Of a stretch of DNA of 64,000 bases, positions 1 through 64,000 are shown in pieces. Position 1 is the stretch's first letter. Every line of letters begins with the position of its first letter. The notes beneath the pieces were generated by a model that did not search any database, was not told where the DNA came from, and was given only the letters and a program-made list of their open reading frames with translations. The DNA comes from Tabrizicola aquatica (GTDB taxonomy: Bacteria > Pseudomonadota > Alphaproteobacteria > Rhodobacterales > Rhodobacteraceae): assembly GCF_002900975.1 (NCBI RefSeq), contig NZ_PJON01000003.1, positions 248,001-312,000 on the forward strand, written 5' to 3'. The position numbers and the translations under genes were made by a program.

Positions 1-1
1 C

Positions 2-487
2 ATCACCGCCGCGGCCGAGGCCGAGCCCGCGCGCTTCAAGGGCCTGATCTACCTTTGCGCCTATCTGCCAGCCCAGGGCCAAAGCCTGGCCGACATGCGC
101 CGCGCCGGGCCGTCGCAACCGCTCCTCCCCGCGATCCGCATGGCCGAGGACAGGGGCAGCTTCACCATCGACCCCGCCCTCGCGCCGCAGGCCTTCTACC
201 AGGACTGCTCCGCAGACCTCGCCGCCTGGGCTACGGCCCAGCTTTGCCCGCAGCCCGTGACCCCGCAACAGACCCCGCTCTGGCCCACAGCGGCCGAGAC
301 CCTGCCGCGCCATTACGTCATCTGCGAGAACGACCAGACCATCCCGCCGGATTACCAGCGCCAGATGGCTGCCCGCCTGCCCGAAGCATGCCGCCACGCG
401 CTGCCCTCCGGCCACTCGCCCTTCCTTGCCATGCCTGCCCGGCTGGCCGACCTTCTGGCCCGTCTGCGCCAGACCATCCTGACCTAG
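2..487 (+). CDS. alpha/beta hydrolase, C-terminal part (5' end outside window)
   Basis: The reading frame is open from the first bases of the window to a TAG at 485-487, so the start lies to the left. The visible 161 residues resemble the C-terminal half of small plant-type esterase/hydroxynitrile-lyase-like alpha/beta hydrolases: a strand ending LIYLCAYLP, a lid-like helical stretch, the acid-strand segment HYVICENDQTIPPDYQ, and a late SGHSPFLAMP that supplies the catalytic His. The nucleophile Ser would be in the missing half. Substrate cannot be told. The gene ends 137 bases before the dehydratase gene at 625 with a hairpin between them. Confidence 0.75.
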   Translation: MTAAAEAEPARFKGLIYLCAYLPAQGQSLADMRRAGPSQPLLPAIRMAEDRGSFTIDPALAPQAFYQDCSADLAAWATAQLCPQPVTPQQTPLWPTAAETLPRHYVICENDQTIPPDYQRQMAARLPEACRHALPSGHSPFLAMPARLADLLARLRQTILT

Positions 488-576
488 CAGATTTGCGGCA
501 CTTTCGCGTCGCTTTCCTGCGGCCGCTCCATGCGAACCGCCTCTAGCTTTCCCTTCGACAAATATCCCACGGGGGT

Positions 577-597
577 GCGGGGGTGTGAAACCCCCGC
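577..597. terminator. GC-rich hairpin between two + genes
   Basis: GCGGGGGT and ACCCCCGC can pair as an 8-bp stem around a 5-base loop. No T-run follows, so it may be a weak terminator, an mRNA end-stabiliser, or only a GC-rich intergenic hairpin. It sits about 30 bases before the start at 625. Confidence 0.35.
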
Positions 598-624
598 TCC
601 TCGGCCAACCAAGGGGCGCGACCG

Positions 625-1863
625 ATGAAACTCAAGGACCTGGAAATCTTCGTCGTCGCCCCTCCGTTCCCCGGCTGGGGCGGGCGCTACTGGATCTTCC
701 CGAAGCTGACCACCAACACCGGCATTGTCGGCTACGGCGAATGCTACGCCTCGACCGTCGGGCCGACCGCGATGCGTGCGGTGATCGAGGATGTGTTCGA
801 ACGCCACATGCAGGGCGAAAACCCCGAGAACATCGAGCTTATGTTCCGCCGCGCCTACAGCGCCGGCTTCACCCAGCGTCCCGATCCCACGGTGATGGGC
901 GCCTTCTCGGGGCTGGAGATTGCCTGCTGGGACATTCTCGGCAAGGCGCGTAACCGTCCGGTCTATGCGCTTCTCGGCGGCAAGATGAACCAGCGCATCC
1001 GCAGCTATACCTATCTTTATCCCGAACCCGGCAAGGAATCGGCCGAGTTCTGGGTCGACCCCGACGCCGCCGCCGAGGCTGCGGTGCGCTTCATGAACCA
1101 CGGCTTTACCGCCGTCAAATTCGACCCGGCCGGCCCCTACACGATCCGCGGCGGGCACGAGCCTGCCATGTCCGACATCACCCGCAGTATCGCCTTCTGC
1201 AAGGCGATCCGGGACGCGGTGGGCGACCGTGTCGACCTTCTCTTCGGCACTCATGGCCAGTTCACCACCCCCGGCGCAATCCGAATGGGCCGCGAGTTGG
1301 AACCCTACAACCCGCTCTGGTACGAAGAGCCGATCCCGCCCGATAACCTGCTGGAATTCGCCGAGGTCGCCAAATCCGTCCGCGTGCCCCTCGCCACCGG
1401 GGAACGCATGACGACCAAGGCCGAATTCGGCACCCTCCTGCGCGCCGGAGGGGTCAAGATCCTGCAACCCGCGCTGGGTCGCGTCGGCGGGATCTGGGAG
1501 GTGAAGAAGATCGCCGCCATGGCCGAAATCTTCAACGCCGAGATGGCCCCGCACCTTTATGCAGGCCCGGTCGAATGGGCGGCCAACGTCCATTTCGCCG
1601 CCTCGATCCCGAACCTGCTGATCGCCGAGACCATCGAGACCGGCGGCGCTTTCCATCAGAAACTGATCAAGAATTCGATCAAGTGGGAGGACGGCTATAT
1701 CCTCCCGCCCGAGGCGCCCGGCCTTGGCATCGACTTCGACGAGGACGTCGCCCGCGCCCATCCCTTCACGGGCACCGGTCTCCATCTGCAAATGCAGGAG
1801 GCCCCCTGCGACTACCGGCATGGCAACCGGTTCGAAGGTGGCGCGCCAGCCGCGAAGATCTGA
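625..1863 (+). CDS. mandelate racemase/muconate lactonizing enzyme family protein (probable acid-sugar dehydratase)
   Basis: A 412-residue enolase-superfamily protein with an N-terminal capping domain (about 1-125) and a TIM-barrel domain. Visible motifs are VKFDP around residue 165 (catalytic Lys region), DLLFGTHGQ (D204/H210), WYEEPIPPDN (E234) and ATGERM (E260) as metal-ligand positions, and APHLYAGPV (H310) with a following ETIETGG. This pattern matches the mandelate racemase subgroup that dehydrates aldonates such as galactonate. The enzyme would abstract an alpha proton of a carboxylate with Mg2+ help. The exact substrate is not readable. It is followed by a strong hairpin and a convergent gene, so it is the end of its transcription unit. 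Confidence 0.85.
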   Translation: MKLKDLEIFVVAPPFPGWGGRYWIFPKLTTNTGIVGYGECYASTVGPTAMRAVIEDVFERHMQGENPENIELMFRRAYSAGFTQRPDPTVMGAFSGLEIACWDILGKARNRPVYALLGGKMNQRIRSYTYLYPEPGKESAEFWVDPDAAAEAAVRFMNHGFTAVKFDPAGPYTIRGGHEPAMSDITRSIAFCKAIRDAVGDRVDLLFGTHGQFTTPGAIRMGRELEPYNPLWYEEPIPPDNLLEFAEVAKSVRVPLATGERMTTKAEFGTLLRAGGVKILQPALGRVGGIWEVKKIAAMAEIFNAEMAPHLYAGPVEWAANVHFAASIPNLLIAETIETGGAFHQKLIKNSIKWEDGYILPPEAPGLGIDFDEDVARAHPFTGTGLHLQMQEAPCDYRHGNRFEGGAPAAKI

Positions 1864-1911
1864 TCCAGCCCCCGTTGGTGCGGCCACCGGTTCAACCGTC
1901 CGTTTCACAAG

Positions 1912-1941
1912 GCGGGCCATCGCATCTTCGCGATGGCCCGC
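1912..1941. terminator. 12-bp stem hairpin between convergent genes
   Basis: GCGGGCCATCGC and GCGATGGCCCGC form a perfect 12-bp stem around ATCTTC. It lies between the + dehydratase gene (ends 1863) and the - reductase gene (ends 1954). A bidirectional terminator is likely, although neither side has a long T-run. Confidence 0.6.
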
Positions 1942-1953
1942 AAATCGCTTGTC

Positions 1954-2598
1954 TCAGACCTTGACGAACGCCCCCGCCGCCAGCGGGCCGAAGGGCAGTT
2001 CCGCAAGCGGAGCGCCCACATCCAGCGGGCCGAGATCGACGGCAAAGAAGCCTATCTTCCCCAGCAATCCGCCAACCTGCGCCTTGGCATCCGCATCATC
2101 GCCCGAATAGAACAGGACGCGCTGTCCGGCCCCTGTATCCGGCTCCACCAACGCACTTACGTCAAGATGGTTGAACGCCTTAACCACCCGCGCACCGGGC
2201 AGCAGGTCGACGATCACTTCGCTTGAATGATTTCGGCCATGTTGGACCGGCTTGATACCATAGGCCGCCAGCGGATTGCTGGGGTCCGACCGGTCCGGCG
2301 AATCCGGCGCAAGGAAGGCGACGGGGTTTGTGGCGTCGATCACGATCCGCCCCTGCCATTCGGGCAGCGTATTCAGGACTGCTGCGGCATCGGACCAGCG
2401 CAGGCCAAGCACGACGATATCCGCGCTTGCCGCTTCGGCCAATGTGCCTGCGGTAAGGGTTGGTCCCACCTCGGCGACCAGGTCCGCCAGGCTTTCCGGT
2501 CCCCTGCTGTTCGCGATCGTGGCCGCGATGCCGACCTTGCCAAAGGCGCGTGCCACGTTGCTGCCAAGCGCACCTGCGCCGATGATTCCGATTGTCAT
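1954..2598 (-). CDS. NADP-dependent reductase of the F420-dependent NADP reductase / NADB-Rossmann family
   Basis: A 214-residue protein opening with the dinucleotide-binding fold motif MTIGIIGAGALGSNVARAF (GxGxxG near residues 7-12). IVIDATNP and an RVVKAFNHLD stretch are typical of the NADP oxidoreductase (coenzyme F420-dependent) family, where bacterial members act as NAD(P)-binding reductases of unknown substrate. ATG at 2598 is chosen over the upstream in-frame Met because GGAGAG sits at correct distance before it. An inverted-repeat site (2683-2695) resembling the one before the adjacent Rrf2 gene lies upstream, so it is probably controlled by that regulator. Confidence 0.75.
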   Translation of the reverse strand: MTIGIIGAGALGSNVARAFGKVGIAATIANSRGPESLADLVAEVGPTLTAGTLAEAASADIVVLGLRWSDAAAVLNTLPEWQGRIVIDATNPVAFLAPDSPDRSDPSNPLAAYGIKPVQHGRNHSSEVIVDLLPGARVVKAFNHLDVSALVEPDTGAGQRVLFYSGDDADAKAQVGGLLGKIGFFAVDLGPLDVGAPLAELPFGPLAAGAFVKV

Positions 2599-2682
2599 GT
2601 TTACTCTCCGTTTTACCAAGCAGGGCGATCTTGACCGGTCCGGCAGCGCCCTGATTGCTGCCGGGCCGAATTAAGTATAAAT

Positions 2683-2695
2683 GTGAAAGCGTCAC
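2683..2695 (-). promoter_or_regulatory. candidate Rrf2 operator upstream of the reductase gene
   Basis: GTGAAAGCGTCAC is an inverted repeat (GTGA/TCAC; TGTGA and TCACA when extended). Ten of 13 positions match the site at 3178-3190 before the Rrf2 gene. The site is about 85 bases upstream of the start at 2598. Confidence 0.5.
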
Positions 2696-2732
2696 ACTGA
2701 CATTTTTGAGCGAAAGAAACGCGCGTCTGACC

Positions 2733-3161
2733 TCACGTCTTGGCCAGTTCGCGGATGGTGCCGGCAAGATCAGCGATGGTCGTCTTGCCAAGCTCGGCTT
2801 CCAGCGCGGCCCGGGCACGGGCCAAAGCCGGGTTTATCACGTCCAGGATATTTGCCCCCACCGGACAGCTTGTGCAGGGTGCGGTCCGATGGACGGCGAA
2901 AAGTTCGGTGTCTTCGACCGCCGCGTAAACATCCAGCAGGCGGATCTCGGCCGCCGATCTTGCCAGCAAGGCCCCCCCGCCACTGCCAAGTTGCGACCGC
3001 GTCAGCCCGGCGTCGTTCAATCGGGACAAAATTCCGCGAATGACCACTGCGCTGGTGTTGACCGACGTGGCGATGTCCTCCGACCGGACGGGCTTGCCCT
3101 CGGTCATGGCGAGCGCGGTCAGGATATGCGAAGCGACGGCGAAGCGGGTGCTGGTGGGCAT
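2733..3161 (-). CDS. Rrf2 family transcriptional regulator
   Basis: A 142-residue protein with the Rrf2 winged helix-turn-helix (about residues 5-62: VRSEDIATSVNTSAVVIRGILSRL) and the wing segment LGSGGGALLA. A short Cys pair CTSC (96 and 99) lies where [Fe-S] members such as IscR and NsrR carry three Cys. With two Cys it is more like the YwnA/redox-sensing branch, so a thiol or metal sensor is possible. It is transcribed toward the reductase gene. GTG-N7-CAC sites before both genes suggest autoregulation plus control of the reductase. Confidence 0.85.
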   Translation of the reverse strand: MPTSTRFAVASHILTALAMTEGKPVRSEDIATSVNTSAVVIRGILSRLNDAGLTRSQLGSGGGALLARSAAEIRLLDVYAAVEDTELFAVHRTAPCTSCPVGANILDVINPALARARAALEAELGKTTIADLAGTIRELAKT

Positions 3162-3177
3162 GTTGTTATCCGTTTAT

Positions 3178-3190
3178 GTGTAAGTATCAC
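3178..3190 (-). promoter_or_regulatory. candidate Rrf2 auto-operator
   Basis: GTGTAAGTATCAC, an imperfect dyad, lies 17 bases upstream of the Rrf2 ATG. It shares GTG.AAG..TCAC with the site at 2683-2695. An AT-rich stretch surrounds it, as expected for a promoter. Confidence 0.5.
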
Positions 3191-3298
3191 TATTACATTA
3201 ATTCCGACCTGTCAAACGTGAATCGATCAGGGCACCGCAGCCCAAGCTTTCGGACTTCGATCAAAAGCGGTCGAACCGTTTCAGACGCGAGGGTCAAT

Positions 3299-3375
3299 TG
3301 GCGGGCCCAGGAGGACTCGAACCCCCAACCTCGGACTTAGAAGGTCCTTGCTCTATCCAGTTGAGCTATGAGCCC
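3299..3375 (-). tRNA. tRNA-Arg (anticodon TCT)
   Basis: Read on the minus strand this folds as a 77-nt tRNA: acceptor GGGCTCA paired with TGGGCCC, T8-A9, D-arm GCTC/GAGC, anticodon loop CTTCTAA with anticodon TCT, T-arm GGGGG-TTCGAGT-CCTCC, discriminator G and an encoded CCA (3299-3301). The outermost anticodon-stem pair is an A-G mismatch. TCT reads AGA/AGG arginine codons, which are rare in this GC-rich genome. Confidence 0.95.
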
Positions 3376-3406
3376 GCACCTCGTCCTTTTGCAGAAGCCA
3401 AAAGGA

Positions 3407-3871
3407 TCAGGCAAGCGCCTTCGTCATGAAGACCGAGTTCGGGTCGTCCTCATAGCCGTCGAAGGGCGGGCATTCCGAAAATCCCGCCAGCATGTAGAGC
3501 GCCCTTGCCGCGACAAAGGTTGGCTGCACACCGGTCTCCAGGCTCAGCCGGGTGAATCCGTCCTGCCGGGCCGCCGCGACCAGATGCTCCAGCATCGCTT
3601 TCGACAACCCGCGCCCCCTTGCCTCGGCCAGCACATGCATCGACTTGATTTCGGCATGGGCTGCGTCGATCCGCTTGAACGCCCCCATCGCCAGCGGCTC
3701 GCCCCCGTCGCGCAGCACGAAGAAGCGGATGCCGGGTGCCGCCAATGCCGCCTTGTCCATCATATGGATCGACTCGGGTGGAGTGTCCGCATGCATGTCG
3801 GCGGTGTGCCGCTGAAACAGCAGCTCCAGGTCCGGCGTCAGCGGGTGTTCTTCGGTGATCTTGATCGACAT
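3407..3871 (-). CDS. GNAT family N-acetyltransferase
   Basis: A 154-residue GCN5-related acetyltransferase. The acetyl-CoA-binding signature is EIKSMHVLAEARGRGLSKAML (about residues 77-97), followed by LSLETG and ARALYMLAGF typical of the fold's C-terminal half. ATG at 3871 has GGAGGA six bases upstream. It resembles putative acetyltransferases such as YafP/YhhY-type proteins, but the acceptor substrate is unknown. It lies between tRNA-Arg and a divergent secreted-protein gene. Confidence 0.85.
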   Translation of the reverse strand: MSIKITEEHPLTPDLELLFQRHTADMHADTPPESIHMMDKAALAAPGIRFFVLRDGGEPLAMGAFKRIDAAHAEIKSMHVLAEARGRGLSKAMLEHLVAAARQDGFTRLSLETGVQPTFVAARALYMLAGFSECPPFDGYEDDPNSVFMTKALA

Positions 3872-4003
3872 CGGTTCCTCCGGCACCCTTTCTGGCGTGC
3901 CGATGCGGCCCTTGCAAGGCCCGCAGCTTGGTCCGAAGGCGATCTGGCTTTCCCACCTCGCGCTGGCAAGGTTTTGTTCAATCATCCGGGCCAGAGGTGG
4001 TTC

Positions 4004-5194
4004 ATGCGGCTCCTGTTGACCTTCTTCCTGCTTTTCACCAGCCCGATCTGCGCGGAAACCCGGCAGCATGGGAACCTGATCTTTGTCGTGCCGAAGGGCT
4101 GGGTGTCCGGCGGTTCGGACGATGGCATCCTGACCTTGCGATCCGAACTGCCGGACGACGAATGCGAGTTCTGCGCGATCCGTGTCACGGCGGGTTCGGT
4201 GACCGGCGGGCGTGTGGATACTTGGCTGGACCAGCAGACCCGGCGCTTCATCGACCCGGATGAAACCGATCCGCCGAAGATTACCCAGATCGTGGCACCC
4301 GAGGTGTTCAACCTGAAGGGCCGGCCAGGCGCCATCCTGGGACAGACCGTCGATGGCGAATTGCAGGTCCTGTTTGCAGTGCAATTGTTCGGGCGGATGG
4401 AACTGATAGCCTTCACCGCGCCTGCCTCGGACATGGAGGATATCCCTTCGGCCATGACCGTCTTCCAGCGCGATGTTGTCCCCCTGCTGGAAGGCGCCCG
4501 GTTCGTCTCGGAAGGGGCCGCACCGCTGATGCCACCTCCGGTCCCGGGTGAGATGCAGGGGGTCTGGTGGGGGACGACGAACTGGTGGTTGCTCGGGATC
4601 GACGGCATGATGACCATGCAGATCGATTACCACTGGCTGACGCTCTATCCCGACGGCACCTTCTACGATGGGACGCCCCCAACTGGCACGGCGCCGTTTG
4701 ATCGGGCCGAACGCCTGGCGCTGGGTGACATGGACTGGGGCAGCTACAGCCAGGACGGCGCGACGCTGACCCTGCACTACGCCTCGGGCGAGGTCGAAAG
4801 CTATCAGGTCACCGACGACACATTCCAGAAGGGGGATCGCCGGATAGATCCCATCGACCTTCTGGCCGATGGCACGAAGATCAACGGGACAGTCTCGACG
4901 ATCTTCGTCTCGGGCTTCACCCCGGGCATCGGCATGTCGGGCGGCGTGACGCGGATGACTGACACCACCTATCATCCCGACGGGACATGGGACTATGGCG
5001 CCTATGCCGGGGCGTCCGCCACATTCGAAAACGGCAGCGGCTTCGCAACCGGCTCGGACCGATCCGAATCCGGGCGATACCTGGTGAAGGACGGGCTGGT
5101 GACGCTCTTCGCCGAGGACGGTAGCTTTGTCTGGTCCGACTATATCTTCAAGGCCGGAGACACGATCTGGATCGGCTCGGAAATCCTGAAATGA
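4004..5194 (+). CDS. secreted protein of unknown function
   Basis: 396 residues beginning with a clear Sec signal peptide (MRLLLTFFLLFTSPICA, likely cut before ETRQ). The mature part has an N-terminal domain (about 20-170, with a DECEFC Cys pair and a helix-rich end). It then has two beta-rich modules, each with a tyrosine/glycine-rich YPDGTFYDG or YHPDGTWDYG pattern, resembling lipocalin or META-like beta sheets. I do not recognise a family. Its stop codon abuts the stop of the convergent NDUFS4-like gene. ATG at 4004 is preferred over upstream in-frame Mets because it begins the signal peptide. Confidence 0.7.
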   Translation: MRLLLTFFLLFTSPICAETRQHGNLIFVVPKGWVSGGSDDGILTLRSELPDDECEFCAIRVTAGSVTGGRVDTWLDQQTRRFIDPDETDPPKITQIVAPEVFNLKGRPGAILGQTVDGELQVLFAVQLFGRMELIAFTAPASDMEDIPSAMTVFQRDVVPLLEGARFVSEGAAPLMPPPVPGEMQGVWWGTTNWWLLGIDGMMTMQIDYHWLTLYPDGTFYDGTPPTGTAPFDRAERLALGDMDWGSYSQDGATLTLHYASGEVESYQVTDDTFQKGDRRIDPIDLLADGTKINGTVSTIFVSGFTPGIGMSGGVTRMTDTTYHPDGTWDYGAYAGASATFENGSGFATGSDRSESGRYLVKDGLVTLFAEDGSFVWSDYIFKAGDTIWIGSEILK

Positions 5195-5506
5195 TCAGTG
5201 CGTCCAGGCGCCCTTGCGGTCGGTGGCGAAATTCTCGCCATAGCCACGCGCGCGGATATTCGCACGGCGCGGCTTCGGCTCGATCAGGTCGTACTCGATG
5301 CCTTTTTCGGCCGCATAGGCCTGGGCCGCCTCACGCGAGTCGAACCGCAGGCGGACCTGGGACTGCGTGTCGTCCGACGAGGTCCAGCCCATCAGCGGGT
5401 CGATCCCGCGGGCGCTGGCCGGGGCGAATTCCAGAACCCAGCCCTGGGTCTTGGCGGTGCCGGATTGCATGGCGGTCCGGGCGGGCTGATAGATGCGGGC
5501 GCGCAT
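5195..5506 (-). CDS. NDUFS4-like ETC complex I accessory subunit
   Basis: A 103-residue protein of the 'ETC complex I subunit conserved region' family, the bacterial counterpart of mitochondrial NDUFS4. Typical features are the start [16 protein letters not shown], a WVLEF strand, [30 protein letters not shown], and an IEYDLIEP end. NDUFS4 binds near the peripheral arm of NADH:quinone oxidoreductase and stabilises it. The gene lies alone, away from a nuo operon, as is usual in Rhodobacterales. GGAGG precedes ATG at 5506. The 231 bases upstream (to 5737) hold a CTGTCGG/CCGACAG inverted repeat but no gene. Confidence 0.9.
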
Positions 5507-5737
5507 GGAAAATCCTCCGAAGATCACTTCTGTTTTGTCGAAGCTTTCGGGAAAGCGCAAGCCGGTCCGTGCGGAGAAAAGACTGTCGGCCGATCCCGGG
5601 GGAGTGTGGGTGGGGTGTGGTGGGACCGACCGACAGCTTCAGTTGCTGCTTGCCCCTTCACATTGCCCCAGCTGCGACAGCGATTCAACTAAAAGATGTG
5701 TTAACGGCCACAAAAAAACCTCAGGCTGTGCGCGGTG

Positions 5738-6598
5738 TCAGGCCCTGGGCGCCAGCCGCAGCATCAGATAGCGGTTGAAACGGCGAAAGACCTCGGCGTT
5801 CCGCTCGGTCGCGGTCAGGCGCCGCATCAGGTTGGCGCGCCGCTTGCGGCTTAGGAACAGGCCGATCAGCCGCGACAGCGCCCAGTGCGCGGTGGGTTTC
5901 GTCGCCCGAATCTCGTCCGAGACGCGGGTAACCCCATGGCCCAGCACGTTGAACAACTGCTGTTCCAGGTCGATGGAGGGGGCGACAGCGTCAGTGATGT
6001 CCTCTTCGGCCACCACGTGGAAGGCCGACGCCTCGACCGCCGCGCGGAAGGCGGCAAGCTGATGGCCGCCGCCGGGCTGCGGACCGTGCAGATGGCGGCC
6101 CTTGTAAGCCTCGGTTCGGAAGCAGTCGGCGATCACCACCTGACCGCCCGGAGCCAACAGGGCCGCACATTTGGGCAGGCTCTCGGCCATCGGGATGTAC
6201 TGAAAGCTTTCCGAGAACAGACACAGGTCGAACGGCCCCGTTCCGGCAAAATCCTCGAAGGTGCATTCATGCACCGTCGCTCCAGCGGCATTCTCGCGGC
6301 AGCGCGCGGCAAGGAAGGCCGAGGGCACGACGATGTCCACCCGGTGGCCCAGCGCCAGCAGTTTCTTCGCCGTCTCGCCCGCACCGCCGCCGATGTCCAG
6401 GATGCGCAACGGACCCTCCGGCAGATAGCCGAACAGCTTGGCCGTATACGCCTCTTGCGCGGCTTTCAGGTTTCCGGCCGTGACATCCAAGCCGGTCCAA
6501 AGCCCGTAATGAAGGTTCTCGGCCCCGGTCAGCCAGCGGATGAACGCCAGCCCAACATCCAGCCCCACGGCCCGCGTGTCGATCTTTTCTGCCATCAT
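5738..6598 (-). CDS. class I SAM-dependent methyltransferase
   Basis: 286 residues with a Rossmann methyltransferase core. Motif I is LRILDIGGGAGETAKKL (about 65-81); the acidic end of strand 2 is VDIVVPS, with motif IV FDLCLFSESFQYI and motif V LLAPGGQVVIADCF. An N-terminal helical cap containing LHYGLWTG resembles small-molecule methyltransferases such as sarcosine/C-methyltransferase types. The basic C-terminal tail (RLIGLFLSRKRRANLMRRL) may be membrane-associated. Two tandem ATGs occur at 6598 and 6595, and the second has better spacing from AGAGG. Its promoter region abuts the uvrB promoter (divergent). Confidence 0.8.
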   Translation of the reverse strand: MMAEKIDTRAVGLDVGLAFIRWLTGAENLHYGLWTGLDVTAGNLKAAQEAYTAKLFGYLPEGPLRILDIGGGAGETAKKLLALGHRVDIVVPSAFLAARCRENAAGATVHECTFEDFAGTGPFDLCLFSESFQYIPMAESLPKCAALLAPGGQVVIADCFRTEAYKGRHLHGPQPGGGHQLAAFRAAVEASAFHVVAEEDITDAVAPSIDLEQQLFNVLGHGVTRVSDEIRATKPTAHWALSRLIGLFLSRKRRANLMRRLTATERNAEVFRRFNRYLMLRLAPRA

Positions 6599-6671
6599 GC
6601 ACCTCTGGCGCCTGCCTTAGCCGCTTGGCCGGTCTGGGGCAACGGTTTCGCCCCAAAGGGCCGATCGCCGC

Positions 6672-6700
6672 TTGAACTGGAACAAAAACGGATCAAATCT
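6672..6700 (+). promoter_or_regulatory. uvrB promoter with LexA-like box
   Basis: A -35-like TTGAAC (6672-6677) and -10-like AAATCT (6695-6700) are 17 bases apart. Overlapping them, GAAC-N7-GATC (6680-6694) matches the alphaproteobacterial LexA direct repeat GAAC-N7-GAAC with one mismatch. A further GAAC lies at 6674. SOS control of uvrB is therefore likely. Confidence 0.5.
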
Positions 6701-6730
6701 GTCCTGTCCCCCCGACTCGATGAGGCGCGC

Positions 6731-8914
6731 ATGCCGCACAACAACAGCAACGCTTTGACCGAGCGTCCCGACGTCCTGAGCAAGCCCAAGCTGGAGGGAG
6801 GCCGGCGCTTTGTCATGCAGACCCCGTTCAAGCCCGCAGGCGACCAGCCCACGGCGATTGCCGAACTGACGGCCGGGGTCCTGGCCGGAGAGCGGGATCA
6901 GGTCCTGCTGGGCGCCACGGGGACGGGCAAGACTTTCACCATGGCCAAGGTGATCGAGGAAACCCAGCGCCCCGCGATCATCCTGGCGCCGAACAAGACG
7001 CTGGCCGCGCAATTGTATGGGGAATTCAAGGGCTTCTTCCCCGACAACGCGGTGGAATACTTCGTCAGCTACTACGACTATTACCAGCCCGAGGCCTATG
7101 TCGCCCGGACCGACACCTATATCGAGAAGGAATCCCAGATCAACGAACAGATCGACCGGATGCGCCACTCGGCCACCCGGGCGCTTCTGGAACGCGATGA
7201 CGTGATCATCGTCGCCTCGGTGTCGTGCATCTACGGCATCGGCTCGGTCGAGACCTATTCGGCGATGACGCAGGACCTGGTGGTCGGGCAGATGTACGAC
7301 CAGCGCAAGGTGATGGCGGAACTGGTGGCCCAGCAGTACCGCCGTCTGGAAACCGCTTTCCAGCGCGGCGCCTTCCGGGTGCGGGGCGACAGCCTGGAAG
7401 TCTGGCCCGCCCACCTTGAGGACAGGGCCTGGCGGTTTTCCTTCTTCGGCGAAGAACTTGAGTCGATTGTCGAGTTCGACCCCCTGACCGGCGCCAAGAC
7501 CGACAACTTCAAACAGATCCGCATCTATGCCAACAGCCACTATGTCACCCCACGCCCGACGCTGGCGCAGGCGGTCAAGGGCATCAAGGACGAGCTTTTC
7601 CACCGCCTGAAGCAGTTGCAGGCCGAGGGCAAGCTTTTGGAGGCGCAGCGGCTGGAGCAGCGCACCCACTTCGACATCGAGATGCTGGAGGCCACCGGAT
7701 CTTGCGCGGGGATCGAAAACTACTCGCGCTACCTGACCGGCCGCGCGCCGGGCGAGCCGCCGCCGACGCTGTTCGAGTTCATCCCCGACAATGCCATCGT
7801 CTTTGCTGACGAAAGCCACGTCTCGGTTCCCCAGATCGGCGGGATGTACAAGGGCGACTTCCGGCGCAAGTTCACCCTGGCCGAACACGGGTTCCGCCTG
7901 CCCAGCTGCATGGATAACCGCCCGCTGAAGTTCGAGGAATGGGACGCGATGCGCCCGCAATCCGTCTTCGTCAGTGCCACCCCCGCGGCTTGGGAAATGG
8001 AGCAGACCGGCGGCGTCTTTACCGAACAGGTGATCCGCCCGACCGGCCTGATCGATCCGCAGGTCGAGATTCGCCCGGTCGAGATGCAGGTCGACGACCT
8101 TCTCGACGAGATTCGCAAGGTCGCCGCCCGCGGTCTGCGGACCCTGGCCACCGTTCTGACCAAGCGGATGGCCGAGGACCTGACGGATTACCTGCACGAG
8201 CAAGGCATCCGCGTGCGCTACATGCACAGTGATATCGACACCATCGAACGCATTGAAATTCTGCGGGATTTGCGGCTGGGCGCGTTCGACGTGCTGGTCG
8301 GGATCAACCTGTTGCGCGAGGGGTTGGACATTCCGGAATGTGGCCTGGTGGCGATCCTCGATGCCGACAAGGAGGGGTTCCTGCGCTCGGAAACCAGCCT
8401 CATCCAGACCATCGGCCGCGCGGCGCGGAACAGCGAGGGCCGGGTGATCATGTATGCCGACCGGATCACCGGCTCGATGGAGCGGGCGCTGGCCGAGACC
8501 AACCGCCGCCGCGAAAAGCAGATCGCCTACAACACGCTTCACGGGATCACGCCGGAAACGGTGAAGAAGAACGTCGAGGACGTGCTGTTCGGAACATGGG
8601 AGGGCGATACCGACCAGGCGCGGATCACCACGAAGGTCGACAAGCCGATGATCGGCAAGAACCTGGCCGCGCACCTGGATGCGCTGCGGCTGCAGATGCG
8701 CAAGGCCGCCGAGAACCTGGAGTTCGAGGAGGCAGCTCGCCTGCGGGACGAGGTCAAACGCCTGGAAGCGGTGGAACTGGCGGTGGCCGACGACCCCTTC
8801 GCCCGGCAAGAGGTGATCGAGGAAGCGGTGGTCGAGGCCACGAAGATGGCCGGGCGGTCGACGGCGGGTCGGGCGGGCCAGCGCGGCGGCAAGCGCTCAC
8901 GACGCGGACGCTAG
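6731..8914 (+). CDS. uvrB: excinuclease ABC subunit UvrB
   Basis: A 727-residue UvrB, full length for the family. Visible features are the helicase Walker [11 protein letters not shown] (about residues 54-63), the beta-hairpin [14 protein letters not shown] that clamps damaged DNA, Walker B-like FADESH, motif [11 protein letters not shown], and the C-terminal UVR domain ([16 protein letters not shown]) that contacts UvrC. It works with UvrA and UvrC in nucleotide-excision repair. ATG at 6731 is chosen because the family N-terminus follows. The C-terminal tail is Arg/Gly-rich. A REP hairpin begins only five bases after the stop and may end transcription. Confidence 0.98.
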
Positions 8915-8918
8915 GGTC

Positions 8919-8937
8919 GGTGGGCGAATCGCCCACC
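8919..8937. repeat. REP palindrome, left end of the RAYT unit
   Basis: GGTGGGCGA-A-TCGCCCACC is a perfect 9-bp-stem palindrome five bases after the uvrB stop. It adjoins the RAYT stop codon (8938-8940). Confidence 0.8.
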
Positions 8938-9444
8938 CTACGCCGCGCCCTTCACGCCGGGCGGGGCGGATGCTGCCAACCGCAAGTCGCGGTGGATCGT
9001 GGAGAAGGGCCAGTCCTCGGCTAAGGTTACCAGACCGTGCCGGACCGGATCGGCCAGGCAGTGGGCGATGGCGCGCCGTTCCTCCTCGGGGCTGCGGATC
9101 AGGTGGTCCCAGAACCGTCGCTGCCAAAGCCCCGCCTCGCGCTTCGCGACCATGCTGCGGGACTGGATGCCGCGCAGCCCGGTCGCATGGGTGAAACGCG
9201 CCTTGATCTTCTGCCAGCGCCGGGAAAAGTCGGCGTCGCCCGGCGGAAGGGTCCAGACCGCGTGGATATGGTCGGGCAGCACCACCATCGCGTCGCAGCG
9301 GATCGGATGCTCGGCCGCGGTTACCCGGTAAGCCTCACGCAAGAGGTCGAGGTTATCGGTCAGGGCTGTGCCGCCACGCTGGGCGAGGTTCACGGTAAAG
9401 AACCAGGTGGCACCCGGAACCGGCAGGCGGCGATAGTTCGGCAT
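8938..9444 (-). CDS. REP-associated tyrosine transposase (Y1_Tnp family), catalytic Tyr apparently replaced
   Basis: 168 residues closely patterned on RAYT/TnpA-REP proteins: start MPNYRRLPVPGATWFFTVNL, HUH motif DHIHAVW (H59, H61), then FWDHLIR and DPVRHGLV...EDWPFSTIHRD. These single-strand transposases cut and move REP sequences through a Tyr in a D-Y-x-x-x-N-P context. Here the matching segment reads AHCLADP, so His128 occupies the Tyr position and no other Tyr is near. The enzyme may be inactive, changed in chemistry, or binding-only. ATG at 9444 is chosen because any earlier in-frame Met lies inside or beyond the REP. Confidence 0.85.
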   Translation of the reverse strand: MPNYRRLPVPGATWFFTVNLAQRGGTALTDNLDLLREAYRVTAAEHPIRCDAMVVLPDHIHAVWTLPPGDADFSRRWQKIKARFTHATGLRGIQSRSMVAKREAGLWQRRFWDHLIRSPEEERRAIAHCLADPVRHGLVTLAEDWPFSTIHRDLRLAASAPPGVKGAA

Positions 9445-9472
9445 GGGCAAACCCTTTGCATCCTGTCCGGGC

Positions 9473-9500
9473 GTAGGGTGGGCGATATCGCCCACCTTAC
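9473..9500. repeat. REP palindrome, right end of the RAYT unit
   Basis: A near-perfect 14-bp-arm palindrome: GTAGGGTGGGCGAT followed by ATCGCCCACCTTAC, with one mismatch. It lies just upstream of the RAYT start and seven bases from the stop of the next gene (9507). Confidence 0.8.
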
Positions 9501-9506
9501 ATCCCG

Positions 9507-9791
9507 TCACTCGATCAGAACGATGTCCTCATCCTCGGTTGCGGTGGACAGCGCGCGGCAGGTGACAACCTCGCCCTCGCGCTCCTCCCAGTAACGGGGG
9601 TCGTCCAGCACGGCCTGGGGCAGCTGGTCCTTCTGGAACACCCGCCGCTTCTGCCGCTTTACCGTGATCTCATACCGGTTCGACCGCAGCCGCGCGCCGG
9701 GGTGCAGGAACCCCGCGCGCAGCACCTCTGCCCGGTCTTGCAGCCGGCGAATCTCGTCCTTCAGCCGGGCATATTCGTCCACTGGATCCAT
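9507..9791 (-). CDS. small hypothetical protein
   Basis: 94 residues. An N-terminal helix with heptad-like spacing (MDPVDEYARLKDEIRRLQDRAEVLRAGFL) precedes a basic middle (SNRYEITVKRQKRRVFQKDQLP) and an acidic tail (TATEDEDIVLIE). The pattern could fit a small coiled-coil DNA-binding or phage-related protein, but I recognise no family. Start at 9791 follows a GGGGG-rich ribosome-binding stretch. It is divergent from the DUF72 gene at 9910. Confidence 0.6.
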   Translation of the reverse strand: MDPVDEYARLKDEIRRLQDRAEVLRAGFLHPGARLRSNRYEITVKRQKRRVFQKDQLPQAVLDDPRYWEEREGEVVTCRALSTATEDEDIVLIE

Positions 9792-9909
9792 GCCGCCCCC
9801 CTGTTTGCGACGATCCTGACCCCCGGACCTTTCAGAACGGTTAACGCCGTCAGGGGGAACGCTGACCGCGCCGCAGGCGTTGCCCCCACGATCCATGCAG
9901 GGAGAGCCC

Positions 9910-10707
9910 ATGCCCCACCCCATCCGCATCGGCGTCGGCGGCTGGACCTATGCTCCGTGGCGCGGCAGCTTCTTTCCGCCCGACCTGCCGCAGTCGCAGG
10001 AACTGGCCTTCGCCGCCCGCGCCCTGACGGCGATCGAGGTCAACGGCACCTTCTACCGCACCCAGACCCCCGCGACCTTTCGCAAATGGGCCCGTGGAAC
10101 CCCCGATGGCTTCGTCTTTACCCTGAAGGCCCCGCGCTATGTCACCAGCCGCCGCAAGCTGGCCGAGACCGCCGATGGGGTCCGGCGGTTCCTGGACTCC
10201 GGCCTGGAGGAGTTGGGGCCGAAGCTGGGCGCGATCAACTGGCAACTGCCGCCGACGCGGGCGTTTGACTGCGCCGACCTGGCCAGCTTCCTGGACCTCT
10301 TGCCCGACCGCCTGAACGGCCTGCCTCTGCGCCACGCGATCGAGCCGCGGCACGACAGCTTTCACGCCCCGGCCTTCGCCGCCCTGCTGACCGACCGGGG
10401 CATCGCCGCCGTGCAGGGGGCCGATGGCGCCTATCCCGAGATTGACGTCGCCACCACGGACTTTGCCTATCTACGCCTGATGGGCACGCAAAAGGACGAG
10501 CCGCTGGGCTATCCCGCCCGTGATCTGGACCGCTGGGCCACCCGCCTGCGCCGCATCGCCAGGGACCGCGCGGTCTTTGCTTTCGTGATTTCCGGCCACA
10601 AGACAGCCAACCCGGCCGCCGCGCAGGCGCTGCTTCAGCGCCTGGGGGTCAGAATACCCCCGTCACCTCATACATCACCGGCTCGAACCCGCGACACAAC
10701 TCGTTGA
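9910..10707 (+). CDS. DUF72 domain protein with unusual C-terminal extension
   Basis: 265 residues of the DUF72/YecE family (TIM-barrel-like, function unsettled): IRIGVGGWTYAPWRGSFFPPDLPQSQELAFAA, IEVNGTFYRTQTPATFRKWA, a VRRFLDSG...LGPKLGAINWQLPP segment and a late ISGHKTANPAAAQALLQRLG. ATG at 9910 has GGAGAG just upstream. After LLQRLG, where most members end, about 19 further residues (VRIPPSPHTS...) read antisense to the 3' end of the convergent ABM-domain gene. This suggests a lost stop or small frameshift. Confidence 0.85.
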   Translation: MPHPIRIGVGGWTYAPWRGSFFPPDLPQSQELAFAARALTAIEVNGTFYRTQTPATFRKWARGTPDGFVFTLKAPRYVTSRRKLAETADGVRRFLDSGLEELGPKLGAINWQLPPTRAFDCADLASFLDLLPDRLNGLPLRHAIEPRHDSFHAPAFAALLTDRGIAAVQGADGAYPEIDVATTDFAYLRLMGTQKDEPLGYPARDLDRWATRLRRIARDRAVFAFVISGHKTANPAAAQALLQRLGVRIPPSPHTSPARTRDTTR

Positions 10708-10966
10708 TCTTGCGGTTCCTCTCGCGCATTTCCGGGGTGCGCAGCATCGCCTGGTAATCCTCGCGCCGCTGCCATTGGCTGTAGTTGCAGATCCGCGTCC
10801 GCGCATCGTTCATGTGCAGCCCCGCCGCGATGAACCCCGGCTGGTGCCGGATGCAGTCCTGATAGGCGGCCTCCAGCGCCTCGACCAGATCAAACGCCAT
10901 GGCGGGCGTGGTCTCGAAGGTGGTGATGACGGTTTGTCCTTGGAAATCCTTGACAATATGGGGCAT
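10649..10966 (-). CDS. antibiotic biosynthesis monooxygenase (ABM) domain protein
   Basis: 105 residues with a ferredoxin-like alpha+beta pattern of ABM/EthD-type small proteins: VITTFETTPAMAFDLVEALEAAYQDCIRHQPGFIAAGLHMNDARTRICNYSQWQRREDYQAML. Such proteins act as cofactor-free monooxygenases or as heme/peroxide stress proteins; no substrate can be inferred. ATG at 10966 follows AGGGAGG. Its last 59 bases overlap the extended end of the convergent DUF72 gene. Confidence 0.75.
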   Translation of the reverse strand: MPHIVKDFQGQTVITTFETTPAMAFDLVEALEAAYQDCIRHQPGFIAAGLHMNDARTRICNYSQWQRREDYQAMLRTPEMRERNRKINELCRGFEPVMYEVTGVF

Positions 10967-11018
10967 GTCGGCCTCCCTTCCTTCTTCCGACATGATGCCA
11001 CAGGACAGACGCCGCGCG

Positions 11019-11207
11019 ATGAAGTTTCTTGACCCGAACGACCCCTTCTTCGCCAAGGCCTGGGTGCGCTGGCTGACCGTGCTTTTGCCCATCGGCTGGG
11101 GCCTGATGGAGCTTTTGTGGGTAGGCTCGCCGTTCTGGGGGATGTTGTTCCTGGCCGCAGGCGGCTATGCGGGCTGGATGCTGTTTTTCCGCCGGGGCAG
11201 GGACTAG
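11019..11207 (+). CDS. small membrane protein, two transmembrane segments
   Basis: 62 residues: MKFLDPNDPFFAKAWVRWLTVLLPIGWGLMELL, then WGMLFLAAGGYAGWMLFF and a basic end RRGRD. Two hydrophobic helices with a short loop make it an integral membrane protein. Similar small proteins are common in Rhodobacteraceae, with no known role. ATG at 11019 is chosen for the conserved-looking DPNDPFF start; an earlier ATG at 10992 is possible. Its TAG overlaps the stop of the convergent gene in the palindrome CTAG. Confidence 0.65.
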   Translation: MKFLDPNDPFFAKAWVRWLTVLLPIGWGLMELLWVGSPFWGMLFLAAGGYAGWMLFFRRGRD

Positions 11208-12340
11208 TCCATCCACTCGGGCAGGCTGACGCTTCCGCCCTGCTGTTCCGACAGGTAGTAGGCCCCCAGCGCCAAAAGCGCCACCATCAGCACGGCAAAG
11301 CCGATCTTCCAGATCGACCAGGGGCGTTCGCCCTGCACCTCGCCGGTCTGGCCGTTGACCAGGAAGCGATAGCTTTTGCCATTGTACTTGTAGGCCGCCA
11401 TCCAGACCGGCAGCAGGATGTGCTTGAACGTCTCGTCCGACCAGCTGGTGTCCACATCCTCCACCCGCTGCTCGTCGCCGCCGATGTCGCGGCGGACGTC
11501 CTGCAGGATCACCGCCGACATGCGCTGGCGCGCCTCCTCATGGCCGTCGGCCAGGCCCACGGTGTACCCTTCGGACTGGAACCCGGCCAGATACTCTGGC
11601 CCATAGGGCACCAGCGCGCCAAGGTCCCAGGGGGTCAGCTCATTGCCCAGCCGCGCGGGCAGGCTGCGCGAGGCCATGACCAGCACGTCGTCGAAATCCC
11701 GCGACACACGGCCCGAGGCCGGATACCACCGCGTATGGCGCACCCGTTCCTGCCGCGCCTCCATCCGGCCGTTGACGCGGACATGGACGGTGCGGGTCTC
11801 ATAGTAATACTCACCGCGCTGGCCGGTGTAGCGGCTGGCGGTGTCGGCGTCGAAGGTCCAGAACGGGACATAGACCCCATTCATCGCGCGGCCCTTGCGG
11901 GCGTATTCCAACAGCGTGTTCGGCGCGAACCACAGGCTGCCCAGCCAGCCGGTCATCGCCTTGCGCGCCTGCGTCTCGGTCAGGACGAAGGGGACCACCG
12001 CCTGCGGCTTGATATGCCGCGTCGTGCCGGTGTCCAGCACCACGGGGGTCGCGCAAAAGGGACACTCGGTCGCGTGGGTCGCGCCGGTGATTTCCACCTG
12101 CGCGCCGCAGTTCGGGCAACTGGTCGTCCGCACCTCGACCATGTCGCGGTCGGCCAGATCGTCCTGCAGGCCGCGGCGCAGATCAAGCTCTTGCAGCGCC
12201 CGGTCGCGGGTCGGGGCGGCGGAGGCGGGGATCTCCTGCACATGGCCGCAGTGGTCGCAGACCAGCCGCGTCTGGCCCGGCGCGAAGCGCAGTTGCGCCC
12301 CGCACTGTTCGCAGGGCCAGCGGTATTCGTCCTGCGGCAT
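11204..12340 (-). CDS. double zinc-ribbon membrane-anchored protein
   Basis: 378 residues. Two zinc-ribbon motifs lie at the N-terminus: C10-x2-C13...C28-x2-C31 and C75-x2-C78...C93-x2-C96 (TFIIB-type ribbons). A central domain contains NGVYVPFWTFDADTASRYTGQRGEYYYE and DVDTSWSDETFKHILLPVW. A single C-terminal transmembrane helix (IGFAVLMVALLALGAYYL) follows. It begins one base after the SPFH gene stop (TGA-G-ATG), so the two are translationally coupled. Proteins of this type accompany SPFH/XpaC/TelA genes, suggesting a membrane-linked complex; the function is unknown. Confidence 0.75.
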   Translation of the reverse strand: MPQDEYRWPCEQCGAQLRFAPGQTRLVCDHCGHVQEIPASAAPTRDRALQELDLRRGLQDDLADRDMVEVRTTSCPNCGAQVEITGATHATECPFCATPVVLDTGTTRHIKPQAVVPFVLTETQARKAMTGWLGSLWFAPNTLLEYARKGRAMNGVYVPFWTFDADTASRYTGQRGEYYYETRTVHVRVNGRMEARQERVRHTRWYPASGRVSRDFDDVLVMASRSLPARLGNELTPWDLGALVPYGPEYLAGFQSEGYTVGLADGHEEARQRMSAVILQDVRRDIGGDEQRVEDVDTSWSDETFKHILLPVWMAAYKYNGKSYRFLVNGQTGEVQGERPWSIWKIGFAVLMVALLALGAYYLSEQQGGSVSLPEWMD

Positions 12341-12341
12341 C

Positions 12342-13442
12342 TCAGGGTGTCGGCGGCGGCGGAGGCACCTGGTCCAGAAGCCGCGCCAACTCGGTCTCGG
12401 CGGCCATCTTCCAGCCGTCCTGCCCGGCGGTCCAGACCATTGTTGCACGGGTCAGCCGACCCTCGGCGGCCGCCTTCGCCAGATCGCCCTCACCGAACGG
12501 CCCCGAAGTGGACCCATCCACCGCCAGATGCCAGACCTTCGCGGCCGGCGGCGGAGGGGGAGGCGGCGGCGGCGCGGCGGCAGCCCCCGGTTGCGCCCCC
12601 CAGGGCCCCATGTTCTGCGCCATCGACGCGCCCATGCCCATGCCCATCCCGGCGCCCATGGCCGATCCCATCGCACTGCCCGGTTGGCTTAGGCTTTCAG
12701 CGGCGTTGTACTGCATGTAGCGGTTCAGATCGCCCACCACCCCCATCGAGGTGCGCTTGTCCAGCGCCTTTTCCACCTCTTCCGGCAGGCTGATGTTTTC
12801 AATGTAGAATTCCGGGATCGACAGCCCGTATTCGCCCACCTGCGGCGCGATGGCGTTGGCGATGATCTTGCCCAGATCGGCCAGGTTCGCCGCCATGTCC
12901 AGCACCGGGATGCCCGACTTGGCCAAGACCTGGCTTGCCGACTGGACGATGATGTTGCGGACCTGAAAGCTGATCTCGTCGGCGGTGAACTCGCCATCCG
13001 TGCCCACGATCTCGGTCATGAACTTGCCCGGATCGGTCACCCGCATCGAATAGGTGCCGAAGGCCCGCAGGCGGACCGGCCCGAACTCGGGGTCGCGGGC
13101 CATGATCGGGTTCTTCGTGCCCCATTTCTGGTCGTTGAACCGGGTGGTGTTGACGAAATAGACCTCGGACTTGAACGGCGACTGGAACCCGTGGTCCCAG
13201 TGCTGCAAGGTGGTCATGATCGGCATGTTGTTGGTCTCAAGCATGTAGAGACCGGGGCCGAACACGTCGGCCAACTGCCCCTCATGGATAAAGACCGCCG
13301 CCTGGCCCTCGCGGACCGTCAGCTTGGCGCCCATCTTGATCGCCTGTCCGCGCCGGTCAAAGCGCCAGACCATCGTGTCGCGCGTGTCATCAAGCCACGA
13401 GATGACGTCGATGAATTCGCCCTTCAGGAAATCGAAAACCAT
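12342..13442 (-). CDS. SPFH domain protein with C-terminal GYF-like domain
   Basis: 366 residues. The SPFH/'virion core' type domain (about 1-250) shows TVREGQAAVFIHEGQLADVFGPGLYML, GTKNPIMARDPEFGPVRLRAFGTYSMRVTDP and EISLPEEVEKALDKRTSMGVVGDLNRYMQY. It is followed by a Met/Gly-rich linker, a run of nine prolines, and a GYF_2-like domain (VWHLAVDGSTSGPF...W). SPFH proteins form large membrane-associated ring scaffolds, and GYF domains bind proline-rich peptides. GGAGGG precedes ATG at 13442. It is the fifth gene of the XpaC/TelA operon. Confidence 0.85.
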   Translation of the reverse strand: MVFDFLKGEFIDVISWLDDTRDTMVWRFDRRGQAIKMGAKLTVREGQAAVFIHEGQLADVFGPGLYMLETNNMPIMTTLQHWDHGFQSPFKSEVYFVNTTRFNDQKWGTKNPIMARDPEFGPVRLRAFGTYSMRVTDPGKFMTEIVGTDGEFTADEISFQVRNIIVQSASQVLAKSGIPVLDMAANLADLGKIIANAIAPQVGEYGLSIPEFYIENISLPEEVEKALDKRTSMGVVGDLNRYMQYNAAESLSQPGSAMGSAMGAGMGMGMGASMAQNMGPWGAQPGAAAAPPPPPPPPPAAKVWHLAVDGSTSGPFGEGDLAKAAAEGRLTRATMVWTAGQDGWKMAAETELARLLDQVPPPPPTP

Positions 13443-13461
13443 GGCACCCTCCGGTTCTGGG

Positions 13462-14397
13462 TCAACTGTCACCGCCCGTCAGGCGGCGCGCAAGGTCAAA
13501 GACGATGGGCCGCGCCTGTTCGGCCGTCATGCCGGGGCGCAGCTGGGGGCTGTAAAGCATCCGCAGCAAAAGCTCGTCGTGGTCGGTCAGCAGCGCGAAT
13601 TCCTCGTCGTCGTTGAAGATCGACGGGCGCGCGCGGGGGCTGTCGTTCGGCAGGCCCAGGCCCTGCGTCAGTTCCTCATGCACGCAGGACAGGCGCAACA
13701 GGTCGGGGTGTTCGGCCCGGATGACCGCGAAGGCGCGGGTATAGGCGCCCGAGTTGCCTTCGGACAGGGCATAGACCAGGCAATAAGTCGACCGCGGCAT
13801 GTTGGTGATGCCGGCCACATCGCCCGGCGACAGGTTCGGCAGCACGGCCCGCACCTTGGGGCCAAGCGCCTCGCGCTCGTCCTCCGAGACGACATGGATG
13901 AAGAAATTCGGATTGCCCTCGTCCATCGTGATCGGATGGCCGGTGATGCCGGCCAGGCGGGCAACGAAACTGGCGATCCGGGCGCGGTCCGTCGCCTGCC
14001 GCTCGGCCGGAACCGAGGGTCCGAAGCGGACCGAGACGCGCACCGGCACTTCCCAGCGCCGCAGGATGCTGGCGGTTTCCTGCCGGACGAAGCCGCCGCT
14101 TGACCGGCGATATTCGTCGTAAAGCGCGATGCGCAGGAAGTTTTCCGCCAGCATCCGGTCGGTGTACGGAACCTCGGACCCGGAATCCGACCGCAGCAGG
14201 CCCTGGGCCAGCAGCATCTGCTGCACCTGCCCGAAATAGGTCAGTGCGGCTGCGCTTTTCGGCGTCGGCGGGGCAGGGACAGCCGCCACGGGGGGCGGCG
14301 CCGGCGGGGCGAGCGGCGCGGCGGCCGGGGTACACCCGACCAGCGCCAGGATCGCCGTTCCCGCCGTCAGACGCCCTATGATCCGGGGCAGCGCCAC
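13462..14397 (-). CDS. DUF2927 lipoprotein with HExxT metalloprotease-like motif
   Basis: 311 residues. A lipoprotein signal peptide (AILALVGC lipobox, Cys22) is followed by an Ala/Pro-rich linker and the DUF2927 domain, with the zincin-like CVHEELTQGLGLPND. The His and Glu of HEELTQ could bind zinc, but catalysis is unproven for this family. It starts 5 bases after the TelA stop and ends 19 bases before the SPFH start, so it is co-transcribed. As a lipoprotein it is the envelope-facing component of the operon. Confidence 0.85.
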   Translation of the reverse strand: MALPRIIGRLTAGTAILALVGCTPAAAPLAPPAPPPVAAVPAPPTPKSAAALTYFGQVQQMLLAQGLLRSDSGSEVPYTDRMLAENFLRIALYDEYRRSSGGFVRQETASILRRWEVPVRVSVRFGPSVPAERQATDRARIASFVARLAGITGHPITMDEGNPNFFIHVVSEDEREALGPKVRAVLPNLSPGDVAGITNMPRSTYCLVYALSEGNSGAYTRAFAVIRAEHPDLLRLSCVHEELTQGLGLPNDSPRARPSIFNDDEEFALLTDHDELLLRMLYSPQLRPGMTAEQARPIVFDLARRLTGGDS

Positions 14398-14402
14398 GCG
14401 GC

Positions 14403-15575
14403 TTAGGCCTGGGCCGAGGGGGTGGTCTGCCGGGCCTTGGCCGAAGCCAGCGTGTCGCGCAGTTCCGCTTCCATCTTCACCAGTTCGGCCTCGGCCGTGG
14501 CGCGGCGGGCCTTGCCCTCGTCGGCGATGGCCAGGCTTTCGTTGATCGTGGCGATCAGCGTCGCGTTGGCGTGGCGGATCGTCTCGATGTCGAACACGCC
14601 CCGCTCCATCTCCTCGCGCACCACCTTGTTCGCGGCCTGCAGGTTCTCGGCATTGGCCTTCAGCAGTTCGTTCGTCAGGTCGTTGGCATCGCGCACCGCC
14701 TCTGCCGCTTCCTTGGACCGCTGGATCGTCACCGCCTGGGCCAGCTGGGTTTCCCAGAGGGGCACCGTGTTGACCAGGGTCGAGTTGATCTTGGTCACCA
14801 GCGACTTGTCATTTTCCTGCACCAGCCGGATCGAGGGCAGCGACTGCATCGTCACCTGCCGGGTCAAACGCAGGTCATGCACCCGGCGCTCCAGATCGTC
14901 CCGCGCCGCGCGCAGATCGCGCAACTCCTGCGCCTTCATCACCTGGTCGGCCTCGGGGGCGGCGGCAACTTCGGCCTCCTTGGCCGGGATTGCGGTGGCT
15001 TCCACCTCGGCCAGCTTCGCCTCGCCCGCCGCGATGTACAGCGCCAACTCGTTGTAGAAGGTCAGGGTCTTTTCATACAGCACGTCCAGGCTTTTGATAT
15101 CCTTGAGCAAAGTATGCTCATGGCTCAGCAGCTCGCTGGTGATCTTGTCGATCTGGCCCTGAACATCCTCGTACTGCGCGACGAACTCGGCAAAGGGGGC
15201 GGCGCGGCCCAGGAGCTTTTCCCACCAGCTCGATTCCCGCCGCAGGTCCAACTCATCGACCGCGAACCCGCGGATCGTGGTGACGATCTTGCGCAAGCTG
15301 TCGCCCGCCGGCCCCACGTCCTTGTTCTTCACGTCCTGCAGCATGGCCTGGCTGATCACCTGCAACTCGGCCTGGGCCGAAGAGCCGAAGGCGATGATCG
15401 ACTGCGTGTTCGTCAGGTCGACCTCGGACATCCGCTTGCGGATCGCCTCGGCCTTGTCGGACGGGGCAGCCTCCAGCGGGACGACCTCGGCCATCGGTTC
15501 GGGCAGGATCACGGCGGTGACCTTCTCGACCTCGGTCAGGAAGGCCTGGGCATCGGCTTGGACGGTCGTGGACAT
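14403..15575 (-). CDS. telA: toxic anion resistance protein (TelA family)
   Basis: About 390 residues, the usual size of TelA/KlaA-family proteins. They are long helical proteins linked to tellurite and other toxic-anion resistance in plasmid and chromosomal loci, with unclear biochemistry. Family features are FGSSAQAELQVISQAMLQDVKNKDVGPAGDSLRKIV, the LLGRAAPFAEFVAQYEDVQGQIDKI coiled coil, QSLPSIRLVQENDKSLVTKINSTLVNTVPLWETQLAQA, and ERGVFDIETIRHANATLIATINESL. ATG at 15575 is favoured; an ATG two codons earlier is close to AAGGGG. It lies 16 bases downstream of the XpaC-like gene, its usual partner. Confidence 0.9.
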   Translation of the reverse strand: MSTTVQADAQAFLTEVEKVTAVILPEPMAEVVPLEAAPSDKAEAIRKRMSEVDLTNTQSIIAFGSSAQAELQVISQAMLQDVKNKDVGPAGDSLRKIVTTIRGFAVDELDLRRESSWWEKLLGRAAPFAEFVAQYEDVQGQIDKITSELLSHEHTLLKDIKSLDVLYEKTLTFYNELALYIAAGEAKLAEVEATAIPAKEAEVAAAPEADQVMKAQELRDLRAARDDLERRVHDLRLTRQVTMQSLPSIRLVQENDKSLVTKINSTLVNTVPLWETQLAQAVTIQRSKEAAEAVRDANDLTNELLKANAENLQAANKVVREEMERGVFDIETIRHANATLIATINESLAIADEGKARRATAEAELVKMEAELRDTLASAKARQTTPSAQA

Positions 15576-15591
15576 GGGCATTCCCCTTGGG

Positions 15592-16455
15592 TCAATGGTC
15601 AAGCTTCAGGCGGTCGCGCAGGACGGCGATTTCAACGTCCAGGTCGGTCCGGTTGTTTGAAAGAAAGGCCGTCGTCTTTTGCGCGAATGTGGTTTCCAGA
15701 TCCGAGAGAAGCGCCTCGTAATCCGTCCGCGCGGCAGCATCGCGGGTCTGGGCATAGTGGTCGGCGAACTTCATGGTCGCGTCGCGGGCCCCCATCAGAT
15801 AGACCGACATATACTTGCGCGCGGCCGTCAGGTCGCCCGGATCGCCCTCGATCGTGCGAAAGAGGCCGCGCGCCACACCTGCGAACTGCGCCACCCGCCG
15901 CTCAAGGCTGCGGTCCTTGGCCCGCAGGATTGCGTCCTGCATCGCGGCCAGATGCGCCTCGCCTTCTTCAACGGCCTTGGCGACCCGGCCAGTCTGGAAG
16001 GCGTCGATGCCTTCCATCCCCTTGTCTGCCATCGGGTCCAGGCCAAAGGCCGCCAGATGCAGCCCCGCGCCGACCAGCGCGTACAGCACCGGATAGACCA
16101 GCCCCTGATCCGCGATCACCCCGCCGACAGCCAAAGCCGCCCCTGTCGCGACCGCCCCCGCTGCCTTACGTGGAAAGGCCGGGCGGCGGGCCAGCTTGCG
16201 GGCGTTGTAGGCGGCTTCCGCCACCAGCCCCTCGCGTGTGAGCCAGGCCGCCAGCACGATCATCCCGCCCGCCAGAAGGCCCAGCAGCATCTCGCGCGGG
16301 CCATCGCCAAAGGCGGGAAACAGGAACAGGAATGCGCTCAGGAACAGCACGGTCGTGCGCCATTTCCCCGTCACCCGGGGCGCAGACGGGGGCGCCGTCA
16401 CTGGCCCCTTGGACCCGCCACCCGGGGAATACTTCCCGCCAAAGCGCTCGGCCAT
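15592..16455 (-). CDS. XpaC-like membrane protein (5-bromo-4-chloroindolyl phosphate hydrolysis family)
   Basis: About 287 residues. Two N-terminal hydrophobic helices (TTVLFLSAFLFLF; EMLLGLLAGGMIVLAAWL) and a third hydrophobic region (GAVATGAALAVGGVIA...LYALVGAGLHLA) precede a cytosolic helical domain ending DVEIAVLRDRLKLDH. XpaC and TelA are commonly adjacent and thought to act together at the membrane. ATG at 16455 shares its A with the TGA of an upstream 27-aa reading frame (TGATG). This junction type signals translational coupling and argues that the upstream frame is real. Confidence 0.8.
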   Translation of the reverse strand: MAERFGGKYSPGGGSKGPVTAPPSAPRVTGKWRTTVLFLSAFLFLFPAFGDGPREMLLGLLAGGMIVLAAWLTREGLVAEAAYNARKLARRPAFPRKAAGAVATGAALAVGGVIADQGLVYPVLYALVGAGLHLAAFGLDPMADKGMEGIDAFQTGRVAKAVEEGEAHLAAMQDAILRAKDRSLERRVAQFAGVARGLFRTIEGDPGDLTAARKYMSVYLMGARDATMKFADHYAQTRDAAARTDYEALLSDLETTFAQKTTAFLSNNRTDLDVEIAVLRDRLKLDH

Positions 16456-16538
16456 CACGCGCCCCCCGACCAGGCCACATAGGCCACCAGAAAGACCAGA
16501 AGCACCAGCGAGAGCGTCCGAATTCCGCTGCCCGACAT
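16455..16538 (-). CDS. 27-aa single-span membrane peptide coupled to the XpaC-like gene
   Basis: Reads MSGSGIRTLSLVLLVFLVAY then VAWSGGA. A short polar start with one Arg is followed by about 16 hydrophobic residues, a typical single transmembrane miniprotein. AGGAG lies 8 bases before the ATG (16536-16538). The TGA overlaps the ATG of the XpaC-like gene as TGATG. It is the first gene of the operon XpaC-TelA-DUF2927-SPFH-zinc ribbon. It could be a small subunit of the complex or a translational leader; I recognise no family. Confidence 0.6.
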   Translation of the reverse strand: MSGSGIRTLSLVLLVFLVAYVAWSGGA

Positions 16539-16664
16539 GCCCCGATCTCCTTTTCCTGCCGCGTCAATCGACCTTAGCCGATGGTCCCCTCGCATGCCAG
16601 TCATGCCTGCGGGGAATCGGCGGCATTCTTCCCCCTCATGGCCCGGTGCCGGGGGGTGTCCGCC

Positions 16665-17684
16665 TCAACCCTTCTTCGGCCCGCTTGGACGCGGTCCGGT
16701 GCGTGACGGCGCAGAATTCGGGCGGGCGGGGCGGTCGCCGGACGTGCGATCCGACGTGCGGGCCGGGCGGGTTGCCTTCTGCCAGCTGTCCGAAAGCTGC
16801 TTCAGCCCTTCACCCGGCTTCAGCCCGGCTTTCGCGGTCTTGGCCGCTGGTTTGCCGGCAGGCTTGGCCGCAGGCTTCGCGTCGGGCTTGCGGCCCGCGC
16901 GAGGGGTCGAGGGCAACTCGGCCTCGGACAGCCCCAACTGCTCTCGCAGGATACGGGGCTTCACTTCCTCGACCTCGCCCGGTTGCAACTCGTTCAGGCG
17001 GAACGGGCCGTATGAGGTGCGGATCAACCGGTTCACGGTCAGGCCGATATGGGTCATCGCGCGGCGGATCTCGCGGTTCCTGCCTTCGCGCAGGCCCACG
17101 GTCAGCCAGGCATTCGCGCCCTGGTGACGGTCGATCTTGACCTCCATTCCCTGGAACCGCTCGCCGTCGATGGTGATGCCCTTGCGCAGCGGTTCGATCT
17201 CGGGTTCGGTCGGGTTGCCCTTCACGCGGACCCGGTACTTGCGAAGCCAGCCGGTCGAGGGCAGTTCCAGCTTCCGCTTCAACTCGCCATCGTTGGTGAG
17301 GAGGAGCAGGCCCTCCGAATTCAGGTCAAGCCGACCGATCGACATTACCCGCGGCATGTCCTCGGGCAGGTGGTCAAAAACGGTGTCGCGGCCTTTCTCG
17401 TCCGAAGCCGAGGTGACCAGACCCTCGGGCTTGTAGTACAGCCAAAGGCGCGGGGGTTCGGGCTGGCCCACGGGTTCACCCCGCACGGTGATCTTGTCCT
17501 GGGGCGTCACGTTCAGCGCGGGCGAGGTGATGGTCTTGCCGTTGACCTTGACTTCGCCCAGTTCGATCAGCCGCTCCGCCTCGCGCCGCGAGGCGATGCC
17601 GGCGCGGGACAGGACCTTGGCGATGCGCTCGCCTTCCGGGGTCTCGGTGGCGGGGGGCTTTTCTTTTCCGGGCATGGCCATCAT
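16665..17684 (-). CDS. rluB: 23S rRNA pseudouridine synthase, RsuA/RluB family
   Basis: About 337 residues. An N-terminal S4 RNA-binding domain (RIAKVLSRAGIASRREAERLIELGEVKVNGK, about 20-65) precedes the RsuA-type catalytic domain with the nucleophile motif GRLDLNSEGLLLLTNDGEL (Asp in GRLD) and the late REGRNREIRRAMTHIGLTVNRLIRTSYGPF. It probably makes the helix-89-region pseudouridine in 23S rRNA, as RluB does. A long Lys/Pro/Ala-rich C-terminal tail (about 260-337) is typical of alphaproteobacterial members. The start is ambiguous among ATGs at 17684, 17681 and 17675. It is divergent from the tRNA deaminase gene with only 44 bases between. Confidence 0.9.
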   Translation of the reverse strand: MMAMPGKEKPPATETPEGERIAKVLSRAGIASRREAERLIELGEVKVNGKTITSPALNVTPQDKITVRGEPVGQPEPPRLWLYYKPEGLVTSASDEKGRDTVFDHLPEDMPRVMSIGRLDLNSEGLLLLTNDGELKRKLELPSTGWLRKYRVRVKGNPTEPEIEPLRKGITIDGERFQGMEVKIDRHQGANAWLTVGLREGRNREIRRAMTHIGLTVNRLIRTSYGPFRLNELQPGEVEEVKPRILREQLGLSEAELPSTPRAGRKPDAKPAAKPAGKPAAKTAKAGLKPGEGLKQLSDSWQKATRPARTSDRTSGDRPARPNSAPSRTGPRPSGPKKG

Positions 17685-17728
17685 CCTTCGGGCCTTGGTG
17701 GCCGGATGGGCAGGATATTGAAGCGGGC

Positions 17729-18193
17729 ATGAAAGAGCAACGCGAAGGGTTCCGGTCGTTCATGGGGCTGGCGCTGGAGGAGGCGCGGGCGGCGGCGGCG
17801 CGCGGTGAGGTGCCGGTGGGGGCGGTGGTCGTCCAGGGCGAGGCGGTGCTGGCCCGTGCAGGCAACCGGACGCGGGAACTTGCCGATCCGACCGCCCATG
17901 CCGAGATTCTGGCGATCCGCGCGGCCTGCGGGGCCCTTGGGTCGGAACGGCTGGTCGGCTGCGATCTCTACGTCACGCTGGAGCCCTGCCCGATGTGTGC
18001 GGCCGCGATCTCTGCGGCGCGGGTGGGGCGGCTTTACTATGGGGCGGCGGACCCGAAATCGGGGGGCGTCTCGGTCGGCGCGCGGGTGTTTTCCCACCCC
18101 CAGTGCCACCATGTTCCGGAGGTCTACGACGGGATCGGGGCGGGGGAGGCGGAGGCCCTGCTGAAAGGGTTTTTCGCGGGAAAGCGGGGATAG
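17729..18193 (+). CDS. tadA: tRNA-specific adenosine deaminase
   Basis: 154 residues with the CDA-type zinc-deaminase signature: HAE (H57, catalytic E59) and PCPMC (C87, C90), flanked by PVGAVVV and AAISAARVGRLYYGAADPKSGGV. TadA converts A34 to inosine in the anticodon of tRNA-Arg(ACG). A generic nucleoside deaminase is the alternative, but length and motif context fit TadA. This is not the Tad-pilus ATPase of the same symbol. A palindrome starts directly after the TAG. Confidence 0.9.
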   Translation: MKEQREGFRSFMGLALEEARAAAARGEVPVGAVVVQGEAVLARAGNRTRELADPTAHAEILAIRAACGALGSERLVGCDLYVTLEPCPMCAAAISAARVGRLYYGAADPKSGGVSVGARVFSHPQCHHVPEVYDGIGAGEAEALLKGFFAGKRG

Positions 18194-18208
18194 TGTCCAC
18201 GGTGGACA
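18194..18208. repeat. perfect 7-bp-arm palindrome after the deaminase gene
   Basis: TGTCCAC-G-GTGGACA begins at the first base after the stop. A related dyad GTCCA-CGC-TGGAC (33432-33444) follows the stop of the RraB-like gene, and TGTCC-AAAA-GGACA occurs at 29547-29560. It could be a short hairpin that ends or protects the mRNA. Confidence 0.4.
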
Positions 18209-18291
18209 ATCGCTGATGAGGTAATGTTATCAGACGGTTGGTCGCGGACGTTAGGGATTTGGAAAGGTTTGCCTGTGTCGTAAAGGCGCTC

Positions 18292-19087
18292 TCACGCAGA
18301 GGGCGGGCTGCCGGGCGAGGGCGCTTTGCCAAAGGCTGCGGCCAGGCGCTTTGCGGGCCCGGGGGGCAAGTCGGCCGCTGCAACGCGGGCCTGAACGGCG
18401 GGCGATGCAAGAAGGGCGGCGACCCAGGCCGCCAAGCCAGGCGCGGCTGCGGGCCGTTCGCGGGTGAGGGCCGTCTGGACAAGGCGCCCGTCCTCCAGGC
18501 TGCCTGACAACTCGACCAGAAGGATATCAAGCGCCGGTGGGCCAAGGTCCGGCTGCGCAAGCAGATCGTCCAGCGCGCCGGTCAGGACTGCCGGTGCCCA
18601 GCCACCGATGGCCAGCGTCTGGACCAGCGACCAAAGCGTCTGGTCCGTCCCGGTTCCAATGGCCTGAAGGGTGCCGAAATGGAGCAGGAGAAGCCGAGCG
18701 TAACGGTCGAGTTCGGCCACCATCGCGGGGGCGGGAAAGCCGGGCAGGCTGTCGCGCGCGGTGCCGAAGCGTTTCAGCGCCGCATCATCGGGGTTCCACT
18801 GCACCTCGATATCCTGGGCGATCAGGTCAAGGTATCGGGGCAGAAGGGCGTTCAGATCGTCCGGGTCGGTCGGCGTGCCGTGGGCCGAATTCGAGTATTC
18901 GCGGATCAGGTCCCGGGTCCAATGCACGCACTGGGGTAGCAAGGATGCTGGCCAGCGTCGCCTCGGTCATGCAGACCGGGCAGCGGCAGACCATCAGGGT
19001 CTTGGGAACGCGGTCGGGCGCATGGGAAAACAGCGCCTCGACCGAGGCGCGCAGGTCGTCTTGGAAGGGCGGTGCGGCCTGGGTCAT
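18292..19087 (-). pseudogene. frameshifted hypothetical protein gene with CxCxxC motif
   Basis: Two overlapping minus-strand frames look like halves of one gene. The upstream half starts at 19087 (MTQAAPPFQDDLRASVEALFSHAPDRVPKTLMVCRCPVCMTEATLASILATPVRAL). The downstream half contains LIREYSNSAHGTPTDPDDLNALLPRYLDLIAQDIEVQW...TGALDDLLAQ and ends at 18292. Good coding sense passes from one frame to the next around 18910-18935, so a single-base indel (or a sequencing error) separates them. The whole would be about 265 residues, mostly helical, with CRCPVC near residue 34-39. No function is recognised. Confidence 0.6.
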
Positions 19088-19288
19088 CCTAGGGCGAAGC
19101 CTAGCAGTTGGGGCAGGGCAGGGTGAAGTGCCCAGACGCCGCTCCTGCAAATGCAGAGAGCTGGGCCGGGTGGAGCAGCGCCAGCCGTCCAGGGCGTGGC
19201 GATCATGCTTGACCGAAGGTAAATGCCCACGGTCAAGCTGTTGCTTTTCCAGTGCTGTGCTGCAGGTCCAGTGTGGGCAGCCGACAGG

Positions 19289-19984
19289 TCAGATTCGGAT
19301 CGGGTCCAGAACCTCGTGCTCGATCACTTCGATCCCGGGGGGCAGGCCCGCCTTCAGCACGCTGGCGTCCTGGGCGAGCAGGCCGAAGGTCTTGTAGTGG
19401 CAGGGGATCACCCAGCGGAAGTTGAACCACTTCCGCGCGGCCCAGGCGGCGCGCGCCATGTCCATCGTGTAGTGGCCGCCGCAGGCCAGGATGCCGATGT
19501 CGGGCTGGTGATACTCGGCCATCCAGGCCATGTCGGCCATGATGTCGGTATCGCCGGAAACATAGATCGTGTGGCCCTCGCCCGCGATCATGAAGCCGGC
19601 CGCGTCGCCGGCGGGCAAGAGGCCCTTGCCGCCGAAGTCGATGCTGGCGGAATGGACGGCATTGACCATGGTGACCTTCGCCCCGCCCAAGGTCAGAGTG
19701 CCGCCCTTGCCGAAGCCGACCGTTTCGCAGCCCTGGCCGTTCAGCCATTCCGACAGCTCATGGATGCAATGGACCTTGATGCCCAGCTTGCCGGCCAGCC
19801 GTGCCGCGTCCGAGGCATGGTCGCCATGGGCATGGGTCAAGAGGATATGGGTCGCGCCGGACACCGCCTCATCCTCGCGCCCGGCGGGGAAGAGGGGGTT
19901 TCCGGTCAGCCAGGGGTCGATAAGGAGGATGGCGTCTTCAATCTGGATGCGAAAGCCGGAATGGCCAAGCCAAGTGATCTGCAT
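19289..19984 (-). CDS. metallo-beta-lactamase fold hydrolase (UPF0173-like)
   Basis: 231 residues with the metal site THAHGDHASD (H51, H53, D55, H56), DPWLTGNP, SGDTDI and a late IPCHYKTFG. This is the pattern of the UPF0173/UlaG-like metal-dependent hydrolases. They cleave phosphodiester, lactone or similar bonds; the substrate here is unknown. ATG at 19984 follows AAGGAA. It is divergent from the ceramidase-like gene at 20041 with a 56-base shared promoter region. Confidence 0.85.
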   Translation of the reverse strand: MQITWLGHSGFRIQIEDAILLIDPWLTGNPLFPAGREDEAVSGATHILLTHAHGDHASDAARLAGKLGIKVHCIHELSEWLNGQGCETVGFGKGGTLTLGGAKVTMVNAVHSASIDFGGKGLLPAGDAAGFMIAGEGHTIYVSGDTDIMADMAWMAEYHQPDIGILACGGHYTMDMARAAWAARKWFNFRWVIPCHYKTFGLLAQDASVLKAGLPPGIEVIEHEVLDPIRI

Positions 19985-20040
19985 GCGTGTTCCTTCGCTA
20001 TATGTCTGGGAAGGACCTACCATCTAGGACTGACAGCCGG

Positions 20041-20703
20041 ATGACAACCATGTTCGACCCGATCGACGCCTATTGCGAACGCGTGAGTGCCGCCTATTGG
20101 GCCGAGCCGGTGAACGCATTGACGAACCTGGCCTTCCTGGTGGCGGCCGTGGTGATGTGGCGGCGGACGGCCGGATTGCCGCTGGGGCGGGCGCTGAGCG
20201 CGGTGCTTGCGGCGATCGGGGTGGGGTCGTGGCTGTTCCATACCCATGCCAACGGGTTGACCGCGGCGCTGGATGTGACGCCGATCCTGGGGTTCATCCT
20301 GATCTATGTCTTTGCGGCAACGCGGGATTTCCTGTGCCTGGGCGGCTGGCGCCCCTGGGTGGCGGTGCTGGCCTTCCTGCCCTATGCCGGGTTGATGGTG
20401 CCGGTCTTTGCGGCGCTGATGCCGGTCCTTGGATCCTCGGCCGGGTATGCGCCGGTTCCCCTGCTGATCCTGGCCTATGCTGGCCTTTTGTGGCAGCGGT
20501 CGCCTGCGACGGCGCGGGGGATGGTGGTGGGGGCGGCGATCCTGGTGGCAAGCCTGACCTTCCGCACGCTGGACGGGCCGCTTTGCGATGTGGTGCCCTT
20601 TGGCACGCATTTCCTGTGGCATCTGCTGAATGCGCTGATGCTGGGCTGGATGATCGAGGTCTGGCGGCGCCACATGCTTGCGGGGCGGGGCGGGGGCGGC
20701 TAA
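20041..20703 (+). CDS. ceramidase-superfamily (alkaline ceramidase-like) membrane protein
   Basis: 220 residues with about seven hydrophobic helices. Motifs of the CREST/ceramidase superfamily are [40 protein letters not shown] (Ser and His metal ligands), and the late [16 protein letters not shown] (paired His). Bacterial members are assumed to be Zn-dependent intramembrane amidases, but the substrate is unproven. It sits directly before gatC with 27 bases between, so read-through into the gatCA operon is possible. Confidence 0.75.
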
Positions 20704-20730
20704 ACGGGGCCAAACCCAAGGGAGTGCCCC

Positions 20731-21018
20731 ATGGCAATCGACATCGATACCGCCCGCAAGGTGGCAAAGCTGGCCCGGATCCGGGTCGAGGAAGCGGACC
20801 TGCCGAAACTGGCGGGGCAGTTGTCCGGCATCCTGGGCTTCATGGAGCAGTTGAACGAGGTCGATGTGACCGGGGTGGAGCCGATGACTTCCGTCACGCC
20901 GATGCGACTGAAGCGCCGGAAGGACGAGGTCAAGGATGGCAACATCCAGGCCCAGGTGTTGAAGAACGCGCCGGATGCGCGCGAGGGGTTCTTTGCGGTG
21001 CCGAAGGTGGTGGAATGA
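20731..21018 (+). CDS. gatC: Asp-tRNA(Asn)/Glu-tRNA(Gln) amidotransferase subunit C
   Basis: 95 residues, normal for Gat[57 protein letters not shown] and an FFAVPKVVE end. GatC holds GatA and GatB together in the enzyme that converts misacylated Glu-tRNA(Gln) to Gln-tRNA(Gln). It is followed by gatA with the start and stop overlapping as ATGA. A good ribosome-binding stretch (AAGGGAG) precedes the ATG. Confidence 0.95.
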
Positions 21019-22493
21019 GCGCGAATACATGGACCATCGCGACGGCGCGTGATGCGCTGCGGAAGGGCGAGATTTCGGCGGTCGATCTGACCATGTCCTG
21101 CCTGACGGCGATCGACGCGGGCGATACGCTGAACGCCTTTGTCCACAAGACGCCGGAGCTTGCGCTGGAGCAGGCGCGGGATGCGGATCGGCGACTGAAG
21201 GCGGGTGACGCCCCGGCGATGTGCGGTATTCCCCTGGGGATCAAGGATCTTTTTTGCACCAAGGGGGTGCCTTCTCAGGCCGCGTCGAACATCCTGAAGG
21301 GGTTCAAGCCGGAGTACGAATCCACCGTCACGTCCAAGCTCTTCGACGCGGGCGCGGTCATGCTGGGCAAGCTGAACATGGACGAATTCGCGATGGGGTC
21401 GTCGAACGAGACCTCGGCCTATGGCAATGCGGTGAACCCTTGGCGCGTCGATGACCGGATGCTGACGCCGGGCGGGTCCTCGGGCGGGTCGGCGGCAGCG
21501 GTGGCGGCGGACCTGTGCCTTGGGGCGACGGGGACGGATACCGGCGGGTCGATCCGGCAGCCGGCGGCGTTCACCGGGATCGTCGGGATCAAGCCGACCT
21601 ATGGGCGCGTCAGCCGCTGGGGCGTGGTGGCGTTTGCCTCGTCGCTGGATCAGGCGGGGCCGATGACCAAGACGGTGCGCGATGCGGCGATCATGCTGCA
21701 GGCGATGAGCGGGCATGATGACAAGGATTCCACGTCAGCCGACATCCCGGTGCCGGATTTCGAGGCGGCGCTGACCGGGGATATCCGGGGCAAGGTCATC
21801 GGGATTCCCAAGGAATACCGGATGGACGGTATGCCCGCCGAGATCGAGGCGCTTTGGCAGAACGGCATTGCGATGCTGAAGGACGCAGGCGCGGAGGTGC
21901 GGGACATCAGCCTGCCGCACACCAAATACGCGCTGCCGGCCTATTACGTGATCGCGCCGGCCGAGGCGTCGTCGAACCTCGCCCGCTATGACGGGGTGCG
22001 CTACGGGCACCGCGCGAAGCTGAGCGCCGGGGACGGCATCACTGAGATGTATGAGAAAACCCGGGCCGAGGGCTTTGGCCCGGAAGTCCAGCGCCGGATC
22101 ATGGTCGGGACCTATGTGCTGTCGGCCGGGTTCTACGACGCCTATTACAACCGCGCGCGGAAGGTGCGGGCGCTGATCAAGCGCGACTTCGAGCAGGTGT
22201 TCGCCGATGGCGTCGATGCGATCCTGACCCCGGCCACGCCCTCGGCGGCGTTTGGCTTGGGCGAAATGGCGGATGCCGACCCGGTGAAGATGTATCTGAA
22301 CGACGTCTTTACCGTGACGGTGAACCTCGCGGGCCTGCCGGGCGTGGCGGTTCCGGTGGGGCTGGATGCGCAAGGCTTGCCGCTGGGTCTGCAACTGATC
22401 GGCCGACCCTGGGATGAGGCAGAGTTGCTGAATTACGCACATGTGTTGGAAAGCCGTGCGGGCTTTGTGGCCAAGGCCGAGAAATGGTGGTAA
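21015..22493 (+). CDS. gatA: Asp-tRNA(Asn)/Glu-tRNA(Gln) amidotransferase subunit A
   Basis: 492 residues of the amidase-signature family: Lys in GIKDLF, the Ser-rich core [17 protein letters not shown] and the nucleophile region [31 protein letters not shown]. GatA hydrolyses Gln to give ammonia for the transamidation carried out on GatB. It overlaps gatC by four bases (ATGA). gatB is not in this window, as often happens in alphaproteobacteria. Confidence 0.97.
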
Positions 22494-22524
22494 TGCGCGG
22501 CGAAACCTTGCTCTGAGGGCAGTG

Positions 22525-23280
22525 ATGAGCCGTTCCTTCCCCGTTCCCGCCGCTGGCGCCGTCCTTGCGGCCCTGCTGCTGAGTGCCTGTACGCCGTCCA
22601 CCTCCAGCCCGTCAGGTTCTGGAGTGGGGTTTCAGGATTACGACAGCTACATCCGTGGCGCGCAGCCGGCCCCTGCTCCGGCAGCGGTGGTGCTGCCGCC
22701 GGCCGGGACGTCCCCCGCCGGGGGCTTCGACCCCGCCGCCGCGGCGGCCGCGATTGACCGGGCTTCCGGCGTCACCGCACCTGCCGCAGCGCCGGCGCCA
22801 GCCCCGGCCACGCCGGGCCTGCTGACCGATAGCCGCCCGCGTGGCGGCGCGCCGGCCGGAATTCAGGAGGAATCCGGGGAAGTCGCGGGCAATACCGGCA
22901 TCTCGGACGAGCAGGATTTCAACGCCGTCGCCGCGCGCGAGACGATCGAATCCGACGCCGAACGCATCGCCCGCAACCGGGCGGAATATGTCGTGGTCCA
23001 GCCGGGCGATCTGCCACAGCGGCCCGGCGATACCGGCCCGAATATCGTGGAATTTGCCCTGGCCACCAACCATGCGCCAGGCGTCCAGATGTACAAGCGT
23101 GGCGGCCTGGGGATGCGCGACCCGAACGCGGCATGCGCGCGCTTTGCCTCGCCCGATCTGGCGCAGCAGGAATTCCTGAGCAAAGGCGGGCCCGAGCGTG
23201 ACCGGATGGGCGTGGACCCGGATGGCGACGGTTTCGCCTGTTCCTGGGACCCGCGCCCATTCCGCACCGCGCTGCAGTAA
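22525..23280 (+). CDS. lipoprotein with Excalibur-like C-terminal domain
   Basis: 251 residues. A lipoprotein signal (AVLAALLLSAC) precedes a long Ala/Pro-rich low-complexity linker (about 25-110). The C-terminal region CARFASPDLAQQEFLSKGGPERDRMGVDPDGDGFACSWDP fits the Excalibur pattern: a Cys, AQ...F, then a calcium-type DPDGDGFAC loop. The last part would sit at the envelope. It lies between gatA and the amidase with short gaps (31 and 12 bases). Confidence 0.7.
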   Translation: MSRSFPVPAAGAVLAALLLSACTPSTSSPSGSGVGFQDYDSYIRGAQPAPAPAAVVLPPAGTSPAGGFDPAAAAAAIDRASGVTAPAAAPAPAPATPGLLTDSRPRGGAPAGIQEESGEVAGNTGISDEQDFNAVAARETIESDAERIARNRAEYVVVQPGDLPQRPGDTGPNIVEFALATNHAPGVQMYKRGGLGMRDPNAACARFASPDLAQQEFLSKGGPERDRMGVDPDGDGFACSWDPRPFRTALQ

Positions 23281-23292
23281 GGCCGCCAGACG

Positions 23293-24000
23293 GTGATCCG
23301 CCCGCATCCGTCGCCGAATTTCGGGGACCGGCGTGGCCAGCGGGTTGACCTGGTTGTCCTGCACTACACGGTCCTTGACTGCGCCGGGGCGCGGGAGCGG
23401 TTGTGCGATCCTGTGGCCGAGGTTTCGGCGCATTACCTGATCGACCGGGATGGCTCGGTGCTGTCCCTGGTGGACGAGGGCGCGCGGGCCTGGCACGCCG
23501 GCGCGGGCAGCTGGGGCGGCGCGGGGGACGTGAACTCGCGCTCTCTCGGGATCGAACTGGTGAATTCCGGGGCCGAACCCTTTGCCGAACCGCAGATGCA
23601 GGCGCTGGAAGGGCTGTTGCGCGACGTGCTGGATCGGCATGGGCTGACCGCGCGGGCGGTGATCGGCCACAGCGACATGACCCCCGACCGCAAGTCCGAT
23701 CCCGGGCCGCGCTTTGACTGGCGGCGGCTGGCGGCGCAGGGGCTGGCGGTCTGGCCGGATCTGTCGGCGATCCCCGACCCCTCTGCCGCGCGGGGGGGCG
23801 AAGGCGTTTCGGACGGGATGGCGGGTTTTCTGGCCGACCTTGCAGCTTTCGGCTATCCCGACAGTGCGCCCGAGACCCTGTTGACCGCCTTTCGGCTGCG
23901 CTTCCGTCCCTGGGCCTGCGGGCCGCTGGACGATACCGACCGGGCGCTGGCGGCGGGCCTGCGACGGATTGCGGTTGACGGCGGGGCGGGGGACGCCTAA
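23293..24000 (+). CDS. N-acetylmuramoyl-L-alanine amidase (Amidase_2, AmiD-like)
   Basis: 235 residues with a GTG start. The amidase_2 fold shows LVVLHYTVL (zinc His), VSAHYLIDRDGSVLSLV, AWHAGAGSW, NSRSLGIELVN and VIGHSDMTPDRKSDPGPRFDW (second zinc His and catalytic Lys region), with a C-terminal helical peptidoglycan-binding-like part. It would cleave the amide between MurNAc and L-Ala in cell-wall fragments. No signal peptide is seen, so a cytosolic or recycling role as in AmpD is possible. The rnpB promoter lies within its last codons. Confidence 0.88.
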   Translation: MIRPHPSPNFGDRRGQRVDLVVLHYTVLDCAGARERLCDPVAEVSAHYLIDRDGSVLSLVDEGARAWHAGAGSWGGAGDVNSRSLGIELVNSGAEPFAEPQMQALEGLLRDVLDRHGLTARAVIGHSDMTPDRKSDPGPRFDWRRLAAQGLAVWPDLSAIPDPSAARGGEGVSDGMAGFLADLAAFGYPDSAPETLLTAFRLRFRPWACGPLDDTDRALAAGLRRIAVDGGAGDA

Positions 24001-24003
24001 CTC
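23975..24003 (+). promoter_or_regulatory. rnpB promoter inside the amidase 3' end
   Basis: TTGACG (23975-23980) and TAACTC (23998-24003) are separated by 17 bases, placing +1 near 24010, exactly where the RNase P RNA begins. The -10 overlaps the TAA stop of the amidase gene. Confidence 0.55.
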
Positions 24004-24010
24004 AACCTCG

Positions 24011-24440
24011 CGCGGAGGGCTGGATGACCGCGGGCCCCGGACTTGATCCGGGGTTCGAGGAAAGTCCGGACTCCCGTTGGCAAGGGTGCCGGGTAATGCC
24101 CGGCGGGGGTAACCCCAGGGAAAGCGCCACAGAGAAGAGACTTCCACGACCCGCAAGGTTCGCCTTCGGCAAAGCGTGGTAAAGGTGAAACGGTGGGGTA
24201 AAAGCCCACCGCGGGACTGGCAACAGGACCGGCACGGCAAGCCCCACCCGGAGCAATGCCAAATAGGGGCCTCGCGCGGGGCTGGTCCTGGAAACGGGAT
24301 ACCGCCGCAGGGACGCCAACGCCCGAGAGGCCCGGGTTGGCAGCTTGACCGCCGCGGTAACGCGGTTGGCAGAGGAATGGTCATCCAGCCCCGGGTCACG
24401 GTCCGGGGTGGACAGAATCCGGCTTACAGGCTCTCCGCGC
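24011..24440 (+). ncRNA. rnpB: RNase P RNA, class A
   Basis: The sequence carries the universally conserved blocks of bacterial RNase P RNA in order: GAGGAAAGTCCGGACTCC near the 5' end (about 24056), GGGTAACCCCAGGGAAAG with GCCACAGAGA, GGTGAAACGGTGGGGTAAAAGCCCACCG, AGAGGAATGGTCATC, and ACAGAATCCGGCTTACAGG near the 3' end. The ends pair (CGCGGAGGGC with GCTCTCCGCG). It is the catalytic RNA that matures tRNA 5' ends. Confidence 0.97.
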
Positions 24441-24547
24441 AATTATCACGATCCCGTGCCGCTTGACCTGGAACAAGGCAGAGCGGCGCGTTCAGGCGCC
24501 TGCTGACTGTCGGGGCGCACCCGCCCCGGTATGGACAGGAGGCTGTG

Positions 24548-25138
24548 ATGTTCAAGGCAATCGGTATTCTTGCGATGGTCGGGTTTGGTGCGGCGAGCCC
24601 GTTGCTGGCTCAGGGACAGCCGGGCTGGGGCATGATGCCTGGGTGGGGCCAGGGTTGGGGCTGGGACATGGGGCCCGGCTGGGGCCAGGGCATGGCGCCG
24701 GGCCAGGGCATGGGCCAGGGCTATGGCATGGGCCAGGGCTGGGGCATGGGCCAGGGCTGGGGTCAGGGCCAGGGCTCGGGCATGGGACGCGGGATGATGA
24801 TGGGCGGGATTGATGCCGACCAGAGCGGCGACATCTCGGCCGAGGAGGCGGCGGCCCATGCCGAGGCGATGTTCGCGCTGATGGATGCCAATGCCGACGG
24901 CACGCTGGAGGCCACCGAATTTGGCGCGGGGCGCATGGGCATGATAAGCCCCTGGGGCATGATGCCCGCCATGCAGGAGCGCCACGCGGCGCGGTTTGCT
25001 ACGCGCGATGGCGACGGGGATGGCAAGGTCACGATGGCCGAATTCCTGGCCGCCGAGAAAGCGCAGTACGACGCCGCCGACGCCGACAAGGACGGCAAGG
25101 TCACCCCATGGGAGTTGCGCGCCGCGATGTGGCAATAA
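24548..25138 (+). CDS. secreted EF-hand protein with Gly/Met-rich repeats
   Basis: 196 residues. A signal peptide (MFKAIGILAMVGFGAASPLLA) is followed by a low-complexity stretch of tandem GQGMGQGW/GPGWGQGM units (about 25-82). Four EF-hand loops follow: DADQSGDISAEE, DANADGTLEATE, DGDGDGKVTMAE and DADKDGKVTPWE. All keep Asp/Glu at the Ca2+-binding positions. AGGAGG precedes the ATG at 24548. A calcium-binding periplasmic or extracellular protein is likely; the repeat tract probably varies in length between strains. Confidence 0.85.
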   Translation: MFKAIGILAMVGFGAASPLLAQGQPGWGMMPGWGQGWGWDMGPGWGQGMAPGQGMGQGYGMGQGWGMGQGWGQGQGSGMGRGMMMGGIDADQSGDISAEEAAAHAEAMFALMDANADGTLEATEFGAGRMGMISPWGMMPAMQERHAARFATRDGDGDGKVTMAEFLAAEKAQYDAADADKDGKVTPWELRAAMWQ

Positions 25139-25153
25139 GCGCGCCGATAGCGG

Positions 25154-25181
25154 TTGACTCTGCCCCTAAGACGGATAAAAG
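25154..25181 (+). promoter_or_regulatory. probable rpmG promoter
   Basis: TTGACT (25154-25159) and TAAAAG (25176-25181) with a 16-base spacer lie about 57 bases before the rpmG ATG. The match to the housekeeping consensus is good at -35 and fair at -10. Confidence 0.45.
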
Positions 25182-25238
25182 GCGGGCTTCAAGGATTTCA
25201 CCGGGGGATACGGATTCCCCGATGCAGAGGAAACGACC

Positions 25239-25406
25239 ATGGCAAAGCCCGCCACCATCAAGATCCGCCTGAACTCGACGGCGGGCACCGGCCACTTCTA
25301 CGTGACCAAGAAGAACGCCCGCACGATGACCGAAAAGATGGTCGTCAAGAAGTACGATCCCGTGAAGCGGGAGCATGTGGAATACAAGGAAGGCAAGATC
25401 AAGTAA
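25239..25406 (+). CDS. rpmG: 50S ribosomal protein L33
   Basis: 55 residues: [33 protein letters not shown] and [19 protein letters not shown]. This matches the Cys-free form of bL33 in length and sequence. The ATG follows GAGGAAACGACC. It stands as a single gene with its own promoter candidate upstream and a strong terminator downstream. Confidence 0.97.
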
Positions 25407-25431
25407 GATCGCGCCGATCCGCTGGATCATG

Positions 25432-25461
25432 GGGCCGTGTCCGAAGGGACGCGGCCCTTTT
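25432..25461 (+). terminator. intrinsic terminator of rpmG
   Basis: GGGCCGTGTCC and GGACGCGGCCC pair as an 11-bp stem (one wobble) around GAAG, followed directly by TTTTCCTTT. Confidence 0.85.
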
Positions 25462-25561
25462 CCTTTGCCGGTAAGCCGGCGCTGACGGAACTCTCCGCCC
25501 CGCCGCTTGACGCCCCCACTCCCGGGGGACACAGACTTGCCGGTCAGGTCAGGAGATCGTC

Positions 25562-26254
25562 ATGGAACGCAATCACCGGGAAGAACACTATGTCGCGCGG
25601 GTCGGTTGGCTGCGGGCGGCGGTGCTGGGCGCGAACGACGGGATCGTCTCGACCGCCTCGTTGATCGTGGGGGTTGCCGCAGCCTCGGGCCGGGCCGAGG
25701 TGCTGCTGGCCGGCGCGGCCGGGTTGGCGGCCGGCGCGCTGTCGATGGCGGCGGGGGAATATGTCAGCGTCTCGTCGCAGTCGGATACCGAGGCGGCCGA
25801 TGTGGCGCGCGAGCGGGCCGAGATTGCCGCCGACCCGGCCGAGGAACTGCGCGCCCTGGCCGGAATATACGAGGACCGGGGTCTGCCGCCCGACCTTGCC
25901 CGCCAGGTGGCCGAGGCGCTGCACGCCAAGGACCCGTTGGCGGCCCATGTGCGGGACGAGTTGGGGATCTTCGGGCATAACGAGGCGCAGCCGCTGGTGG
26001 CCGCAGGGGCCTCGGCCCTGACCTTTGCTGTGGGGGCGGCCCTGCCTTTGGCGGCGGCAGCCCTGGCGCCCGAGGCGCAGATCGCGCTGTGGGTCACCGG
26101 CCTGTCGCTGATCTGTCTGGCGCTGCTTGGGGCGGTGGGGGCGAAGGCCGGCGGTGCCAGCCTGCCGCGCGCCGTGGCGCGGGTGACTTTCTGGGGCGCG
26201 GTGGCGATGGCGGTGACCTGGGCGGTCGGCCATTTCTTCGGCGCGGTGATCTGA
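25562..26254 (+). CDS. VIT1/CCC1-family iron/manganese transporter
   Basis: 230 residues with the family layout. Two N-terminal helices carry LRAAVLGANDGIVSTASLIVGVAAAS and AAGLAAGALSMAAGEYVSVSSQ. A cytosolic metal-binding helical domain rich in Glu follows (ADVARERAEIAADPAEELRALAGIYEDRGL...), then three further helices. VIT/CCC1 proteins move Fe2+ or Mn2+ across the membrane, usually for efflux or detoxification in bacteria. GGAG precedes the ATG by six bases. A bidirectional terminator separates it from the convergent BI-1 gene. Confidence 0.9.
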   Translation: MERNHREEHYVARVGWLRAAVLGANDGIVSTASLIVGVAAASGRAEVLLAGAAGLAAGALSMAAGEYVSVSSQSDTEAADVARERAEIAADPAEELRALAGIYEDRGLPPDLARQVAEALHAKDPLAAHVRDELGIFGHNEAQPLVAAGASALTFAVGAALPLAAAALAPEAQIALWVTGLSLICLALLGAVGAKAGGASLPRAVARVTFWGAVAMAVTWAVGHFFGAVI

Positions 26255-26262
26255 AACGAAAA

Positions 26263-26284
26263 GGGCCGGTCTTGCGACCGGCCC
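26263..26284. terminator. bidirectional intrinsic terminator between convergent genes
   Basis: GGGCCGGTC-TTGC-GACCGGCCC, a perfect 9-bp stem. On the minus strand it is followed by TTTTCGTTT, so it serves the BI-1 gene best. Confidence 0.8.
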
Positions 26285-26310
26285 CCGCCTGTGTGTCGTC
26301 GGACTGCGCG

Positions 26311-27045
26311 TTATTCGCGGTTGCCCAGGAATTGCAGCAGGAACATGAACATGTTGATGAAGTTCAGGTACAGGTTCAGCGCGCCCATGATCGCGGACTT
26401 GCCAAGCCATTCCTGGTCCATCGACTGCGCATGCGCGATGTAGTCGGTCTTGATGCGCTGGGTGTCAAAGGCGGTCAGGCCCGCGAAGATCAGCAGACCG
26501 ATGACCGAGATCGCGAAGGCCAGGGCGCCCGAGCCCAGGAAGATGTTCACGATCGAGGCAACGATCAGGCCGATCAGACCCATCATCAGGAACGTGCCCA
26601 TGCCCGACAGGTCACGCTTGGTGACATAGCCATAGAGCGACAGGCCGGCGAAGGCGATCGACGTCACCAGGAAGGTCTGCGCAACCGAGACGCCGGTGAA
26701 CGCCTTGAAGATCCAGGCGATCGACAGGCCCATTGCGGCGGCAAAGACGTAGAAGAACAGCTGCGCCGCAGCCGCCGACAGCCGGTTGATCAGCGCGCCG
26801 AAGGCAAAGACCATGGCCAGAGGTGCGAACATCGCCACCCAGCCGAGGATCGTCATGCCGCCCGTCGGCGTGCGGAAGATCGACAGCAGCGCATCCGAAG
26901 TGCCGACCGCCCAGGCCACGCCGAACGTCACCAGCATCGCCACGGACATCAGCCCGTAGACCTTGTTCATGTGGGCGCGAAGCCCTTCGTCGATCCGGGC
27001 GCTGGCGCCGACGCCTACGCTGCGGATCGTGTCGTATTGAGCCAT
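26311..27045 (-). CDS. Bax inhibitor-1/YccA family membrane protein
   Basis: 244 residues with seven hydrophobic helices and typical blocks: HMNKVYGLMSVAMLVTFGVAW, FVYVFAAAMGLS-like FYVFAAAMGLSIAWIF, FLVTSIAFAGLSLYGYVTKRDLSGMGTFLMMGLIGLI, and IFAGLTAFDTQRIK with a late LNLYLNFINMFMFLLQ. The aspartates at the end are those implicated in pH-dependent Ca2+ leak by BsYetJ. YccA interacts with FtsH in E. coli. ATG at 27045 follows GGAGG. Confidence 0.92.
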   Translation of the reverse strand: MAQYDTIRSVGVGASARIDEGLRAHMNKVYGLMSVAMLVTFGVAWAVGTSDALLSIFRTPTGGMTILGWVAMFAPLAMVFAFGALINRLSAAAAQLFFYVFAAAMGLSIAWIFKAFTGVSVAQTFLVTSIAFAGLSLYGYVTKRDLSGMGTFLMMGLIGLIVASIVNIFLGSGALAFAISVIGLLIFAGLTAFDTQRIKTDYIAHAQSMDQEWLGKSAIMGALNLYLNFINMFMFLLQFLGNRE

Positions 27046-27166
27046 TGAAGCCTCCGATGTTGTCCCTAAGGGCAACGCCGGGGGAACCGGCGCGACCTCG
27101 TCGTCGAAATATCGGGGCAGGCGCATGCGATTTCAAGAACCTCTACGCGCGCGCGAGAAGAATATG

Positions 27167-27376
27167 TTAGCGCTTCCAGTGCGTCGGAGCGTCCCAGAAG
27201 GGACGGCTGGCTTCGGCCCGGGCCTCGTGGTCGGTCAGGCCGATGTCGCGCCGCAGATGCGGGTCAAGCCGACCCAGCGCCTTGCGGGTGCGGCGGGTTT
27301 CCAGCATCGCGGCCAGGGCGGCCAGAAGGCGCGGGCGGCGGGGCAGGCGGGTGGCGGCGAAGGTACGGACGGGCAT
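27167..27376 (-). CDS. DUF1127 small protein
   Basis: 69 residues, basic, ending in the DUF1127 core LGRLDPHLRRDIGLTDHEARAEASRPFWD. Short DUF1127 proteins are abundant in alphaproteobacteria; some act in RNA turnover or phosphate and stress responses. It is divergent from the LysR gene (start 27497), a frequent partnership, and may be its target. Confidence 0.85.
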   Translation of the reverse strand: MPVRTFAATRLPRRPRLLAALAAMLETRRTRKALGRLDPHLRRDIGLTDHEARAEASRPFWDAPTHWKR

Positions 27377-27496
27377 GGCGATGATCCTTTTCCGTGATGG
27401 TGGCCGGTTGGCCGTTCATTTCTGTTGATGAACATGCGCCTCTGTGACATATTTCTCAAACGAATGATTGTGACGAAACCCATCAGGAACTGTGAT

Positions 27497-28348
27497 ATGC
27501 CCCGCAATCTGGATCTCGCCGCCGTCCGGTCCTTTGTCACCGTCGCCGATGTCGGTGGTGTGACGCGGGCGGCCAACTACCTGAACCTGACGCAATCCGC
27601 GGTTTCCATGCAGATCAAGCGGCTGGAAGAGTCGCTGGGACTGACGCTGTTCCTGCGGGCCGCGCGCAAGCTGGCGCTGTCGCCCGAGGGGGAGCAGCTT
27701 CTGTCCTATGGCCGCCGGATGCTGGCCTTGAACGATGAGGTGCTGTCGCGCTTCTCGAACACCGCATGTTGTGGGCCGATCCGGCTGGGCGTGCCGCATG
27801 ATGTGGTTTATCCGGCGATTCCCGGCATCCTGCGGCGCATGGCCCAGGCCTATCCGATGGTGCAGATCAACCTGGTGTCGTCCTTCACCGTGCTGATGAA
27901 GGAAGAGTTCGCGCGCGGCGATTTCGACGTGGTCCTGACCACCGAAGAGCATCCCGATCCGGGGGCCGAGGTGCTGTCTGCGCGCCCGCTGGTCTGGATC
28001 GGCGCGCCGGGGGGCAATGCCTGGCAGCGGCGGCCGCTTCGGTTGGGCTTCAAGGACAGCTGCATCTTCCGCCCGACCGCGCAGGTGGCGCTGGATGCGG
28101 CCGGCATCCCGTGGGAGATGGCGACCGGCGGCGAAAGCGAGCAGGCGGTCGAGGCGACGGTGGCGGCGGACCTGGCAATCTCGGTCCGGATGGCGGGCAG
28201 CATCCCGGAAGGGGTCGAGCCGATCAACGGCGACAACCAGTTGCCGCCCCTGGGCGAGATGAAGCTGGCGCTGTACCGCGCGGGCCGGCGGAACGACGAG
28301 GCGGTGGACCTGCTGATGTCCGAGTTGCGCTGCGCTTACGGCTGCTGA
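27497..28348 (+). CDS. LysR-type transcriptional regulator, LrhA-like
   Basis: 283 residues. The N-terminal winged HTH (DLAAVRSFVTVADVGGVTRAANYLNLTQSAVSMQIKRLEESLGLTLFLRAARKLALSPEGEQLL) is of the LrhA/HexA type, and a periplasmic-binding-like effector domain follows. AGGAAC lies 8 bases before the ATG at 27497; earlier in-frame Mets lack such a site. It is divergent from the DUF1127 gene across a 120-base AT-rich region. Its last 13 bases overlap the end of the convergent oxidoreductase gene. Confidence 0.9.
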   Translation: MPRNLDLAAVRSFVTVADVGGVTRAANYLNLTQSAVSMQIKRLEESLGLTLFLRAARKLALSPEGEQLLSYGRRMLALNDEVLSRFSNTACCGPIRLGVPHDVVYPAIPGILRRMAQAYPMVQINLVSSFTVLMKEEFARGDFDVVLTTEEHPDPGAEVLSARPLVWIGAPGGNAWQRRPLRLGFKDSCIFRPTAQVALDAAGIPWEMATGGESEQAVEATVAADLAISVRMAGSIPEGVEPINGDNQLPPLGEMKLALYRAGRRNDEAVDLLMSELRCAYGC

Positions 28349-29304
28349 ACCCGGATCACCACCTTTCCGGTGGACTTTCGGGCGCGCAGAAGCTCCAACC
28401 CGTCGGGGAAGGCGTCGAAGGGCAGGACCTGGCTGATGTGGGGGCGCAAGTTGCCCTCGGCGCGCCAACGCAGCAGTTCGGCCAGGCTGGCGGCGGTCAG
28501 GGCCGGGGCATGGGCCTGAAAGCCGCCATACCAGAAGCCCGAGACGGTAAGGTTCTTGACCAGCAGAAGGTTGGCCGGGATCTGCGGCACCTCGCCTGAC
28601 GCGAAACCGATCGCGAGAAGCCGCCCCTCGGGCCGGCAGGCGCGCAGGGCGGCGTCGAAGGCCGGGCCACCCACGGCGTCATAGACCACGTCCAGGCCAC
28701 CCTCGGCGCGCAAACGGTCCTTCAGTCCCTCGGCCTCGCTGTCGATCAGCACGTCCGCCCCGGCGGCGGCGGCCACGGCCAGGCGGTCCGCCCCCCGGGC
28801 CGAGGCGATGACGCGGGCACCCAGTCGCTTGCCGATCTCGACTGCGGTCAGGCCCACGCCCCCGGCAGCACCCGTGACGAACAGGGTCTCGCCCGGTTTC
28901 AGGCGGGCGACATGGGTCAGGGCGAGGTGCGAGGTGCCGTAGGCGATCGGGAATCCCGCGGCTTCTTCAAAGCCAAGCGCATCGGGCAGCGTGGTCAGAC
29001 CCGCAGCGGGGTGGGTCAGCAACTCTCCCAGCGCGCCTGCGGTGCAGGTGCCCAGAACCCGCGTTCCCGGCACCGGCCCGGTTGCGCCGGGTCCCAGCGC
29101 CAGGACGATGCCCGCGAATTCCATGCCCGGAACGAAAGGCGGGGCCACCCGGACCTGATATTTGCCCTGCGCCATCAGCAGGTCGGCAAAGTTGAGCCCG
29201 GCCGCCATGACCCTGACCAGAACCTCGCCTTCTGCGGGAATCGGGTCGGGCAGCGTGACACGCTCTGCCGCCTGTCCGAGGGCTGGAATCTGCCAAGCTT
29301 GCAT
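28336..29304 (-). CDS. NADPH:quinone oxidoreductase (zinc-free MDR family)
   Basis: 322 residues of the medium-chain dehydrogenase/reductase family, quinone oxidoreductase type. The GroES-like part has VMAAGLNFADLLMAQGKYQ and FVPGMEFAGIVLALGPG. The cofactor site is LFVTGAAGGVGLTAVEIGKRLGARVIASARG, with YDAVGG later. Zinc-ligand Cys/His of alcohol dehydrogenases are absent. It transfers hydride from NADPH to quinones or enones. ATG at 29304 follows GGGGA. A 12-bp inverted repeat about 95-140 bases upstream is a candidate operator. Confidence 0.9.
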   Translation of the reverse strand: MQAWQIPALGQAAERVTLPDPIPAEGEVLVRVMAAGLNFADLLMAQGKYQVRVAPPFVPGMEFAGIVLALGPGATGPVPGTRVLGTCTAGALGELLTHPAAGLTTLPDALGFEEAAGFPIAYGTSHLALTHVARLKPGETLFVTGAAGGVGLTAVEIGKRLGARVIASARGADRLAVAAAAGADVLIDSEAEGLKDRLRAEGGLDVVYDAVGGPAFDAALRACRPEGRLLAIGFASGEVPQIPANLLLVKNLTVSGFWYGGFQAHAPALTAASLAELLRWRAEGNLRPHISQVLPFDAFPDGLELLRARKSTGKVVIRVQQP

Positions 29305-29397
29305 CCGATTGTCCCCGCAAGAATCTTTCTTCGTGCTTCCGGGATATATTCTTTTCAGCATCGTGAACAGTAAACCGCGGCATCGCGCCGCCCGAAA

Positions 29398-29441
29398 GTT
29401 GCATTTTGCGACAAGTCGATCAATTCAATGCAAAATGCAAC
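29398..29441. promoter_or_regulatory. 12-bp perfect inverted repeat, 20-base spacer
   Basis: GTTGCATTTTGC (29398-29409) and GCAAAATGCAAC (29430-29441) are exact inverted copies in an AT-rich stretch of the 367-base gap 29305-29671. The site is upstream of the quinone oxidoreductase gene and could bind a dimer-of-dimers regulator. The rest of the gap contains the XRE-gene promoter elements listed separately and no reading frame of note. Confidence 0.5.
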
Positions 29442-29546
29442 GCAAAACGAGATTCCCGTTTAAGGCGAGTTCCCCTTCCCTCGGGCGCGCAGAGGGTGCA
29501 GCTGGGGACAACTTCGCCGTGTCTTGGCCATCTGTATAATTGACCT

Positions 29547-29560
29547 TGTCCAAAAGGACA
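29547..29560. promoter_or_regulatory. palindrome TGTCC-AAAA-GGACA upstream of the XRE gene
   Basis: A 5-4-5 perfect dyad. A second GTCC-N7-GGAC dyad lies at 29634-29648, just after the promoter candidate. Two related dyads flanking a promoter suggest autoregulation by the XRE protein. Confidence 0.4.
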
Positions 29561-29613
29561 GGTTTTTCGCCCCGACAGGATTTTTATTGGTATTCATCCG
29601 TTCCGGCAAAGTT

Positions 29614-29629
29614 TGGCATGAAAATTGCT
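29614..29629 (+). promoter_or_regulatory. sigma-54-like -24/-12 element before the XRE gene
   Basis: TGGCATG-N4-TTGCT matches the sigma-54 consensus TGGCACG-N4-TTGCW at all but one base, with GG and GC twelve bases apart. An alternative is a housekeeping -10 TATAGT at 29630-29635 without a clear -35. Confidence 0.35.
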
Positions 29630-29671
29630 TATAGTCCTGTGAGGGGACAGACCTGTAATCTGGAGTAGAGA

Positions 29672-30034
29672 ATGAAACATCCCGTAGACGCCCATGTCGG
29701 CAAGCGTATCCGCCACCGCCGTTGGATGGTTGGCATGACGCAGCAGCAACTCGCCGACAAGGTGGGCATCAAGTTCCAGCAGATCCAGAAGTACGAGACC
29801 GGGATGAACCGCGTCAGTGCCTCGCGTTTGTGGGACGTTGCGGATGCATTGGGCGTGTCGATCTCGTTCTTCTTTGAAGGGCTGGCGGATGGTCAGGCCG
29901 GGGCCACGCAGGCCCAGGGCGACATGATGGCCGACAAAGAGGCGCTGGAACTGGTGCGGTCGTACTATGCCATCCCGGAAGCCCAGCGTCGGCGCCTGTT
30001 TGATCTGGCGCGCGTGTTGTCCGAAGCAGCCTGA
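29672..30034 (+). CDS. XRE-family transcriptional regulator
   Basis: 120 residues. A Cro/CI-type HTH (VGKRIRHRRWMVGMTQQQLADKVGIKFQQIQKYETGMNRVSASRLWDVADALGVSISFFFEGL, about 9-70) is followed by a short helical tail ending RRLFDLARVLSEAA. Proteins of this exact layout are common one-per-genome or multi-copy regulators in Rhizobiales and Rhodobacterales. GGAG lies before the ATG. Flanking dyads suggest autoregulation. Confidence 0.9.
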   Translation: MKHPVDAHVGKRIRHRRWMVGMTQQQLADKVGIKFQQIQKYETGMNRVSASRLWDVADALGVSISFFFEGLADGQAGATQAQGDMMADKEALELVRSYYAIPEAQRRRLFDLARVLSEAA

Positions 30035-30109
30035 ACTTGACCTCGGCCCCGCGAGCCTTTAGCGCCCGCGGGGCAGGCCCCTTCGGCCTGGGGACGATGG
30101 AGGGGCAGG

Positions 30110-30907
30110 ATGCGCGTGACACCGGAACTGGCCGAGGATCTGGTCGCCTGCGCGCATGAACTGGCCGATGTGGCCCGCGTCGCGACGCTGTCGCATTTCC
30201 GCAGCCGCGACCTTGCCGCCGACACCAAGGAAACCCATCGTTTCGACCCGGTGACGGCGGCCGACCGACTGTCCGAAGAGCGGATGCGCGCCGTTCTGGC
30301 CCGCCGCCGCCCGCAGGATGCGATCCTGGGCGAGGAGTACGGCGCGGCTGCGGGAACCTCGGGCCTGACCTGGGTGCTGGACCCGATTGACGGGACGCGC
30401 GGCTACCTGTCGGGCACGCCGACCTGGGGGGTGCTGATCTCGGTCCGCGATGCCGAGGGTGTGCTGTATGGCATCATCGACCAACCCTATATCCGTGAGC
30501 GGTTCGAGGGCGGTCTGGGCCGGGCGCGGGTCGTCGGTCCGATGGGTGAGGCACCGCTGGCCGTGCGCGCGCACCGGCCTTTATCCCAAGCGATCCTGTT
30601 TTCGACCTTCCCCGAAGTTGGCACGCCCGACGAGGCTGCGGCCTTCCGCCGTGTGGCCCAGGGCGCAAAGCTGGTGCGCTATGGCACCGATTGCTACGCC
30701 TATGCGCTGGTCGCGGCCGGGCAGATCGACCTGGTGATCGAGGCGGGGTTGCAGGCCTATGACGTTCAGGCCCCCATCGCGGTGATCGAGGCGGCGGGGG
30801 GTGTGGTCACCGACTGGCAGGGCCGTCCGGCGCTGCAGGGCGGGCAGATCCTGGCCGCCGCCAATCGGGAACTGCATGCCGAGGCCATGGCCTTGCTTAA
30901 CGGCTGA
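30110..30907 (+). CDS. hisN: histidinol-phosphatase, inositol monophosphatase type
   Basis: 265 residues with the IMPase metal site: GEEYG (about 74-78), WVLDPIDGTRGYLSGTPTWGVLI and the late ALQAYDVQAPIAVIEAAGGVVTDWQG-type motif (Asp of YDVQA). HisN-type enzymes in alphaproteobacteria dephosphorylate L-histidinol phosphate in histidine biosynthesis; general inositol or 3'-phosphatase activity is the alternative. The gene follows the XRE gene by 75 bases and ends just before a double palindrome. Confidence 0.85.
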   Translation: MRVTPELAEDLVACAHELADVARVATLSHFRSRDLAADTKETHRFDPVTAADRLSEERMRAVLARRRPQDAILGEEYGAAAGTSGLTWVLDPIDGTRGYLSGTPTWGVLISVRDAEGVLYGIIDQPYIRERFEGGLGRARVVGPMGEAPLAVRAHRPLSQAILFSTFPEVGTPDEAAAFRRVAQGAKLVRYGTDCYAYALVAAGQIDLVIEAGLQAYDVQAPIAVIEAAGGVVTDWQGRPALQGGQILAAANRELHAEAMALLNG

Positions 30908-30916
30908 CGCCGGGGA

Positions 30917-30960
30917 CAAAACTTTTCGAAAAGTTTTGCAAAATCCTTCGAAGGATTTTG
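30917..30960. repeat. two directly abutting 22-bp perfect palindromes
   Basis: The first palindrome is CAAAACTTTTC plus its exact complement arm (30917-30938), centred on TCGA. The second is CAAAATCCTTC plus its complement arm (30939-30960), centred the same way. They start ten bases after the hisN stop. Each can extrude as an 11-bp-arm hairpin, and together they can act as a terminator or a repeat family unit. They are very AT-rich for this genome. Confidence 0.75.
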
Positions 30961-31089
30961 GCGCCCCTTCTGAACACTTGCCGCTGAGAACCGATGCGCT
31001 AACTAACGGATGCCGCGCGTGTCCTTCTCCCTTCTGACGCACGGCCCTTGGGCATGGTGCCAGGCCGAAGGGTGCATGAAGGTGCACCC

Positions 31090-32430
31090 ATGTCCGATAT
31101 CCTGATCCGCAACGCCGATGTGGTGGTGACGATGAACGCCCGCCGGGCCGAAATCGCCCAGGGCGACGTCTACATCCGCGACGGGGTGATCCTGGCTGTC
31201 GGAACCGGCCTTGCGGCCTGCGAGGCCGAGGTGATCGACGCCACCGGCTGCGTGGTGACGCCGGGCCTCGTCAACACGCACCACCATCTTTACCAGACCC
31301 TGACCCGCGCGGTGCCGGGGGGACAGGATGCGCTTCTGTTTGGGTGGCTCAAGACGCTGTATCCGATCTGGGCAAAGTTCGGACCCGAGGAGATGTTTAC
31401 CTCGGCCCAGGTCGGGCTGGCGGAACTGGCGCTGTCGGGCTGCACGATGACCTCGGACCACCTGTACCTTTATCCCAACGGCGCGCGGCTGGATGACACG
31501 ATCGCGGCGGCAGGCGAGGTTGGGCTGCGGTTTCATCCGACGCGCGGCGCGATGAGCATCGGCGAAAGCGCCGGGGGGCTGCCGCCGGACAGCCTGGTCG
31601 AGAAGGAAGCCGCGATTCTGGAGGACATGATCCGGGTGGTCGATGCCTTTCATGATCCGAAGCCCGGCGCGATGGTGCGAGTCGGGCTGGCGCCCTGCTC
31701 GCCCTTCTCGGTCAGTCGTGAGCTGATGCGGGATGCGGCGCTCCTGGCGCGGGACAAGGGGGTGATGCTGCACACCCATCTGGCCGAGAATGACGAGGAT
31801 GTGGCCTATTCGCTGGCCCGGTTCGGCTGCCGCCCCGGCCAGTGCGCCGAGGATCTGGGCTGGACCGGCTCTGACGTTTGGCATGCCCATTGCGTGAAGC
31901 TGGAAGGTTCGGAAATTGAACTTTTTGCCCGGTCGGGGACAGGAGTTGCGCATTGTCCATGTTCGAATTGTAGACTCGGGTCGGGCATCGCCCCGGTTCG
32001 CTTCATGCGGGACGCGGGGGTAAAGGTCGGGCTGGGGGTGGATGGCTCGGCCTCGAATGACGCGGGCAATCTGGTGGCCGAGGCGCGGATGGCGCTGTTG
32101 TTGCAGCGGGTGGCGCGGGGGGCGGATGCCATGGCGGCGCGCGAGGTGCTGGAGATCGCGACCCTGGGCGGTGCGCAGGTGCTGGGGCGGGATGACCTGG
32201 GGGCGGTGACGCCGGGCAAGCGGGCCGACCTCTGCGTCTGGGATCTGCGCGGGATCGAGGCGGCGGGCAGTTGGGACCCGGTCGCGGCGCTGGTCCTGTG
32301 CGGCCCCACCCGGGTGCGCGATCTGATCGTCGAGGGCCGGCAGGTGGTGCTGGACGGGCAGATGGTGACGGTAGACCTGCCGCGCGTGCTGGAACGGCAG
32401 CGCGAACTTGCGGTGCGGCTGGCCGGGTAG
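31090..32430 (+). CDS. 8-oxoguanine deaminase-like amidohydrolase
   Basis: 446 residues of the cytosine deaminase/TrzN-like amidohydrolase group. Metal and catalytic motifs are PGLVNTHHHLYQTLTRAVP, MLHTHLAENDED, WHAHCVKL and GLGVDGSASNDAGN, with the short-loop beta sandwich formed by the two ends. The HLYQTLTRA context and CPCSNCRLGSGIAPV match characterised 8-oxoguanine deaminases, which make urate from 8-oxoguanine and ammonia. Related triazine or isocytosine deaminases are the alternative. AAGG precedes ATG at 31090. Confidence 0.85.
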   Translation: MSDILIRNADVVVTMNARRAEIAQGDVYIRDGVILAVGTGLAACEAEVIDATGCVVTPGLVNTHHHLYQTLTRAVPGGQDALLFGWLKTLYPIWAKFGPEEMFTSAQVGLAELALSGCTMTSDHLYLYPNGARLDDTIAAAGEVGLRFHPTRGAMSIGESAGGLPPDSLVEKEAAILEDMIRVVDAFHDPKPGAMVRVGLAPCSPFSVSRELMRDAALLARDKGVMLHTHLAENDEDVAYSLARFGCRPGQCAEDLGWTGSDVWHAHCVKLEGSEIELFARSGTGVAHCPCSNCRLGSGIAPVRFMRDAGVKVGLGVDGSASNDAGNLVAEARMALLLQRVARGADAMAAREVLEIATLGGAQVLGRDDLGAVTPGKRADLCVWDLRGIEAAGSWDPVAALVLCGPTRVRDLIVEGRQVVLDGQMVTVDLPRVLERQRELAVRLAG

Positions 32431-32502
32431 CGTCGGGTTTTCCCGCCCTTTCGCTTTGCGGGGAAGCGGGTCATGGTCCGGCGAGCAATTTCGGAGACCC
32501 CA

Positions 32503-33084
32503 ATGCGCCTTGCCACCTTGATGCTTTCGCTAGCCCTGGCCCTGCCGGTGCAGGCCCAGACGGTGATCTCGGAGGCCAGCGGCAACTGGGCGGGGTCGTC
32601 GAACCAGGGGTTCTACTTCCTGGCCCGGCTGAGCCAGAATGAGGACAAGCTGCGGCTGGCGATCTGGGGCGGGGCGCTGGATGGCGTGCCCTCTGCAACC
32701 GGAGAGCCGGAGTTCGACAACGCGGCGTTCGAGCTGTCGGCCTTTGCCACCCGGCAGGAGCTGGAGGTGCTGGAAACCCCGGATGGCAGCATCCTGCAGG
32801 TCGTGGTGGAGTTCGCCGACGAGGATGCCGAGGGGCGGTCAGTCACGCAGCTGCAGTTCCTCGACAACCAGTATACGGTGGTCGGCTATTATCATCGGTC
32901 GAAGTTCTACAATCCCGGCGGCGAGCCTTTCACGTCGGAGTGCGAGGTCGATCTGTGGAACATGACCTCGACCGAGGATGGGGTGACGCGACAGCTGGAG
33001 CCGGTCGGCTTCGACGCGCTGAATGCATCCGACTGGACCTGGGGCGCGGCGTTCGACCGGGGCTTCTGCCGCCGGACAGAGTAA
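32503..33084 (+). CDS. secreted protein of unknown function
   Basis: 193 residues. A Sec signal peptide (MRLATLMLSLALALPVQAQ) precedes an acidic, beta-rich mature domain with two Cys-containing segments near the end (SECEVDLWN, FDRGFCRRTE) that could form a disulfide. GGAG is seven bases before the ATG. It sits between the deaminase and the RraB-like gene, 27 bases before the latter. No family is recognised. Confidence 0.7.
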   Translation: MRLATLMLSLALALPVQAQTVISEASGNWAGSSNQGFYFLARLSQNEDKLRLAIWGGALDGVPSATGEPEFDNAAFELSAFATRQELEVLETPDGSILQVVVEFADEDAEGRSVTQLQFLDNQYTVVGYYHRSKFYNPGGEPFTSECEVDLWNMTSTEDGVTRQLEPVGFDALNASDWTWGAAFDRGFCRRTE

Positions 33085-33111
33085 GGTAGAAGGCGGGCAG
33101 GGAGACCCGTC

Positions 33112-33429
33112 ATGGACCACAATTTCGAAGCCCAGCGTCGCGAGACTTTCGACACCTTCCGGCAGTCCAAGGGGATCAGCCTGCCGAAGACGGCGGTGGT
33201 CGAGTATGCCTTCTTCATCGAGGAGCTTGATGCAAGCTGGCCGGCGCTGGAGCGGGCCCTGCGGCTGGAGGGGTTCCAGACCCGGCGGCTGAAGGATGGC
33301 GAGACCCTCGTCGCCTCGATCGGGCCGATTCCGGTGACGGCGGAGGAAATCTGGAAGTACGAACGGATCTCGACCAGCATCGCGCTGAAGCATGACTTCT
33401 ACCCCGACGGCTGGGAGCTGGCGGAGTAG
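33112..33429 (+). CDS. RraB-like ribonuclease E inhibitor family protein
   Basis: 105 residues with the RraB/DUF1260 pattern: an N-terminal helix QRRETFDTFRQSKGISLPKTAVVEYAFFIEELDASWPALERALRLEGF, a central strand region (ETLVASIGPIPVTAEEIWKYERIST), and the ending FYPDGWELAE, which matches the family's YDGW signature. RraB binds RNase E and alters mRNA decay in enterobacteria; whether this member does so is inference. It ends before a short GTCCA dyad. Confidence 0.75.
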   Translation: MDHNFEAQRRETFDTFRQSKGISLPKTAVVEYAFFIEELDASWPALERALRLEGFQTRRLKDGETLVASIGPIPVTAEEIWKYERISTSIALKHDFYPDGWELAE

Positions 33430-33690
33430 CCGTCCACGCTGGACAGCTTTTGCACGCGTTTGAGGTCAAGGGGTTACGGGGCCCCGTTCAGGTGGTCTTA
33501 ACCATGCGGGCCGTTTCCGTGGGGCCGCTCCGGTTGGCTGTGCCCACCGCCTCTGGCCTTGGCTGCTGAGACAAGGCAGGCCCCGGTGGCGGGGGTAGGA
33601 AGTTGGCGGTGCGAGTTCCTTGCAGCGTCATTTGCGCCCGGCGCGACGGCGCGCCTTGGACGCGGGCCTGACGCCACGAACGCGAAGGGA
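33430..33690. other. intergenic stretch without a recognised gene
   Basis: Between the RraB-like stop and the convergent methyltransferase stop. It opens with the dyad GTCCA-CGC-TGGAC (33432-33444) followed by AGCTTTT, a weak terminator for the + gene. I see no credible coding frame or known RNA in the rest. Confidence 0.4.
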
Positions 33691-34719
33691 TCAGGCCCCC
33701 TTGCCCCTGCGCTTTCGGTTCCAGGTCCGAACAGCGGTATAGGCAGACTTGGGCACGACACTGGCCACGGCACGCTTGGCCGACCGGATGACCCGTTGGC
33801 CGGCGATCGACAAAGCGGTCTGACCGGGGCCCGGTTTGCCATACCCGGCTACCCCCAGATTTCGGGCGATCCTGTGCAGCCTTTGGGCACGGGCGGCAAA
33901 GAAGGCGTCTTCATCCAGGGCAACGGCTGCGACGGGCTTGCGCAGATGGACGTAGAATTCCAACCCCTGTGTGGCGCTGACCTCGACGATGTCGAAATTC
34001 AGCAGGCCCAGATAGCGCAGATCCCACAGCATGTTTTCCAAAGCCGCGCCGAAGGTCACGGTGCAATGCGCATCGACATAGGGCATCTCAGTCTGGAGGT
34101 GCTGAAGGTATTCCGCATAAGCGGATTTCAGCATCTGGCGCGGGACGAATTGCCCCGGATCGTCATAGCGCATGTCGCATCCGACCCTGGATGCCCCTTC
34201 GACGATATACCCCGAAAGGTTGGCCTGGCTGTCAAAGATCGTTTCAGCGGAAGGCTGCGAGAGGTTGCGGTGATAGGCCGAAAGCCAGTCGGAAAGCCGC
34301 GTGGGCATTCGGAAATGGTCGAAGCAGGCCCGACCGTCCGGCACCGCCATGCTGAGCACACCACCGGGGCGCAAGGCACGCTCGCATCCTTGCAGGAAGC
34401 GGATCGGATTGGGGAGATGTTCGAAGTTATGCGACGAAACCACATATTGAAACTGACCCTCGCGGCCAAGGGCGGCGATGGCGTCCCCGATATTGCTTGC
34501 GTCGCCGACGACATCAACCTCATCAATCTGGTCAATCCAGGTTCCGTCAATATTCGGATCGGTCAGCGCCAATTCCCGCAGGCGGGTCGCATCAAAGACA
34601 TCGACGTAAAGGACCGGATGGCCGTCTTTCTTGCGAACCAAGGGACGGAAATAGGGCGCAATCTCGATGCCAGGCTCGGAAAGCTTTGCGTGTTTCAGGA
34701 TTTCGTGGCTGCGGTCCAT
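33691..34719 (-). CDS. class I SAM-dependent methyltransferase-like protein
   Basis: About 342 residues. The methyltransferase part contains DIDEVDVVGDASNIGDAIAAL, YVVSSHNFEHLPNPIRFLQGCERALRPGGVLSMAVPDGRACFDHFR and later GFGAALENMLWDLRYLGLLNF-like segments. It resembles glycosyltransferase-associated methyltransferases of polysaccharide clusters (a Methyltransf_11 core without a clean glycine motif I). The basic C-terminal tail (RKRRGKGA) is odd. The start is uncertain: ATG 34719 has only a weak AGG upstream, and a GTG about 19 codons earlier is possible. It follows guaD by 77 bases. Confidence 0.65.
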   Translation of the reverse strand: MDRSHEILKHAKLSEPGIEIAPYFRPLVRKKDGHPVLYVDVFDATRLRELALTDPNIDGTWIDQIDEVDVVGDASNIGDAIAALGREGQFQYVVSSHNFEHLPNPIRFLQGCERALRPGGVLSMAVPDGRACFDHFRMPTRLSDWLSAYHRNLSQPSAETIFDSQANLSGYIVEGASRVGCDMRYDDPGQFVPRQMLKSAYAEYLQHLQTEMPYVDAHCTVTFGAALENMLWDLRYLGLLNFDIVEVSATQGLEFYVHLRKPVAAVALDEDAFFAARAQRLHRIARNLGVAGYGKPGPGQTALSIAGQRVIRSAKRAVASVVPKSAYTAVRTWNRKRRGKGA

Positions 34720-34796
34720 TACGGCGGTCCAACCTGCAAGAAAACGGCGCACAATCGTGCCGTAATAACCTTGGATAGACCGAACCGGATAGGCGT

Positions 34797-36074
34797 TCAA
34801 CCCAGGCGTTTTCCGTTCACCCAGACCTCGGTGATTGCGCGGTCGTCGCCCATCATGATCGTCGGGAACAGCTGTTGCCAAAGGTCGGTGGCGCGGCGGG
34901 TGGCCTGTTCGATGGCGGGGGTGGAGGCGAGGTCGACGACGATCAGGTCGGCCTCCATCCCCGGGGCGATGTTGCCAATCCGGTCCTCGACCCGCAGGGC
35001 GCGGGCAGAGCCTTGGGTGGCCAGCCACCACAGGTGGGCCGGGTGGAGTGACTGGCCGCGCAACTGGGCGACCTCATAGGCGGCGGCCATGGTGGGAAGC
35101 ATCGAGAAGTTCGAGCCGCCCCCGGTGTCGGTGGCCAGACCGACGCGCAGGTGCGAGGCGAGCGACATGTCGAAAAGGCCGGAGCCGATGAAGGTGTTCG
35201 AGGTCGGGCAGTGGACGAGGGAGGCCCCGGCCTCGATCAGGCGGGCGCGTTCGCGGTCGGTCAGGTGGATGGCGTGGCCGTAGACGGCGCCTTCGCGGAG
35301 GAGGCCCTGGGCTTCGTAGGTGTCGAGATAGTCGCGCGACTGGGGGAAAAGGTCGCGGACCCAGGCGATCTCGTCCGTCTGTTCCGAGAGATGGGTCTGC
35401 ATCAGGCAGTCGGGGTATTCGCGCCAGAGGGCGCCCAGGGCGGCGAGTTGCTCGGGCGTCGAGGTGGGTGAAAAGCGCGGCGTGATGACGTAGGACAGGC
35501 GGCCCTGGCCGTGCCATTTTTCCAGAAGGCGCTTGCTGTCATCATAGGCGGATCGGGCGGTGTCGCGCAGACCCTCGGGCGCGTTGCGGTCCATGCAGGT
35601 CTTGCCGGCAAAGACCCGCATCCCGCGCGACTGGGCGGCGGTGAAGATGGCATCGACGCTGGCCGGATGGATCGTCGCATAGGAGCAGACGGTGGTGGTC
35701 CCGCGCTGAAGGACGAGGTCGAGGTAGCGGTTCGCGATCTCTGCCGCATAGGCGGGGTCGGAGAAGCGCATCTCTTCGGGGAAGGTGTAGGTGTTCAGCC
35801 AGTCGATCAGTCGCTTGCCCCAGGACGCGATGATCGCGGTCTGGGGATAGTGGACATGGGCGTCGATGAAGCCCGCGGAAATGAGCTTTCGCCCGTGGTC
35901 ATGGACGCGGGCTTGCGGATAACGGGCGCGCAGGTCCGCAGCCGACCCGACGGCGGCGATGCGCGACCCGTCGATGGCCACTGCGCCATCGGTCAGGATG
36001 CGCGCGGCGGCAGGCCCCTCGGCAAAGGGGTCTGCGTCAAAGCTTAGGACTTGGCCCAGGATCAGGTCGGTCAT
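34797..36074 (-). CDS. guaD: guanine deaminase
   Basis: 425 residues. Amidohydrolase motifs are SAGFIDAHVHYPQTAIIASWG (metal HxH), LSYVITPRFSPTSTPEQL, LMQTHLSEQTDEIAWV, YGHAIHL and LATDTGGGSNFSML. These match bacterial GuaD, which deaminates guanine to xanthine in purine catabolism. AGGGGG precedes ATG at 36074. With the 8-oxoguanine deaminase gene 2.4 kb away it makes a purine-deamination neighbourhood. Confidence 0.92.
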   Translation of the reverse strand: MTDLILGQVLSFDADPFAEGPAAARILTDGAVAIDGSRIAAVGSAADLRARYPQARVHDHGRKLISAGFIDAHVHYPQTAIIASWGKRLIDWLNTYTFPEEMRFSDPAYAAEIANRYLDLVLQRGTTTVCSYATIHPASVDAIFTAAQSRGMRVFAGKTCMDRNAPEGLRDTARSAYDDSKRLLEKWHGQGRLSYVITPRFSPTSTPEQLAALGALWREYPDCLMQTHLSEQTDEIAWVRDLFPQSRDYLDTYEAQGLLREGAVYGHAIHLTDRERARLIEAGASLVHCPTSNTFIGSGLFDMSLASHLRVGLATDTGGGSNFSMLPTMAAAYEVAQLRGQSLHPAHLWWLATQGSARALRVEDRIGNIAPGMEADLIVVDLASTPAIEQATRRATDLWQQLFPTIMMGDDRAITEVWVNGKRLG

Positions 36075-36259
36075 TTGGCCCCCTTTGAACCGATGCAGGG
36101 TAGAGCCTTTCAGGGCAGCGGTAAATTTTCCAGTGCGGATCACGGCTTGAAACTGTTTCGCAAAAGCGCGAAGGCGCGGATGGTTGGACTTGGGCCGGCG
36201 ACAGGCTTTGCCGAGGCCGCGAAAGCGGACTAGGGTTGGCCCGAAGTGACGGAGGGCGC

Positions 36260-37627
36260 ATGGCGGACGCGGTCAGGAACACGGCCGAAGGGCTGGATGC
36301 CGCACTGGTCGACGCCGCGCTGGATGCGGCGCGGGCAGGCGATGCGGCGCGGTTGGCGGCCCTGCTGGAGCCGGTGCATCCGGCCGATGTGGCCGACCTT
36401 CTGGAGCAGGTCAGCGACGCGGACCGCGAGGCGCTGCTGGCGATGGGCTCGGCCGTCATCGACGGCGAGGTGCTGTCCGAGATCAGCGATGCGATCCGCG
36501 AAGAGGTGCTGGACGCGTTGCCGGACCATGTGGTGGCCGAGGCGCTGCGCGAGTTGGACTCGGACGACCTGGTGGACATCGTCGAGGACCTGGAGGCCGA
36601 GGACCAGGGCCGCCTGCTGGGTGCGATGGATGCCGCGGACCGGGTGGCGGTGGAGCAGGCGCTGGCCTGGCCGGAGTATTCCGCCGGGCGTCTGATGCAG
36701 CGTGAGCTGGTGGTGGCGCCCGAGGATTGGACTGTCGGGGAAGCTATTGATTTTCTGCGAAAATCAACCCATCTGCCAGACCAGTTCTATCATGTGATCC
36801 TGGTCGATCCGCGGATGATGCCGGTCGGATATGTGACGCTGGGCCGGGTGCTGAGTGCAGCCCGCGACGTGGCGCTGAAGGCGATCGCCGAGGAGAGTTT
36901 CCGCACGGTCAGCGCCACGGACGAAGAGGCGGATGTCGCCTATATCTTCAACCAGTACCACCTGATTTCCTGCCCCGTGGTGGACGGATCGGGCCGGTTG
37001 GTGGGTGTGATCACCATCGACGACGCGATGAACGTGCTGGACGAGGAGCATGAGGAGGACATGCTGCGTCTGGCGGGCGTGGGCGACGAGGCGGATGTCA
37101 GCGACGGGCCGGTCGAGACGGTGAAGCAGCGGCTGCCCTGGCTGGTGGTGAACCTGTTCACGGCCTCGCTCTCGGCGCTGGTGATCACCCAGTTCGAGGC
37201 GACCATTGCCCAGATCGTGGCGCTGGCGGCACTGATGCCGATTGTCGCCTCGACCGGGGGGATCGCCGGGACGCAGTCGCTGGCGGTGGCGGTGCGGGCG
37301 CTGGCGACGCGGGACCTGACGCGGGCCAATGCCGGGCGGGTGGTGCGGCGAGAGCTGCTGGCCGGCTTGATGAACGGGGTGGGCCTGGCGCTGATCCTGG
37401 GGGCGGCGGGCGTCCTGATCTTCGGCGACTGGCATCTGGGGTTGGTGCTGGGCCTGGCGATGATCGTCAATCAGATCGTCGCCGCGCTGGGCGGCGTGCT
37501 GGTCCCCTTGACGCTGGAGCGGATGGGGCTGGACCCGGCGCTGGCAAGCGGGACGTTCGTGACGACGCTGACGGATGTGATGGGGTTCTTTGCCTTTCTG
37601 GGGCTGGCAACGGTGATGCTGACATGA
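36260..37627 (+). CDS. mgtE: magnesium transporter MgtE
   Basis: 455 residues, full length. The N domain has armadillo-like helices with PVHPADVADLLEQVSDADREALL and LDSDDLVDIVEDLEAEDQGRLL. The CBS pair follows (GRLMQRELVVAPEDWTVGEAIDFLR; FHLISCPVVDGSGRLVGVITIDD-like). Five C-terminal helices include LFTASLSALVITQFE, LMPIVASTGGIAGTQSLAVAVRAL and NQIVAALGGVLVPLTLERMGLDPALASG. MgtE is a Mg2+-gated Mg2+ channel. GGAGGG precedes ATG at 36260. It overlaps the next gene by four bases (ATGA). Confidence 0.96.
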   Translation: MADAVRNTAEGLDAALVDAALDAARAGDAARLAALLEPVHPADVADLLEQVSDADREALLAMGSAVIDGEVLSEISDAIREEVLDALPDHVVAEALRELDSDDLVDIVEDLEAEDQGRLLGAMDAADRVAVEQALAWPEYSAGRLMQRELVVAPEDWTVGEAIDFLRKSTHLPDQFYHVILVDPRMMPVGYVTLGRVLSAARDVALKAIAEESFRTVSATDEEADVAYIFNQYHLISCPVVDGSGRLVGVITIDDAMNVLDEEHEEDMLRLAGVGDEADVSDGPVETVKQRLPWLVVNLFTASLSALVITQFEATIAQIVALAALMPIVASTGGIAGTQSLAVAVRALATRDLTRANAGRVVRRELLAGLMNGVGLALILGAAGVLIFGDWHLGLVLGLAMIVNQIVAALGGVLVPLTLERMGLDPALASGTFVTTLTDVMGFFAFLGLATVMLT

Positions 37628-38169
37628 CGGATGTGAAAGCGGCCGCGCGGGCGGCGGCCTTTGCGCGGCGGGCCGAGGCTTTTGCGGCGGGGCAGGGGCA
37701 GGCGGCCGAGATCCTGGCGGATTATCTGGCGGATCAGCGCGGCCGCGTGCTGGCGGGATACATGCCCATGCGGAGCGAGATTGATCCCCTGCCGGCGATG
37801 GCGGCACATCAGGGAACGGTGGGGGTGCCGGTGATCCTGGAGAAGGCGGCCCCGCTGAGGTTCCGGGAATGGTCGCCGGGGTGCCGCCTGGTCGAGGGTG
37901 CCTTCAAGGCGCTGATCCCCGAGGAGGGCGCCTGGGTCGAGCCCGAGGTCTTGATCGTGCCGATGCTGGCCTTTGATGCGCGGGGGTATCGGCTGGGCTA
38001 TGGCGGGGGGTTCTACGACCGGACGCTGGAGCTTTTGCGGACGCGGGGACCGGTCAAGGCGGTGGGGTTCGCCTTTGCGGCGCAAGAGGTGGCGGAGGTG
38101 CCCACGGACGCGTTCGACCAGCGGCTGGATGCGGTGGTCACGGAAAAGGGCGTTACGGTATTCGCATGA
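37624..38169 (+). CDS. 5-formyltetrahydrofolate cyclo-ligase
   Basis: 181 residues of the 5-FTHF cyclo-ligase (YgfA/FAU1) family: YMPMRSEIDPLPAM, PLRFREW, IPEEGAWVEPEVLIVPMLAFDARGYRLGYGGGFYDRTL (phosphate/folate binding) and an AAQEVAEVPTDAFDQRLDAVVTEKG end. It converts 5-formyl-THF to 5,10-methenyl-THF with ATP. Its ATG overlaps the mgtE stop. Its TGA overlaps the start of a 76-base hairpin repeat. Confidence 0.92.
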   Translation: MTDVKAAARAAAFARRAEAFAAGQGQAAEILADYLADQRGRVLAGYMPMRSEIDPLPAMAAHQGTVGVPVILEKAAPLRFREWSPGCRLVEGAFKALIPEEGAWVEPEVLIVPMLAFDARGYRLGYGGGFYDRTLELLRTRGPVKAVGFAFAAQEVAEVPTDAFDQRLDAVVTEKGVTVFA

Positions 38170-38243
38170 CGGCTCGTCGATGACTTCGTCACTCCTCGCG
38201 CGGGGACGAGGAGGAGACGAAGTCGAACGACGAGTGGGCCGTC
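38168..38243. repeat. 76-base hairpin repeat between convergent genes, copy 1
   Basis: GACGGCTCGTCG...ACTCCTCG...CGAGGAGGAGACGAAGTC...CGACGAG...GGCCGTC folds back on itself along most of its length. It shares GACGGCTCGTCGATG, CACTCCTCGC and GAGGAGGAGACGAAGTCGAA with copy 2 (53858-53933). It fills exactly the gap between the convergent cyclo-ligase and AAA ATPase genes, touching both stop codons. Confidence 0.8.
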
Positions 38244-39558
38244 AGTGAGCGATCTCTTCCTGGCGGACGAACATGTTGCCCCAGGCGCGGTCGATCAACT
38301 CGGGCGTCATCTGGTAGGGGATGTTCTCGAAGTCGCAGACGGCGATCATCTGGTCGATCAGGAACACCGGCTGATAGTTCGCATAGTTGTTCTGGATCGT
38401 CGGGAACTTGACCTTCATCAGGTGCATCAGCGCGGTTTCGTCCAGGGGCATCTTCTTCTTGCGCGCGACCATCGCGAAGATCTTCAGGAAGTTCTCCTGA
38501 GACGGCCCGTCGATCTTGATCTTGAAGAAGATACGGCGCAGTGCAGCGCCGTCGAAGATCTGGTTCGGGTGGAAGTTGGTCGAGAAGATGACCAGCGTGT
38601 CGAAGGGCACGGTGAACTTTTCGCCCGATTGCAGCGCCAGGATGTCGCGGGATTCTTCCAGCGGCACGATCCAGCGGTTGACGATCTTTTGCGGCGGTTC
38701 GGCCTGACGGCCAAGGTCGTCGATGATGAAGATGCCGCCGGTGGCCTTCAGCTGCAGCGGTGCCTGGTAGGTGCGCGCGGTGGGGTTGTAGTTCAGGTCC
38801 AGCATATCGAGCGAGAGTTCACCGCCGGTGATGACCGAGGGACGTTCGCAATAGACATAGCGGTTGTCGAAGCGGTTCGAGGTGCGGCGCAAGGAGTTCG
38901 GGTCGTCCACCGCGGCCTCGGCGGCGGAATGGACGATCGGGTCATAGACCGAAATGATCTGGCCGGAATATTCGATGGCGCGCGGCACATAGACCTTGTC
39001 GCCCAGGGCGGCGCGGATGCCGTGGCTGATCGAGGATTTCCCGTTGCCGGGCGGGCCGTAAAGCAGGATCGAGCGGCCGGAGGTGACAGCGGGGCCAAGG
39101 TTGTCGATCAGGTCGGGCGGCAGGATCAGGTGGCCCATGCCGGACAGAAGCTGTTCCTTGTTCAGCCGGATGTCGCGGACCGACTGGCGCTTGATCTGCA
39201 CCTGATACTGGTCCAGCGGAACCGGCATCGCGCCATAGTATTCCGACTGGCTAAGCGCATCCAGCGCCCGCGCCTTGCCCGCGTCGGTCAGTTCATACCC
39301 CATCTCGTTGCCCGAGGTGGCTGACATGGTGCCCATCGCGGTCAGCAGTTTCTGCGTGCGGGCAAGGTCGACAAGTTCCTGGGTCAGCGGGACCGGCAGG
39401 CTGATGACCTTGGAGAGGGCCGACACCAGCGACTGGTTCGTGCGGAACATGGATTTCAGCAGGATGTCCCGCATCATCACGGTCGACAGGCCCGTATCGG
39501 CCAGGGAACGGGGCGAGGGCGGCGGTTGGACACCCGACACCGGGGCTTCAGCGTTCAT
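38242..39558 (-). CDS. AAA-family ATPase at the end of the Tad pilus locus
   Basis: 438 residues. The N-terminal part (about 1-150) is helical with a winged-helix-like ELVDLARTQKLLTAMG...YELTDAGKARALDALSQSEYYG. The AAA core has Walker A LLYGPPGNGKSSISHGI, Walker B GIFIIDDLGRQAEPP and sensor FSTNFHPNQIFDGAALRRIFFKI. This family often sits near Tad or secretion loci in alphaproteobacteria; its role is unknown. It is 62 bases downstream of the prepilin peptidase gene, same strand, with GGAGC before ATG 39558. Confidence 0.8.
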   Translation of the reverse strand: MNAEAPVSGVQPPPSPRSLADTGLSTVMMRDILLKSMFRTNQSLVSALSKVISLPVPLTQELVDLARTQKLLTAMGTMSATSGNEMGYELTDAGKARALDALSQSEYYGAMPVPLDQYQVQIKRQSVRDIRLNKEQLLSGMGHLILPPDLIDNLGPAVTSGRSILLYGPPGNGKSSISHGIRAALGDKVYVPRAIEYSGQIISVYDPIVHSAAEAAVDDPNSLRRTSNRFDNRYVYCERPSVITGGELSLDMLDLNYNPTARTYQAPLQLKATGGIFIIDDLGRQAEPPQKIVNRWIVPLEESRDILALQSGEKFTVPFDTLVIFSTNFHPNQIFDGAALRRIFFKIKIDGPSQENFLKIFAMVARKKKMPLDETALMHLMKVKFPTIQNNYANYQPVFLIDQMIAVCDFENIPYQMTPELIDRAWGNMFVRQEEIAH

Positions 39559-39620
39559 AGGGCAAGCTCCGTCAACAATCGCAGCGTGGGACTTCGATTG
39601 AGTCGTAAACGCGACTTGTG

Positions 39621-40118
39621 TCAGACCTGTGGCCAGATGGCGGCAACAAGGTAGACGACCACCATCGCCGAGAGGGCGACGCCGAAGGGCACGATGCGCC
39701 AGTGCCGGAAGCTGTGCCATTCCTCGGCCGACCGGCGGACGGCGGGGATCAGGCGGACGAGTTGCAGCAAGAGTGTCGCGCCCAGCATGCAGCCCAGGAT
39801 GATCAGCAGCACATCGTTAAGGTTGGCGCCGACGAACACCGGAGAGATGGCGGCGGCAAACTTGCCGTCACCGCCAGGGAACCGGAACAGCACGAAGGCG
39901 AGGTAGGCCAGCACGAACCCGATCGCCAGGAAGGCGAAGCCCCAGAACCAGGCGGTCCAGGTCGGCACCGCCAGCCAGCCGAGAGCAGGCCAGACGGCGG
40001 CCATGGCCAGGGCCGTCTGGTTGCGGATCTTCAGCCGCTTCAGGTCGCTGTAGGCTGCCCAGATGGCGATGGGCAGGATCGGGATCAGCAGGATCAGCGC
40101 ACCGGTCGGGGTAATCAT
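39621..40118 (-). CDS. cpaA: A24 prepilin peptidase, CpaA/TadV type
   Basis: 165 residues with about five hydrophobic helices. The catalytic aspartates are in AAYSDLKRLKIRN and in the GxGD-type FPGGDGKFAAAI. It removes the leader of Flp pilins and pseudopilins at the inner membrane. It adjoins the TPR lipoprotein gene with no gap and belongs to the Tad locus. Confidence 0.92.
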   Translation of the reverse strand: MITPTGALILLIPILPIAIWAAYSDLKRLKIRNQTALAMAAVWPALGWLAVPTWTAWFWGFAFLAIGFVLAYLAFVLFRFPGGDGKFAAAISPVFVGANLNDVLLIILGCMLGATLLLQLVRLIPAVRRSAEEWHSFRHWRIVPFGVALSAMVVVYLVAAIWPQV

Positions 40119-40976
40119 CTACAGCTGCACATTCGCATCAAGGGCGTCCAGGCTGCGGGCGGCGGCCTCGAAATGCTGGGGATGGGTGTCGATGGCTTGC
40201 TGCAGCAGGCCCTTGCCCACGGTCACGTCGCCCTGCTTGATCGCGGCGAGCGCGATGGAATAGAGCAGTTCCGCCCGCTCGGTCTGGGTCATGCGGATCA
40301 CCGGCAGGTCGTACTTGCGCTGCCCGGCGCGGGCCAGGACCAGGTTGTTCTTGGCGGTGAACATGGTCGGGTCATAGGTCAGCGCCTGGGTGAAAAGCTT
40401 TTCGGCCCCGGGGGCATCGCCCCGGGTCAGCTTGGAGAAGCCCCAGTTGTTCAGAACACTTGCCGGGCGGGTGGTCAGGCCGACGGCGGTTTCGTAGAAG
40501 CTGTCGGCCTTCTTCCAGTTCTTGTCGGCATCGGCCACCATCGCCTCAAGCCGGTAGCGGTCAAAGCTTTCGTGGGTCGGCGGGATCAGGTTCAGCTCGG
40601 CCTTGGCGTCGGCCCACTGGTTCGAGCGGATCAGCGCGTCCGCCAGCATCACCCGGTCGTCCGGCATCGCCTCGGGGTGGGCGACGACCTGGCGCCAGAC
40701 CTGTGCGCCCTCGACCGGCTTCTGCGCGCGGACCAGGGATTTGCCCAGCCCGCGCATCAGGTCGACCCGGTCGGGGTTGTCCTGTACCGCCTTGGCGAAA
40801 TAGGCCACCGCCTCGCCCGGGTCGGCCACGGTGAGCATGACTTCGTTCAGGTTGGATTCGTCGATGACGTTGACGTCCTTCAAGGCCCGCTCGACCTGCG
40901 CGTCAGAGCCCTTCTGACAAGCCGACAAGGCAATGACACTGCCGAAGCAGAGCACAACAAGACCAGGGTGGCGCAT
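40119..40976 (-). CDS. tadD: TadD-like TPR lipoprotein
   Basis: 285 residues. A lipoprotein signal (FGSVIALSAC) is followed by tetratricopeptide repeats (AVAYFAKAVQDNPDRVDLMRGLGKSL; ADSFYETAVGLTTRPASVLNNWGFSKL; AEKLFTQALTYDPTMFTAKNNLVLA). TadD is an outer-membrane pilotin-like protein needed for Flp pilus assembly, possibly for secretin localisation. It is one of two adjacent TPR lipoproteins here. Confidence 0.88.
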   Translation of the reverse strand: MRHPGLVVLCFGSVIALSACQKGSDAQVERALKDVNVIDESNLNEVMLTVADPGEAVAYFAKAVQDNPDRVDLMRGLGKSLVRAQKPVEGAQVWRQVVAHPEAMPDDRVMLADALIRSNQWADAKAELNLIPPTHESFDRYRLEAMVADADKNWKKADSFYETAVGLTTRPASVLNNWGFSKLTRGDAPGAEKLFTQALTYDPTMFTAKNNLVLARAGQRKYDLPVIRMTQTERAELLYSIALAAIKQGDVTVGKGLLQQAIDTHPQHFEAAARSLDALDANVQL

Positions 40977-41031
40977 CTTTCGCGTCCTTTTTTCCAGACT
41001 GCCCGTTTTTGACTGCTCGGGGCCCCGTCCT

Positions 41032-41583
41032 CTAGAGCTGCGTGAGAAGGACGTATTTGCCCTTTTCCTGCCGCACGAGGCGGAACCCGCCTTCTTCTTC
41101 TTGGGTAGGATCATATATGGCGGCTTCGCTTCGCGCGATAGCGGTCTTGAGATTTTCGCGGATCGAGTCCGTTTGGCCACTATCCAGCGCGAAAGCCTGC
41201 TGGAAATAGACCCGCGCCTCGCCGTATTTGCCGCGTTCCATCAGGACCACGCCCAGATTGTTCAGCGCCGGGACGAAGGTGTTGTCCTGCTCGACCGCGC
41301 GGCGAAGGATCTGTTCGGCCTGACCCAGGCGCCCCAGCGCCAGGTTGGCCGAGCCGATGGCCGACAGCACATCCGAGTCGATGCCGGTTTCGCCAGCGGC
41401 GCGAAGATAGGCTTTCAGCGCCAGTTCGGACTCGCCTGCTTCCATCAGGCGGTGGCCGACCATCAGGCCATCCACCGCATCGCCCCGCGGATCGACGCCG
41501 AAGGGCTGGTTGCGCGAGACCGGGGCCGTGCCGTTGCAGGCGGCCAGAGCCAGTGTCAGCAGAAGCGGGACAAGCGCACGCAT
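41032..41583 (-). CDS. second TPR lipoprotein of the Tad locus
   Basis: 183 residues. A lipobox (LLLTLALAAC) is followed by TPR units (LSAIGSANLALGRLGQAEQILRRAVEQDNTFVPALNNLGVVLMERGKYGEARVYFQQAFALDSG). It is shorter than TadD and probably a paralogous assembly lipoprotein. ATG at 41583 is chosen over an in-frame GTG four codons earlier. It is 29 bases downstream of tadC. Confidence 0.85.
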   Translation of the reverse strand: MRALVPLLLTLALAACNGTAPVSRNQPFGVDPRGDAVDGLMVGHRLMEAGESELALKAYLRAAGETGIDSDVLSAIGSANLALGRLGQAEQILRRAVEQDNTFVPALNNLGVVLMERGKYGEARVYFQQAFALDSGQTDSIRENLKTAIARSEAAIYDPTQEEEGGFRLVRQEKGKYVLLTQL

Positions 41584-41612
41584 GTCAGAGCGCACCGACA
41601 GCAGGGTCGGCG

Positions 41613-42578
41613 CTACATGTTTCCAAGCATTGTTGCGATGCCATAAAGCGACGGACCGATGAGGATGACCAGAAGCGGCGGAACAGTGAACAGCATTGTG
41701 CCAAGCGTCAGCTTCGTCGGCAACATGTTTGCCTTTTCTTCGGCCCGCATGATGCGTTTGTCGCGCATGTCGGCGGAATAGACACGCAATGCATCGGCAA
41801 CCGAGGTGCCGAAGGTCGCGGATTGCACCAGCGTGGTCACGAAGGACGCCACGTCAGGCACGCCCACACGCTCGGCCATGTCCTTCAGCACCGAGGTGCG
41901 TTCCTTGCCGGCCTTGATCTCTTGCGCGACCATGTCGAATTCGTCGGCCAGCGCGGGATAGCCGATGCGGCTTTCCTTGCCGACGCGGATGATCGACTGG
42001 TCCAGCGACTGGCCGGCCTCGACGCAGACGAGCATCAGGTCAAGCGCGTCGGGGAAACCCTGGATGATCTCGGTCTTGCGCTGCTCGACGCGTTTGTCGA
42101 CCCAGTAGCGCGGGATGTAGTAGCCCACGAAGCAGGGGATAAGCGTGTAAAGCACCAGAGAGCGGCCCGAAACCTCGCCCGTGGCGGACTGGATCAGCGC
42201 GTAGATCGCCCCAAGAAGCAGAAAGGTAACCCCCAGGACGAACTGCATGGCATGGAACATCCGCACCGAGTTCTTCTGGGTGTAACCGGCCCGCAGCATC
42301 TTGAGCTTGGCGGCCGAAAGCTCTTCCTTCTTTTGCGGTTCGAGGAACTGGGCAAACTTCTCCAGCTTGTCCAGACGCTCGGTCTTGCGCAGGGCGCGTT
42401 TCTTGTCCTTTTCGCCGCCGGCGGGCGCGACGTCCTTCAACTCGCGGAAGCGGTCGCGCTGCTTCTTCATCACGGTCGGCAGCGCGATGAGGATCAGCAG
42501 CAGGCCAAGCAGACCGATCGCCAGAAGCGGGCCCATCGGGCCAAGGCGGTCGGTCAGGAAGGTCATCACGGAATCCAT
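41613..42578 (-). CDS. tadC: Tad pilus inner-membrane protein TadC
   Basis: 321 residues of the type II secretion F domain family. It has an N-terminal helix (LLAIGLLGLLLILIALPTVM), a charged cytosolic stretch, the F domain (GFPDALDLMLVCVEAGQSLDQSIIRVGKES...LGTSVADALRVYSADMRDKR) and C-terminal helices. TadB and TadC form the platform that CpaF drives during pilus assembly. The gap to tadB is three bases. Confidence 0.94.
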   Translation of the reverse strand: MDSVMTFLTDRLGPMGPLLAIGLLGLLLILIALPTVMKKQRDRFRELKDVAPAGGEKDKKRALRKTERLDKLEKFAQFLEPQKKEELSAAKLKMLRAGYTQKNSVRMFHAMQFVLGVTFLLLGAIYALIQSATGEVSGRSLVLYTLIPCFVGYYIPRYWVDKRVEQRKTEIIQGFPDALDLMLVCVEAGQSLDQSIIRVGKESRIGYPALADEFDMVAQEIKAGKERTSVLKDMAERVGVPDVASFVTTLVQSATFGTSVADALRVYSADMRDKRIMRAEEKANMLPTKLTLGTMLFTVPPLLVILIGPSLYGIATMLGNM

Positions 42579-42581
42579 GGC

Positions 42582-43550
42582 TTAGACCTTAATATTGGTC
42601 ATCATCTTCATGTAGATGATGTTGATGATCAGGAAGATGGCCACGAACAGCGCGGCGGGAATGAAGGCGGAAGTCTCGCGGACATCGTCGTAATAGTCGG
42701 GGCGCACCACGGTGATCAGGATCAGCGCACCGATCGGGAAGGCCGAAAGGAACATGCCGGACCATTTCGCTTCGGCCGTGATGGCGCGGACGCGGCGGAA
42801 CAGCTTGAAGCGCGCGCGGATCACCTTGGCCAGACCTTCCAGGATCTCGGCCAGGTTGCCGCCGGACTGCTGCTGGATCGACACGGCCACGGCAAGAAAG
42901 CGCAAGTCCTGGCTGTCCATCCGCTCGGCGAAGGCCTTGAGCGATTCCGTCACGTCGCGGCCATAGGCGGCCTCGTCGGCGATGACGCCGAATTCGGTGC
43001 CCAGGGGATCGGGGATTTCCTTGGCCACGATGCCGATGGCGGTCGAGAAGGGGTGGCCGACGCGCAACGAGCGCACCATCAGTTCGATGGAGTCCGGCAA
43101 CTGTTCTTCCAGCAATTCCATCCGCTGCTTGGCCTTGCGGTTGACCCAGAAATAGACCCCGCCGACGCCCATGACCACGCCAAGCGCGATGCGGACGCCA
43201 AAGGCGGCGGGGGTGAAGATGGTCAACAGAAGGAAAGCCAGAACCGACACGATCCCCATGACGCCGACCAGCGCCTTGGGCGTGAAGGCGATGTTGGCCC
43301 GCTGCGCCTTTTTGGCGAAGACGGAATAAAGCGGGATGCTTTTCGAGTTCATGTGCTGGTTCATCTCCTTGCGGAGTTGTTCCAGCACCTGTTCGCGGTT
43401 GGTGTTCTTCTCAAGCAGCGCAAGGCGGCGGCTGAGGCGGCTGTTCAGGCTGATCGACTTGCCGAAGGCGGTGAGATAGATGCCTTCGACGATCACCACG
43501 ACGGCGACGAAGATCAGGATATAGATGAGCGGTTCGATGCTGATTTGCAT
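42582..43550 (-). CDS. tadB: Tad pilus inner-membrane protein TadB
   Basis: 322 residues, also an F-domain protein: N-terminal helix PLIYILIFVAVVVIVEGIYL, F domain LPDSIELMVRSLRVGHPFSTAIGIVAKEIPDPLGTEFGVIADEAAYGRDVTESLKAFAERM...VAVSIQQQSGGNLAEILEGLAKVIR, and two C-terminal helices. It pairs with TadC. It lies 8 bases after the cpaF stop in the same operon. Confidence 0.94.
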   Translation of the reverse strand: MQISIEPLIYILIFVAVVVIVEGIYLTAFGKSISLNSRLSRRLALLEKNTNREQVLEQLRKEMNQHMNSKSIPLYSVFAKKAQRANIAFTPKALVGVMGIVSVLAFLLLTIFTPAAFGVRIALGVVMGVGGVYFWVNRKAKQRMELLEEQLPDSIELMVRSLRVGHPFSTAIGIVAKEIPDPLGTEFGVIADEAAYGRDVTESLKAFAERMDSQDLRFLAVAVSIQQQSGGNLAEILEGLAKVIRARFKLFRRVRAITAEAKWSGMFLSAFPIGALILITVVRPDYYDDVRETSAFIPAALFVAIFLIINIIYMKMMTNIKV

Positions 43551-43558
43551 TGTCAGGC

Positions 43559-44980
43559 TCAGATAATCGGTTCGTAGATCGACGCCGGGAGGTCATAGCC
43601 CCACTGGCGGAAACGGTCGGAATAGTGCGACCGCAGGCCGGTGGCGTTGAACCGGCCGATGATCTTGCCCGAGGGGTCGACCCCCAGACGCTCGAACCGG
43701 AAGATTTCCTGCATCGAGATGACTTCACCTTCCATGCCGGTGATTTCGGTCACGCTGGTCATGCGGCGGGTGCCGTCCTGCAGACGGCTGGCCTGGACCA
43801 GAAGGTTCACAGCCGAGGCGATCTGGTTGCGCATGGCTTTCAAGGGCATCTCGATCCCGGCCATGGCGACCATGTTTTCCAGACGGCTGATCGCGTCGCG
43901 CGGGTTGTTGGCGTGGATCGTGGTCATCGAGCCGTCGTGGCCAGTGTTCATGGCCTGCAGCATGTCGATGACTTCCTCACCCCGGGTTTCCCCCACGATG
44001 ATGCGGTCAGGACGCATACGAAGCGCGTTGCGCAAGCAGTCGCGCTGGGTGACGGCGCCCTTGCCTTCGACGTTGGCCGGGCGGCTTTCCATCCGGCCCA
44101 CGTGGACCTGCTGGAGCTGAAGTTCGGCGGTGTCCTCGATGGTCAGCACGCGTTCGTGGTTGTCGATGAAGGACGACAGCGCGTTCAGCGTGGTGGTTTT
44201 ACCCGAACCCGTACCGCCGGAAACGATGATGTTCAGACGGCAGGACACGGCGGCCTGAAGGTAGGCGGCCATCTCTTCGGTGAAGGCACCGAAGCGGACC
44301 AGGTCCTCGATCTTCAGCTTGTCCTTCTTGAACTTACGGATGGAGACCAGCGAGCCGTCGACCGCGATCGGGGGGATCATGCAGTTGAAACGGCTGCCGT
44401 CCTGCAGACGGGCGTCGCAATAGGGGTTGGATTCATCGACCCGGCGGCCCACGGCGGACACGATCTTGTCGATGATGCGCAGAAGGTGGCGTTCGTCGCG
44501 GAAGGTGACGTCGGAAAGCTCCAGCTTGCCGGCGCGTTCGATGAAGATGCGCTTGGGGCCGTTGACGAGGATATCGTTGATCGTCTCGTCCTTCAGCAGG
44601 GGTTCAAGCGGACCCAGGCCCATGACCTCGTCGTACAACTCTTGCGTCAGGGCGAGGCGGTCTTCCTTGTTCAGGGCGACCGACATGTCGTCCAGGGCTT
44701 CCGTCGCCAGCGAGGCGATTTCGGTCCGAAGCTGCTGCTCGCTGGCCGATTCCAGGGCCGAGAGGTTCAGGTCCTCAAGCAGGCGCTTGTGAATCTCGAC
44801 CTTGAGTTCGGTCAGACGCTCCTTGCGCTTCTTTTCCTTGTCGGCCGCCACCGCCTCGGCCGGGTTGCGCTGCGGCGCGACGTTCTGGCTGCGAAGTGCC
44901 AGCCCCGGCTTTTCGACCGGGGCCGTCGTGGCGCCTGCGGGCATGCCGGCGGGCGTATCCTTCTTGAAGCGGCTAAACAC
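43559..44980 (-). CDS. cpaF: Tad pilus assembly ATPase CpaF (TadA)
   Basis: 473 residues of the secretion-ATPase superfamily. After a variable N-terminus come [22 protein letters not shown], Walker [23 protein letters not shown], the Asp box [24 protein letters not shown], Walker [35 protein letters not shown] (His box). It powers Flp pilin polymerisation and retraction. It is downstream of cpaE and upstream of tadB in one operon. Confidence 0.96.
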
Positions 44981-44997
44981 GGATCAATCCCCCTTGA

Positions 44998-46257
44998 TCA
45001 AGCCTTGGCAGTCTCGGCCGCCCTGTTCAGGTCGTACAGGGACTTGGCCAGTTTCTGCAGTTCCTTGCGCAGCGGGTTCTTGCCCGCGCTTTCGGCAATC
45101 GGCAGGCCGTGGTCGTTGGCTTGCGTCACCTGCTCACCGCCGTCGGGCAGCTGCACTTCGATGTCGATGTCCAGACTTTCGGCCATCCGCTTGACGCGGG
45201 CCTTGGCCGAAAGGTCGGTGAACTTGGGCGCGCGGTTCAGGACGTAGCGCACCTTGTCATGCGGCAGCGCCTCGGCCTTCAGGGCGCGGATGAAACGCAG
45301 GATGTTCTGCGCGGACCGCAGGTCCAGTTCCAGCAGCGCGAAGTAGACATGCGCCCGGGTCAGCACCGCTTCGGTCCAGGCGACCACGGTCGAGGGCATG
45401 TCGACGATGACAAAGTCAAAGTTGGCCTGGGCGGTATCCAGGATGCGGGCCACGTCTTCGGGCGTCACCATTTCCAGCGGAAGCATGTCGGCCGGCGCGG
45501 AGAAGACGTAAAGCTTGTCGTTGAAGGTCTGCATCGACTTCATCAGACTGTCGGCGTCGATGGCTGCGGTGTCGGACAGCACCTCGAGCACGGCTTCCTT
45601 GCGGGTCAGGTCAAGGTAGGTGGCGATCGAGCCAAACTGCAGATCAAGGTCGATGACGCAGACCCGGCAGCCTTCGCTGTCGGGGATCGTGGCCAGTTCC
45701 CACGCCAGGTTGGCCGCAAAGGTCGAGGCGCCGACGCCACCGGCCATGCCGTGGACAGGCAGGATCACACCGTTGCGGTCGCCCTTGGGGCGCAGGTTCG
45801 GGTTGTACAGGCCGGTCGCGGGATCGAAGCCGTCGGGCATGACCGGCGCGGGCTTGCGCAGGCGTTCGATCGAATCGTGCAGCGCGCCCTCGGGAAGCGG
45901 GTAGGGGACGAAGTCATCGGCCCCAAGCTTGAGCATCTGGTGCAGGACCGAGGGGCTGACCTGGTTGGCGATGAGCAGGACCTTGATCTTCTTGGCCTTG
46001 GCCGCCTTGATCACGTCGTTCATCTTGGACAGTTCGGATTCATCCTCGCTGTCGACGGCGATGGCGACGAACTGCATGCCGGTGCTGTCGGGCTGCTTGA
46101 GGAAGACAAGCGCGTCCTCGAAGTTGAGGTCGCCCCAGGCTTCGCCCAGTTCCTGTTCCATGTCGTCGATCAGAAGGTCGAATCGCTGCACATCGCGCGA
46201 AATCGTGCAGGCGAGGATCGGCGCGGGATCGCTATTCACTGTGGGCTTGCTTGTCAT
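44998..46257 (-). CDS. cpaE: CpaE/TadZ pilus localisation protein
   Basis: 419 residues. An N-terminal receiver-like domain (ILACTISRDVQRFDLLIDDMEQEL...ADDFVPYPLPEGALHDSIERL) lacks a phosphorylatable Asp context. A ParA/MinD-like ATPase domain follows: VHGMAGGVGASTFAANLAWELA, VIDLDLQFGSIATYLDL, FVIVDMPSTVVAWTEAVL. The P-loop GGVGAST lacks both signature lysines of MinD, a feature seen in TadZ proteins. It places the pilus machine at its cellular site. Confidence 0.93.
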   Translation of the reverse strand: MTSKPTVNSDPAPILACTISRDVQRFDLLIDDMEQELGEAWGDLNFEDALVFLKQPDSTGMQFVAIAVDSEDESELSKMNDVIKAAKAKKIKVLLIANQVSPSVLHQMLKLGADDFVPYPLPEGALHDSIERLRKPAPVMPDGFDPATGLYNPNLRPKGDRNGVILPVHGMAGGVGASTFAANLAWELATIPDSEGCRVCVIDLDLQFGSIATYLDLTRKEAVLEVLSDTAAIDADSLMKSMQTFNDKLYVFSAPADMLPLEMVTPEDVARILDTAQANFDFVIVDMPSTVVAWTEAVLTRAHVYFALLELDLRSAQNILRFIRALKAEALPHDKVRYVLNRAPKFTDLSAKARVKRMAESLDIDIEVQLPDGGEQVTQANDHGLPIAESAGKNPLRKELQKLAKSLYDLNRAAETAKA

Positions 46258-46454
46258 CTCGCTTAACGTCCTTTCAGCACGGCAACCGTAAGTCTTTGAA
46301 TTGGCGTCTCTTTATCGCCGCGACTGGGTCGCTGCGACCACCTTTAACCGGACGGCCCGCACTTGTCTTACCCGGGCGACCTTCGTCAAGAATGGTGGCG
46401 ATAATTGGGCTAAAACTGCCTGTTTCTGGGGTTTCAACACGATCTGGAAACGAA

Positions 46455-46478
46455 AAGGCCGGGCGATCGCCCGGCCTT
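46455..46478 (-). terminator. intrinsic terminator after the OmpA-like gene
   Basis: GGCCGGGCGA and its exact complement arm form a perfect 20-base palindrome (46457-46476) followed on the minus strand by TTTTCGTTT. It lies 22 bases after the stop of the OmpA-like gene. It divides the Tad locus into two transcription units, the second beginning with cpaE. The rest of the gap to cpaE (46258-46454) holds the cpaE promoter region. Confidence 0.8.
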
Positions 46479-46499
46479 CGCGCATTGTTTCCGGGCCTA

Positions 46500-47147
46500 T
46501 CAGCCGCCGTCCGCCGGTGCCCCTTCTGAGGGGACTACGGCGCTGGCGACATACTCGCGCCAGATGATCGCGGCGTATTTGCCGTTCAGCACCAGCGGAT
46601 GCGAGTCCACGAAGCCCGACACTTCGGTCACCGTGCGACGGTTACGCTCTTCCGGCTGATCGGTCTGCACGATCGGCCGGGTCTTGCCATAGCTGACCAC
46701 CGCCTCAAGCCGGGACTTCGAGATGCCCTGGCTGGTAAGGTAGGCGACCGCCGCCTGCGCCCGGCGGAGGCCGAGGCGCTGGTTGTAGCCGGCCGAACCG
46801 ACAAGGTCGGTGTGGCCATAGACGCGGAAGCGCACTTCGGGGAACTGGCGAATGAAGTTCGCCTGTTTCCGCAGGACCGCCATCGCCTCGGCGTCCAGCT
46901 GGGCGCTGTCGAAGGCAAAGTTGATCGTGTCTGGCACTTCGGCATTGAAGCGTTCGGCAAGGGCCACAGTGTACTCGATCTGACCCGTCTGGATCAGGGT
47001 GTTGTTCATCGTGGCATTGCCGAAGGTGCCGCCGTCAACGCCCGAGCCAAGCTCGCTGTCAAAGCTTTTGGACGATTCGGCACCGCAGGCGGCCAGCGCG
47101 AGGAGCGCAGAGGTGGCAAGCAGCTTGGGAAGCATACCGGTCATCAT
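46500..47147 (-). CDS. OmpA-family lipoprotein of the Tad locus
   Basis: 215 residues. A lipoprotein signal (LLATSALLALAAC) precedes an OmpA-like peptidoglycan-binding domain: INFAFDSAQLDAEAMAVLRKQANFIRQFPEVRFRVYGHTDLVGSAGYNQRLGLRRAQAAVAYLTSQGIS...SYGKTRPIV. It probably anchors the secretin complex to peptidoglycan. The start follows the cpaC stop by one base (TAA-G-ATG). A strong terminator follows. Confidence 0.88.
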   Translation of the reverse strand: MMTGMLPKLLATSALLALAACGAESSKSFDSELGSGVDGGTFGNATMNNTLIQTGQIEYTVALAERFNAEVPDTINFAFDSAQLDAEAMAVLRKQANFIRQFPEVRFRVYGHTDLVGSAGYNQRLGLRRAQAAVAYLTSQGISKSRLEAVVSYGKTRPIVQTDQPEERNRRTVTEVSGFVDSHPLVLNGKYAAIIWREYVASAVVPSEGAPADGG

Positions 47148-47148
47148 C

Positions 47149-48540
47149 TTACTCCATCACATAGCCGTAGGAGGTCGAGAAGTCCTGCCGGGCGACTTCC
47201 CCTGCCGGACCGCTGTTGGCCGTATCGGCCACTTCGCCGAACAGGAACAGCTCGCGTTCGGTCGGGATGCGGACACGGTCGGTCGGCAGGGCCAGCGCCT
47301 CGCCGGAGACCGGGGTGACCAGGTGCGGCGTGACGATCACGACCAGTTCGGTTTGCGACCGCTGGTAGGCCGAGCTGCGGAACAACGCGCCGATGATCGG
47401 AACGTCTCCGATCCACGGCACTTGCGAGGCCGAGTCGTTGAAGTCGTCCTGCAGCAGGCCCGCGATGGCAAAGCTTTGCCCGTCGCGCATTTCGACCGTG
47501 GTCGAGGTCTGGCGGCGCTTGAAGGCGGGGATCGGCTCGCCCTCACCGGTGTCATAGCCGTTGGCCGTGTCGATCGAGGAGACCGCCGCGTTGATGGTCA
47601 GGTTGATGATGTCGCCATCCACCACGACCGGGGTGAAATTCAGCTCGATCCCGAAGGGACGATACTGGATCGTGACGCCACCCGAGTCGGATTCGCCTGG
47701 CACCGGATATTCGCCACCGGCCAGGAACTTGGCCTCCTGGCCCGACAGCGCGGTCAGGTTCGGTTCGGCCAACGTGCGGACCATGCCCTTGGCTTCCAGG
47801 GCCTCGAGCAGCACGCCGAACTGCAGCCCGCCGATCGAGCCGCCCATCTGGACGCCACCGGCAATGCCTTCACGGTAGGTGAACTGACCGCCGTCAGCCG
47901 CGGAGCCAAGCAAAGTCCCAGTTTCGCCGCCGACGCGCCCGCCGTCGCCGAAGGTGACCGACGAGGAGAGGTTCTTCGACACCGTCCGGTTCATCTCGGC
48001 GAAGCGGACTTTCAGCATGACCTGCTGCGTCCCGCCCACCACCATCAGGTTCGAGACCCGATCCGGTGCATAGCGGTTGGCCAGGTCAAGCGCCCGGTCC
48101 AGCTTGGCGGTCGAGGAGACTGCGCCCGACAGCACGATGCCGTCGTTCGCGGTGCGGACCTCGATCGGTTCGCCGGGAAGGATCTGCTGCAGACGCTCCT
48201 TGAACTCGGCGACGTCGGGCGTGACCTGCACGTCGACGTTCGAGATCAGCACGCCTTCCGGCGACAAGAGCGTCAGCGTGGTGCGCCCCGGCGCCTTGCC
48301 AAGCACATAGATGGAGCGGTCGGACAGCGTCGAGATATCGGCGATGCCCGGGTTTGCAATCGACAGTTCGCCAAAGGGAACGTCGCTTTCGACAACAACC
48401 GCCCGGTTCATCGGGACGGCAAGAACTTCGGAGGCCTGGCCCTGCATCACGCGCAGGACTTCCGCCTGGACTGGCGTAAGGGCCGTGGTGGCGGCAAGCG
48501 CCCCCAGATAGCCCACAATAAGGAGTCGTTTCATGTTCAT
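47149..48540 (-). CDS. cpaC: Tad pilus outer-membrane secretin CpaC (RcpA)
   Basis: About 463 residues. It has a signal peptide (MKRLLIVGYLGALAATTALTPVQA), an N-terminal pilus/BON-like region (VLGKAPGRTTLTLLSPEGVLISNVDVQVTPDV; LSGAVSSTAKLDRALDLANRYAPDRVSNLMVVGG), and the secretin domain (VMLKVRFAEMNRTVSKNL...LAEPNLTALSGQEAKFLAGGEYPVP...VPWIGDVPIIGALFRSSAYQRSQTELVVIVTPHLV). It forms the outer-membrane pore for Flp pili. Start ATG 48540 follows AGGGCAG; ATG 48534 is the alternative. Confidence 0.94.
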   Translation of the reverse strand: MNMKRLLIVGYLGALAATTALTPVQAEVLRVMQGQASEVLAVPMNRAVVVESDVPFGELSIANPGIADISTLSDRSIYVLGKAPGRTTLTLLSPEGVLISNVDVQVTPDVAEFKERLQQILPGEPIEVRTANDGIVLSGAVSSTAKLDRALDLANRYAPDRVSNLMVVGGTQQVMLKVRFAEMNRTVSKNLSSSVTFGDGGRVGGETGTLLGSAADGGQFTYREGIAGGVQMGGSIGGLQFGVLLEALEAKGMVRTLAEPNLTALSGQEAKFLAGGEYPVPGESDSGGVTIQYRPFGIELNFTPVVVDGDIINLTINAAVSSIDTANGYDTGEGEPIPAFKRRQTSTTVEMRDGQSFAIAGLLQDDFNDSASQVPWIGDVPIIGALFRSSAYQRSQTELVVIVTPHLVTPVSGEALALPTDRVRIPTERELFLFGEVADTANSGPAGEVARQDFSTSYGYVME

Positions 48541-48696
48541 GTGATCTGCCCTTTCGACCACGCCTCTTTTTGGGTCTTGAATGCCCATAACCAGGTCACG
48601 ATGGCTTAGGAGCCGATTTTTTGCAAGAATCAAGCGTTTGTAAGGTTTTCTTGATGTGGACAAACTGCAACACGCGCAAGTTGTTGCAAATGAAAA

Positions 48697-48729
48697 GGGG
48701 CGCGACCCCATATGCTGTGGCCGCGCCCC
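48697..48729 (-). terminator. hairpin after cpaB
   Basis: GGGGCGCG and CGCGCCCC form an 8-bp stem, and the minus strand continues TTTTCA. It probably attenuates transcription between cpaB and cpaC in the 208-base gap. Confidence 0.6.
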
Positions 48730-48748
48730 CGTGAAAGTTCCAGTCCAG

Positions 48749-49588
48749 TCAGTCGTTGCAGGGGATCACGGTTTCGACCAGTTCGCCGCCCTTGCGCGAC
48801 TTGATGGTGCAGACGCGTTCCGCTTCGACTTCCTCGACCACCTCATCGACGATGCCCAGCATCGAGCGGGTGTCGACCTCGACCCGTTCGGTCACGGCCG
48901 CTGCATCCTTGCCCACCAGCGACAGCGACAGGCGGCCCGAGCTTTGGGCCTGGGTCAGGCGCGCCACCTGTTCCGGGCTGACCGCGACGGTCACGGACTT
49001 GGCCCGGGTGTTCGACGACATCTGGCCTTCGTCGAAGGAGTCGTTCACGGCGATGATCTGCACCGAGGCTTCGATCAGGCGCGTCACCTCGCCGCTGCCG
49101 GCAGAGCCGGTCCAGTAGACGTCGACGAAATCGTCAGGCTTGACGAAGGACGACACGCCCGAGGCCACGCCCACGCGGATGGCAAAGGCGCGCTGGCCTT
49201 CTTTCAGCTTGGCCGTCAGGTTGGCAAGCTGACCCGGCTCGGTCAGGCGCGAGGCGAGGACCGGCTCGAACGCCTCGGTCGAGCGCATCACATAGCGCGG
49301 ACCAGGGGCGTTTTCGGGAAACAGGGCGGCCTTGTCGCGGAAGATCGCGGCGGGCAGGCTTTTCTCGGGCCAGTAGATCACCTGGACATCCGATTCCTGC
49401 AGGGCGTCGCCATAGGCCAGCGGCTTGGCGAACACGAAGACTTCGACCAGCTTGCCGGCCTTGGCGTTGAACTCACGCTCCTTGCGGAGAAGCGCCTCGG
49501 TCTGGGCCAGGTGCTGCTGGATCAGGTAGACGGCGGCCCCTGCCAGCGCCATGCCGACAATCAGGACCAAACCGAAGATCGCTCTCAT
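48749..49588 (-). CDS. cpaB: Flp pilus assembly protein CpaB (RcpC)
   Basis: 279 residues. An N-terminal membrane anchor (MRAIFGLVLIVGMALAGAAVYLIQQHLAQ) precedes the SAF/RcpC domains (VFVFAKPLAYGDALQESDVQVIYWPEKSLPAAIF...AFEPVLASRLTEPGQLANL; FAIRVGVASGVSSFVKPDDFVDVYWTGS). It assists secretin assembly in the periplasm. It lies upstream of cpaC in the same direction. Confidence 0.92.
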   Translation of the reverse strand: MRAIFGLVLIVGMALAGAAVYLIQQHLAQTEALLRKEREFNAKAGKLVEVFVFAKPLAYGDALQESDVQVIYWPEKSLPAAIFRDKAALFPENAPGPRYVMRSTEAFEPVLASRLTEPGQLANLTAKLKEGQRAFAIRVGVASGVSSFVKPDDFVDVYWTGSAGSGEVTRLIEASVQIIAVNDSFDEGQMSSNTRAKSVTVAVSPEQVARLTQAQSSGRLSLSLVGKDAAAVTERVEVDTRSMLGIVDEVVEEVEAERVCTIKSRKGGELVETVIPCND

Positions 49589-49648
49589 TCTTTTTCCCTC
49601 ATGTCGTGGGCGTTTGTGGACTTTTCGGTTGCGACTTTAATGCGAAAC

Positions 49649-49682
49649 GGGGCGCCCCATCAAGCTGATGGCCGGGCGCCCC
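49649..49682 (-). terminator. hairpin after the second flp gene
   Basis: GGGGCGCCC (49649-49657) pairs with GGGCGCCCC (49674-49682) around a 16-base loop. The minus strand continues into GTTTCGC. It lies 24 bases after the pilin stop and before cpaB, so pilin mRNA may be made in excess over cpaB. Confidence 0.6.
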
Positions 49683-49705
49683 ATTGGTGCGATGGCGAAG
49701 GCGGC

Positions 49706-49906
49706 TCAGTCTTGCGACTGGGCGGCTTCCAGGTTGCTGCCGGCGACGCCGATCTGGTCGCCGATCAGCACAGCCATGTCACCGATGGCGCGGGTGATGG
49801 GCGGCATCACGACAATCGCCAGGATGACAATGCCCGAGGTCAACACGACCCAGTCCACCGTTACGGCACCGGATTCGTCCTTCAGAAACCGTTTAAGGCG
49901 ATCCAT
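49706..49906 (-). CDS. flp: Flp-family type IVb pilin
   Basis: 66 residues. The leader MDRLKRFLKDESGA is followed by the pilin hydrophobic segment VTVDWVVLTSGIVILAIVVMPPITRAIG. The Glu/Val-Asp-Trp-Val-Val-Leu pattern is typical of alphaproteobacterial Flp pilins and matches the second pilin gene at 50138. CpaA would cut near the Gly-Ala. It has its own downstream hairpin. Confidence 0.92.
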   Translation of the reverse strand: MDRLKRFLKDESGAVTVDWVVLTSGIVILAIVVMPPITRAIGDMAVLIGDQIGVAGSNLEAAQSQD

Positions 49907-50016
49907 GACTTCGCTCCCATGCTTTCGGCGCGATCCAGCACGCCCGTTGGTTGCAGTCTTGCGGCCGATTGAGGCGAAACTTTAGCTGACATGGGACAAA
50001 TCGAGGTTTTTTCCCC

Positions 50017-50049
50017 CGATCCGCAGGAAACCACGATCCGCAGGAAACC
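50017..50049. repeat. 16-bp tandem direct repeat between the two flp genes
   Basis: CGATCCGCAGGAAACC occurs at 50017-50032 and again at 50034-50049, 17 bases apart. It lies about 110-145 bases upstream of the flp start at 49906 and just after the first pilin's terminator. It could be a two-site operator or a local duplication. Confidence 0.55.
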
Positions 50050-50081
50050 TTGTGTCGCCGGCTGGGTCGCCAAAACGAGAA

Positions 50082-50110
50082 GGACCACGCTTCCCAGGGA
50101 AGCGTGGTCC
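50082..50110 (-). terminator. strong intrinsic terminator of the first flp gene
   Basis: GGACCACGCTTCCC-A-GGGAAGCGTGGTCC is a perfect 14-bp stem with a single-base loop; the minus strand continues TTCTCGTTTTG. It lies 27 bases after the pilin stop. Confidence 0.85.
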
Positions 50111-50137
50111 AAAGTTCGACCTGGTGGAGGCCGAAAA

Positions 50138-50344
50138 TCAGGGGTTCAGAGCGTCCGAAGCCACGCCCATGCGGCTGCCGGCGTTGTCGACTTCAGCGCC
50201 GATGTCCGAGGCCAGCTGCGAAACGGCCGGAGCGACGAAGTTGAAGACAACGAGGCCCAGGGTCACGACGGCGGCGGTCAGAACGACCCAGTCAACGGTC
50301 ACGGCGCCGGTTTCGTCGTTCAGGAAAGCGGTGAACTTGGTCAT
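50138..50344 (-). CDS. flp: Flp-family type IVb pilin
   Basis: 68 residues: MTKFTAFLNDETGA leader, then VTVDWVVLTAAVVTLGLVVFNFVAPAVSQLASDI and a short polar tail. It is paralogous to the pilin at 49706 (shared GAVTVDWVVLT). AAAGGGAC precedes the ATG. As the most upstream gene of the Tad locus with a strong own terminator it is probably the major pilin. Confidence 0.93.
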   Translation of the reverse strand: MTKFTAFLNDETGAVTVDWVVLTAAVVTLGLVVFNFVAPAVSQLASDIGAEVDNAGSRMGVASDALNP

Positions 50345-50690
50345 GATTTTGTCCCTTTCAGAGGTGCTTACACTTTACTTCAACCGCTTCAGGATGGCTT
50401 CGTCTGTCTGCCGCTTCCCGTTCGGTATGGGCATATATGGCCCCCCAATCGTGGCAGCAGTTGGGAAGTGCCCGGAAGATTTTCAGCCATTTCGGTGAAA
50501 GCCCCGCTTTCTGGTCAAGTCTTTGTTTTTGTGAGAAACAATTCTTAACCGATTGTTCACCCCCTGCGACTAAAGCGTGCTTTTTCGGTCAAATCTGGCA
50601 GAAATGCCATGATTGGACCGTCAAACCGCTGGTCGGACGCCCCGGAAGCTGCGATTCTTCCGCAAAACAACGAGGCGAGCAGGCCCCGAC
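50345..50690. promoter_or_regulatory. divergent promoter region, flp pilin / lytic transglycosylase
   Basis: 346 bases without a gene, AT-richer than the flanks. On the minus side a CATATATG stretch (about 50430-50438) is a plausible -10 area for flp. TTCTTAACCGATTG (50543-50556) resembles a CtrA half-site, but the second TTAA is missing. Nothing else is recognised. Confidence 0.35.
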
Positions 50691-51563
50691 ATGACACACT
50701 CTACCCGGACGGTCGCAGCGATTCTCTGCGTCCTGCTGCCCTGCGCTGCGGCGGCAGAGGATTACACGTTCAAGCGGATCAAGGTGGGCGAAAGCCAGGC
50801 CGGCAAGCGCATCACCGTGCAGATCGACCCCGAGGAACAGGCGCGGTACCTGGCCTCGTTGCCGAAGGTCGATCCCTATCCCAAGCCCTCGGACCCGCTG
50901 CCGGCGGTCGAGGCCGACAGGGGCGACGGGCCAGAGGCGCCGGCCGCAGCGCCAGCCTCGTCCTATGCCTGGTTCTGGGACAAGGTGCCGCCGGGCCTGG
51001 CCGATGCCAGCGGGCGATTCGACACGGCGCTGGCGGCGCTGACGCAGGGACCGGACGGGACGGTGGTCGGCGCGCCACGGATGCAGCACATGCAGGCGGT
51101 GGCGGACCGGTACGGCAAGGACATCCTGCGCGCGACGCTGGACACCAATGTCTCGCCCGCGCTGGTGCTGGCGGTGATCGGGATCGAAAGTGCGGGGCGG
51201 CCCGATGCGATCAGCCATGCCGGCGCAGTCGGGCTGATGCAGCTTATCCCCGCGACGGCCGAGCGGTTCGGCGTCAGTGACAGCAGCGATCCGGTGCAGA
51301 ACATCCAGGGCGGCGTGGCCTATCTGAACTGGCTGCTGAAGGAATTCGACAATGACCCGCTGATGGTCCTGGCCGCCTACAACGCCGGCGAAGGCGCGGT
51401 GAAGGCGAACCAGGGCGTGCCGCCCTATGCCGAGACGCGGGATTATGTGCCGAAGGTGCTGGCGGCCTGGCGGGTGGCGCAGGGGCTGTGCCTGACCCCG
51501 CCGGAACTGGTGACCGATCCGTGCATCTTCCGCGTCATCGCCGACACGGCCAGCGACGGCTAG
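50691..51563 (+). CDS. lytic transglycosylase (SLT domain)
   Basis: 290 residues. A signal peptide (VAAILCVLLPCAAAA) precedes a Pro/Ala-rich spacer (about 60-110) and an SLT/goose-lysozyme-like domain with catalytic Glu in VLAVIGIESAGRPDAISHAGAVGLMQLIPATAERFG and MVLAAYNAGEGAV. It cleaves peptidoglycan glycan strands, and being next to the Tad locus it may open the wall for pilus assembly. ATG at 50691 begins the signal peptide. Its TAG overlaps the stop of the convergent gene (CTAG). Confidence 0.9.
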   Translation: MTHSTRTVAAILCVLLPCAAAAEDYTFKRIKVGESQAGKRITVQIDPEEQARYLASLPKVDPYPKPSDPLPAVEADRGDGPEAPAAAPASSYAWFWDKVPPGLADASGRFDTALAALTQGPDGTVVGAPRMQHMQAVADRYGKDILRATLDTNVSPALVLAVIGIESAGRPDAISHAGAVGLMQLIPATAERFGVSDSSDPVQNIQGGVAYLNWLLKEFDNDPLMVLAAYNAGEGAVKANQGVPPYAETRDYVPKVLAAWRVAQGLCLTPPELVTDPCIFRVIADTASDG

Positions 51564-51850
51564 ACGAAGACGTCAGCCCAGTCCGGGTGCTTGCGCGCCT
51601 GGGCTTTCACGAAGGGGCACAGGGGCACGACCTTGAAGCCGTCCTTCCGGGCCGCATCAACCAGCGCCTGAACAAGGTCCAGCCCCGCGCCGGTGCCGCG
51701 AAAGCTGTCGGGGACGCCGGTGTGGTCAGCGATGATCAGTGTCGGGGTGGTGATGGAATAGGTGAGTTTCGCTTCCTCATCCCCACGGCGAAGCACGAAG
51801 CGACCCTTGGTCGCCCCGTGTTCGCGCGTGATCTGGGGATCAGTCGACAA
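51560..51850 (-). CDS. GNAT-like N-acetyltransferase (COG2388/YjdJ type), probable TTG start
   Basis: About 96 residues: [78 protein letters not shown]. The VPxxFRGxGxGxxL CoA loop and the [15 protein letters not shown] end are diagnostic for the small YjdJ-type acetyltransferases. No ATG fits the expected N-terminus. TTG at 51850 has GAGG six bases upstream and gives normal family length. It overlaps the end of the CoA-transferase B gene by 11 bases. Confidence 0.85.
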
Positions 51851-52484
51851 TCGTCGCCTCGGTCGCGGCGCGAAGCTCGGCTTCGGTGACGCCGGGGGCG
51901 AGTTCGACGATGTGCAGGCCCTTGTGGCCCACGTCCAGGACGCCAAGGTTGGTGATGATGCGGTCCACCACGCCCTTGCCGGTCAAGGGCAGGGTGCAGG
52001 CCTTCAACACCTTCGACTCGCCGTGCTTCGAGGTGTGGTCCATCACCACCACCACGCGGCCCACGCCCGCCACGAGGTCCATCGCCCCCCCCATGCCCTT
52101 GACCAGCTTGCCGGGGATCATCCAGTTTGCCAGGTCGCCATTCTCCGCCACTTCCATCGCGCCAAGGATCGCCATGGCGATCTTGCCGCCGCGGATCATC
52201 GCAAAGCTTGTCGCGCTGTCGAAATAGGCAGTTTGCGGCAGTTCGGTGATCGTCTGCTTGCCGGCGTTGATCAGGTCGGCGTCCTCTTCCCCCTCAAACG
52301 GGAAGGGGCCCATGCCAAGCATCCCGTTTTCGGACTGCAGGGTCACGCTGATCCCTTCGGGGATATAGTTCGACACCAGTGTCGGGATGCCGATCCCGAG
52401 GTTGACATAGGTGCCATCGCGCAGTTCCTGCGCCGCGCGGGCGGCCATGCCGTTGCGATCCCAGCCTTTTGCTTCGCTCATCAT
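51840..52484 (-). CDS. 3-oxoacid CoA-transferase subunit B
   Basis: About 214 residues: [57 protein letters not shown], with the catalytic Glu in SENG, and a [16 protein letters not shown] end. Together with subunit A it moves CoA between succinyl-CoA and acetoacetate or other 3-oxoacids (SCOT). Tandem ATGs overlap the subunit A stop (ATGATGA region). Confidence 0.93.
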
Positions 52485-53185
52485 GCGTTCTCCCGCTTGC
52501 GCACGGTGCGCTGTTCGATCCGCTTCTCATGCTGTCCGGCGATGATGCGTTGGACGTAGATCCCCGGCAGATGGATCGAATCGGGGTCCAGGCTGCCCAG
52601 CGGCACGATCTCCTCGACCTCGACCACACAGGTCTTGCCGCAGGTGGCGGCAGGCACGTTGAAGTTGCGCGCGGTCTTGCGGAAGACGAGGTTGCCCGAG
52701 GGGTCTGCTTTCCAGGCCTTGACGATGGCAAGGTCGGCCACGATTCCGCGTTCCAGGATATAGGTCTTGCCGTCGAAGTCGTGGTGTTCCTTGCCCTCGG
52801 CGATCACGGTGCCGACGCCGGTCGCGGTGTAAAAGCCGGGGATGCCCGCGCCGCCGGCCCGCATCCGCTCGGCCAGGGTGCCTTGCGGGTTGAATTCAAG
52901 CTCCAGCTCTCCCGAAAGATACTGGCGCATGAATTCCGCGTTCTCGCCGACATAGGACGAGATCATCTTCTTGACCTGCCGGGTTTCCAGAAGGACCCCC
53001 AGGCCGAAACCGTCGACGCCCGCGTTGTTCGAGGCCACCGTCAGGCCCTTGACGCCCGAGTCGCGGATCGCGGCGATCAGAAGTTCAGGGATGCCGCAAA
53101 GGCCGAAGCCCCCGGCGGCGATCAGCATGCCGTCCTTCAACAGCCCGTCCAGCGCCGCGGCGGCGCTGGGAAATACCTTGTTCAT
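52481..53185 (-). CDS. 3-oxoacid CoA-transferase subunit A
   Basis: 234 residues: [109 protein letters not shown]. This is the classical SCOT A subunit. GGGGAGA precedes ATG at 53185. The pair is divergent from a PAS-LuxR regulator, its likely activator. Confidence 0.94.
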
Positions 53186-53268
53186 TTGTTTCTCCCCCCA
53201 TCGCGCCAAAGGGCGCGGAGCATTGCCGCAATGGTGAAAGATTGCGCAGCGGGCCACCATCCGTAAGA

Positions 53269-53288
53269 ATACGTAGGCCCATACGTAG
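53269..53288. promoter_or_regulatory. direct repeats ATACGTAG in the divergent CoA-transferase/LuxR promoter
   Basis: ATACGTAG at 53269-53276 and 53281-53288, 12 bases apart, lies 12-31 bases before the LuxR start. Each contains the palindrome TACGTA. It is a candidate binding site for the LuxR-type regulator. Confidence 0.45.
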
Positions 53289-53300
53289 AAGGTCCGCACA

Positions 53301-53852
53301 ATGGATTACGAACGCCTGGCCTTTCGCCATGCCCCGGATGCGACGCTGGTCCTGGCCGACCGGGTGATCCTGCGCGCGTCCCTGCGGGTCGAGGCGGTGT
53401 TCGGCTGGCGGCCGGGGGAACTGGAGGGGCAGTCGATCCGGGTGCTGTATCCCGGCCAGACCGATTACGAGGTGATCGGCGACCGGGCGCGCAAGGCCAT
53501 GGCCGCGGCCGAGGTCTACCGCGACGAACGCTTCATGCGGCGCAAGGACGGGCAGGTCGTGTGGATGGAAGGCCACGGCACCGCGCTGGACCGCGCGGAC
53601 CCGCAGCGGCTGGCGGTCTGGACCTATCGCCCGCTGGAGGGCGAGGGGCCGGCGGGCGCGCTGACGCCGACGGAACGGCGGATCGCGCGGTACCTGGTCA
53701 ACGGCTTCACCTCGAAGGAAATCGCGCTGGCCACGGGAAGCTCGCCCCGGACGGTGGAGGTGCATCGGGCGAACATGATCCGCAAGCTGGGGGTGCGGAA
53801 CAGTTTCGAACTGGTCAGCCGGTTGTTGTCCGCACCGGGGGCGGAGAAATGA
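53301..53852 (+). CDS. PAS domain LuxR-type regulator
   Basis: 183 residues. An N-terminal PAS domain (about 8-110: [46 protein letters not shown]...[20 protein letters not shown]) precedes a C-terminal LuxR HTH ([51 protein letters not shown]). It is divergent from the CoA-transferase genes with about 115 bases between, suggesting control of short-chain ketoacid use. The ligand or cofactor of the PAS domain is unknown. Confidence 0.88.
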
Positions 53853-53857
53853 CCCGG

Positions 53858-53933
53858 GACGGCTCGTCGATGGCTGCGCCACTCCTCGCAGATGCGCCGA
53901 GGAGGAGACGAAGTCGAACGAGGAGGAGGTCCT
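53858..53933. repeat. hairpin repeat between convergent genes, copy 2
   Basis: Homologous to 38168-38243 over its whole length (shared GACGGCTCGTCGATG, CACTCCTCGC and GAGGAGGAGACGAAGTCGAA), with a changed left arm that pairs less well. It again fills the gap between two convergent genes, PAS-LuxR and the unknown protein at 53932. Confidence 0.8.
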
Positions 53934-54948
53934 AGCAGCACTGCCAGCGGTTCAGGAAGGCCGTGGCATTGTGCTGGATATAGTCGATCTGCACCTTGTC
54001 ATCGCCGTCGCCCTTGCAGAACTGGCCGTGTGCGTACCAGTCCAGTTGCAGGGTCAGGTTGTCGTCGGCCGCCTCCAGCGCCGCGGCGCGCAGGGTTTCC
54101 GGGAAGCGGCCGGGCCAGCGGTCGCACAGAAGGACGAAGCGGGTCAGCGCCTCGGACCGGCAGGCGATGGGGGTGGATTGTCGGCGGTCGCGATAGCCGG
54201 GGCGGTCAAGGATCGCGGTGATCAGATCGGTGATATAGCCGACCAGCCGTTCTTCGCCCACCAGACCACGCTCGGCCGCTTCGCAGGCGGCATAGGCCAT
54301 CCAGTGGCTTTGTTCGGCCAGGCCGTAGCGGCGGGCCAGAAGCGCCTCGGTCGCGGCAAGGGTGCCGGGGTCGGTCTGGTCCGTGGTGAAGAGGCCAAGC
54401 AGAAGCTCTCCGGTGTAATAGTCGCTGCGGAAGGGCAGGATGGCGCCGTCCGCGAACTGCCGCTTGTGCAGGAAGTCGTGTCCGTCGCGCTGGGCGCGGC
54501 CATAGGCGGCAAGGGTCGCGATGGTCTGGCCCAGGGGCAGGGGCGTGGCCTGCGGCAGCCCGGTTGCGCGGCGGTAGGCGTCCAGCATCACCAGGGCCAG
54601 CCCGATGCCGCCGGTCTTGACCGCGCCCTTGGTCACCAGGGCCAGCGTCGGCTGGTCCAGCCAGTCGGGCTGCTGGAACTTGTCGGCCGCATAGCGCACC
54701 GCGCGGGCGATGGCGGCGCGGTCCGGCGCGGGCAGGTCCAGCCCAAGCTCGTTCACCGCGCGCAGCATGAACCACAGCGTGCCGCAGTGGCGCAGCATGT
54801 TGTAGCCGTCCAGCGGCTGGTCGGGCGCGCCGGCAGGATGGGCATAGATGAAACGACCCTCGGGCTGGATCAGCCGAAGAAGGTGCGCAAGGCTTGCCTC
54901 GACGATTGCGCGCAGGGCGTCGCGGGGTGCGGATTCGGCATAGGCCAT
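53932..54948 (-). CDS. hypothetical protein, helical-toroid-like
   Basis: 338 residues, almost entirely helical with repeated helix pairs: LAHLLRLIQPEGRFIYAHPAGAPDQPLDGYNMLRHCGTLWFMLRAVNELG, AALVTKGAVKTGGIGLALVMLDAYRRATG, DGAILPFRSDYYTGELLLGLF and SHWMAYAACEAAERGL. The spacing resembles alpha/alpha-toroid glycosidase-like proteins (six-hairpin fold). I cannot name a family. It ends with a Cys pair (WQCC). No signal peptide is seen. It is convergent with the PAS-LuxR gene. Confidence 0.65.
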   Translation of the reverse strand: MAYAESAPRDALRAIVEASLAHLLRLIQPEGRFIYAHPAGAPDQPLDGYNMLRHCGTLWFMLRAVNELGLDLPAPDRAAIARAVRYAADKFQQPDWLDQPTLALVTKGAVKTGGIGLALVMLDAYRRATGLPQATPLPLGQTIATLAAYGRAQRDGHDFLHKRQFADGAILPFRSDYYTGELLLGLFTTDQTDPGTLAATEALLARRYGLAEQSHWMAYAACEAAERGLVGEERLVGYITDLITAILDRPGYRDRRQSTPIACRSEALTRFVLLCDRWPGRFPETLRAAALEAADDNLTLQLDWYAHGQFCKGDGDDKVQIDYIQHNATAFLNRWQCC

Positions 54949-55056
54949 CGGACCCTCCTGCCGCTGACCCTAGCGGGTGTGGGCAAGCTGTCAAATGTCG
55001 CGGGGCGGGCGTGGGGGCTTTCGGCCCGGCGCGAAGTGGTTATGCTGCGCCCGCCC

Positions 55057-55142
<86 letters not shown>

Positions 55143-55204
55143 GAGATTTCCATTTTCTCCATCATAAACAATGCTTTCATTGAACCTAGAAAGCCAGCCC
55201 GCTG

Positions 55205-55460
55205 AAGGCCAAGGATGGCGGGATGGACCTGTCCTACGCCAGGCGGCCGAAGCAACCGGGAACGCGATGCAGAACCGTCTGGCGGGTGCTATGCGCGACA
55301 ATGTTGTGCTGAAGGATCTGTCGGGAAAGCCCTGACGACGCCGGTGCACCGGCGGAACGCGGCGTTTCGAGCAATGAGGGATCGCCCGGTCTCGCTACAC
55401 CGGGCCTGCGTCACGATCGGTGTCGATCCGAGGACGGTGCGGCGCGAGGGGCCGCCCTAT
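55205..55460 (+). mobile_element. decayed IS3-family insertion sequence remnant
   Basis: Three frames carry pieces of IS3-family transposase in order. GGMDLSYARR is like the OrfA leucine-zipper start. After a frameshift, NRLAGAMRDNVVLKDLSGKP-stop is the OrfA end. Then VHRRNAAFRAMRDRPVSLHRACVTIGVDPRTVRREGPP is the OrfB start. Both ORFs are frameshifted and truncated, so it cannot move. It begins about 60 bases behind tRNA-Leu. The rest of the 377-base gap to 55519 has no recognisable content. Confidence 0.65.
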
Positions 55461-55519
55461 CGCCCCACTGCAACCCAGGCACGTGGCAGAGTGTTCCAGG
55501 GCCAATCGTCCAGATTGCT

Positions 55520-56149
55520 TCACGGCATATGGGGGTAAGGCGGCTGCGACGGTACATGGACGGTGACCGTGGCATTGGCCGTAATCAGGCCGGGCCGTTC
55601 CACCCAGGCGCAAACCCCCCTCCGATAGGCCGCTGCTTGACGAAACCCGGGGTGCCCGGTTGCTGGTGTGTCAATCAGGCGGGCTGGATGATTGCAGGGC
55701 GCATTCTCAAGATCGACGACAAGAGCCGCCCCGGATGAAAACAGCAACCGCGTCGATGGCGGCAGCAGCGACAGCGCCGGAATTCCGCAAAGCCGGATTG
55801 TCGCCCCCAGCGCCGCCGGCGAAACCTGGGCAATCCCCATGATCTGCGCCACTTCGGCCAGTTCCTCGTCACTTACAATGGTGATCTGCCTTGTGTTGCG
55901 GATCATCGTGCCTGGGGCATAGACCAGCGACAGTCGCATGCAGGAGGCGCGGTCGATGCCATGATGACTGTCCCCAACCGCGCCGCCGGCGTCTGCCACG
56001 ATCTCGTCGACCTGCGCCGAAGCAAGGCTTGCGGCCCTGTCACGCACCAGTCCAAGATAGGTCACCTGTCCGGTGACCTTCAACTGGACGAAGAAAGGAG
56101 GCCGCCGGGCGTCCTGGGCCGTGAGAGAGCCGATGGATTGATCGGTCAT
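55520..56149 (-). CDS. MOSC domain protein
   Basis: 209 residues. MOSC features are GDSHHGIDRASCMR, a charged IVSDEELAEVAQIMGIAQVSPAALGATIRLCGIPALSLLPPSTRLLFSSGAALVVDLENAPCNHPARLI, with the Cys of ENAPC at the position usually used for sulfur carriage in MOSC proteins. MOSC domains occur at the C-terminus of molybdenum-cofactor sulfurases and as stand-alone proteins. Its ATG overlaps the TGA of the small CxxC gene (ATGA). It is the last gene of the operon. Confidence 0.75.
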   Translation of the reverse strand: MTDQSIGSLTAQDARRPPFFVQLKVTGQVTYLGLVRDRAASLASAQVDEIVADAGGAVGDSHHGIDRASCMRLSLVYAPGTMIRNTRQITIVSDEELAEVAQIMGIAQVSPAALGATIRLCGIPALSLLPPSTRLLFSSGAALVVDLENAPCNHPARLIDTPATGHPGFRQAAAYRRGVCAWVERPGLITANATVTVHVPSQPPYPHMP

Positions 56150-56343
56150 GTTGCCCGACCCAAAGCGGAAAAAAGAAACATGACCGCGGCGATGACTGCG
56201 TACAGGCCAAGCACATAGACGCAGCAGCGCCAGTCGGGGACAACAAGGCCGGTGCCGCGGCAGGTCGTGCAGCCCTGCAACGGGCGCAGGTGGCCGCGCG
56301 CATCCACACAGTCAGGACAGAGTAACGGTTGTTCATAGGACAT
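56146..56343 (-). CDS. small CxxC/zinc-knuckle membrane protein
   Basis: 65 residues. Two Cys pairs, CPDC and CTTCRGTG (DnaJ-like CxxCxGxG), lie in the first 30 residues and could bind zinc. One transmembrane helix follows (VYVLGLYAVIAAVMFLFSAL). ATG at 56343 is chosen over GTG 56355. It is 33 bases downstream of the cysteine desulfurase gene and overlaps the MOSC gene. A metal-binding membrane adaptor is possible; no family is recognised. Confidence 0.65.
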   Translation of the reverse strand: MSYEQPLLCPDCVDARGHLRPLQGCTTCRGTGLVVPDWRCCVYVLGLYAVIAAVMFLFSALGRAT

Positions 56344-56376
56344 GGCTGCGCTCACTTCCTGTTACTGGAAAACGGA

Positions 56377-57660
56377 TCAAGGCTTGCAGAAGACCGCGAT
56401 GTCACTCAGCGCACCAAGAAAGGCGGTGACATCGTCCAACGTGTTGTAAAGGTGCAGCGAGGCACGCAACGCGGGTTCCGCGCCGACATGCTGATAGAAC
56501 GGCTGGGCACAGTGATGCCCATGCCGCAATGAGATCTGATAGCTGTCCGACAGGATCTCGGCCATTTGTCCGAGGTTCATTTCCGACCGTGGGACAAAGG
56601 TCACGATGCCGGTGTTCTTCCTGCCCGGCGCAAAAGGCATTGCAAAGGCCGGAATGGCCGCAATGCCGGCGCGCAGCGTTTCGGCCAGGGTTGCGACATG
56701 GGCGGCGATGCGGTTGACGCCGATCCCTTCGAGATAATCGACCGCCGCACCAAGGCCAACCGCGCCTTCGGCATTCGGGCTGCCCATCTCGAAGGCCTCT
56801 GGTCCGGTTTTCTGCACGAAATGCGTCGGCCCGACATATTCAACCGTGCCGCCGCCATGGCGCCGCGCTTGCAGGATGGCGGCGCCCTCGTCACTCATCG
56901 CAAGCACGCCGATGCCCGAGGGGCCGAGCATCTTGTGGCCCGAGAAGGTGCAGAAGGTGCAACCCATTTCGGCCATGGACAAGGGCAGGTGCCCCGCCAT
57001 CTGCGCCGCATCGATCAACAGCAGAATGCCTGCGGCCCGGGCAATTTCGGCAATGTCTGCGACAGGCTGAACCGCACCGCTGACATTCGAGGCCGCAGTA
57101 ACGGCGATCAGCCTTGTGCGCGGGGTAATGGCTTTGCGCAGGGCATCAAGGTCGATCATGCCATTGGCATCGATGCCCACCGTGACCACCCGCGCCGCCT
57201 GCCGCCAAGGCAGGAGGTTCGAATGATGCTCCATCGCCGAAACGATGACCTCGTCGTCTGGCGCAAGATCAAGCCCTTCGGCCACGCGCAGGATGGCATC
57301 CGACGCGTTCAGCGTGAAAACGATCTGGTCGGGCCGCGCCCCCACAAAGCCGGCAACCCGCGCCCGGGCCGCTTCGAACTTTGTCGTGGCCCGTTCCGAT
57401 ACGGAATGGCCTGCGCGGGAAATCGCGCCGGTACTGGTTTCGTAAAAGGCGCTGACCGCGTTGATCACGCTGCGGGGTTTCAGCGCCGTCGCGGCACTGT
57501 CCAGATAGATCAACTGGCCCGACAGCATCGGAAAGTCCGCGCGGCAAGGCCGCCCGGACGGCAACATGAGATGCCCGGCGGGAAAGGCACTTGCCGCTTC
57601 GGCCGCTGGGGTGAGCGGCGCGAGGGGAGGGACGGCAACAAGGTCTTGAGGCACAATCAT
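56377..57660 (-). CDS. SufS-like cysteine desulfurase (class V aminotransferase)
   Basis: 427 residues with a non-standard 42-residue N-terminal extension before FPMLSGQLIYLDSAATALKP. PLP-enzyme motifs are AMEHHSNLLPWRQAA, the Schiff-base Lys in FSGHKMLGPSGIGVL (K243) and the persulfide Cys in RHGHHCAQP (C384). It would release sulfur from cysteine as an enzyme persulfide. It stands outside any suf/isc cluster, so it probably supplies sulfur to the pathway encoded around it, perhaps through the MOSC protein. Confidence 0.85.
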   Translation of the reverse strand: MIVPQDLVAVPPLAPLTPAAEAASAFPAGHLMLPSGRPCRADFPMLSGQLIYLDSAATALKPRSVINAVSAFYETSTGAISRAGHSVSERATTKFEAARARVAGFVGARPDQIVFTLNASDAILRVAEGLDLAPDDEVIVSAMEHHSNLLPWRQAARVVTVGIDANGMIDLDALRKAITPRTRLIAVTAASNVSGAVQPVADIAEIARAAGILLLIDAAQMAGHLPLSMAEMGCTFCTFSGHKMLGPSGIGVLAMSDEGAAILQARRHGGGTVEYVGPTHFVQKTGPEAFEMGSPNAEGAVGLGAAVDYLEGIGVNRIAAHVATLAETLRAGIAAIPAFAMPFAPGRKNTGIVTFVPRSEMNLGQMAEILSDSYQISLRHGHHCAQPFYQHVGAEPALRASLHLYNTLDDVTAFLGALSDIAVFCKP

Positions 57661-57686
57661 GACAGGGTTCTCCGTTCTGGACAGGC

Positions 57687-58874
57687 TCAGACGTGCTTGA
57701 TGGCGGCGAACTTTCCGGACCCTTCGGGCGCTATTTCGGTCACGCAGCGCACAGTGGTCGCCCGCCCGTTGCCCATCAGACCGCGCACCGCCTGTTCCCA
57801 GGGCGCAGGGTCGGTTGCAGGATCCGACACGGCCAGCAACTCAACCGAAGTAGCGTTCCAGCGCATCTGGAACTGTGCCGGCGCCGCCCCCGTCGCTTCA
57901 AGCGCGCGGTCTACGTCACGCGGGGTTACAAGGCCGCCGTCATCGTCGCGTGCGCAATCCTTCAGCCGCCCGGCGGTGGCGATGGGCCGGTCGGGGGCAT
58001 CCGCGTCCACGGCCAGAAGATCGCCGGTTTCATAGCGCACCAGCGGCATATGCCGATTTTTCGACGTGGTGATCACCAGACGACGAAGATCAGGGCGGCC
58101 GGCAACGGGCAAAAGCTCGATCACGCTACTGTCGGCCACGGGTTTGAAACCGTCGTCGGTCTGCACGAAGGCATAGCCGAACTCTGTCGCGCCAAACAGA
58201 TCATGAGTCTTTGCGCCAAAGAAGGATTCAACCTGCCGGCGCGCGGCCGAGGACGCAAAGTCATAGCTGACCGTGAGCACGCGGGGGCGGTGCCGGGGCG
58301 GGGCAATCCCGAAAGCTGCCGCCTTGCGGGCCAGAATGGCGCCATAGCCACCATGCATGTCCAGATAGGCGGGTTGCCAGCGATCAATCTCGTCCACGAT
58401 CCGCGCGACGTCAGCGGCGCTCCAACGGTTCGGGTCAGGCGCGGTGTTCAGGTGGAGCGTCTTGCCGATGATCCGCTGGTCATAGGTGGGATTGTCGCGC
58501 CAGCACACCGCCGAGGAACAGACGCTGGTGGTCAGCACCGCCTTCTGGGTCTGTGCCGGATCCATCAGCGCCAGTTCCGGGTGGACGGCATAGGTCCGCC
58601 GGTATTCCGATTGCCACCAGTTGCGCTCGCGTACGATCTGAAGCCGGTCGCCCGAAGTGCCCGAGGTGGAGGCATACTCTACCTCGTCCGCCGCGATGGC
58701 CGCCCGCAGCGCAGGGGTCATCCACATCATCGGAAACTGCCCGTTCAGCTGCGCCTTGGTGAGGATCGGCAAACTGGCAAGCGCCTGCGGATCATCCAGC
58801 GGAATTTCGGCCGGATAGCCGGAGTAGACCGGGATATCGTTCAGGCGCAGGGCCATGTCTTTCGCATCAAACAT
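57687..58874 (-). CDS. PaaK-like adenylate-forming enzyme (ANL superfamily)
   Basis: 395 residues. The P-loop is STSGTSGDR (about 69-77). Adenylation motifs are LFGATEFGYAF (A5 type), RYETGDLLAVD (A7 type) and the C-terminal PEGSGKFAAIKHV with a likely catalytic Lys388. Layout and length match phenylacetate-CoA ligase relatives. It would activate a carboxylate as acyl-AMP, then pass it to CoA, an amine or another nucleophile. ATG at 58874 follows AAAGGATG. It overlaps the upstream hydrolase gene by 8 bases. Confidence 0.85.
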   Translation of the reverse strand: MFDAKDMALRLNDIPVYSGYPAEIPLDDPQALASLPILTKAQLNGQFPMMWMTPALRAAIAADEVEYASTSGTSGDRLQIVRERNWWQSEYRRTYAVHPELALMDPAQTQKAVLTTSVCSSAVCWRDNPTYDQRIIGKTLHLNTAPDPNRWSAADVARIVDEIDRWQPAYLDMHGGYGAILARKAAAFGIAPPRHRPRVLTVSYDFASSAARRQVESFFGAKTHDLFGATEFGYAFVQTDDGFKPVADSSVIELLPVAGRPDLRRLVITTSKNRHMPLVRYETGDLLAVDADAPDRPIATAGRLKDCARDDDGGLVTPRDVDRALEATGAAPAQFQMRWNATSVELLAVSDPATDPAPWEQAVRGLMGNGRATTVRCVTEIAPEGSGKFAAIKHV

Positions 58875-59706
58875 GGGACATCCTTTCTGTTTCGGCCGGC
58901 TCGCGGGCGGTGCTGCGATCGGCGGCGGCGGTGACAAAGGCGGCGAACAACCGTTCGGTCTGCGGGAAATTTCGGCGGGTCTTTTCGGGATGCGATTGCA
59001 GCCCGAAGATGAAGGCGCCCTCGGCGTCCTCGATCGCTTCGACCAGGCCGTCAGGGGCGTGGCCTGCAGCGACCAGGCCGGTGCCAAGCCGCTCTATCCC
59101 CTGGTGATGCACCGATGAGACGGTGACCTCTGGCGTGCCAAGAATGCCTGCCATCCGGCTTTTGGGCTGCAGAATCATCGGGTGATAGGGGATCCAGCCG
59201 TCGTTTTCGACGAAATGGCCCAGCCCCTCGGGCAATTCCTGGATCAGCGTGCCGCCCCGCGCCACATTGATCACCTGCATCCCTCGGCATATGCCAAGGA
59301 TCGGCTTTGAGGCGGCTTCCATCATCTTGAAGAGCGCGATTTCCATTGCGTCGCGCCGCACATCCGGGGCCATGATCGCCGGACGCTTGCCGGGCGTGCC
59401 CACGCCTTCGGCGGCGCCATAGGTCACAGCGGGCTGTTCCCCATAGCGCAATGGATGCACATCGCGTCCCGGCGGCAGCAACAGCCCGTCGCAGAGGTGG
59501 ATGATCTGCATGGCATCGGCCGGTGTCATGCTGTCGGGCAGCACCAGCGGGATCCCGCCATGGTCGCGCACCAGCGCAAGGATCGCGTCGGAAACGCAGC
59601 ACACGATCTGACGCGCGGAAAAATTCACGGCGGCGTTGACGGTCCCGCCGACGATGGCGATGACGGGGGCCTTCTGTCCCGACCGGATTGGTGATGCGGC
59701 GGTCAT
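58867..59706 (-). CDS. class I glutamine amidotransferase-like gamma-glutamyl hydrolase (PuuD-like)
   Basis: 279 residues of peptidase family C26. The nucleophile is in LGICRGMQVINVARGGTLIQELP (C140); FENDG-like HFVENDGWIPYHP, VSSVHHQGIERLG, and GLQSHPE (H239, E241) complete the triad. PuuD hydrolyses gamma-glutamyl-GABA, and homologues remove gamma-glutamyl groups from pathway intermediates. ATG at 59706 overlaps the ATP-grasp stop (ATGA). Beside a GCS2 gamma-glutamyl ligase it suggests an attach-and-remove glutamyl strategy. Confidence 0.88.
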   Translation of the reverse strand: MTAASPIRSGQKAPVIAIVGGTVNAAVNFSARQIVCCVSDAILALVRDHGGIPLVLPDSMTPADAMQIIHLCDGLLLPPGRDVHPLRYGEQPAVTYGAAEGVGTPGKRPAIMAPDVRRDAMEIALFKMMEAASKPILGICRGMQVINVARGGTLIQELPEGLGHFVENDGWIPYHPMILQPKSRMAGILGTPEVTVSSVHHQGIERLGTGLVAAGHAPDGLVEAIEDAEGAFIFGLQSHPEKTRRNFPQTERLFAAFVTAAADRSTAREPAETERMSHV

Positions 59707-60656
59707 GCGATGCGCCGTTCCGCGACGGGCGCGCGCGACAGCCGGTCAAGATGGTCGGTCAGGATTTCCAGCTTGCGCGCATCAAGGGCGTAGCTTGGAT
59801 CCACCTCGCGCAGAGAGGTCTTGGGGCTGACCCGCATCGCCTCTTCCACAAAGATCCCCAGGATCGGGTTCACTTCGACCACCGTCACCCGGCCGTTGCG
59901 TTCATCCCGCAGGAAATCGACGATGGAATACTCAAGTCCGATGGCGCGGGCCGCATCTTCGGCCAGGCCACGCAGCGCCGTATCGGGCGGGTTCGGCGTC
60001 ATGATTCCGCCCGAACTGACATTGGTCTTGAACGCATGTGTGCGGCGCCTGGAGTAGCCGCCGATACCGGTGCCGGCGGCAATCTCGACGCGCATGTCCA
60101 GATCGCCGAAGGGGATGAATTCCTCGCAATAGTAATTGTCGACACCGGTTTCGATCTGGCAGAAATCGGCAAGCTGGCCGGCATCGGTGAATCGCACGAT
60201 CCCATAGCCCCCGTGGCGGGTGCGCGGTTTGACAACCAGCGACCCCCAGTCGCGGATCAAGGCGGCGGCATCACGCGCCAGGGCCCGAGGTGTCAGCAGG
60301 ACCGAGCGTGGCACGCTGATGCCGGCGTTGCGCAGCATCTGGTTCGCGGTCGGCTTGTCGCGCGCGGCATCATAGGCCCCGGGCGTATTGACCACCCGGA
60401 CGCCCGACCGTTCCAGTGCATGCAACTGATCGGCCTGGTTCGGGCTTTGGCGGTCTGCGTCCATGTAGAAGAACACGTCCAGCGCCGACAGGTCGCGCCC
60501 GTCCTGGGTGAACACGCGGCCATCGCGCGTTGCGCTTTCGCGCATGTCGATCTTGCCGACAACCCTGTGACCCAGCGCCTCGAGCCGCGCTGTCAGGCGC
60601 GCCTCGATCGATGCGCCGCCGTCGTTATCGTACATGGAAAGGCCGATCTCTGCCAT
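59703..60656 (-). CDS. RimK/glutathione-synthase-like ATP-grasp ligase
   Basis: 317 residues. An N-terminal domain (IGLSMYDNDGGASIEARLTARLEALGHRVVGKIDM) precedes an ATP-grasp domain with KPRTRHGGYGIVRF (ATP loop), DNYYCEEFIPFGDLDMRVEIAAG and the metal-binding VVEVNPILGIFVEEA (E-x-N). ATP-grasp ligases join a carboxylate (through acyl-phosphate) to an amine. Beside GCS2 it may perform the second condensation, as GshB does after GshA. It starts 7 bases after the GCS2 stop. Confidence 0.85.
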   Translation of the reverse strand: MAEIGLSMYDNDGGASIEARLTARLEALGHRVVGKIDMRESATRDGRVFTQDGRDLSALDVFFYMDADRQSPNQADQLHALERSGVRVVNTPGAYDAARDKPTANQMLRNAGISVPRSVLLTPRALARDAAALIRDWGSLVVKPRTRHGGYGIVRFTDAGQLADFCQIETGVDNYYCEEFIPFGDLDMRVEIAAGTGIGGYSRRRTHAFKTNVSSGGIMTPNPPDTALRGLAEDAARAIGLEYSIVDFLRDERNGRVTVVEVNPILGIFVEEAMRVSPKTSLREVDPSYALDARKLEILTDHLDRLSRAPVAERRIA

Positions 60657-60663
60657 GATGTGT

Positions 60664-62031
60664 CTAAGCCCCCTGTGCTTGCAATTGGGCCGCGGCCGGG
60701 TTCGTGCGCTGGGCAGCCCGCTGGAACAGCGGCTCTAGCAGCACGGCTTCGTCAAAGCCGCGGGCCTGCAACCCTTGCCGGGCGAAGGCCAGCGTGGTCT
60801 GGCAGATCTCGTCCAGCGGCCGTTTCAGCATATCGGTCGGCATGGCCCAGCCGTGCTGGGCGGCGGTCGCGCGAAGGTGCATCGGATCGGCGTCGCCCGT
60901 CACCTCGGCCAGATAGCGAGCGACAGGTAGCGCCAGCGCGCCGAGCCCAAGCGTGAATGCGGCCGGCGCCAGGATCGCATCACGCGGTTGCAGGCAATCG
61001 CCCCGCACCTCGATCGTGCCATAGGCGGTGGGAACGGCATGTCCGTAGGCCCGGTAATGGCGGGCGTCCTCGGGCGTCAGGCGCAATTGGGTTATGATCG
61101 GCACGCCACCCAGATCGCTGCGTGCGGTTACATGGGGATAGGCGTCAAGACGTTCCAGCGGCACGGGATCAAAGCTCCAGACCGTCTGGCCCCGGCGCGC
61201 CATGAAAAGCCCCTGATGCGCCTGGGTGCGGAGAAACTGGTCGATATCCTGCGCCAACTCGCGCGGCGCATAGCTGCCAAGCCCGCCAAAGGCCGAACTG
61301 CGCCACAGGTGGTCGCGTGAGACCAGATGGGTTTCACCGCCCCATGTCCCGGCCGAGTTCGCCATCAACAGGGCCGCAACAAAGCCCGCGCGGCGGAAGG
61401 TTTCGGACAAAAGCGGCGCCGTGGCCGCACAGGCATCGACATGGGTCTGGCACGAGGCGATGAAGCCGGTAAAGCGGTGATAATCGCCCCCGCGCGTCGC
61501 GCTTTTCAGAAAGCGGTCGATGGCCCGGTAATGTGGTGTCGGCAAGGGCGGCGCGGTGCGCGACCAGGCCTGCGGATGCAACCCGCTGTCGCCAAGATAC
61601 AGGCCAAGATCGGCCAGAACCGCATCCAGCGCACCGAGGACCTTGCCCAAAAGATCCGACAGCGCAAGGCAATCGCGCGCCGGGGCCAGGGCAATCTCAA
61701 GGACCGCGCGGGCGTATTCATAGCCGATTGTCACTTGGCCGTCGGTCGTACGGACGGTGATTACCTCGCCCGTGTCGCTGCGCCCGACCACCTCCAGCCC
61801 CAGGGCGGTGGCAATCCTGCCTACCACGTCATCCTCGATGGTCAGGGCCTGCCCGGTCCGGGTGCAAAGCGGGAACTCCAGCTCGACCCCTACCTGGGAA
61901 TGCGCCACCTGCGGCCGGTTCAGGATCGCCGCATAGCGCGCTGCCAGGACGTCGCGCACCCGGGCGCCGCCCGAATGGGGAACCGCGGGCCAGGCTACGG
62001 GATCATCGAAGGCAATCGCAAGTTTCTGCAT
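60664..62031 (-). CDS. GCS2-type glutamate-cysteine ligase-like carboxylate-amine ligase
   Basis: 455 residues of the GCS2 superfamily. VGVELEFPLCTRTGQALTIEDD (GxExEF nucleotide-binding start), IGYEYARAVLEIALAP, RFTGFIASCQTHVDACAA and TAYGTIEVRGDCLQPRDAILAPAAF match gamma-glutamylcysteine ligase/EgtA/YbdK-type enzymes. It should join the gamma-carboxyl of Glu to an amine (Cys or another). The housekeeping GshA of the organism is probably elsewhere. The start is ATG 62031 with a weak GAGAG. The next gene follows by 7 bases. Confidence 0.82.
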   Translation of the reverse strand: MQKLAIAFDDPVAWPAVPHSGGARVRDVLAARYAAILNRPQVAHSQVGVELEFPLCTRTGQALTIEDDVVGRIATALGLEVVGRSDTGEVITVRTTDGQVTIGYEYARAVLEIALAPARDCLALSDLLGKVLGALDAVLADLGLYLGDSGLHPQAWSRTAPPLPTPHYRAIDRFLKSATRGGDYHRFTGFIASCQTHVDACAATAPLLSETFRRAGFVAALLMANSAGTWGGETHLVSRDHLWRSSAFGGLGSYAPRELAQDIDQFLRTQAHQGLFMARRGQTVWSFDPVPLERLDAYPHVTARSDLGGVPIITQLRLTPEDARHYRAYGHAVPTAYGTIEVRGDCLQPRDAILAPAAFTLGLGALALPVARYLAEVTGDADPMHLRATAAQHGWAMPTDMLKRPLDEICQTTLAFARQGLQARGFDEAVLLEPLFQRAAQRTNPAAAQLQAQGA

Positions 62032-62104
62032 GATGCACTCTCAATTTCTGGGGGAGATCCCGTGCGACGCCCGTCACCGGGGCAACAGGCGTCGCGAGGT
62101 GATG

Positions 62105-62731
62105 TCAGGCCGCTTGCAGGGCTGCAGGCGCGGCGGACGGCCGGCTGAGCATCGTTTCGCGCCACACTTTCAGGTAGGGATGGCGGGCGAACAGATCCGG
62201 CCCAAGCGCCTGGACAAGGCTTTCGGTGTACTGGACGAAGCACAGGTCAGCGAGCGTCACCTCGTCCCCGGCCAGGTAGGGCGTCTTTTCCAACTGCGCC
62301 TCAAGCGCATCATAGACGACCATCACGTCGCGGGTGGCCCGCTCTACGACTGCCTCGTCTGTCGCCATTCCGTACATCGGTGCGAACAGTTTCTGGAACA
62401 CCACGTCATAGGCTGCCGGGGTGAAGTAGCAGGCATCAACGCTGATCCATTGATCCATCAGGCCGCGATCTGACAGGGCCTGTGGAACGAGGGGGAGGTC
62501 CGGACGCTTGGCGGCAAGATAGCGCAGGATGGCCCGAACTTCGTAGATGCGGGTGTCACCGTCCTCAAGCACGGGGACACGGCCAAAGGGATGGCGTGCC
62601 AGATGTTCGGGGGACTTGTGTTCGCCCTTGGACAGATCGACCAGAACGAACTGTGCATCCTGTCCGGTTTCATGAAGCGCCATCAGGGCGGTCTTGGTGC
62701 AGGCGCTGTGCGGGTTTCCGTAAAGCTTCAT
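62105..62731 (-). CDS. glutathione S-transferase
   Basis: 208 residues. The thioredoxin-like N-terminal domain (MKLYGNPHSACTKTALMALHETGQDAQFVLVDLSKGEHKSPEHLARHPFGRVPVLEDGDTRIYEVRAILRYLA) has a Ser9/Cys11 active-site region of phi-class or bacterial type and the VPVLEDGD-E/S glutathione site. An all-helical C-terminal domain with LAGDEVTLADLCFVQYTESL follows. Inside an operon with GCS2 and ATP-grasp ligases its thiol co-substrate may be the operon's own product rather than glutathione. Confidence 0.9.
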   Translation of the reverse strand: MKLYGNPHSACTKTALMALHETGQDAQFVLVDLSKGEHKSPEHLARHPFGRVPVLEDGDTRIYEVRAILRYLAAKRPDLPLVPQALSDRGLMDQWISVDACYFTPAAYDVVFQKLFAPMYGMATDEAVVERATRDVMVVYDALEAQLEKTPYLAGDEVTLADLCFVQYTESLVQALGPDLFARHPYLKVWRETMLSRPSAAPAALQAA

Positions 62732-62743
62732 TCTGCGTGCTCC

Positions 62744-63685
62744 TTATTGTGCCTGTTTCGCGCCGACGCCAAGCTGGTAGCCCATCTCGATCGAGTTCCC
62801 GAAGGACCAGCCCTTGTCGATCTTGCCGTCTGGGGTGAAGGAAATGACGTCGATGTTGTCGACGATCACGAACCGGTTCGAGGCCGGGATCCCCATCAGC
62901 TCGCCCTTGTGCCTGGCGGTGAAAATGCCCTGGTGGATCACGAACTGATTGTTGCCCCAGACGTTCACGGACTTGATCTCGGGGTCGCCGAAGGCGCTGC
63001 GCAGCATGGCAAAATCCGAAGCCGAGTGTTTCTTGCCGACGGCAAGCCCCGGTGCCATCTGGTCATCCCAGGCGATGTCGTCGGTCATGTAGTCCAGCCA
63101 CGGCTGCAACTGTCCGCCAAGCAGGTAGCTGTGATAGGTCCGCAGGTGCCGGATATTGGCCGCTTCGGCATCGGTCCGTCCCGCAACAAAGATCTCGGGT
63201 GCGGTGGCATGTGGGGGAATCTCGCGGCCCGGCTCGGCCCCGGCGCCCAGTTGCTTCAGGACACCATAGGGGTCCCAGTAGGTGCATTCCTTGATGATCT
63301 TGCCGTCTTCGCCGAACCAGAAGACCGAAGCGCCCATGACGCCGACCTGCTTGCCGCTGGCCGGCACGCCCAGATAGTCGGCGTCCTGCGTCGCGTGCCA
63401 GGTCCACACCGCAATCATGCAGCGGTCCTGGATGAACCGGTACGTGTCGGCGATGCTTTGATTGCCGAAGGTTTCGAAATGACGCGCCATGACATCGCGG
63501 ATTTCCGTGCGGCCAATCGCGTCCGGCGTGCCGGGATTCACGCGGATCGCCGCCGGTGCAAACAGCGCGCCCAAGGCATCTGCGTCGCGGCTGCGAAAGG
63601 CCTTCAGATAGGCCTCACGCGCGCCGATGATGTCGAAATCGGTTGCCAGGGCCGCTTTGGTGCGGATGGACGTTGCCTCGTTCAT
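62744..63685 (-). CDS. tandem SnoaL-like (NTF2-fold) domain protein
   Basis: 313 residues forming two NTF2-fold halves. Domain 1 spans about 18-140: REAYLKAFRSRDADALGALFAPAAIRVNPGTPDAIG...VFWFGEDGKIIKECTYWD. Domain 2 spans about 180-305: RHLRTYHSYLLGGQLQPWLDYMTDDIAWDDQMAPGLAVGKKHSASDF...VISFTPDGKIDKGWSFGN. SnoaL-like proteins catalyse cyclisations, isomerisations or hydroxylations on small molecules. Its ATG overlaps the preceding stop (ATGA) and it lies 12 bases before the GST gene. Confidence 0.8.
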   Translation of the reverse strand: MNEATSIRTKAALATDFDIIGAREAYLKAFRSRDADALGALFAPAAIRVNPGTPDAIGRTEIRDVMARHFETFGNQSIADTYRFIQDRCMIAVWTWHATQDADYLGVPASGKQVGVMGASVFWFGEDGKIIKECTYWDPYGVLKQLGAGAEPGREIPPHATAPEIFVAGRTDAEAANIRHLRTYHSYLLGGQLQPWLDYMTDDIAWDDQMAPGLAVGKKHSASDFAMLRSAFGDPEIKSVNVWGNNQFVIHQGIFTARHKGELMGIPASNRFVIVDNIDVISFTPDGKIDKGWSFGNSIEMGYQLGVGAKQAQ

Positions 63686-64000
63686 TCTGCAAGCTCCTTT
63701 GTCAGGGTGACGTGATCCAGAAGGGTTTCAGGCATGGGCCCCTCGCTTGGGGCTTCGAAATCGATGTTGAAGATTTCGCGGTTGCGTTCTTTCATCCAGA
63801 CATCGAACGGGTGCCGCGAGACGGCGAGCGCGGCAAAGGCGCTGCCAAGGTCCTTGGCCGCCAGAAACATCAGGCAATGCGCCTGCCCGCCGATTTCCTG
63901 CAGATACCAGCGTTCTTCGCTTGCCCCGACCCGGGCGAGAAAATCGTTGAATTGGTCCCGTTTGGGTCCGGTCAACTGGGCGGCCAGTTCGCGCAGGGCG
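63682..64000 (-). CDS. DUF6176-like protein, 5' end outside window
   Basis: The frame stays open to the right edge, so the start lies beyond 64000. The visible end reads ALRELAAQLTGPKRDQFNDFLARVGASEERWYLQEIGGQAHCLMFLAAKDLGSAFAALAVSRHPFDVWMKERNREIFNIDF. This matches a small family with YLQE and FDxWxKExxxEIxxIDF motifs (annotated elsewhere as DUF6176-like). Role unknown. It is translationally coupled to the double SnoaL gene and shows that the operon continues to the right. Confidence 0.7.
   Translation of the reverse strand, partial: ALRELAAQLTGPKRDQFNDFLARVGASEERWYLQEIGGQAHCLMFLAAKDLGSAFAALAVSRHPFDVWMKERNREIFNIDFEAPSEGPMPETLLDHVTLTKELAE

Follow-up and report, generated by a model that had tools for sequence, protein, structure and literature searches.

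The ten minus-strand genes that run from position 55,520 to the end of the window (the whole 64,000-nucleotide stretch of Tabrizicola aquatica DNA that was analysed) appear to be the downstream two thirds of a 15-gene operon, of which 12 families recur as a single cluster in three Pseudomonas strains. The original prediction described a ten-gene operon for a pathway that builds or uses a glutathione-like carrier. We read the set instead as a specialised-metabolite cluster, probably of the antibiotic type, with sulfur handling as one of its modules. In the reading that we favour, to which we give a probability of roughly 0.4, the cluster would make an uncharacterised small molecule (in Pseudomonas, an inhibitor of leucyl-tRNA synthetase, LeuRS) by way of a radical SAM/oxidative core, sulfur insertion from a gamma-glutamyl thiol, and coupling by an ANL enzyme.

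Gene set, genomic setting and Pseudomonas counterparts

A check of the open reading frames in the window recovered all ten predicted genes on the minus strand, from 55,520 to past 64,000. From the DUF6176-like gene to the MOSC gene, in gene order, they are spaced by -4, 12, 73, 7, -4, -8, 26, 21 and -4 bases, and the largest gap, between the GST and GCS2 genes, agrees with the 73 bases initially given. The window truncates the apparent operon. Beyond 64,000, where a look at the gene content had been proposed as a check, the minus strand carries the remainder of the DUF6176-like gene and five further genes, ending at 71,214 in window numbering. The added upstream genes are at most 43 bases apart, and a 521-base gap lies beyond the PhpK-like gene; the start codons of the SPASM, TsrM-like, P450 and ANL genes are our choice. 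When 18 T. aquatica proteins were scanned against Pfam and NCBIfam, most of the proposed family names were borne out by profile matches; DUF6176 stayed below threshold and the ANL protein had no Pfam match. The features are as follows, with window numbering carried on outside the window for the last five.

55,057-55,142, plus strand: tRNA-Leu(UAA) (ARAGORN)
55,520-56,149, minus strand: MOSC-domain protein, 209 aa, accessory (Pfam MOSC 3.4e-10)
56,146-56,355, minus strand: 69-aa protein, accessory (ORF; no Pfam match)
56,377-57,660, minus strand: SufS-type PLP enzyme, 427 aa (Pfam Aminotran_5 1.7e-104; TIGR01979 3.7e-102; 42-44% identity to Pseudomonas)
57,687-58,874, minus strand: ANL-like adenylating enzyme (weak NCBIfam matches; 35-37% to Pseudomonas)
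58,867-59,706, minus strand: predicted peptidase C26/PuuD-type gamma-glutamyl hydrolase (Pfam C26 3.3e-48; 40-42% to Pseudomonas)
59,703-60,656, minus strand: RimK-type ATP-grasp ligase, 317 aa (Pfam RimK 5.5e-9; 43-45% to Pseudomonas)
60,664-62,031, minus strand: divergent GCS2-family ligase, 455 aa (Pfam GCS2 2e-6; 20-24% to Pseudomonas GCS2)
62,105-62,731, minus strand: glutathione S-transferase-like protein, 208 aa (GST_N 1.3e-16, GST_C 2e-15; 45-48% to Pseudomonas)
62,744-63,685, minus strand: double SnoaL-domain protein, 313 aa (Pfam SnoaL in two stretches, 3.7e-30; 46-47% to Pseudomonas)
63,682-64,000 and on to 64,047, minus strand: DUF6176-like protein, 121 aa (2.5e-4, sub-threshold; 40% to Pseudomonas)
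64,076-65,449, minus strand: P450
65,439-66,608, minus strand: JmjC/cupin-8 protein
66,601-68,559, minus strand: TsrM-like radical SAM enzyme of the cobalamin type
68,586-69,503, minus strand: SPASM radical SAM enzyme
69,547-71,214, minus strand: PhpK-like radical SAM enzyme

By eye, two CxxC pairs can be made out in the 69-aa protein, which ends in a hydrophobic stretch. In a comparison with same-genus relatives, synteny ends at the 3' end of the tRNA-Leu(UAA) gene, and the cluster thus lies in a variable region that starts there; the 15-gene cluster is probably mobile. The base composition of the region shows no clear shift marking foreign origin, and a second junction of the variable region was looked for and not found.

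The families shared with Pseudomonas sp. LD120, P. brassicacearum 48H11 and Pseudomonas sp. SID14000 are SPASM, TsrM-like, JmjC, P450, DUF6176, double SnoaL, GST, ATP-grasp, C26, ANL, SufS-like and GCS2. Eleven of these are collinear in all four clusters, with GCS2 relocated, and because the same order is found in the three Pseudomonas clusters, the grouping goes beyond chance. The homologues do cluster in other genomes, then, which was one of the points on which the original prediction was to stand or fall. Identities between the T. aquatica and Pseudomonas proteins span 30-67% across the collinear families, the SPASM protein being the most conserved (64-67%). The MOSC, 69-aa and PhpK-like genes gave no BLASTP match (1e-3) among the ORFs of the three Pseudomonas regions, and we therefore regard them as non-core. 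From SPASM to the LeuRS gene at their end, the Pseudomonas operons hold no extra gene save a transposase-like ORF in SID14000. Upstream lie LuxI and LuxR genes in LD120 and a LuxI gene in P. brassicacearum; such genes frequently adjoin antibiotic clusters.

Judged from the genome sequences searched, the cluster is rare. It was present at at least three of at least 116 TsrM-motif loci, of which the best 60 were listed; the sampling of its rarity and of its association with LeuRS extends as far as the loci reached by that scan. A SPASM search gave two of 298 Pseudomonas genomes, both among the three known clusters, and a near-full-length TsrM-like match was seen in T. aquatica only, among 292 genomes of its order. 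As had been anticipated, our literature search found no described cluster with this gene set.

Proposed sulfur chemistry and its alternatives

All four clusters keep the JmjC HxD...H motif, the P450 haem Cys, the 3+4 Cys of the SPASM protein, the TsrM-like CxxxCxxC, the Cys and H-x-E of C26, and a Cys at the catalytic position of the SufS-like enzyme; these motifs are read here with the functional meaning generally attached to them. The TsrM-like protein shares a CxxxCxxCxEPxxKG stretch with TsrM, and its identity as a tryptophan C2-methyltransferase was rejected (72.3 bits on TIGR04428 against a cut-off of 500). No obvious RiPP precursor was seen among small ORFs, inspected by eye, in the 521-base gap or upstream of the Pseudomonas SPASM genes.

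In each of the four clusters, the families of an oxidase, a GST, a gamma-glutamyl hydrolase and a PLP-dependent C-S enzyme are found together. We propose that the radical SAM enzymes, JmjC protein and P450 would construct and oxidise the core, while the GCS2 ligase would supply a gamma-glutamyl-cysteine-type thiol, perhaps lengthened by the ATP-grasp enzyme. The GST would join this thiol to an electrophile produced by oxidation, and C26 would strip the gamma-glutamyl group from the conjugate. The SufS-like PLP enzyme would then cleave a C-S bond or deliver sulfur, which would stay in the product, and the ANL enzyme (best NCBIfam match 9.2e-10, to an AMP-dependent CoA ligase model and far below cut-off) would activate a carboxylate for late coupling. 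Against this scheme, the 18 T. aquatica proteins scanned include no recognisable Cys-Gly peptidase.

The gamma-glutamyl thiol had been part of the original prediction, and it fares differently in the two genera. A GCS2 gene is present in all four clusters, in a different place in T. aquatica. On PF04107 the LD120 and P. brassicacearum copies score 1.1e-32 (114 bits) and 3.4e-36 (125.5 bits); the SID14000 copy is 84% identical to that of LD120, and the profile scans cover the T. aquatica, LD120 and P. brassicacearum copies. The nearest match of the Pseudomonas copies is the plant-type glutamate-cysteine ligase TIGR01436 (LD120 7.5e-69, P. brassicacearum 3.4e-69), and the P. brassicacearum protein matches PDB 2gwc at 2.5e-54. 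Assignment as that equivalog was rejected, at 232.3 and 233.4 bits, about half of the cut-off of 463. This resemblance favours the thiol reading. The T. aquatica copy passes PF04107 (27.8 bits, gathering cut-off 21) and has no match to TIGR01436; its orthology to the Pseudomonas GCS2 went undetected by hhalign (probability 0.15%, from thin profiles). It is so divergent that glutamate and cysteine are only putative as its substrates.

A different use of the same enzymes, which we consider unlikely, is that GCS2 caps an intermediate's amine with gamma-glutamate, oxidation follows, and C26 uncaps it by PuuD logic, the ATP-grasp enzyme making a carrier dipeptide. C26 is indeed of the PuuD type (PRK11366: T. 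aquatica 4.7e-21, LD120 6.7e-24, both below cut-off), the T. aquatica GCS2 leans very weakly (0.015) to YbdK-type carboxylate-amine ligases, and tabtoxin, a Pseudomonas toxin described as made with the help of an ATP-grasp amino-acid ligase, sets a precedent (PMC13338154). However, amine masking leaves no role for the GST or the SufS-like enzyme, and the Pseudomonas GCS2 is nearest to a cysteine-using ligase.

The SufS-like enzyme belongs to the class-V aminotransferases, SufS subfamily, at 342 bits on TIGR01979 (cut-off 475). Its retained cysteine is not needed by a plain C-S lyase, a point against our favoured scheme. Around it the T. aquatica copy reads RHGHHC, which we take to be the SufS motif. 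A molybdenum cofactor sulfurase (NifS-like plus MOSC) was rejected, the two being separate genes and the MOSC gene going unmatched in all three Pseudomonas regions. We see an equally small chance that the enzyme is a true cysteine desulfurase, passing sulfane sulfur to an ANL-activated carboxylate (giving a thioacid) or restoring a consumed auxiliary Fe-S cluster in the SPASM protein. The catalytic-position Cys in all four copies would suit this, as would the four extra conserved Cys of the highly conserved SPASM protein, the nearby MOSC gene in T. aquatica, and AbmM of albomycin, described as using an Fe-S cluster as a consumed sulfur donor (PMC12691670). Against it, the Pseudomonas copies read SSG[FY]QC and have lost R..HH, a search of the 18 T. 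aquatica proteins for a SufE/TusA/ThiS-like acceptor recognised none, the Pseudomonas operons offer no further gene from SPASM to LeuRS apart from the transposase-like ORF in SID14000, and GST, C26 and GCS2 stay unexplained.

Leucyl-tRNA synthetase and the predicted target

Our favoured reading takes its target from the Pseudomonas clusters, all three of which end in a second, foreign-type LeuRS, with one other LeuRS gene found elsewhere in each host; the T. aquatica cluster has no such gene. The cluster copies share 37-39% identity with the other LeuRS of their hosts. Identity is 44-51% with the enzymes of two Streptomyces and of two MAGs, one myxobacterial and one from an unclassified bacterium, and 38-39% with that of a Thiohalocapsa MAG. 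Their HVGH and KMSKS catalytic motifs are intact in all three, and the LD120 copy scores 922 bits on TIGR00396 (cut-off 548). Agrocin 84/TM84 is described as a LeuRS inhibitor whose producer is self-immune through a second, resistant LeuRS, AgnB2 (PMC5059758). By analogy, the spare synthetase suggests self-resistance, and the Pseudomonas product an antibiotic that inhibits LeuRS.

The T. aquatica genome has one LeuRS gene only, with no second copy at E 1e-30 or better. Its product shares 85-93% identity with the LeuRS of 12 relatives in the genus and shows no unusual change: a script returned 13 private changes (0-19 for the 12 relatives treated alike), eight preceding the likely start and five at sites variable in seven relatives of the class. 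A single ordinary LeuRS means that LeuRS-based immunity is absent there, and it counts against the same target in T. aquatica.

Being full-length and motif-intact at the operon end, the second LeuRS might instead feed Leu-tRNA or leucyl-adenylate into biosynthesis. We think this very unlikely, since the T. aquatica cluster has the 12 shared families without it, so that LeuRS is dispensable for that chemistry; moreover, the 18 T. aquatica proteins include no recognisable tRNA-dependent transferase. Least probable of all is an island that serves thiol metabolism or detoxification and has no antibiotic role, which would fit the GST, GCS2, ATP-grasp and MOSC proteins and the failure to find a second LeuRS in T. 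aquatica, but not three radical SAM enzymes with a P450 and a JmjC protein there, nor LuxI/LuxR genes and a second LeuRS in Pseudomonas.

Comparison with known systems

The ergothioneine Egt pathway unites a GCS2-family ligase, a gamma-glutamyl hydrolase and a SufS/EgtE-like PLP enzyme, the same trio of families as in the cluster. An ergothioneine cluster was rejected, since neither EgtB nor EgtD turned up when the 18 T. aquatica proteins were scanned against Pfam and NCBIfam. EgtE identity was likewise rejected for the SufS-like enzyme, whose match to the EgtE model (4e-31) reaches 108 bits where the cut-off is 400. Mupirocin-type self-resistance relies on a second, divergent synthetase (IleRS) in a Pseudomonas cluster. 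What the two have in common is that a cluster in Pseudomonas encodes an additional, divergent class-I synthetase; here, in contrast, it is LeuRS, and the shared genes include no polyketide synthase.

To our knowledge, few natural products target LeuRS, agrocin 84, a nucleotide-type compound, being a cluster-encoded example; the likeness claimed is the second LeuRS and nothing more. Albomycin inhibits a tRNA synthetase, and, compared by description, the albomycin and 4'-thiothymidine clusters resemble ours in using radical SAM enzymes in sulfur placement; the main text on those clusters mentions neither glutathione nor cysteine desulfurase nor P450 (PMC12691670). LeuRS inhibitors are in clinical study (PMC6658769). 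The cluster offers a predicted target ahead of any product, with the three Pseudomonas strains as likely producers.

Glucosinolate enzymes are of plant origin and belong to other families than those of the cluster. Sulfur insertion there proceeds through CYP, glutathione conjugation, GGP1 and SUR1, and the published account places oxidation first, followed by thiol conjugation, loss of the gamma-glutamyl group and C-S cleavage, the order proposed for the cluster (PMC6243137). Unlike in that route, the thiol may be made by the cluster itself, the SufS-like enzyme keeps its Cys, and the role of the GST is predicted. A bolder and rather doubtful proposal is that the cluster encodes a self-contained bacterial counterpart of the glucosinolate route, in which a new class of natural LeuRS inhibitor would be built by radical SAM, JmjC and P450 enzymes and receive its sulfur through a dedicated gamma-glutamyl thiol that the cluster itself makes and trims. 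The cluster lends itself to testing whether sulfur insertion of the glutathione-like kind can be encoded as a single bacterial module.

Gene content and surroundings of the Tabrizicola aquatica cluster

The original prediction described a ten-gene, co-directional operon running from 55,520 to the end of the window (C6:248001-312000 of a 3.87 Mb genome). All ten genes proved to be real and on the minus strand: DUF6176-like, a double SnoaL-domain protein (SnoaL2), GST, GCS2, ATP-grasp, a PuuD-type gamma-glutamyl hydrolase (C26), an ANL-like adenylating enzyme, SufS-like, a 69-residue protein and MOSC. Their spacing, −8 to 73 bases, was likewise borne out, but ten is not the full set, as there are 15 genes once the sequence is read past 64,000. 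Upstream of the ten lie, in this order, genes for a PhpK-like radical SAM enzyme with a B12-binding domain, a SPASM radical SAM enzyme, a TsrM-like radical SAM enzyme, a JmjC/cupin-8 oxygenase and a P450, with gaps of at most 43 bases between them (using start codons that we chose). Because of this spacing, we infer a single transcript for all 15 genes. A gap of 521 bases then parts them from three further genes on the same strand:

Beyond the 521-base gap, same strand: ABC half-transporter (nearest models CydC/CydD, far below cut-off)
Beyond the 521-base gap, same strand: DUF1611-like P-loop protein
Beyond the 521-base gap, same strand: alpha/beta hydrolase

We take the cluster to be the 15 genes, with these three as possible accessories. 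Genes of T3SS type (YscJ/FliF family, an ATPase with a T3SS C-terminal domain, FliP, and FlhB/YscU families), flagellar or injectisome in type, adjoin its upstream end outside the window, at C6:325485-332983 (L004:7485-14983 in a fetched stretch of the same genome).

Beside the other end of the cluster lies a tRNA gene:

55,057-55,142: tRNA-Leu(UAA)

At all 11 loci from relatives, the match to the T. aquatica region stops at or before the 3′ end of this tRNA, to within one base, and past that end none of the 11 gave a match at 1e-5 in the stretch compared, which was at most 1,500 bases long. One relative (G014:C6:177586-185767) has a 38-base piece of tRNA-Leu about 8 kb from a complete tRNA copy, which suggests that it carries another island at the same site, and for this reason tRNA-Leu(UAA) looks like a recurrent insertion site. 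A repeat of the tRNA end that could mark a second junction was found neither in the window nor in two further stretches (L003 and L004), and no integrase was noticed among the ORFs read by eye. The G+C content (about 0.61-0.67 in the cluster versus 0.61-0.65 at 40,000-54,000, and 0.578 in a single 2-kb bin at the upstream edge) gives no clear sign of foreign origin. The cluster is probably mobile.

Related clusters in Pseudomonas and their rarity

The original prediction had proposed a search for these families together in other genomes, and their homologues do occur together in Pseudomonas sp. LD120, P. brassicacearum 48H11 and Pseudomonas sp. SID14000. A single-protein scan of the contigs of the genome collection with the T. 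aquatica TsrM-like protein yielded no relative. When aligned with a plasmid-borne tsrT gene, this protein has the stretch CxxxCxxCxEPxxKGxxxxxR in common with it; the back-translated pattern of the stretch matched three of the 59 loci first tried, two of them the same T. aquatica gene, and at least 116 loci in a genome scan. Among the best 60 of these, tblastn with 18 T. aquatica proteins gave clearly orthologous cluster genes at the three Pseudomonas loci, a JmjC-like neighbor at three others and a weak P450-like neighbor at one; 107 of the at least 116 loci were judged by tblastn on pieces of 8 kb or less, so that clusters cut at such edges could escape. Six more distant loci (L194-L199), read over wider regions, have other neighbors, with a JmjC-like gene near three of the six. 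Their radical SAM proteins (from Myxococcales and other MAGs, two Streptomyces and a Thiohalocapsa MAG) are 34-37% identical to that of T. aquatica by BLASTP, and would represent a wider TsrM-like family.

The gene order is the same in all three Pseudomonas: SPASM, TsrM-like, JmjC, P450, DUF6176, SnoaL2, GST, ATP-grasp, C26, ANL, SufS-like, GCS2. That of T. aquatica is identical except for GCS2, which lies between GST and ATP-grasp rather than after SufS. Identities between T. aquatica and Pseudomonas proteins range from 64-67% (SPASM) through P450 (48-49%), SnoaL2 (46-47%), GST (45-48%), TsrM-like (44-45%), ATP-grasp (43-45%), SufS-like (42-44%), C26 (40-42%), DUF6176 (40%), ANL (35-37%) and JmjC (30-33%) to 20-24% for GCS2. 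The common order speaks for inheritance of the cluster as a unit, GCS2 excepted. The three Pseudomonas regions gave no counterpart of MOSC, the 69-residue protein or the PhpK-like enzyme, so we do not count these as core. A gap of 69-73 bases behind GST (62032-62104 in the window) is kept in all four clusters despite a different next gene (GCS2 in T. aquatica, ATP-grasp in Pseudomonas), and may hold a signal.

Profile comparison, with thin profiles, gave no link between the T. aquatica and Pseudomonas GCS2 proteins. The Pfam GCS2 model fits both, at 27.8 bits versus 114 and 125.5, and the nearest models of the LD120 and P. brassicacearum proteins are plant-type glutamate-cysteine ligase and then EgtA, both below equivalog cut-offs. 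We read the missing link between two proteins that both fit the family as separate recruitment of a GCS2-type ligase, twice, into one pathway; if that is right, the pathway needs GCS2-type activity. The predicted structure of the T. aquatica protein (mean pLDDT 35.5) was not used for any reading. As a query, this GCS2 found itself alone in 101 genomes; itself and three weak matches in 397 genomes of the phylum (by eye, one GshA-like, L006, and two apparently unrelated, L007 and L008); and nothing in 72,556 plasmids. These negatives are weak, because the query also misses the Pseudomonas clusters, matching none of 14 genomes when tried on them.

A SPASM search matched two of 298 genomes of the genus of P. 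brassicacearum, both known beforehand (the LD120 genome lies outside that sample). In the order of T. aquatica, 24 of 292 genomes gave some TsrM-like match at 1e-3, the best of them, T. aquatica apart, being a 138-residue piece at 1.2e-7, against 5.6e-172 or better for the three Pseudomonas orthologues; given such short and weak matches, we count the cluster as found in one of the 292. ATP-grasp as a marker (1e-10) matched 22 of 398 genomes, T. aquatica included, and the four of these loci examined, with one plasmid locus, turned out to be an unrelated cassette in Photobacterium and four other genomes of the phylum:

L029:10703-17083: two-ATP-grasp cassette
L042:5285-11633: two-ATP-grasp cassette
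L043:5719-11572: two-ATP-grasp cassette
L044:559-6273: two-ATP-grasp cassette
L045:1978-7685: two-ATP-grasp cassette

In each, an M14 carboxypeptidase accompanies the two ATP-grasp enzymes, and four of the five also have an M20-like peptidase (by eye; Pfam on L029 alone). Among the loci examined, these enzymes are the closest relatives found of the cluster ATP-grasp, the clusters themselves aside. A search with family TIGR04428 matched 129 of 200 genomes, none above cut-off, with generic radical SAM proteins. The cluster was not recognized among the plasmid matches listed for the TsrM-like, JmjC, SPASM and ATP-grasp queries (three of 12 inspected).

No description of the cluster was among the papers listed by searches of the open-licence PMC literature, a scope outside which most subscription papers and preprints fall, and it may already be described elsewhere. 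LD120 is an alga isolate within a study of the P. protegens subgroup, the main text of which contains neither “leucyl” nor “radical SAM” (PMC10432460). The earlier idea of a sulfur-placing small-molecule pathway is partly supported and re-framed: that this is a rare biosynthetic cluster, conserved across distant bacteria, is firm, and an antibiotic-type product is probable.

A second leucyl-tRNA synthetase in the Pseudomonas clusters

In all three Pseudomonas, a leucyl-tRNA synthetase (LeuRS) of 934-942 residues closes the operon; in SID14000 alone, 1,265 bases containing an ORF that by eye resembles a transposase lie between it and GCS2 (L192). One other LeuRS gene was found elsewhere in each host. 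Among themselves, the cluster enzymes share 69-89% identity. They share 37-39% with the other LeuRS of their hosts, 44-51% with the LeuRS of two Streptomyces, one myxobacterial MAG and one unclassified bacterial MAG, and 38-39% with the enzyme from a Thiohalocapsa MAG. They retain HVGH and KMSKS, and on the bacterial LeuRS model, which has a cut-off of 548 bits, that of LD120 reaches 922. When a biosynthetic operon carries an extra copy of an essential enzyme that looks functional and is of foreign type, this is commonly a sign of self-resistance. By analogy, LeuRS is probably the target in Pseudomonas, and PMC5059758 gives a precedent for LeuRS self-resistance in AgnB2 of the agrocin 84 producer.

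Two of the Pseudomonas clusters have LuxI/LuxR-type genes upstream:

L190:9507-11208 and L188:8346-10004: LuxI/LuxR-type genes of LD120 and P. brassicacearum, respectively

LD120 has both LuxI and LuxR genes there, on the opposite strand; P. brassicacearum has a LuxI gene next to a stretch that is 66% identical to the LD120 LuxR region and was read as two overlapping frames. None were seen by eye at the corresponding place in SID14000.

The one LeuRS gene that we found in the T. aquatica genome lies outside the cluster, and its identity to the LeuRS of 12 relatives from the same genus is 85-93%. Of its 13 private differences, eight precede the likely start and five fall at positions variable among seven class relatives; the same count on the 12 relatives gave 0 to 19, so that a resistant form is not supported. 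With a single LeuRS outside the cluster and lacking unusual changes, the same target is disfavored in T. aquatica. This organism might mask its product, export it, or make a different one.

The proposed sulfur chemistry

In all four clusters, JmjC keeps its HxD...H, P450 its haem Cys, and C26 its Cys and H-x-E. The two shared radical SAM enzymes likewise keep CxxxCxxC, with four additional Cys in SPASM, and the SufS-like enzyme keeps the Cys at the SufS catalytic position (context SSG[FY]QC in Pseudomonas versus RHGHHC in T. aquatica); we take these to be the residues that the families require. A true desulfurase activity of the SufS-like enzyme and a role of the gamma-glutamyl group as an amine mask seem to us less likely than the route given below. 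A RiPP cluster is not supported, an ergothioneine cluster was rejected in view of the lack of an EgtB/EgtD match among the 18 T. aquatica proteins scanned, and a Moco sulfurase was rejected since MOSC is not core.

We infer a sulfur route like that of glucosinolates, in which the thiol may be gamma-Glu-Cys itself. If so, a Cys-Gly peptidase would be unnecessary; none was recognized among the 18 T. aquatica proteins scanned. In glucosinolate biosynthesis, P450 products take up glutathione, GGP1 strips gamma-glutamate and SUR1 is the C-S lyase (PMC6243137); the GCS2, GST, C26 and PLP C-S enzyme of the cluster, beside its P450, would follow the same functional order.
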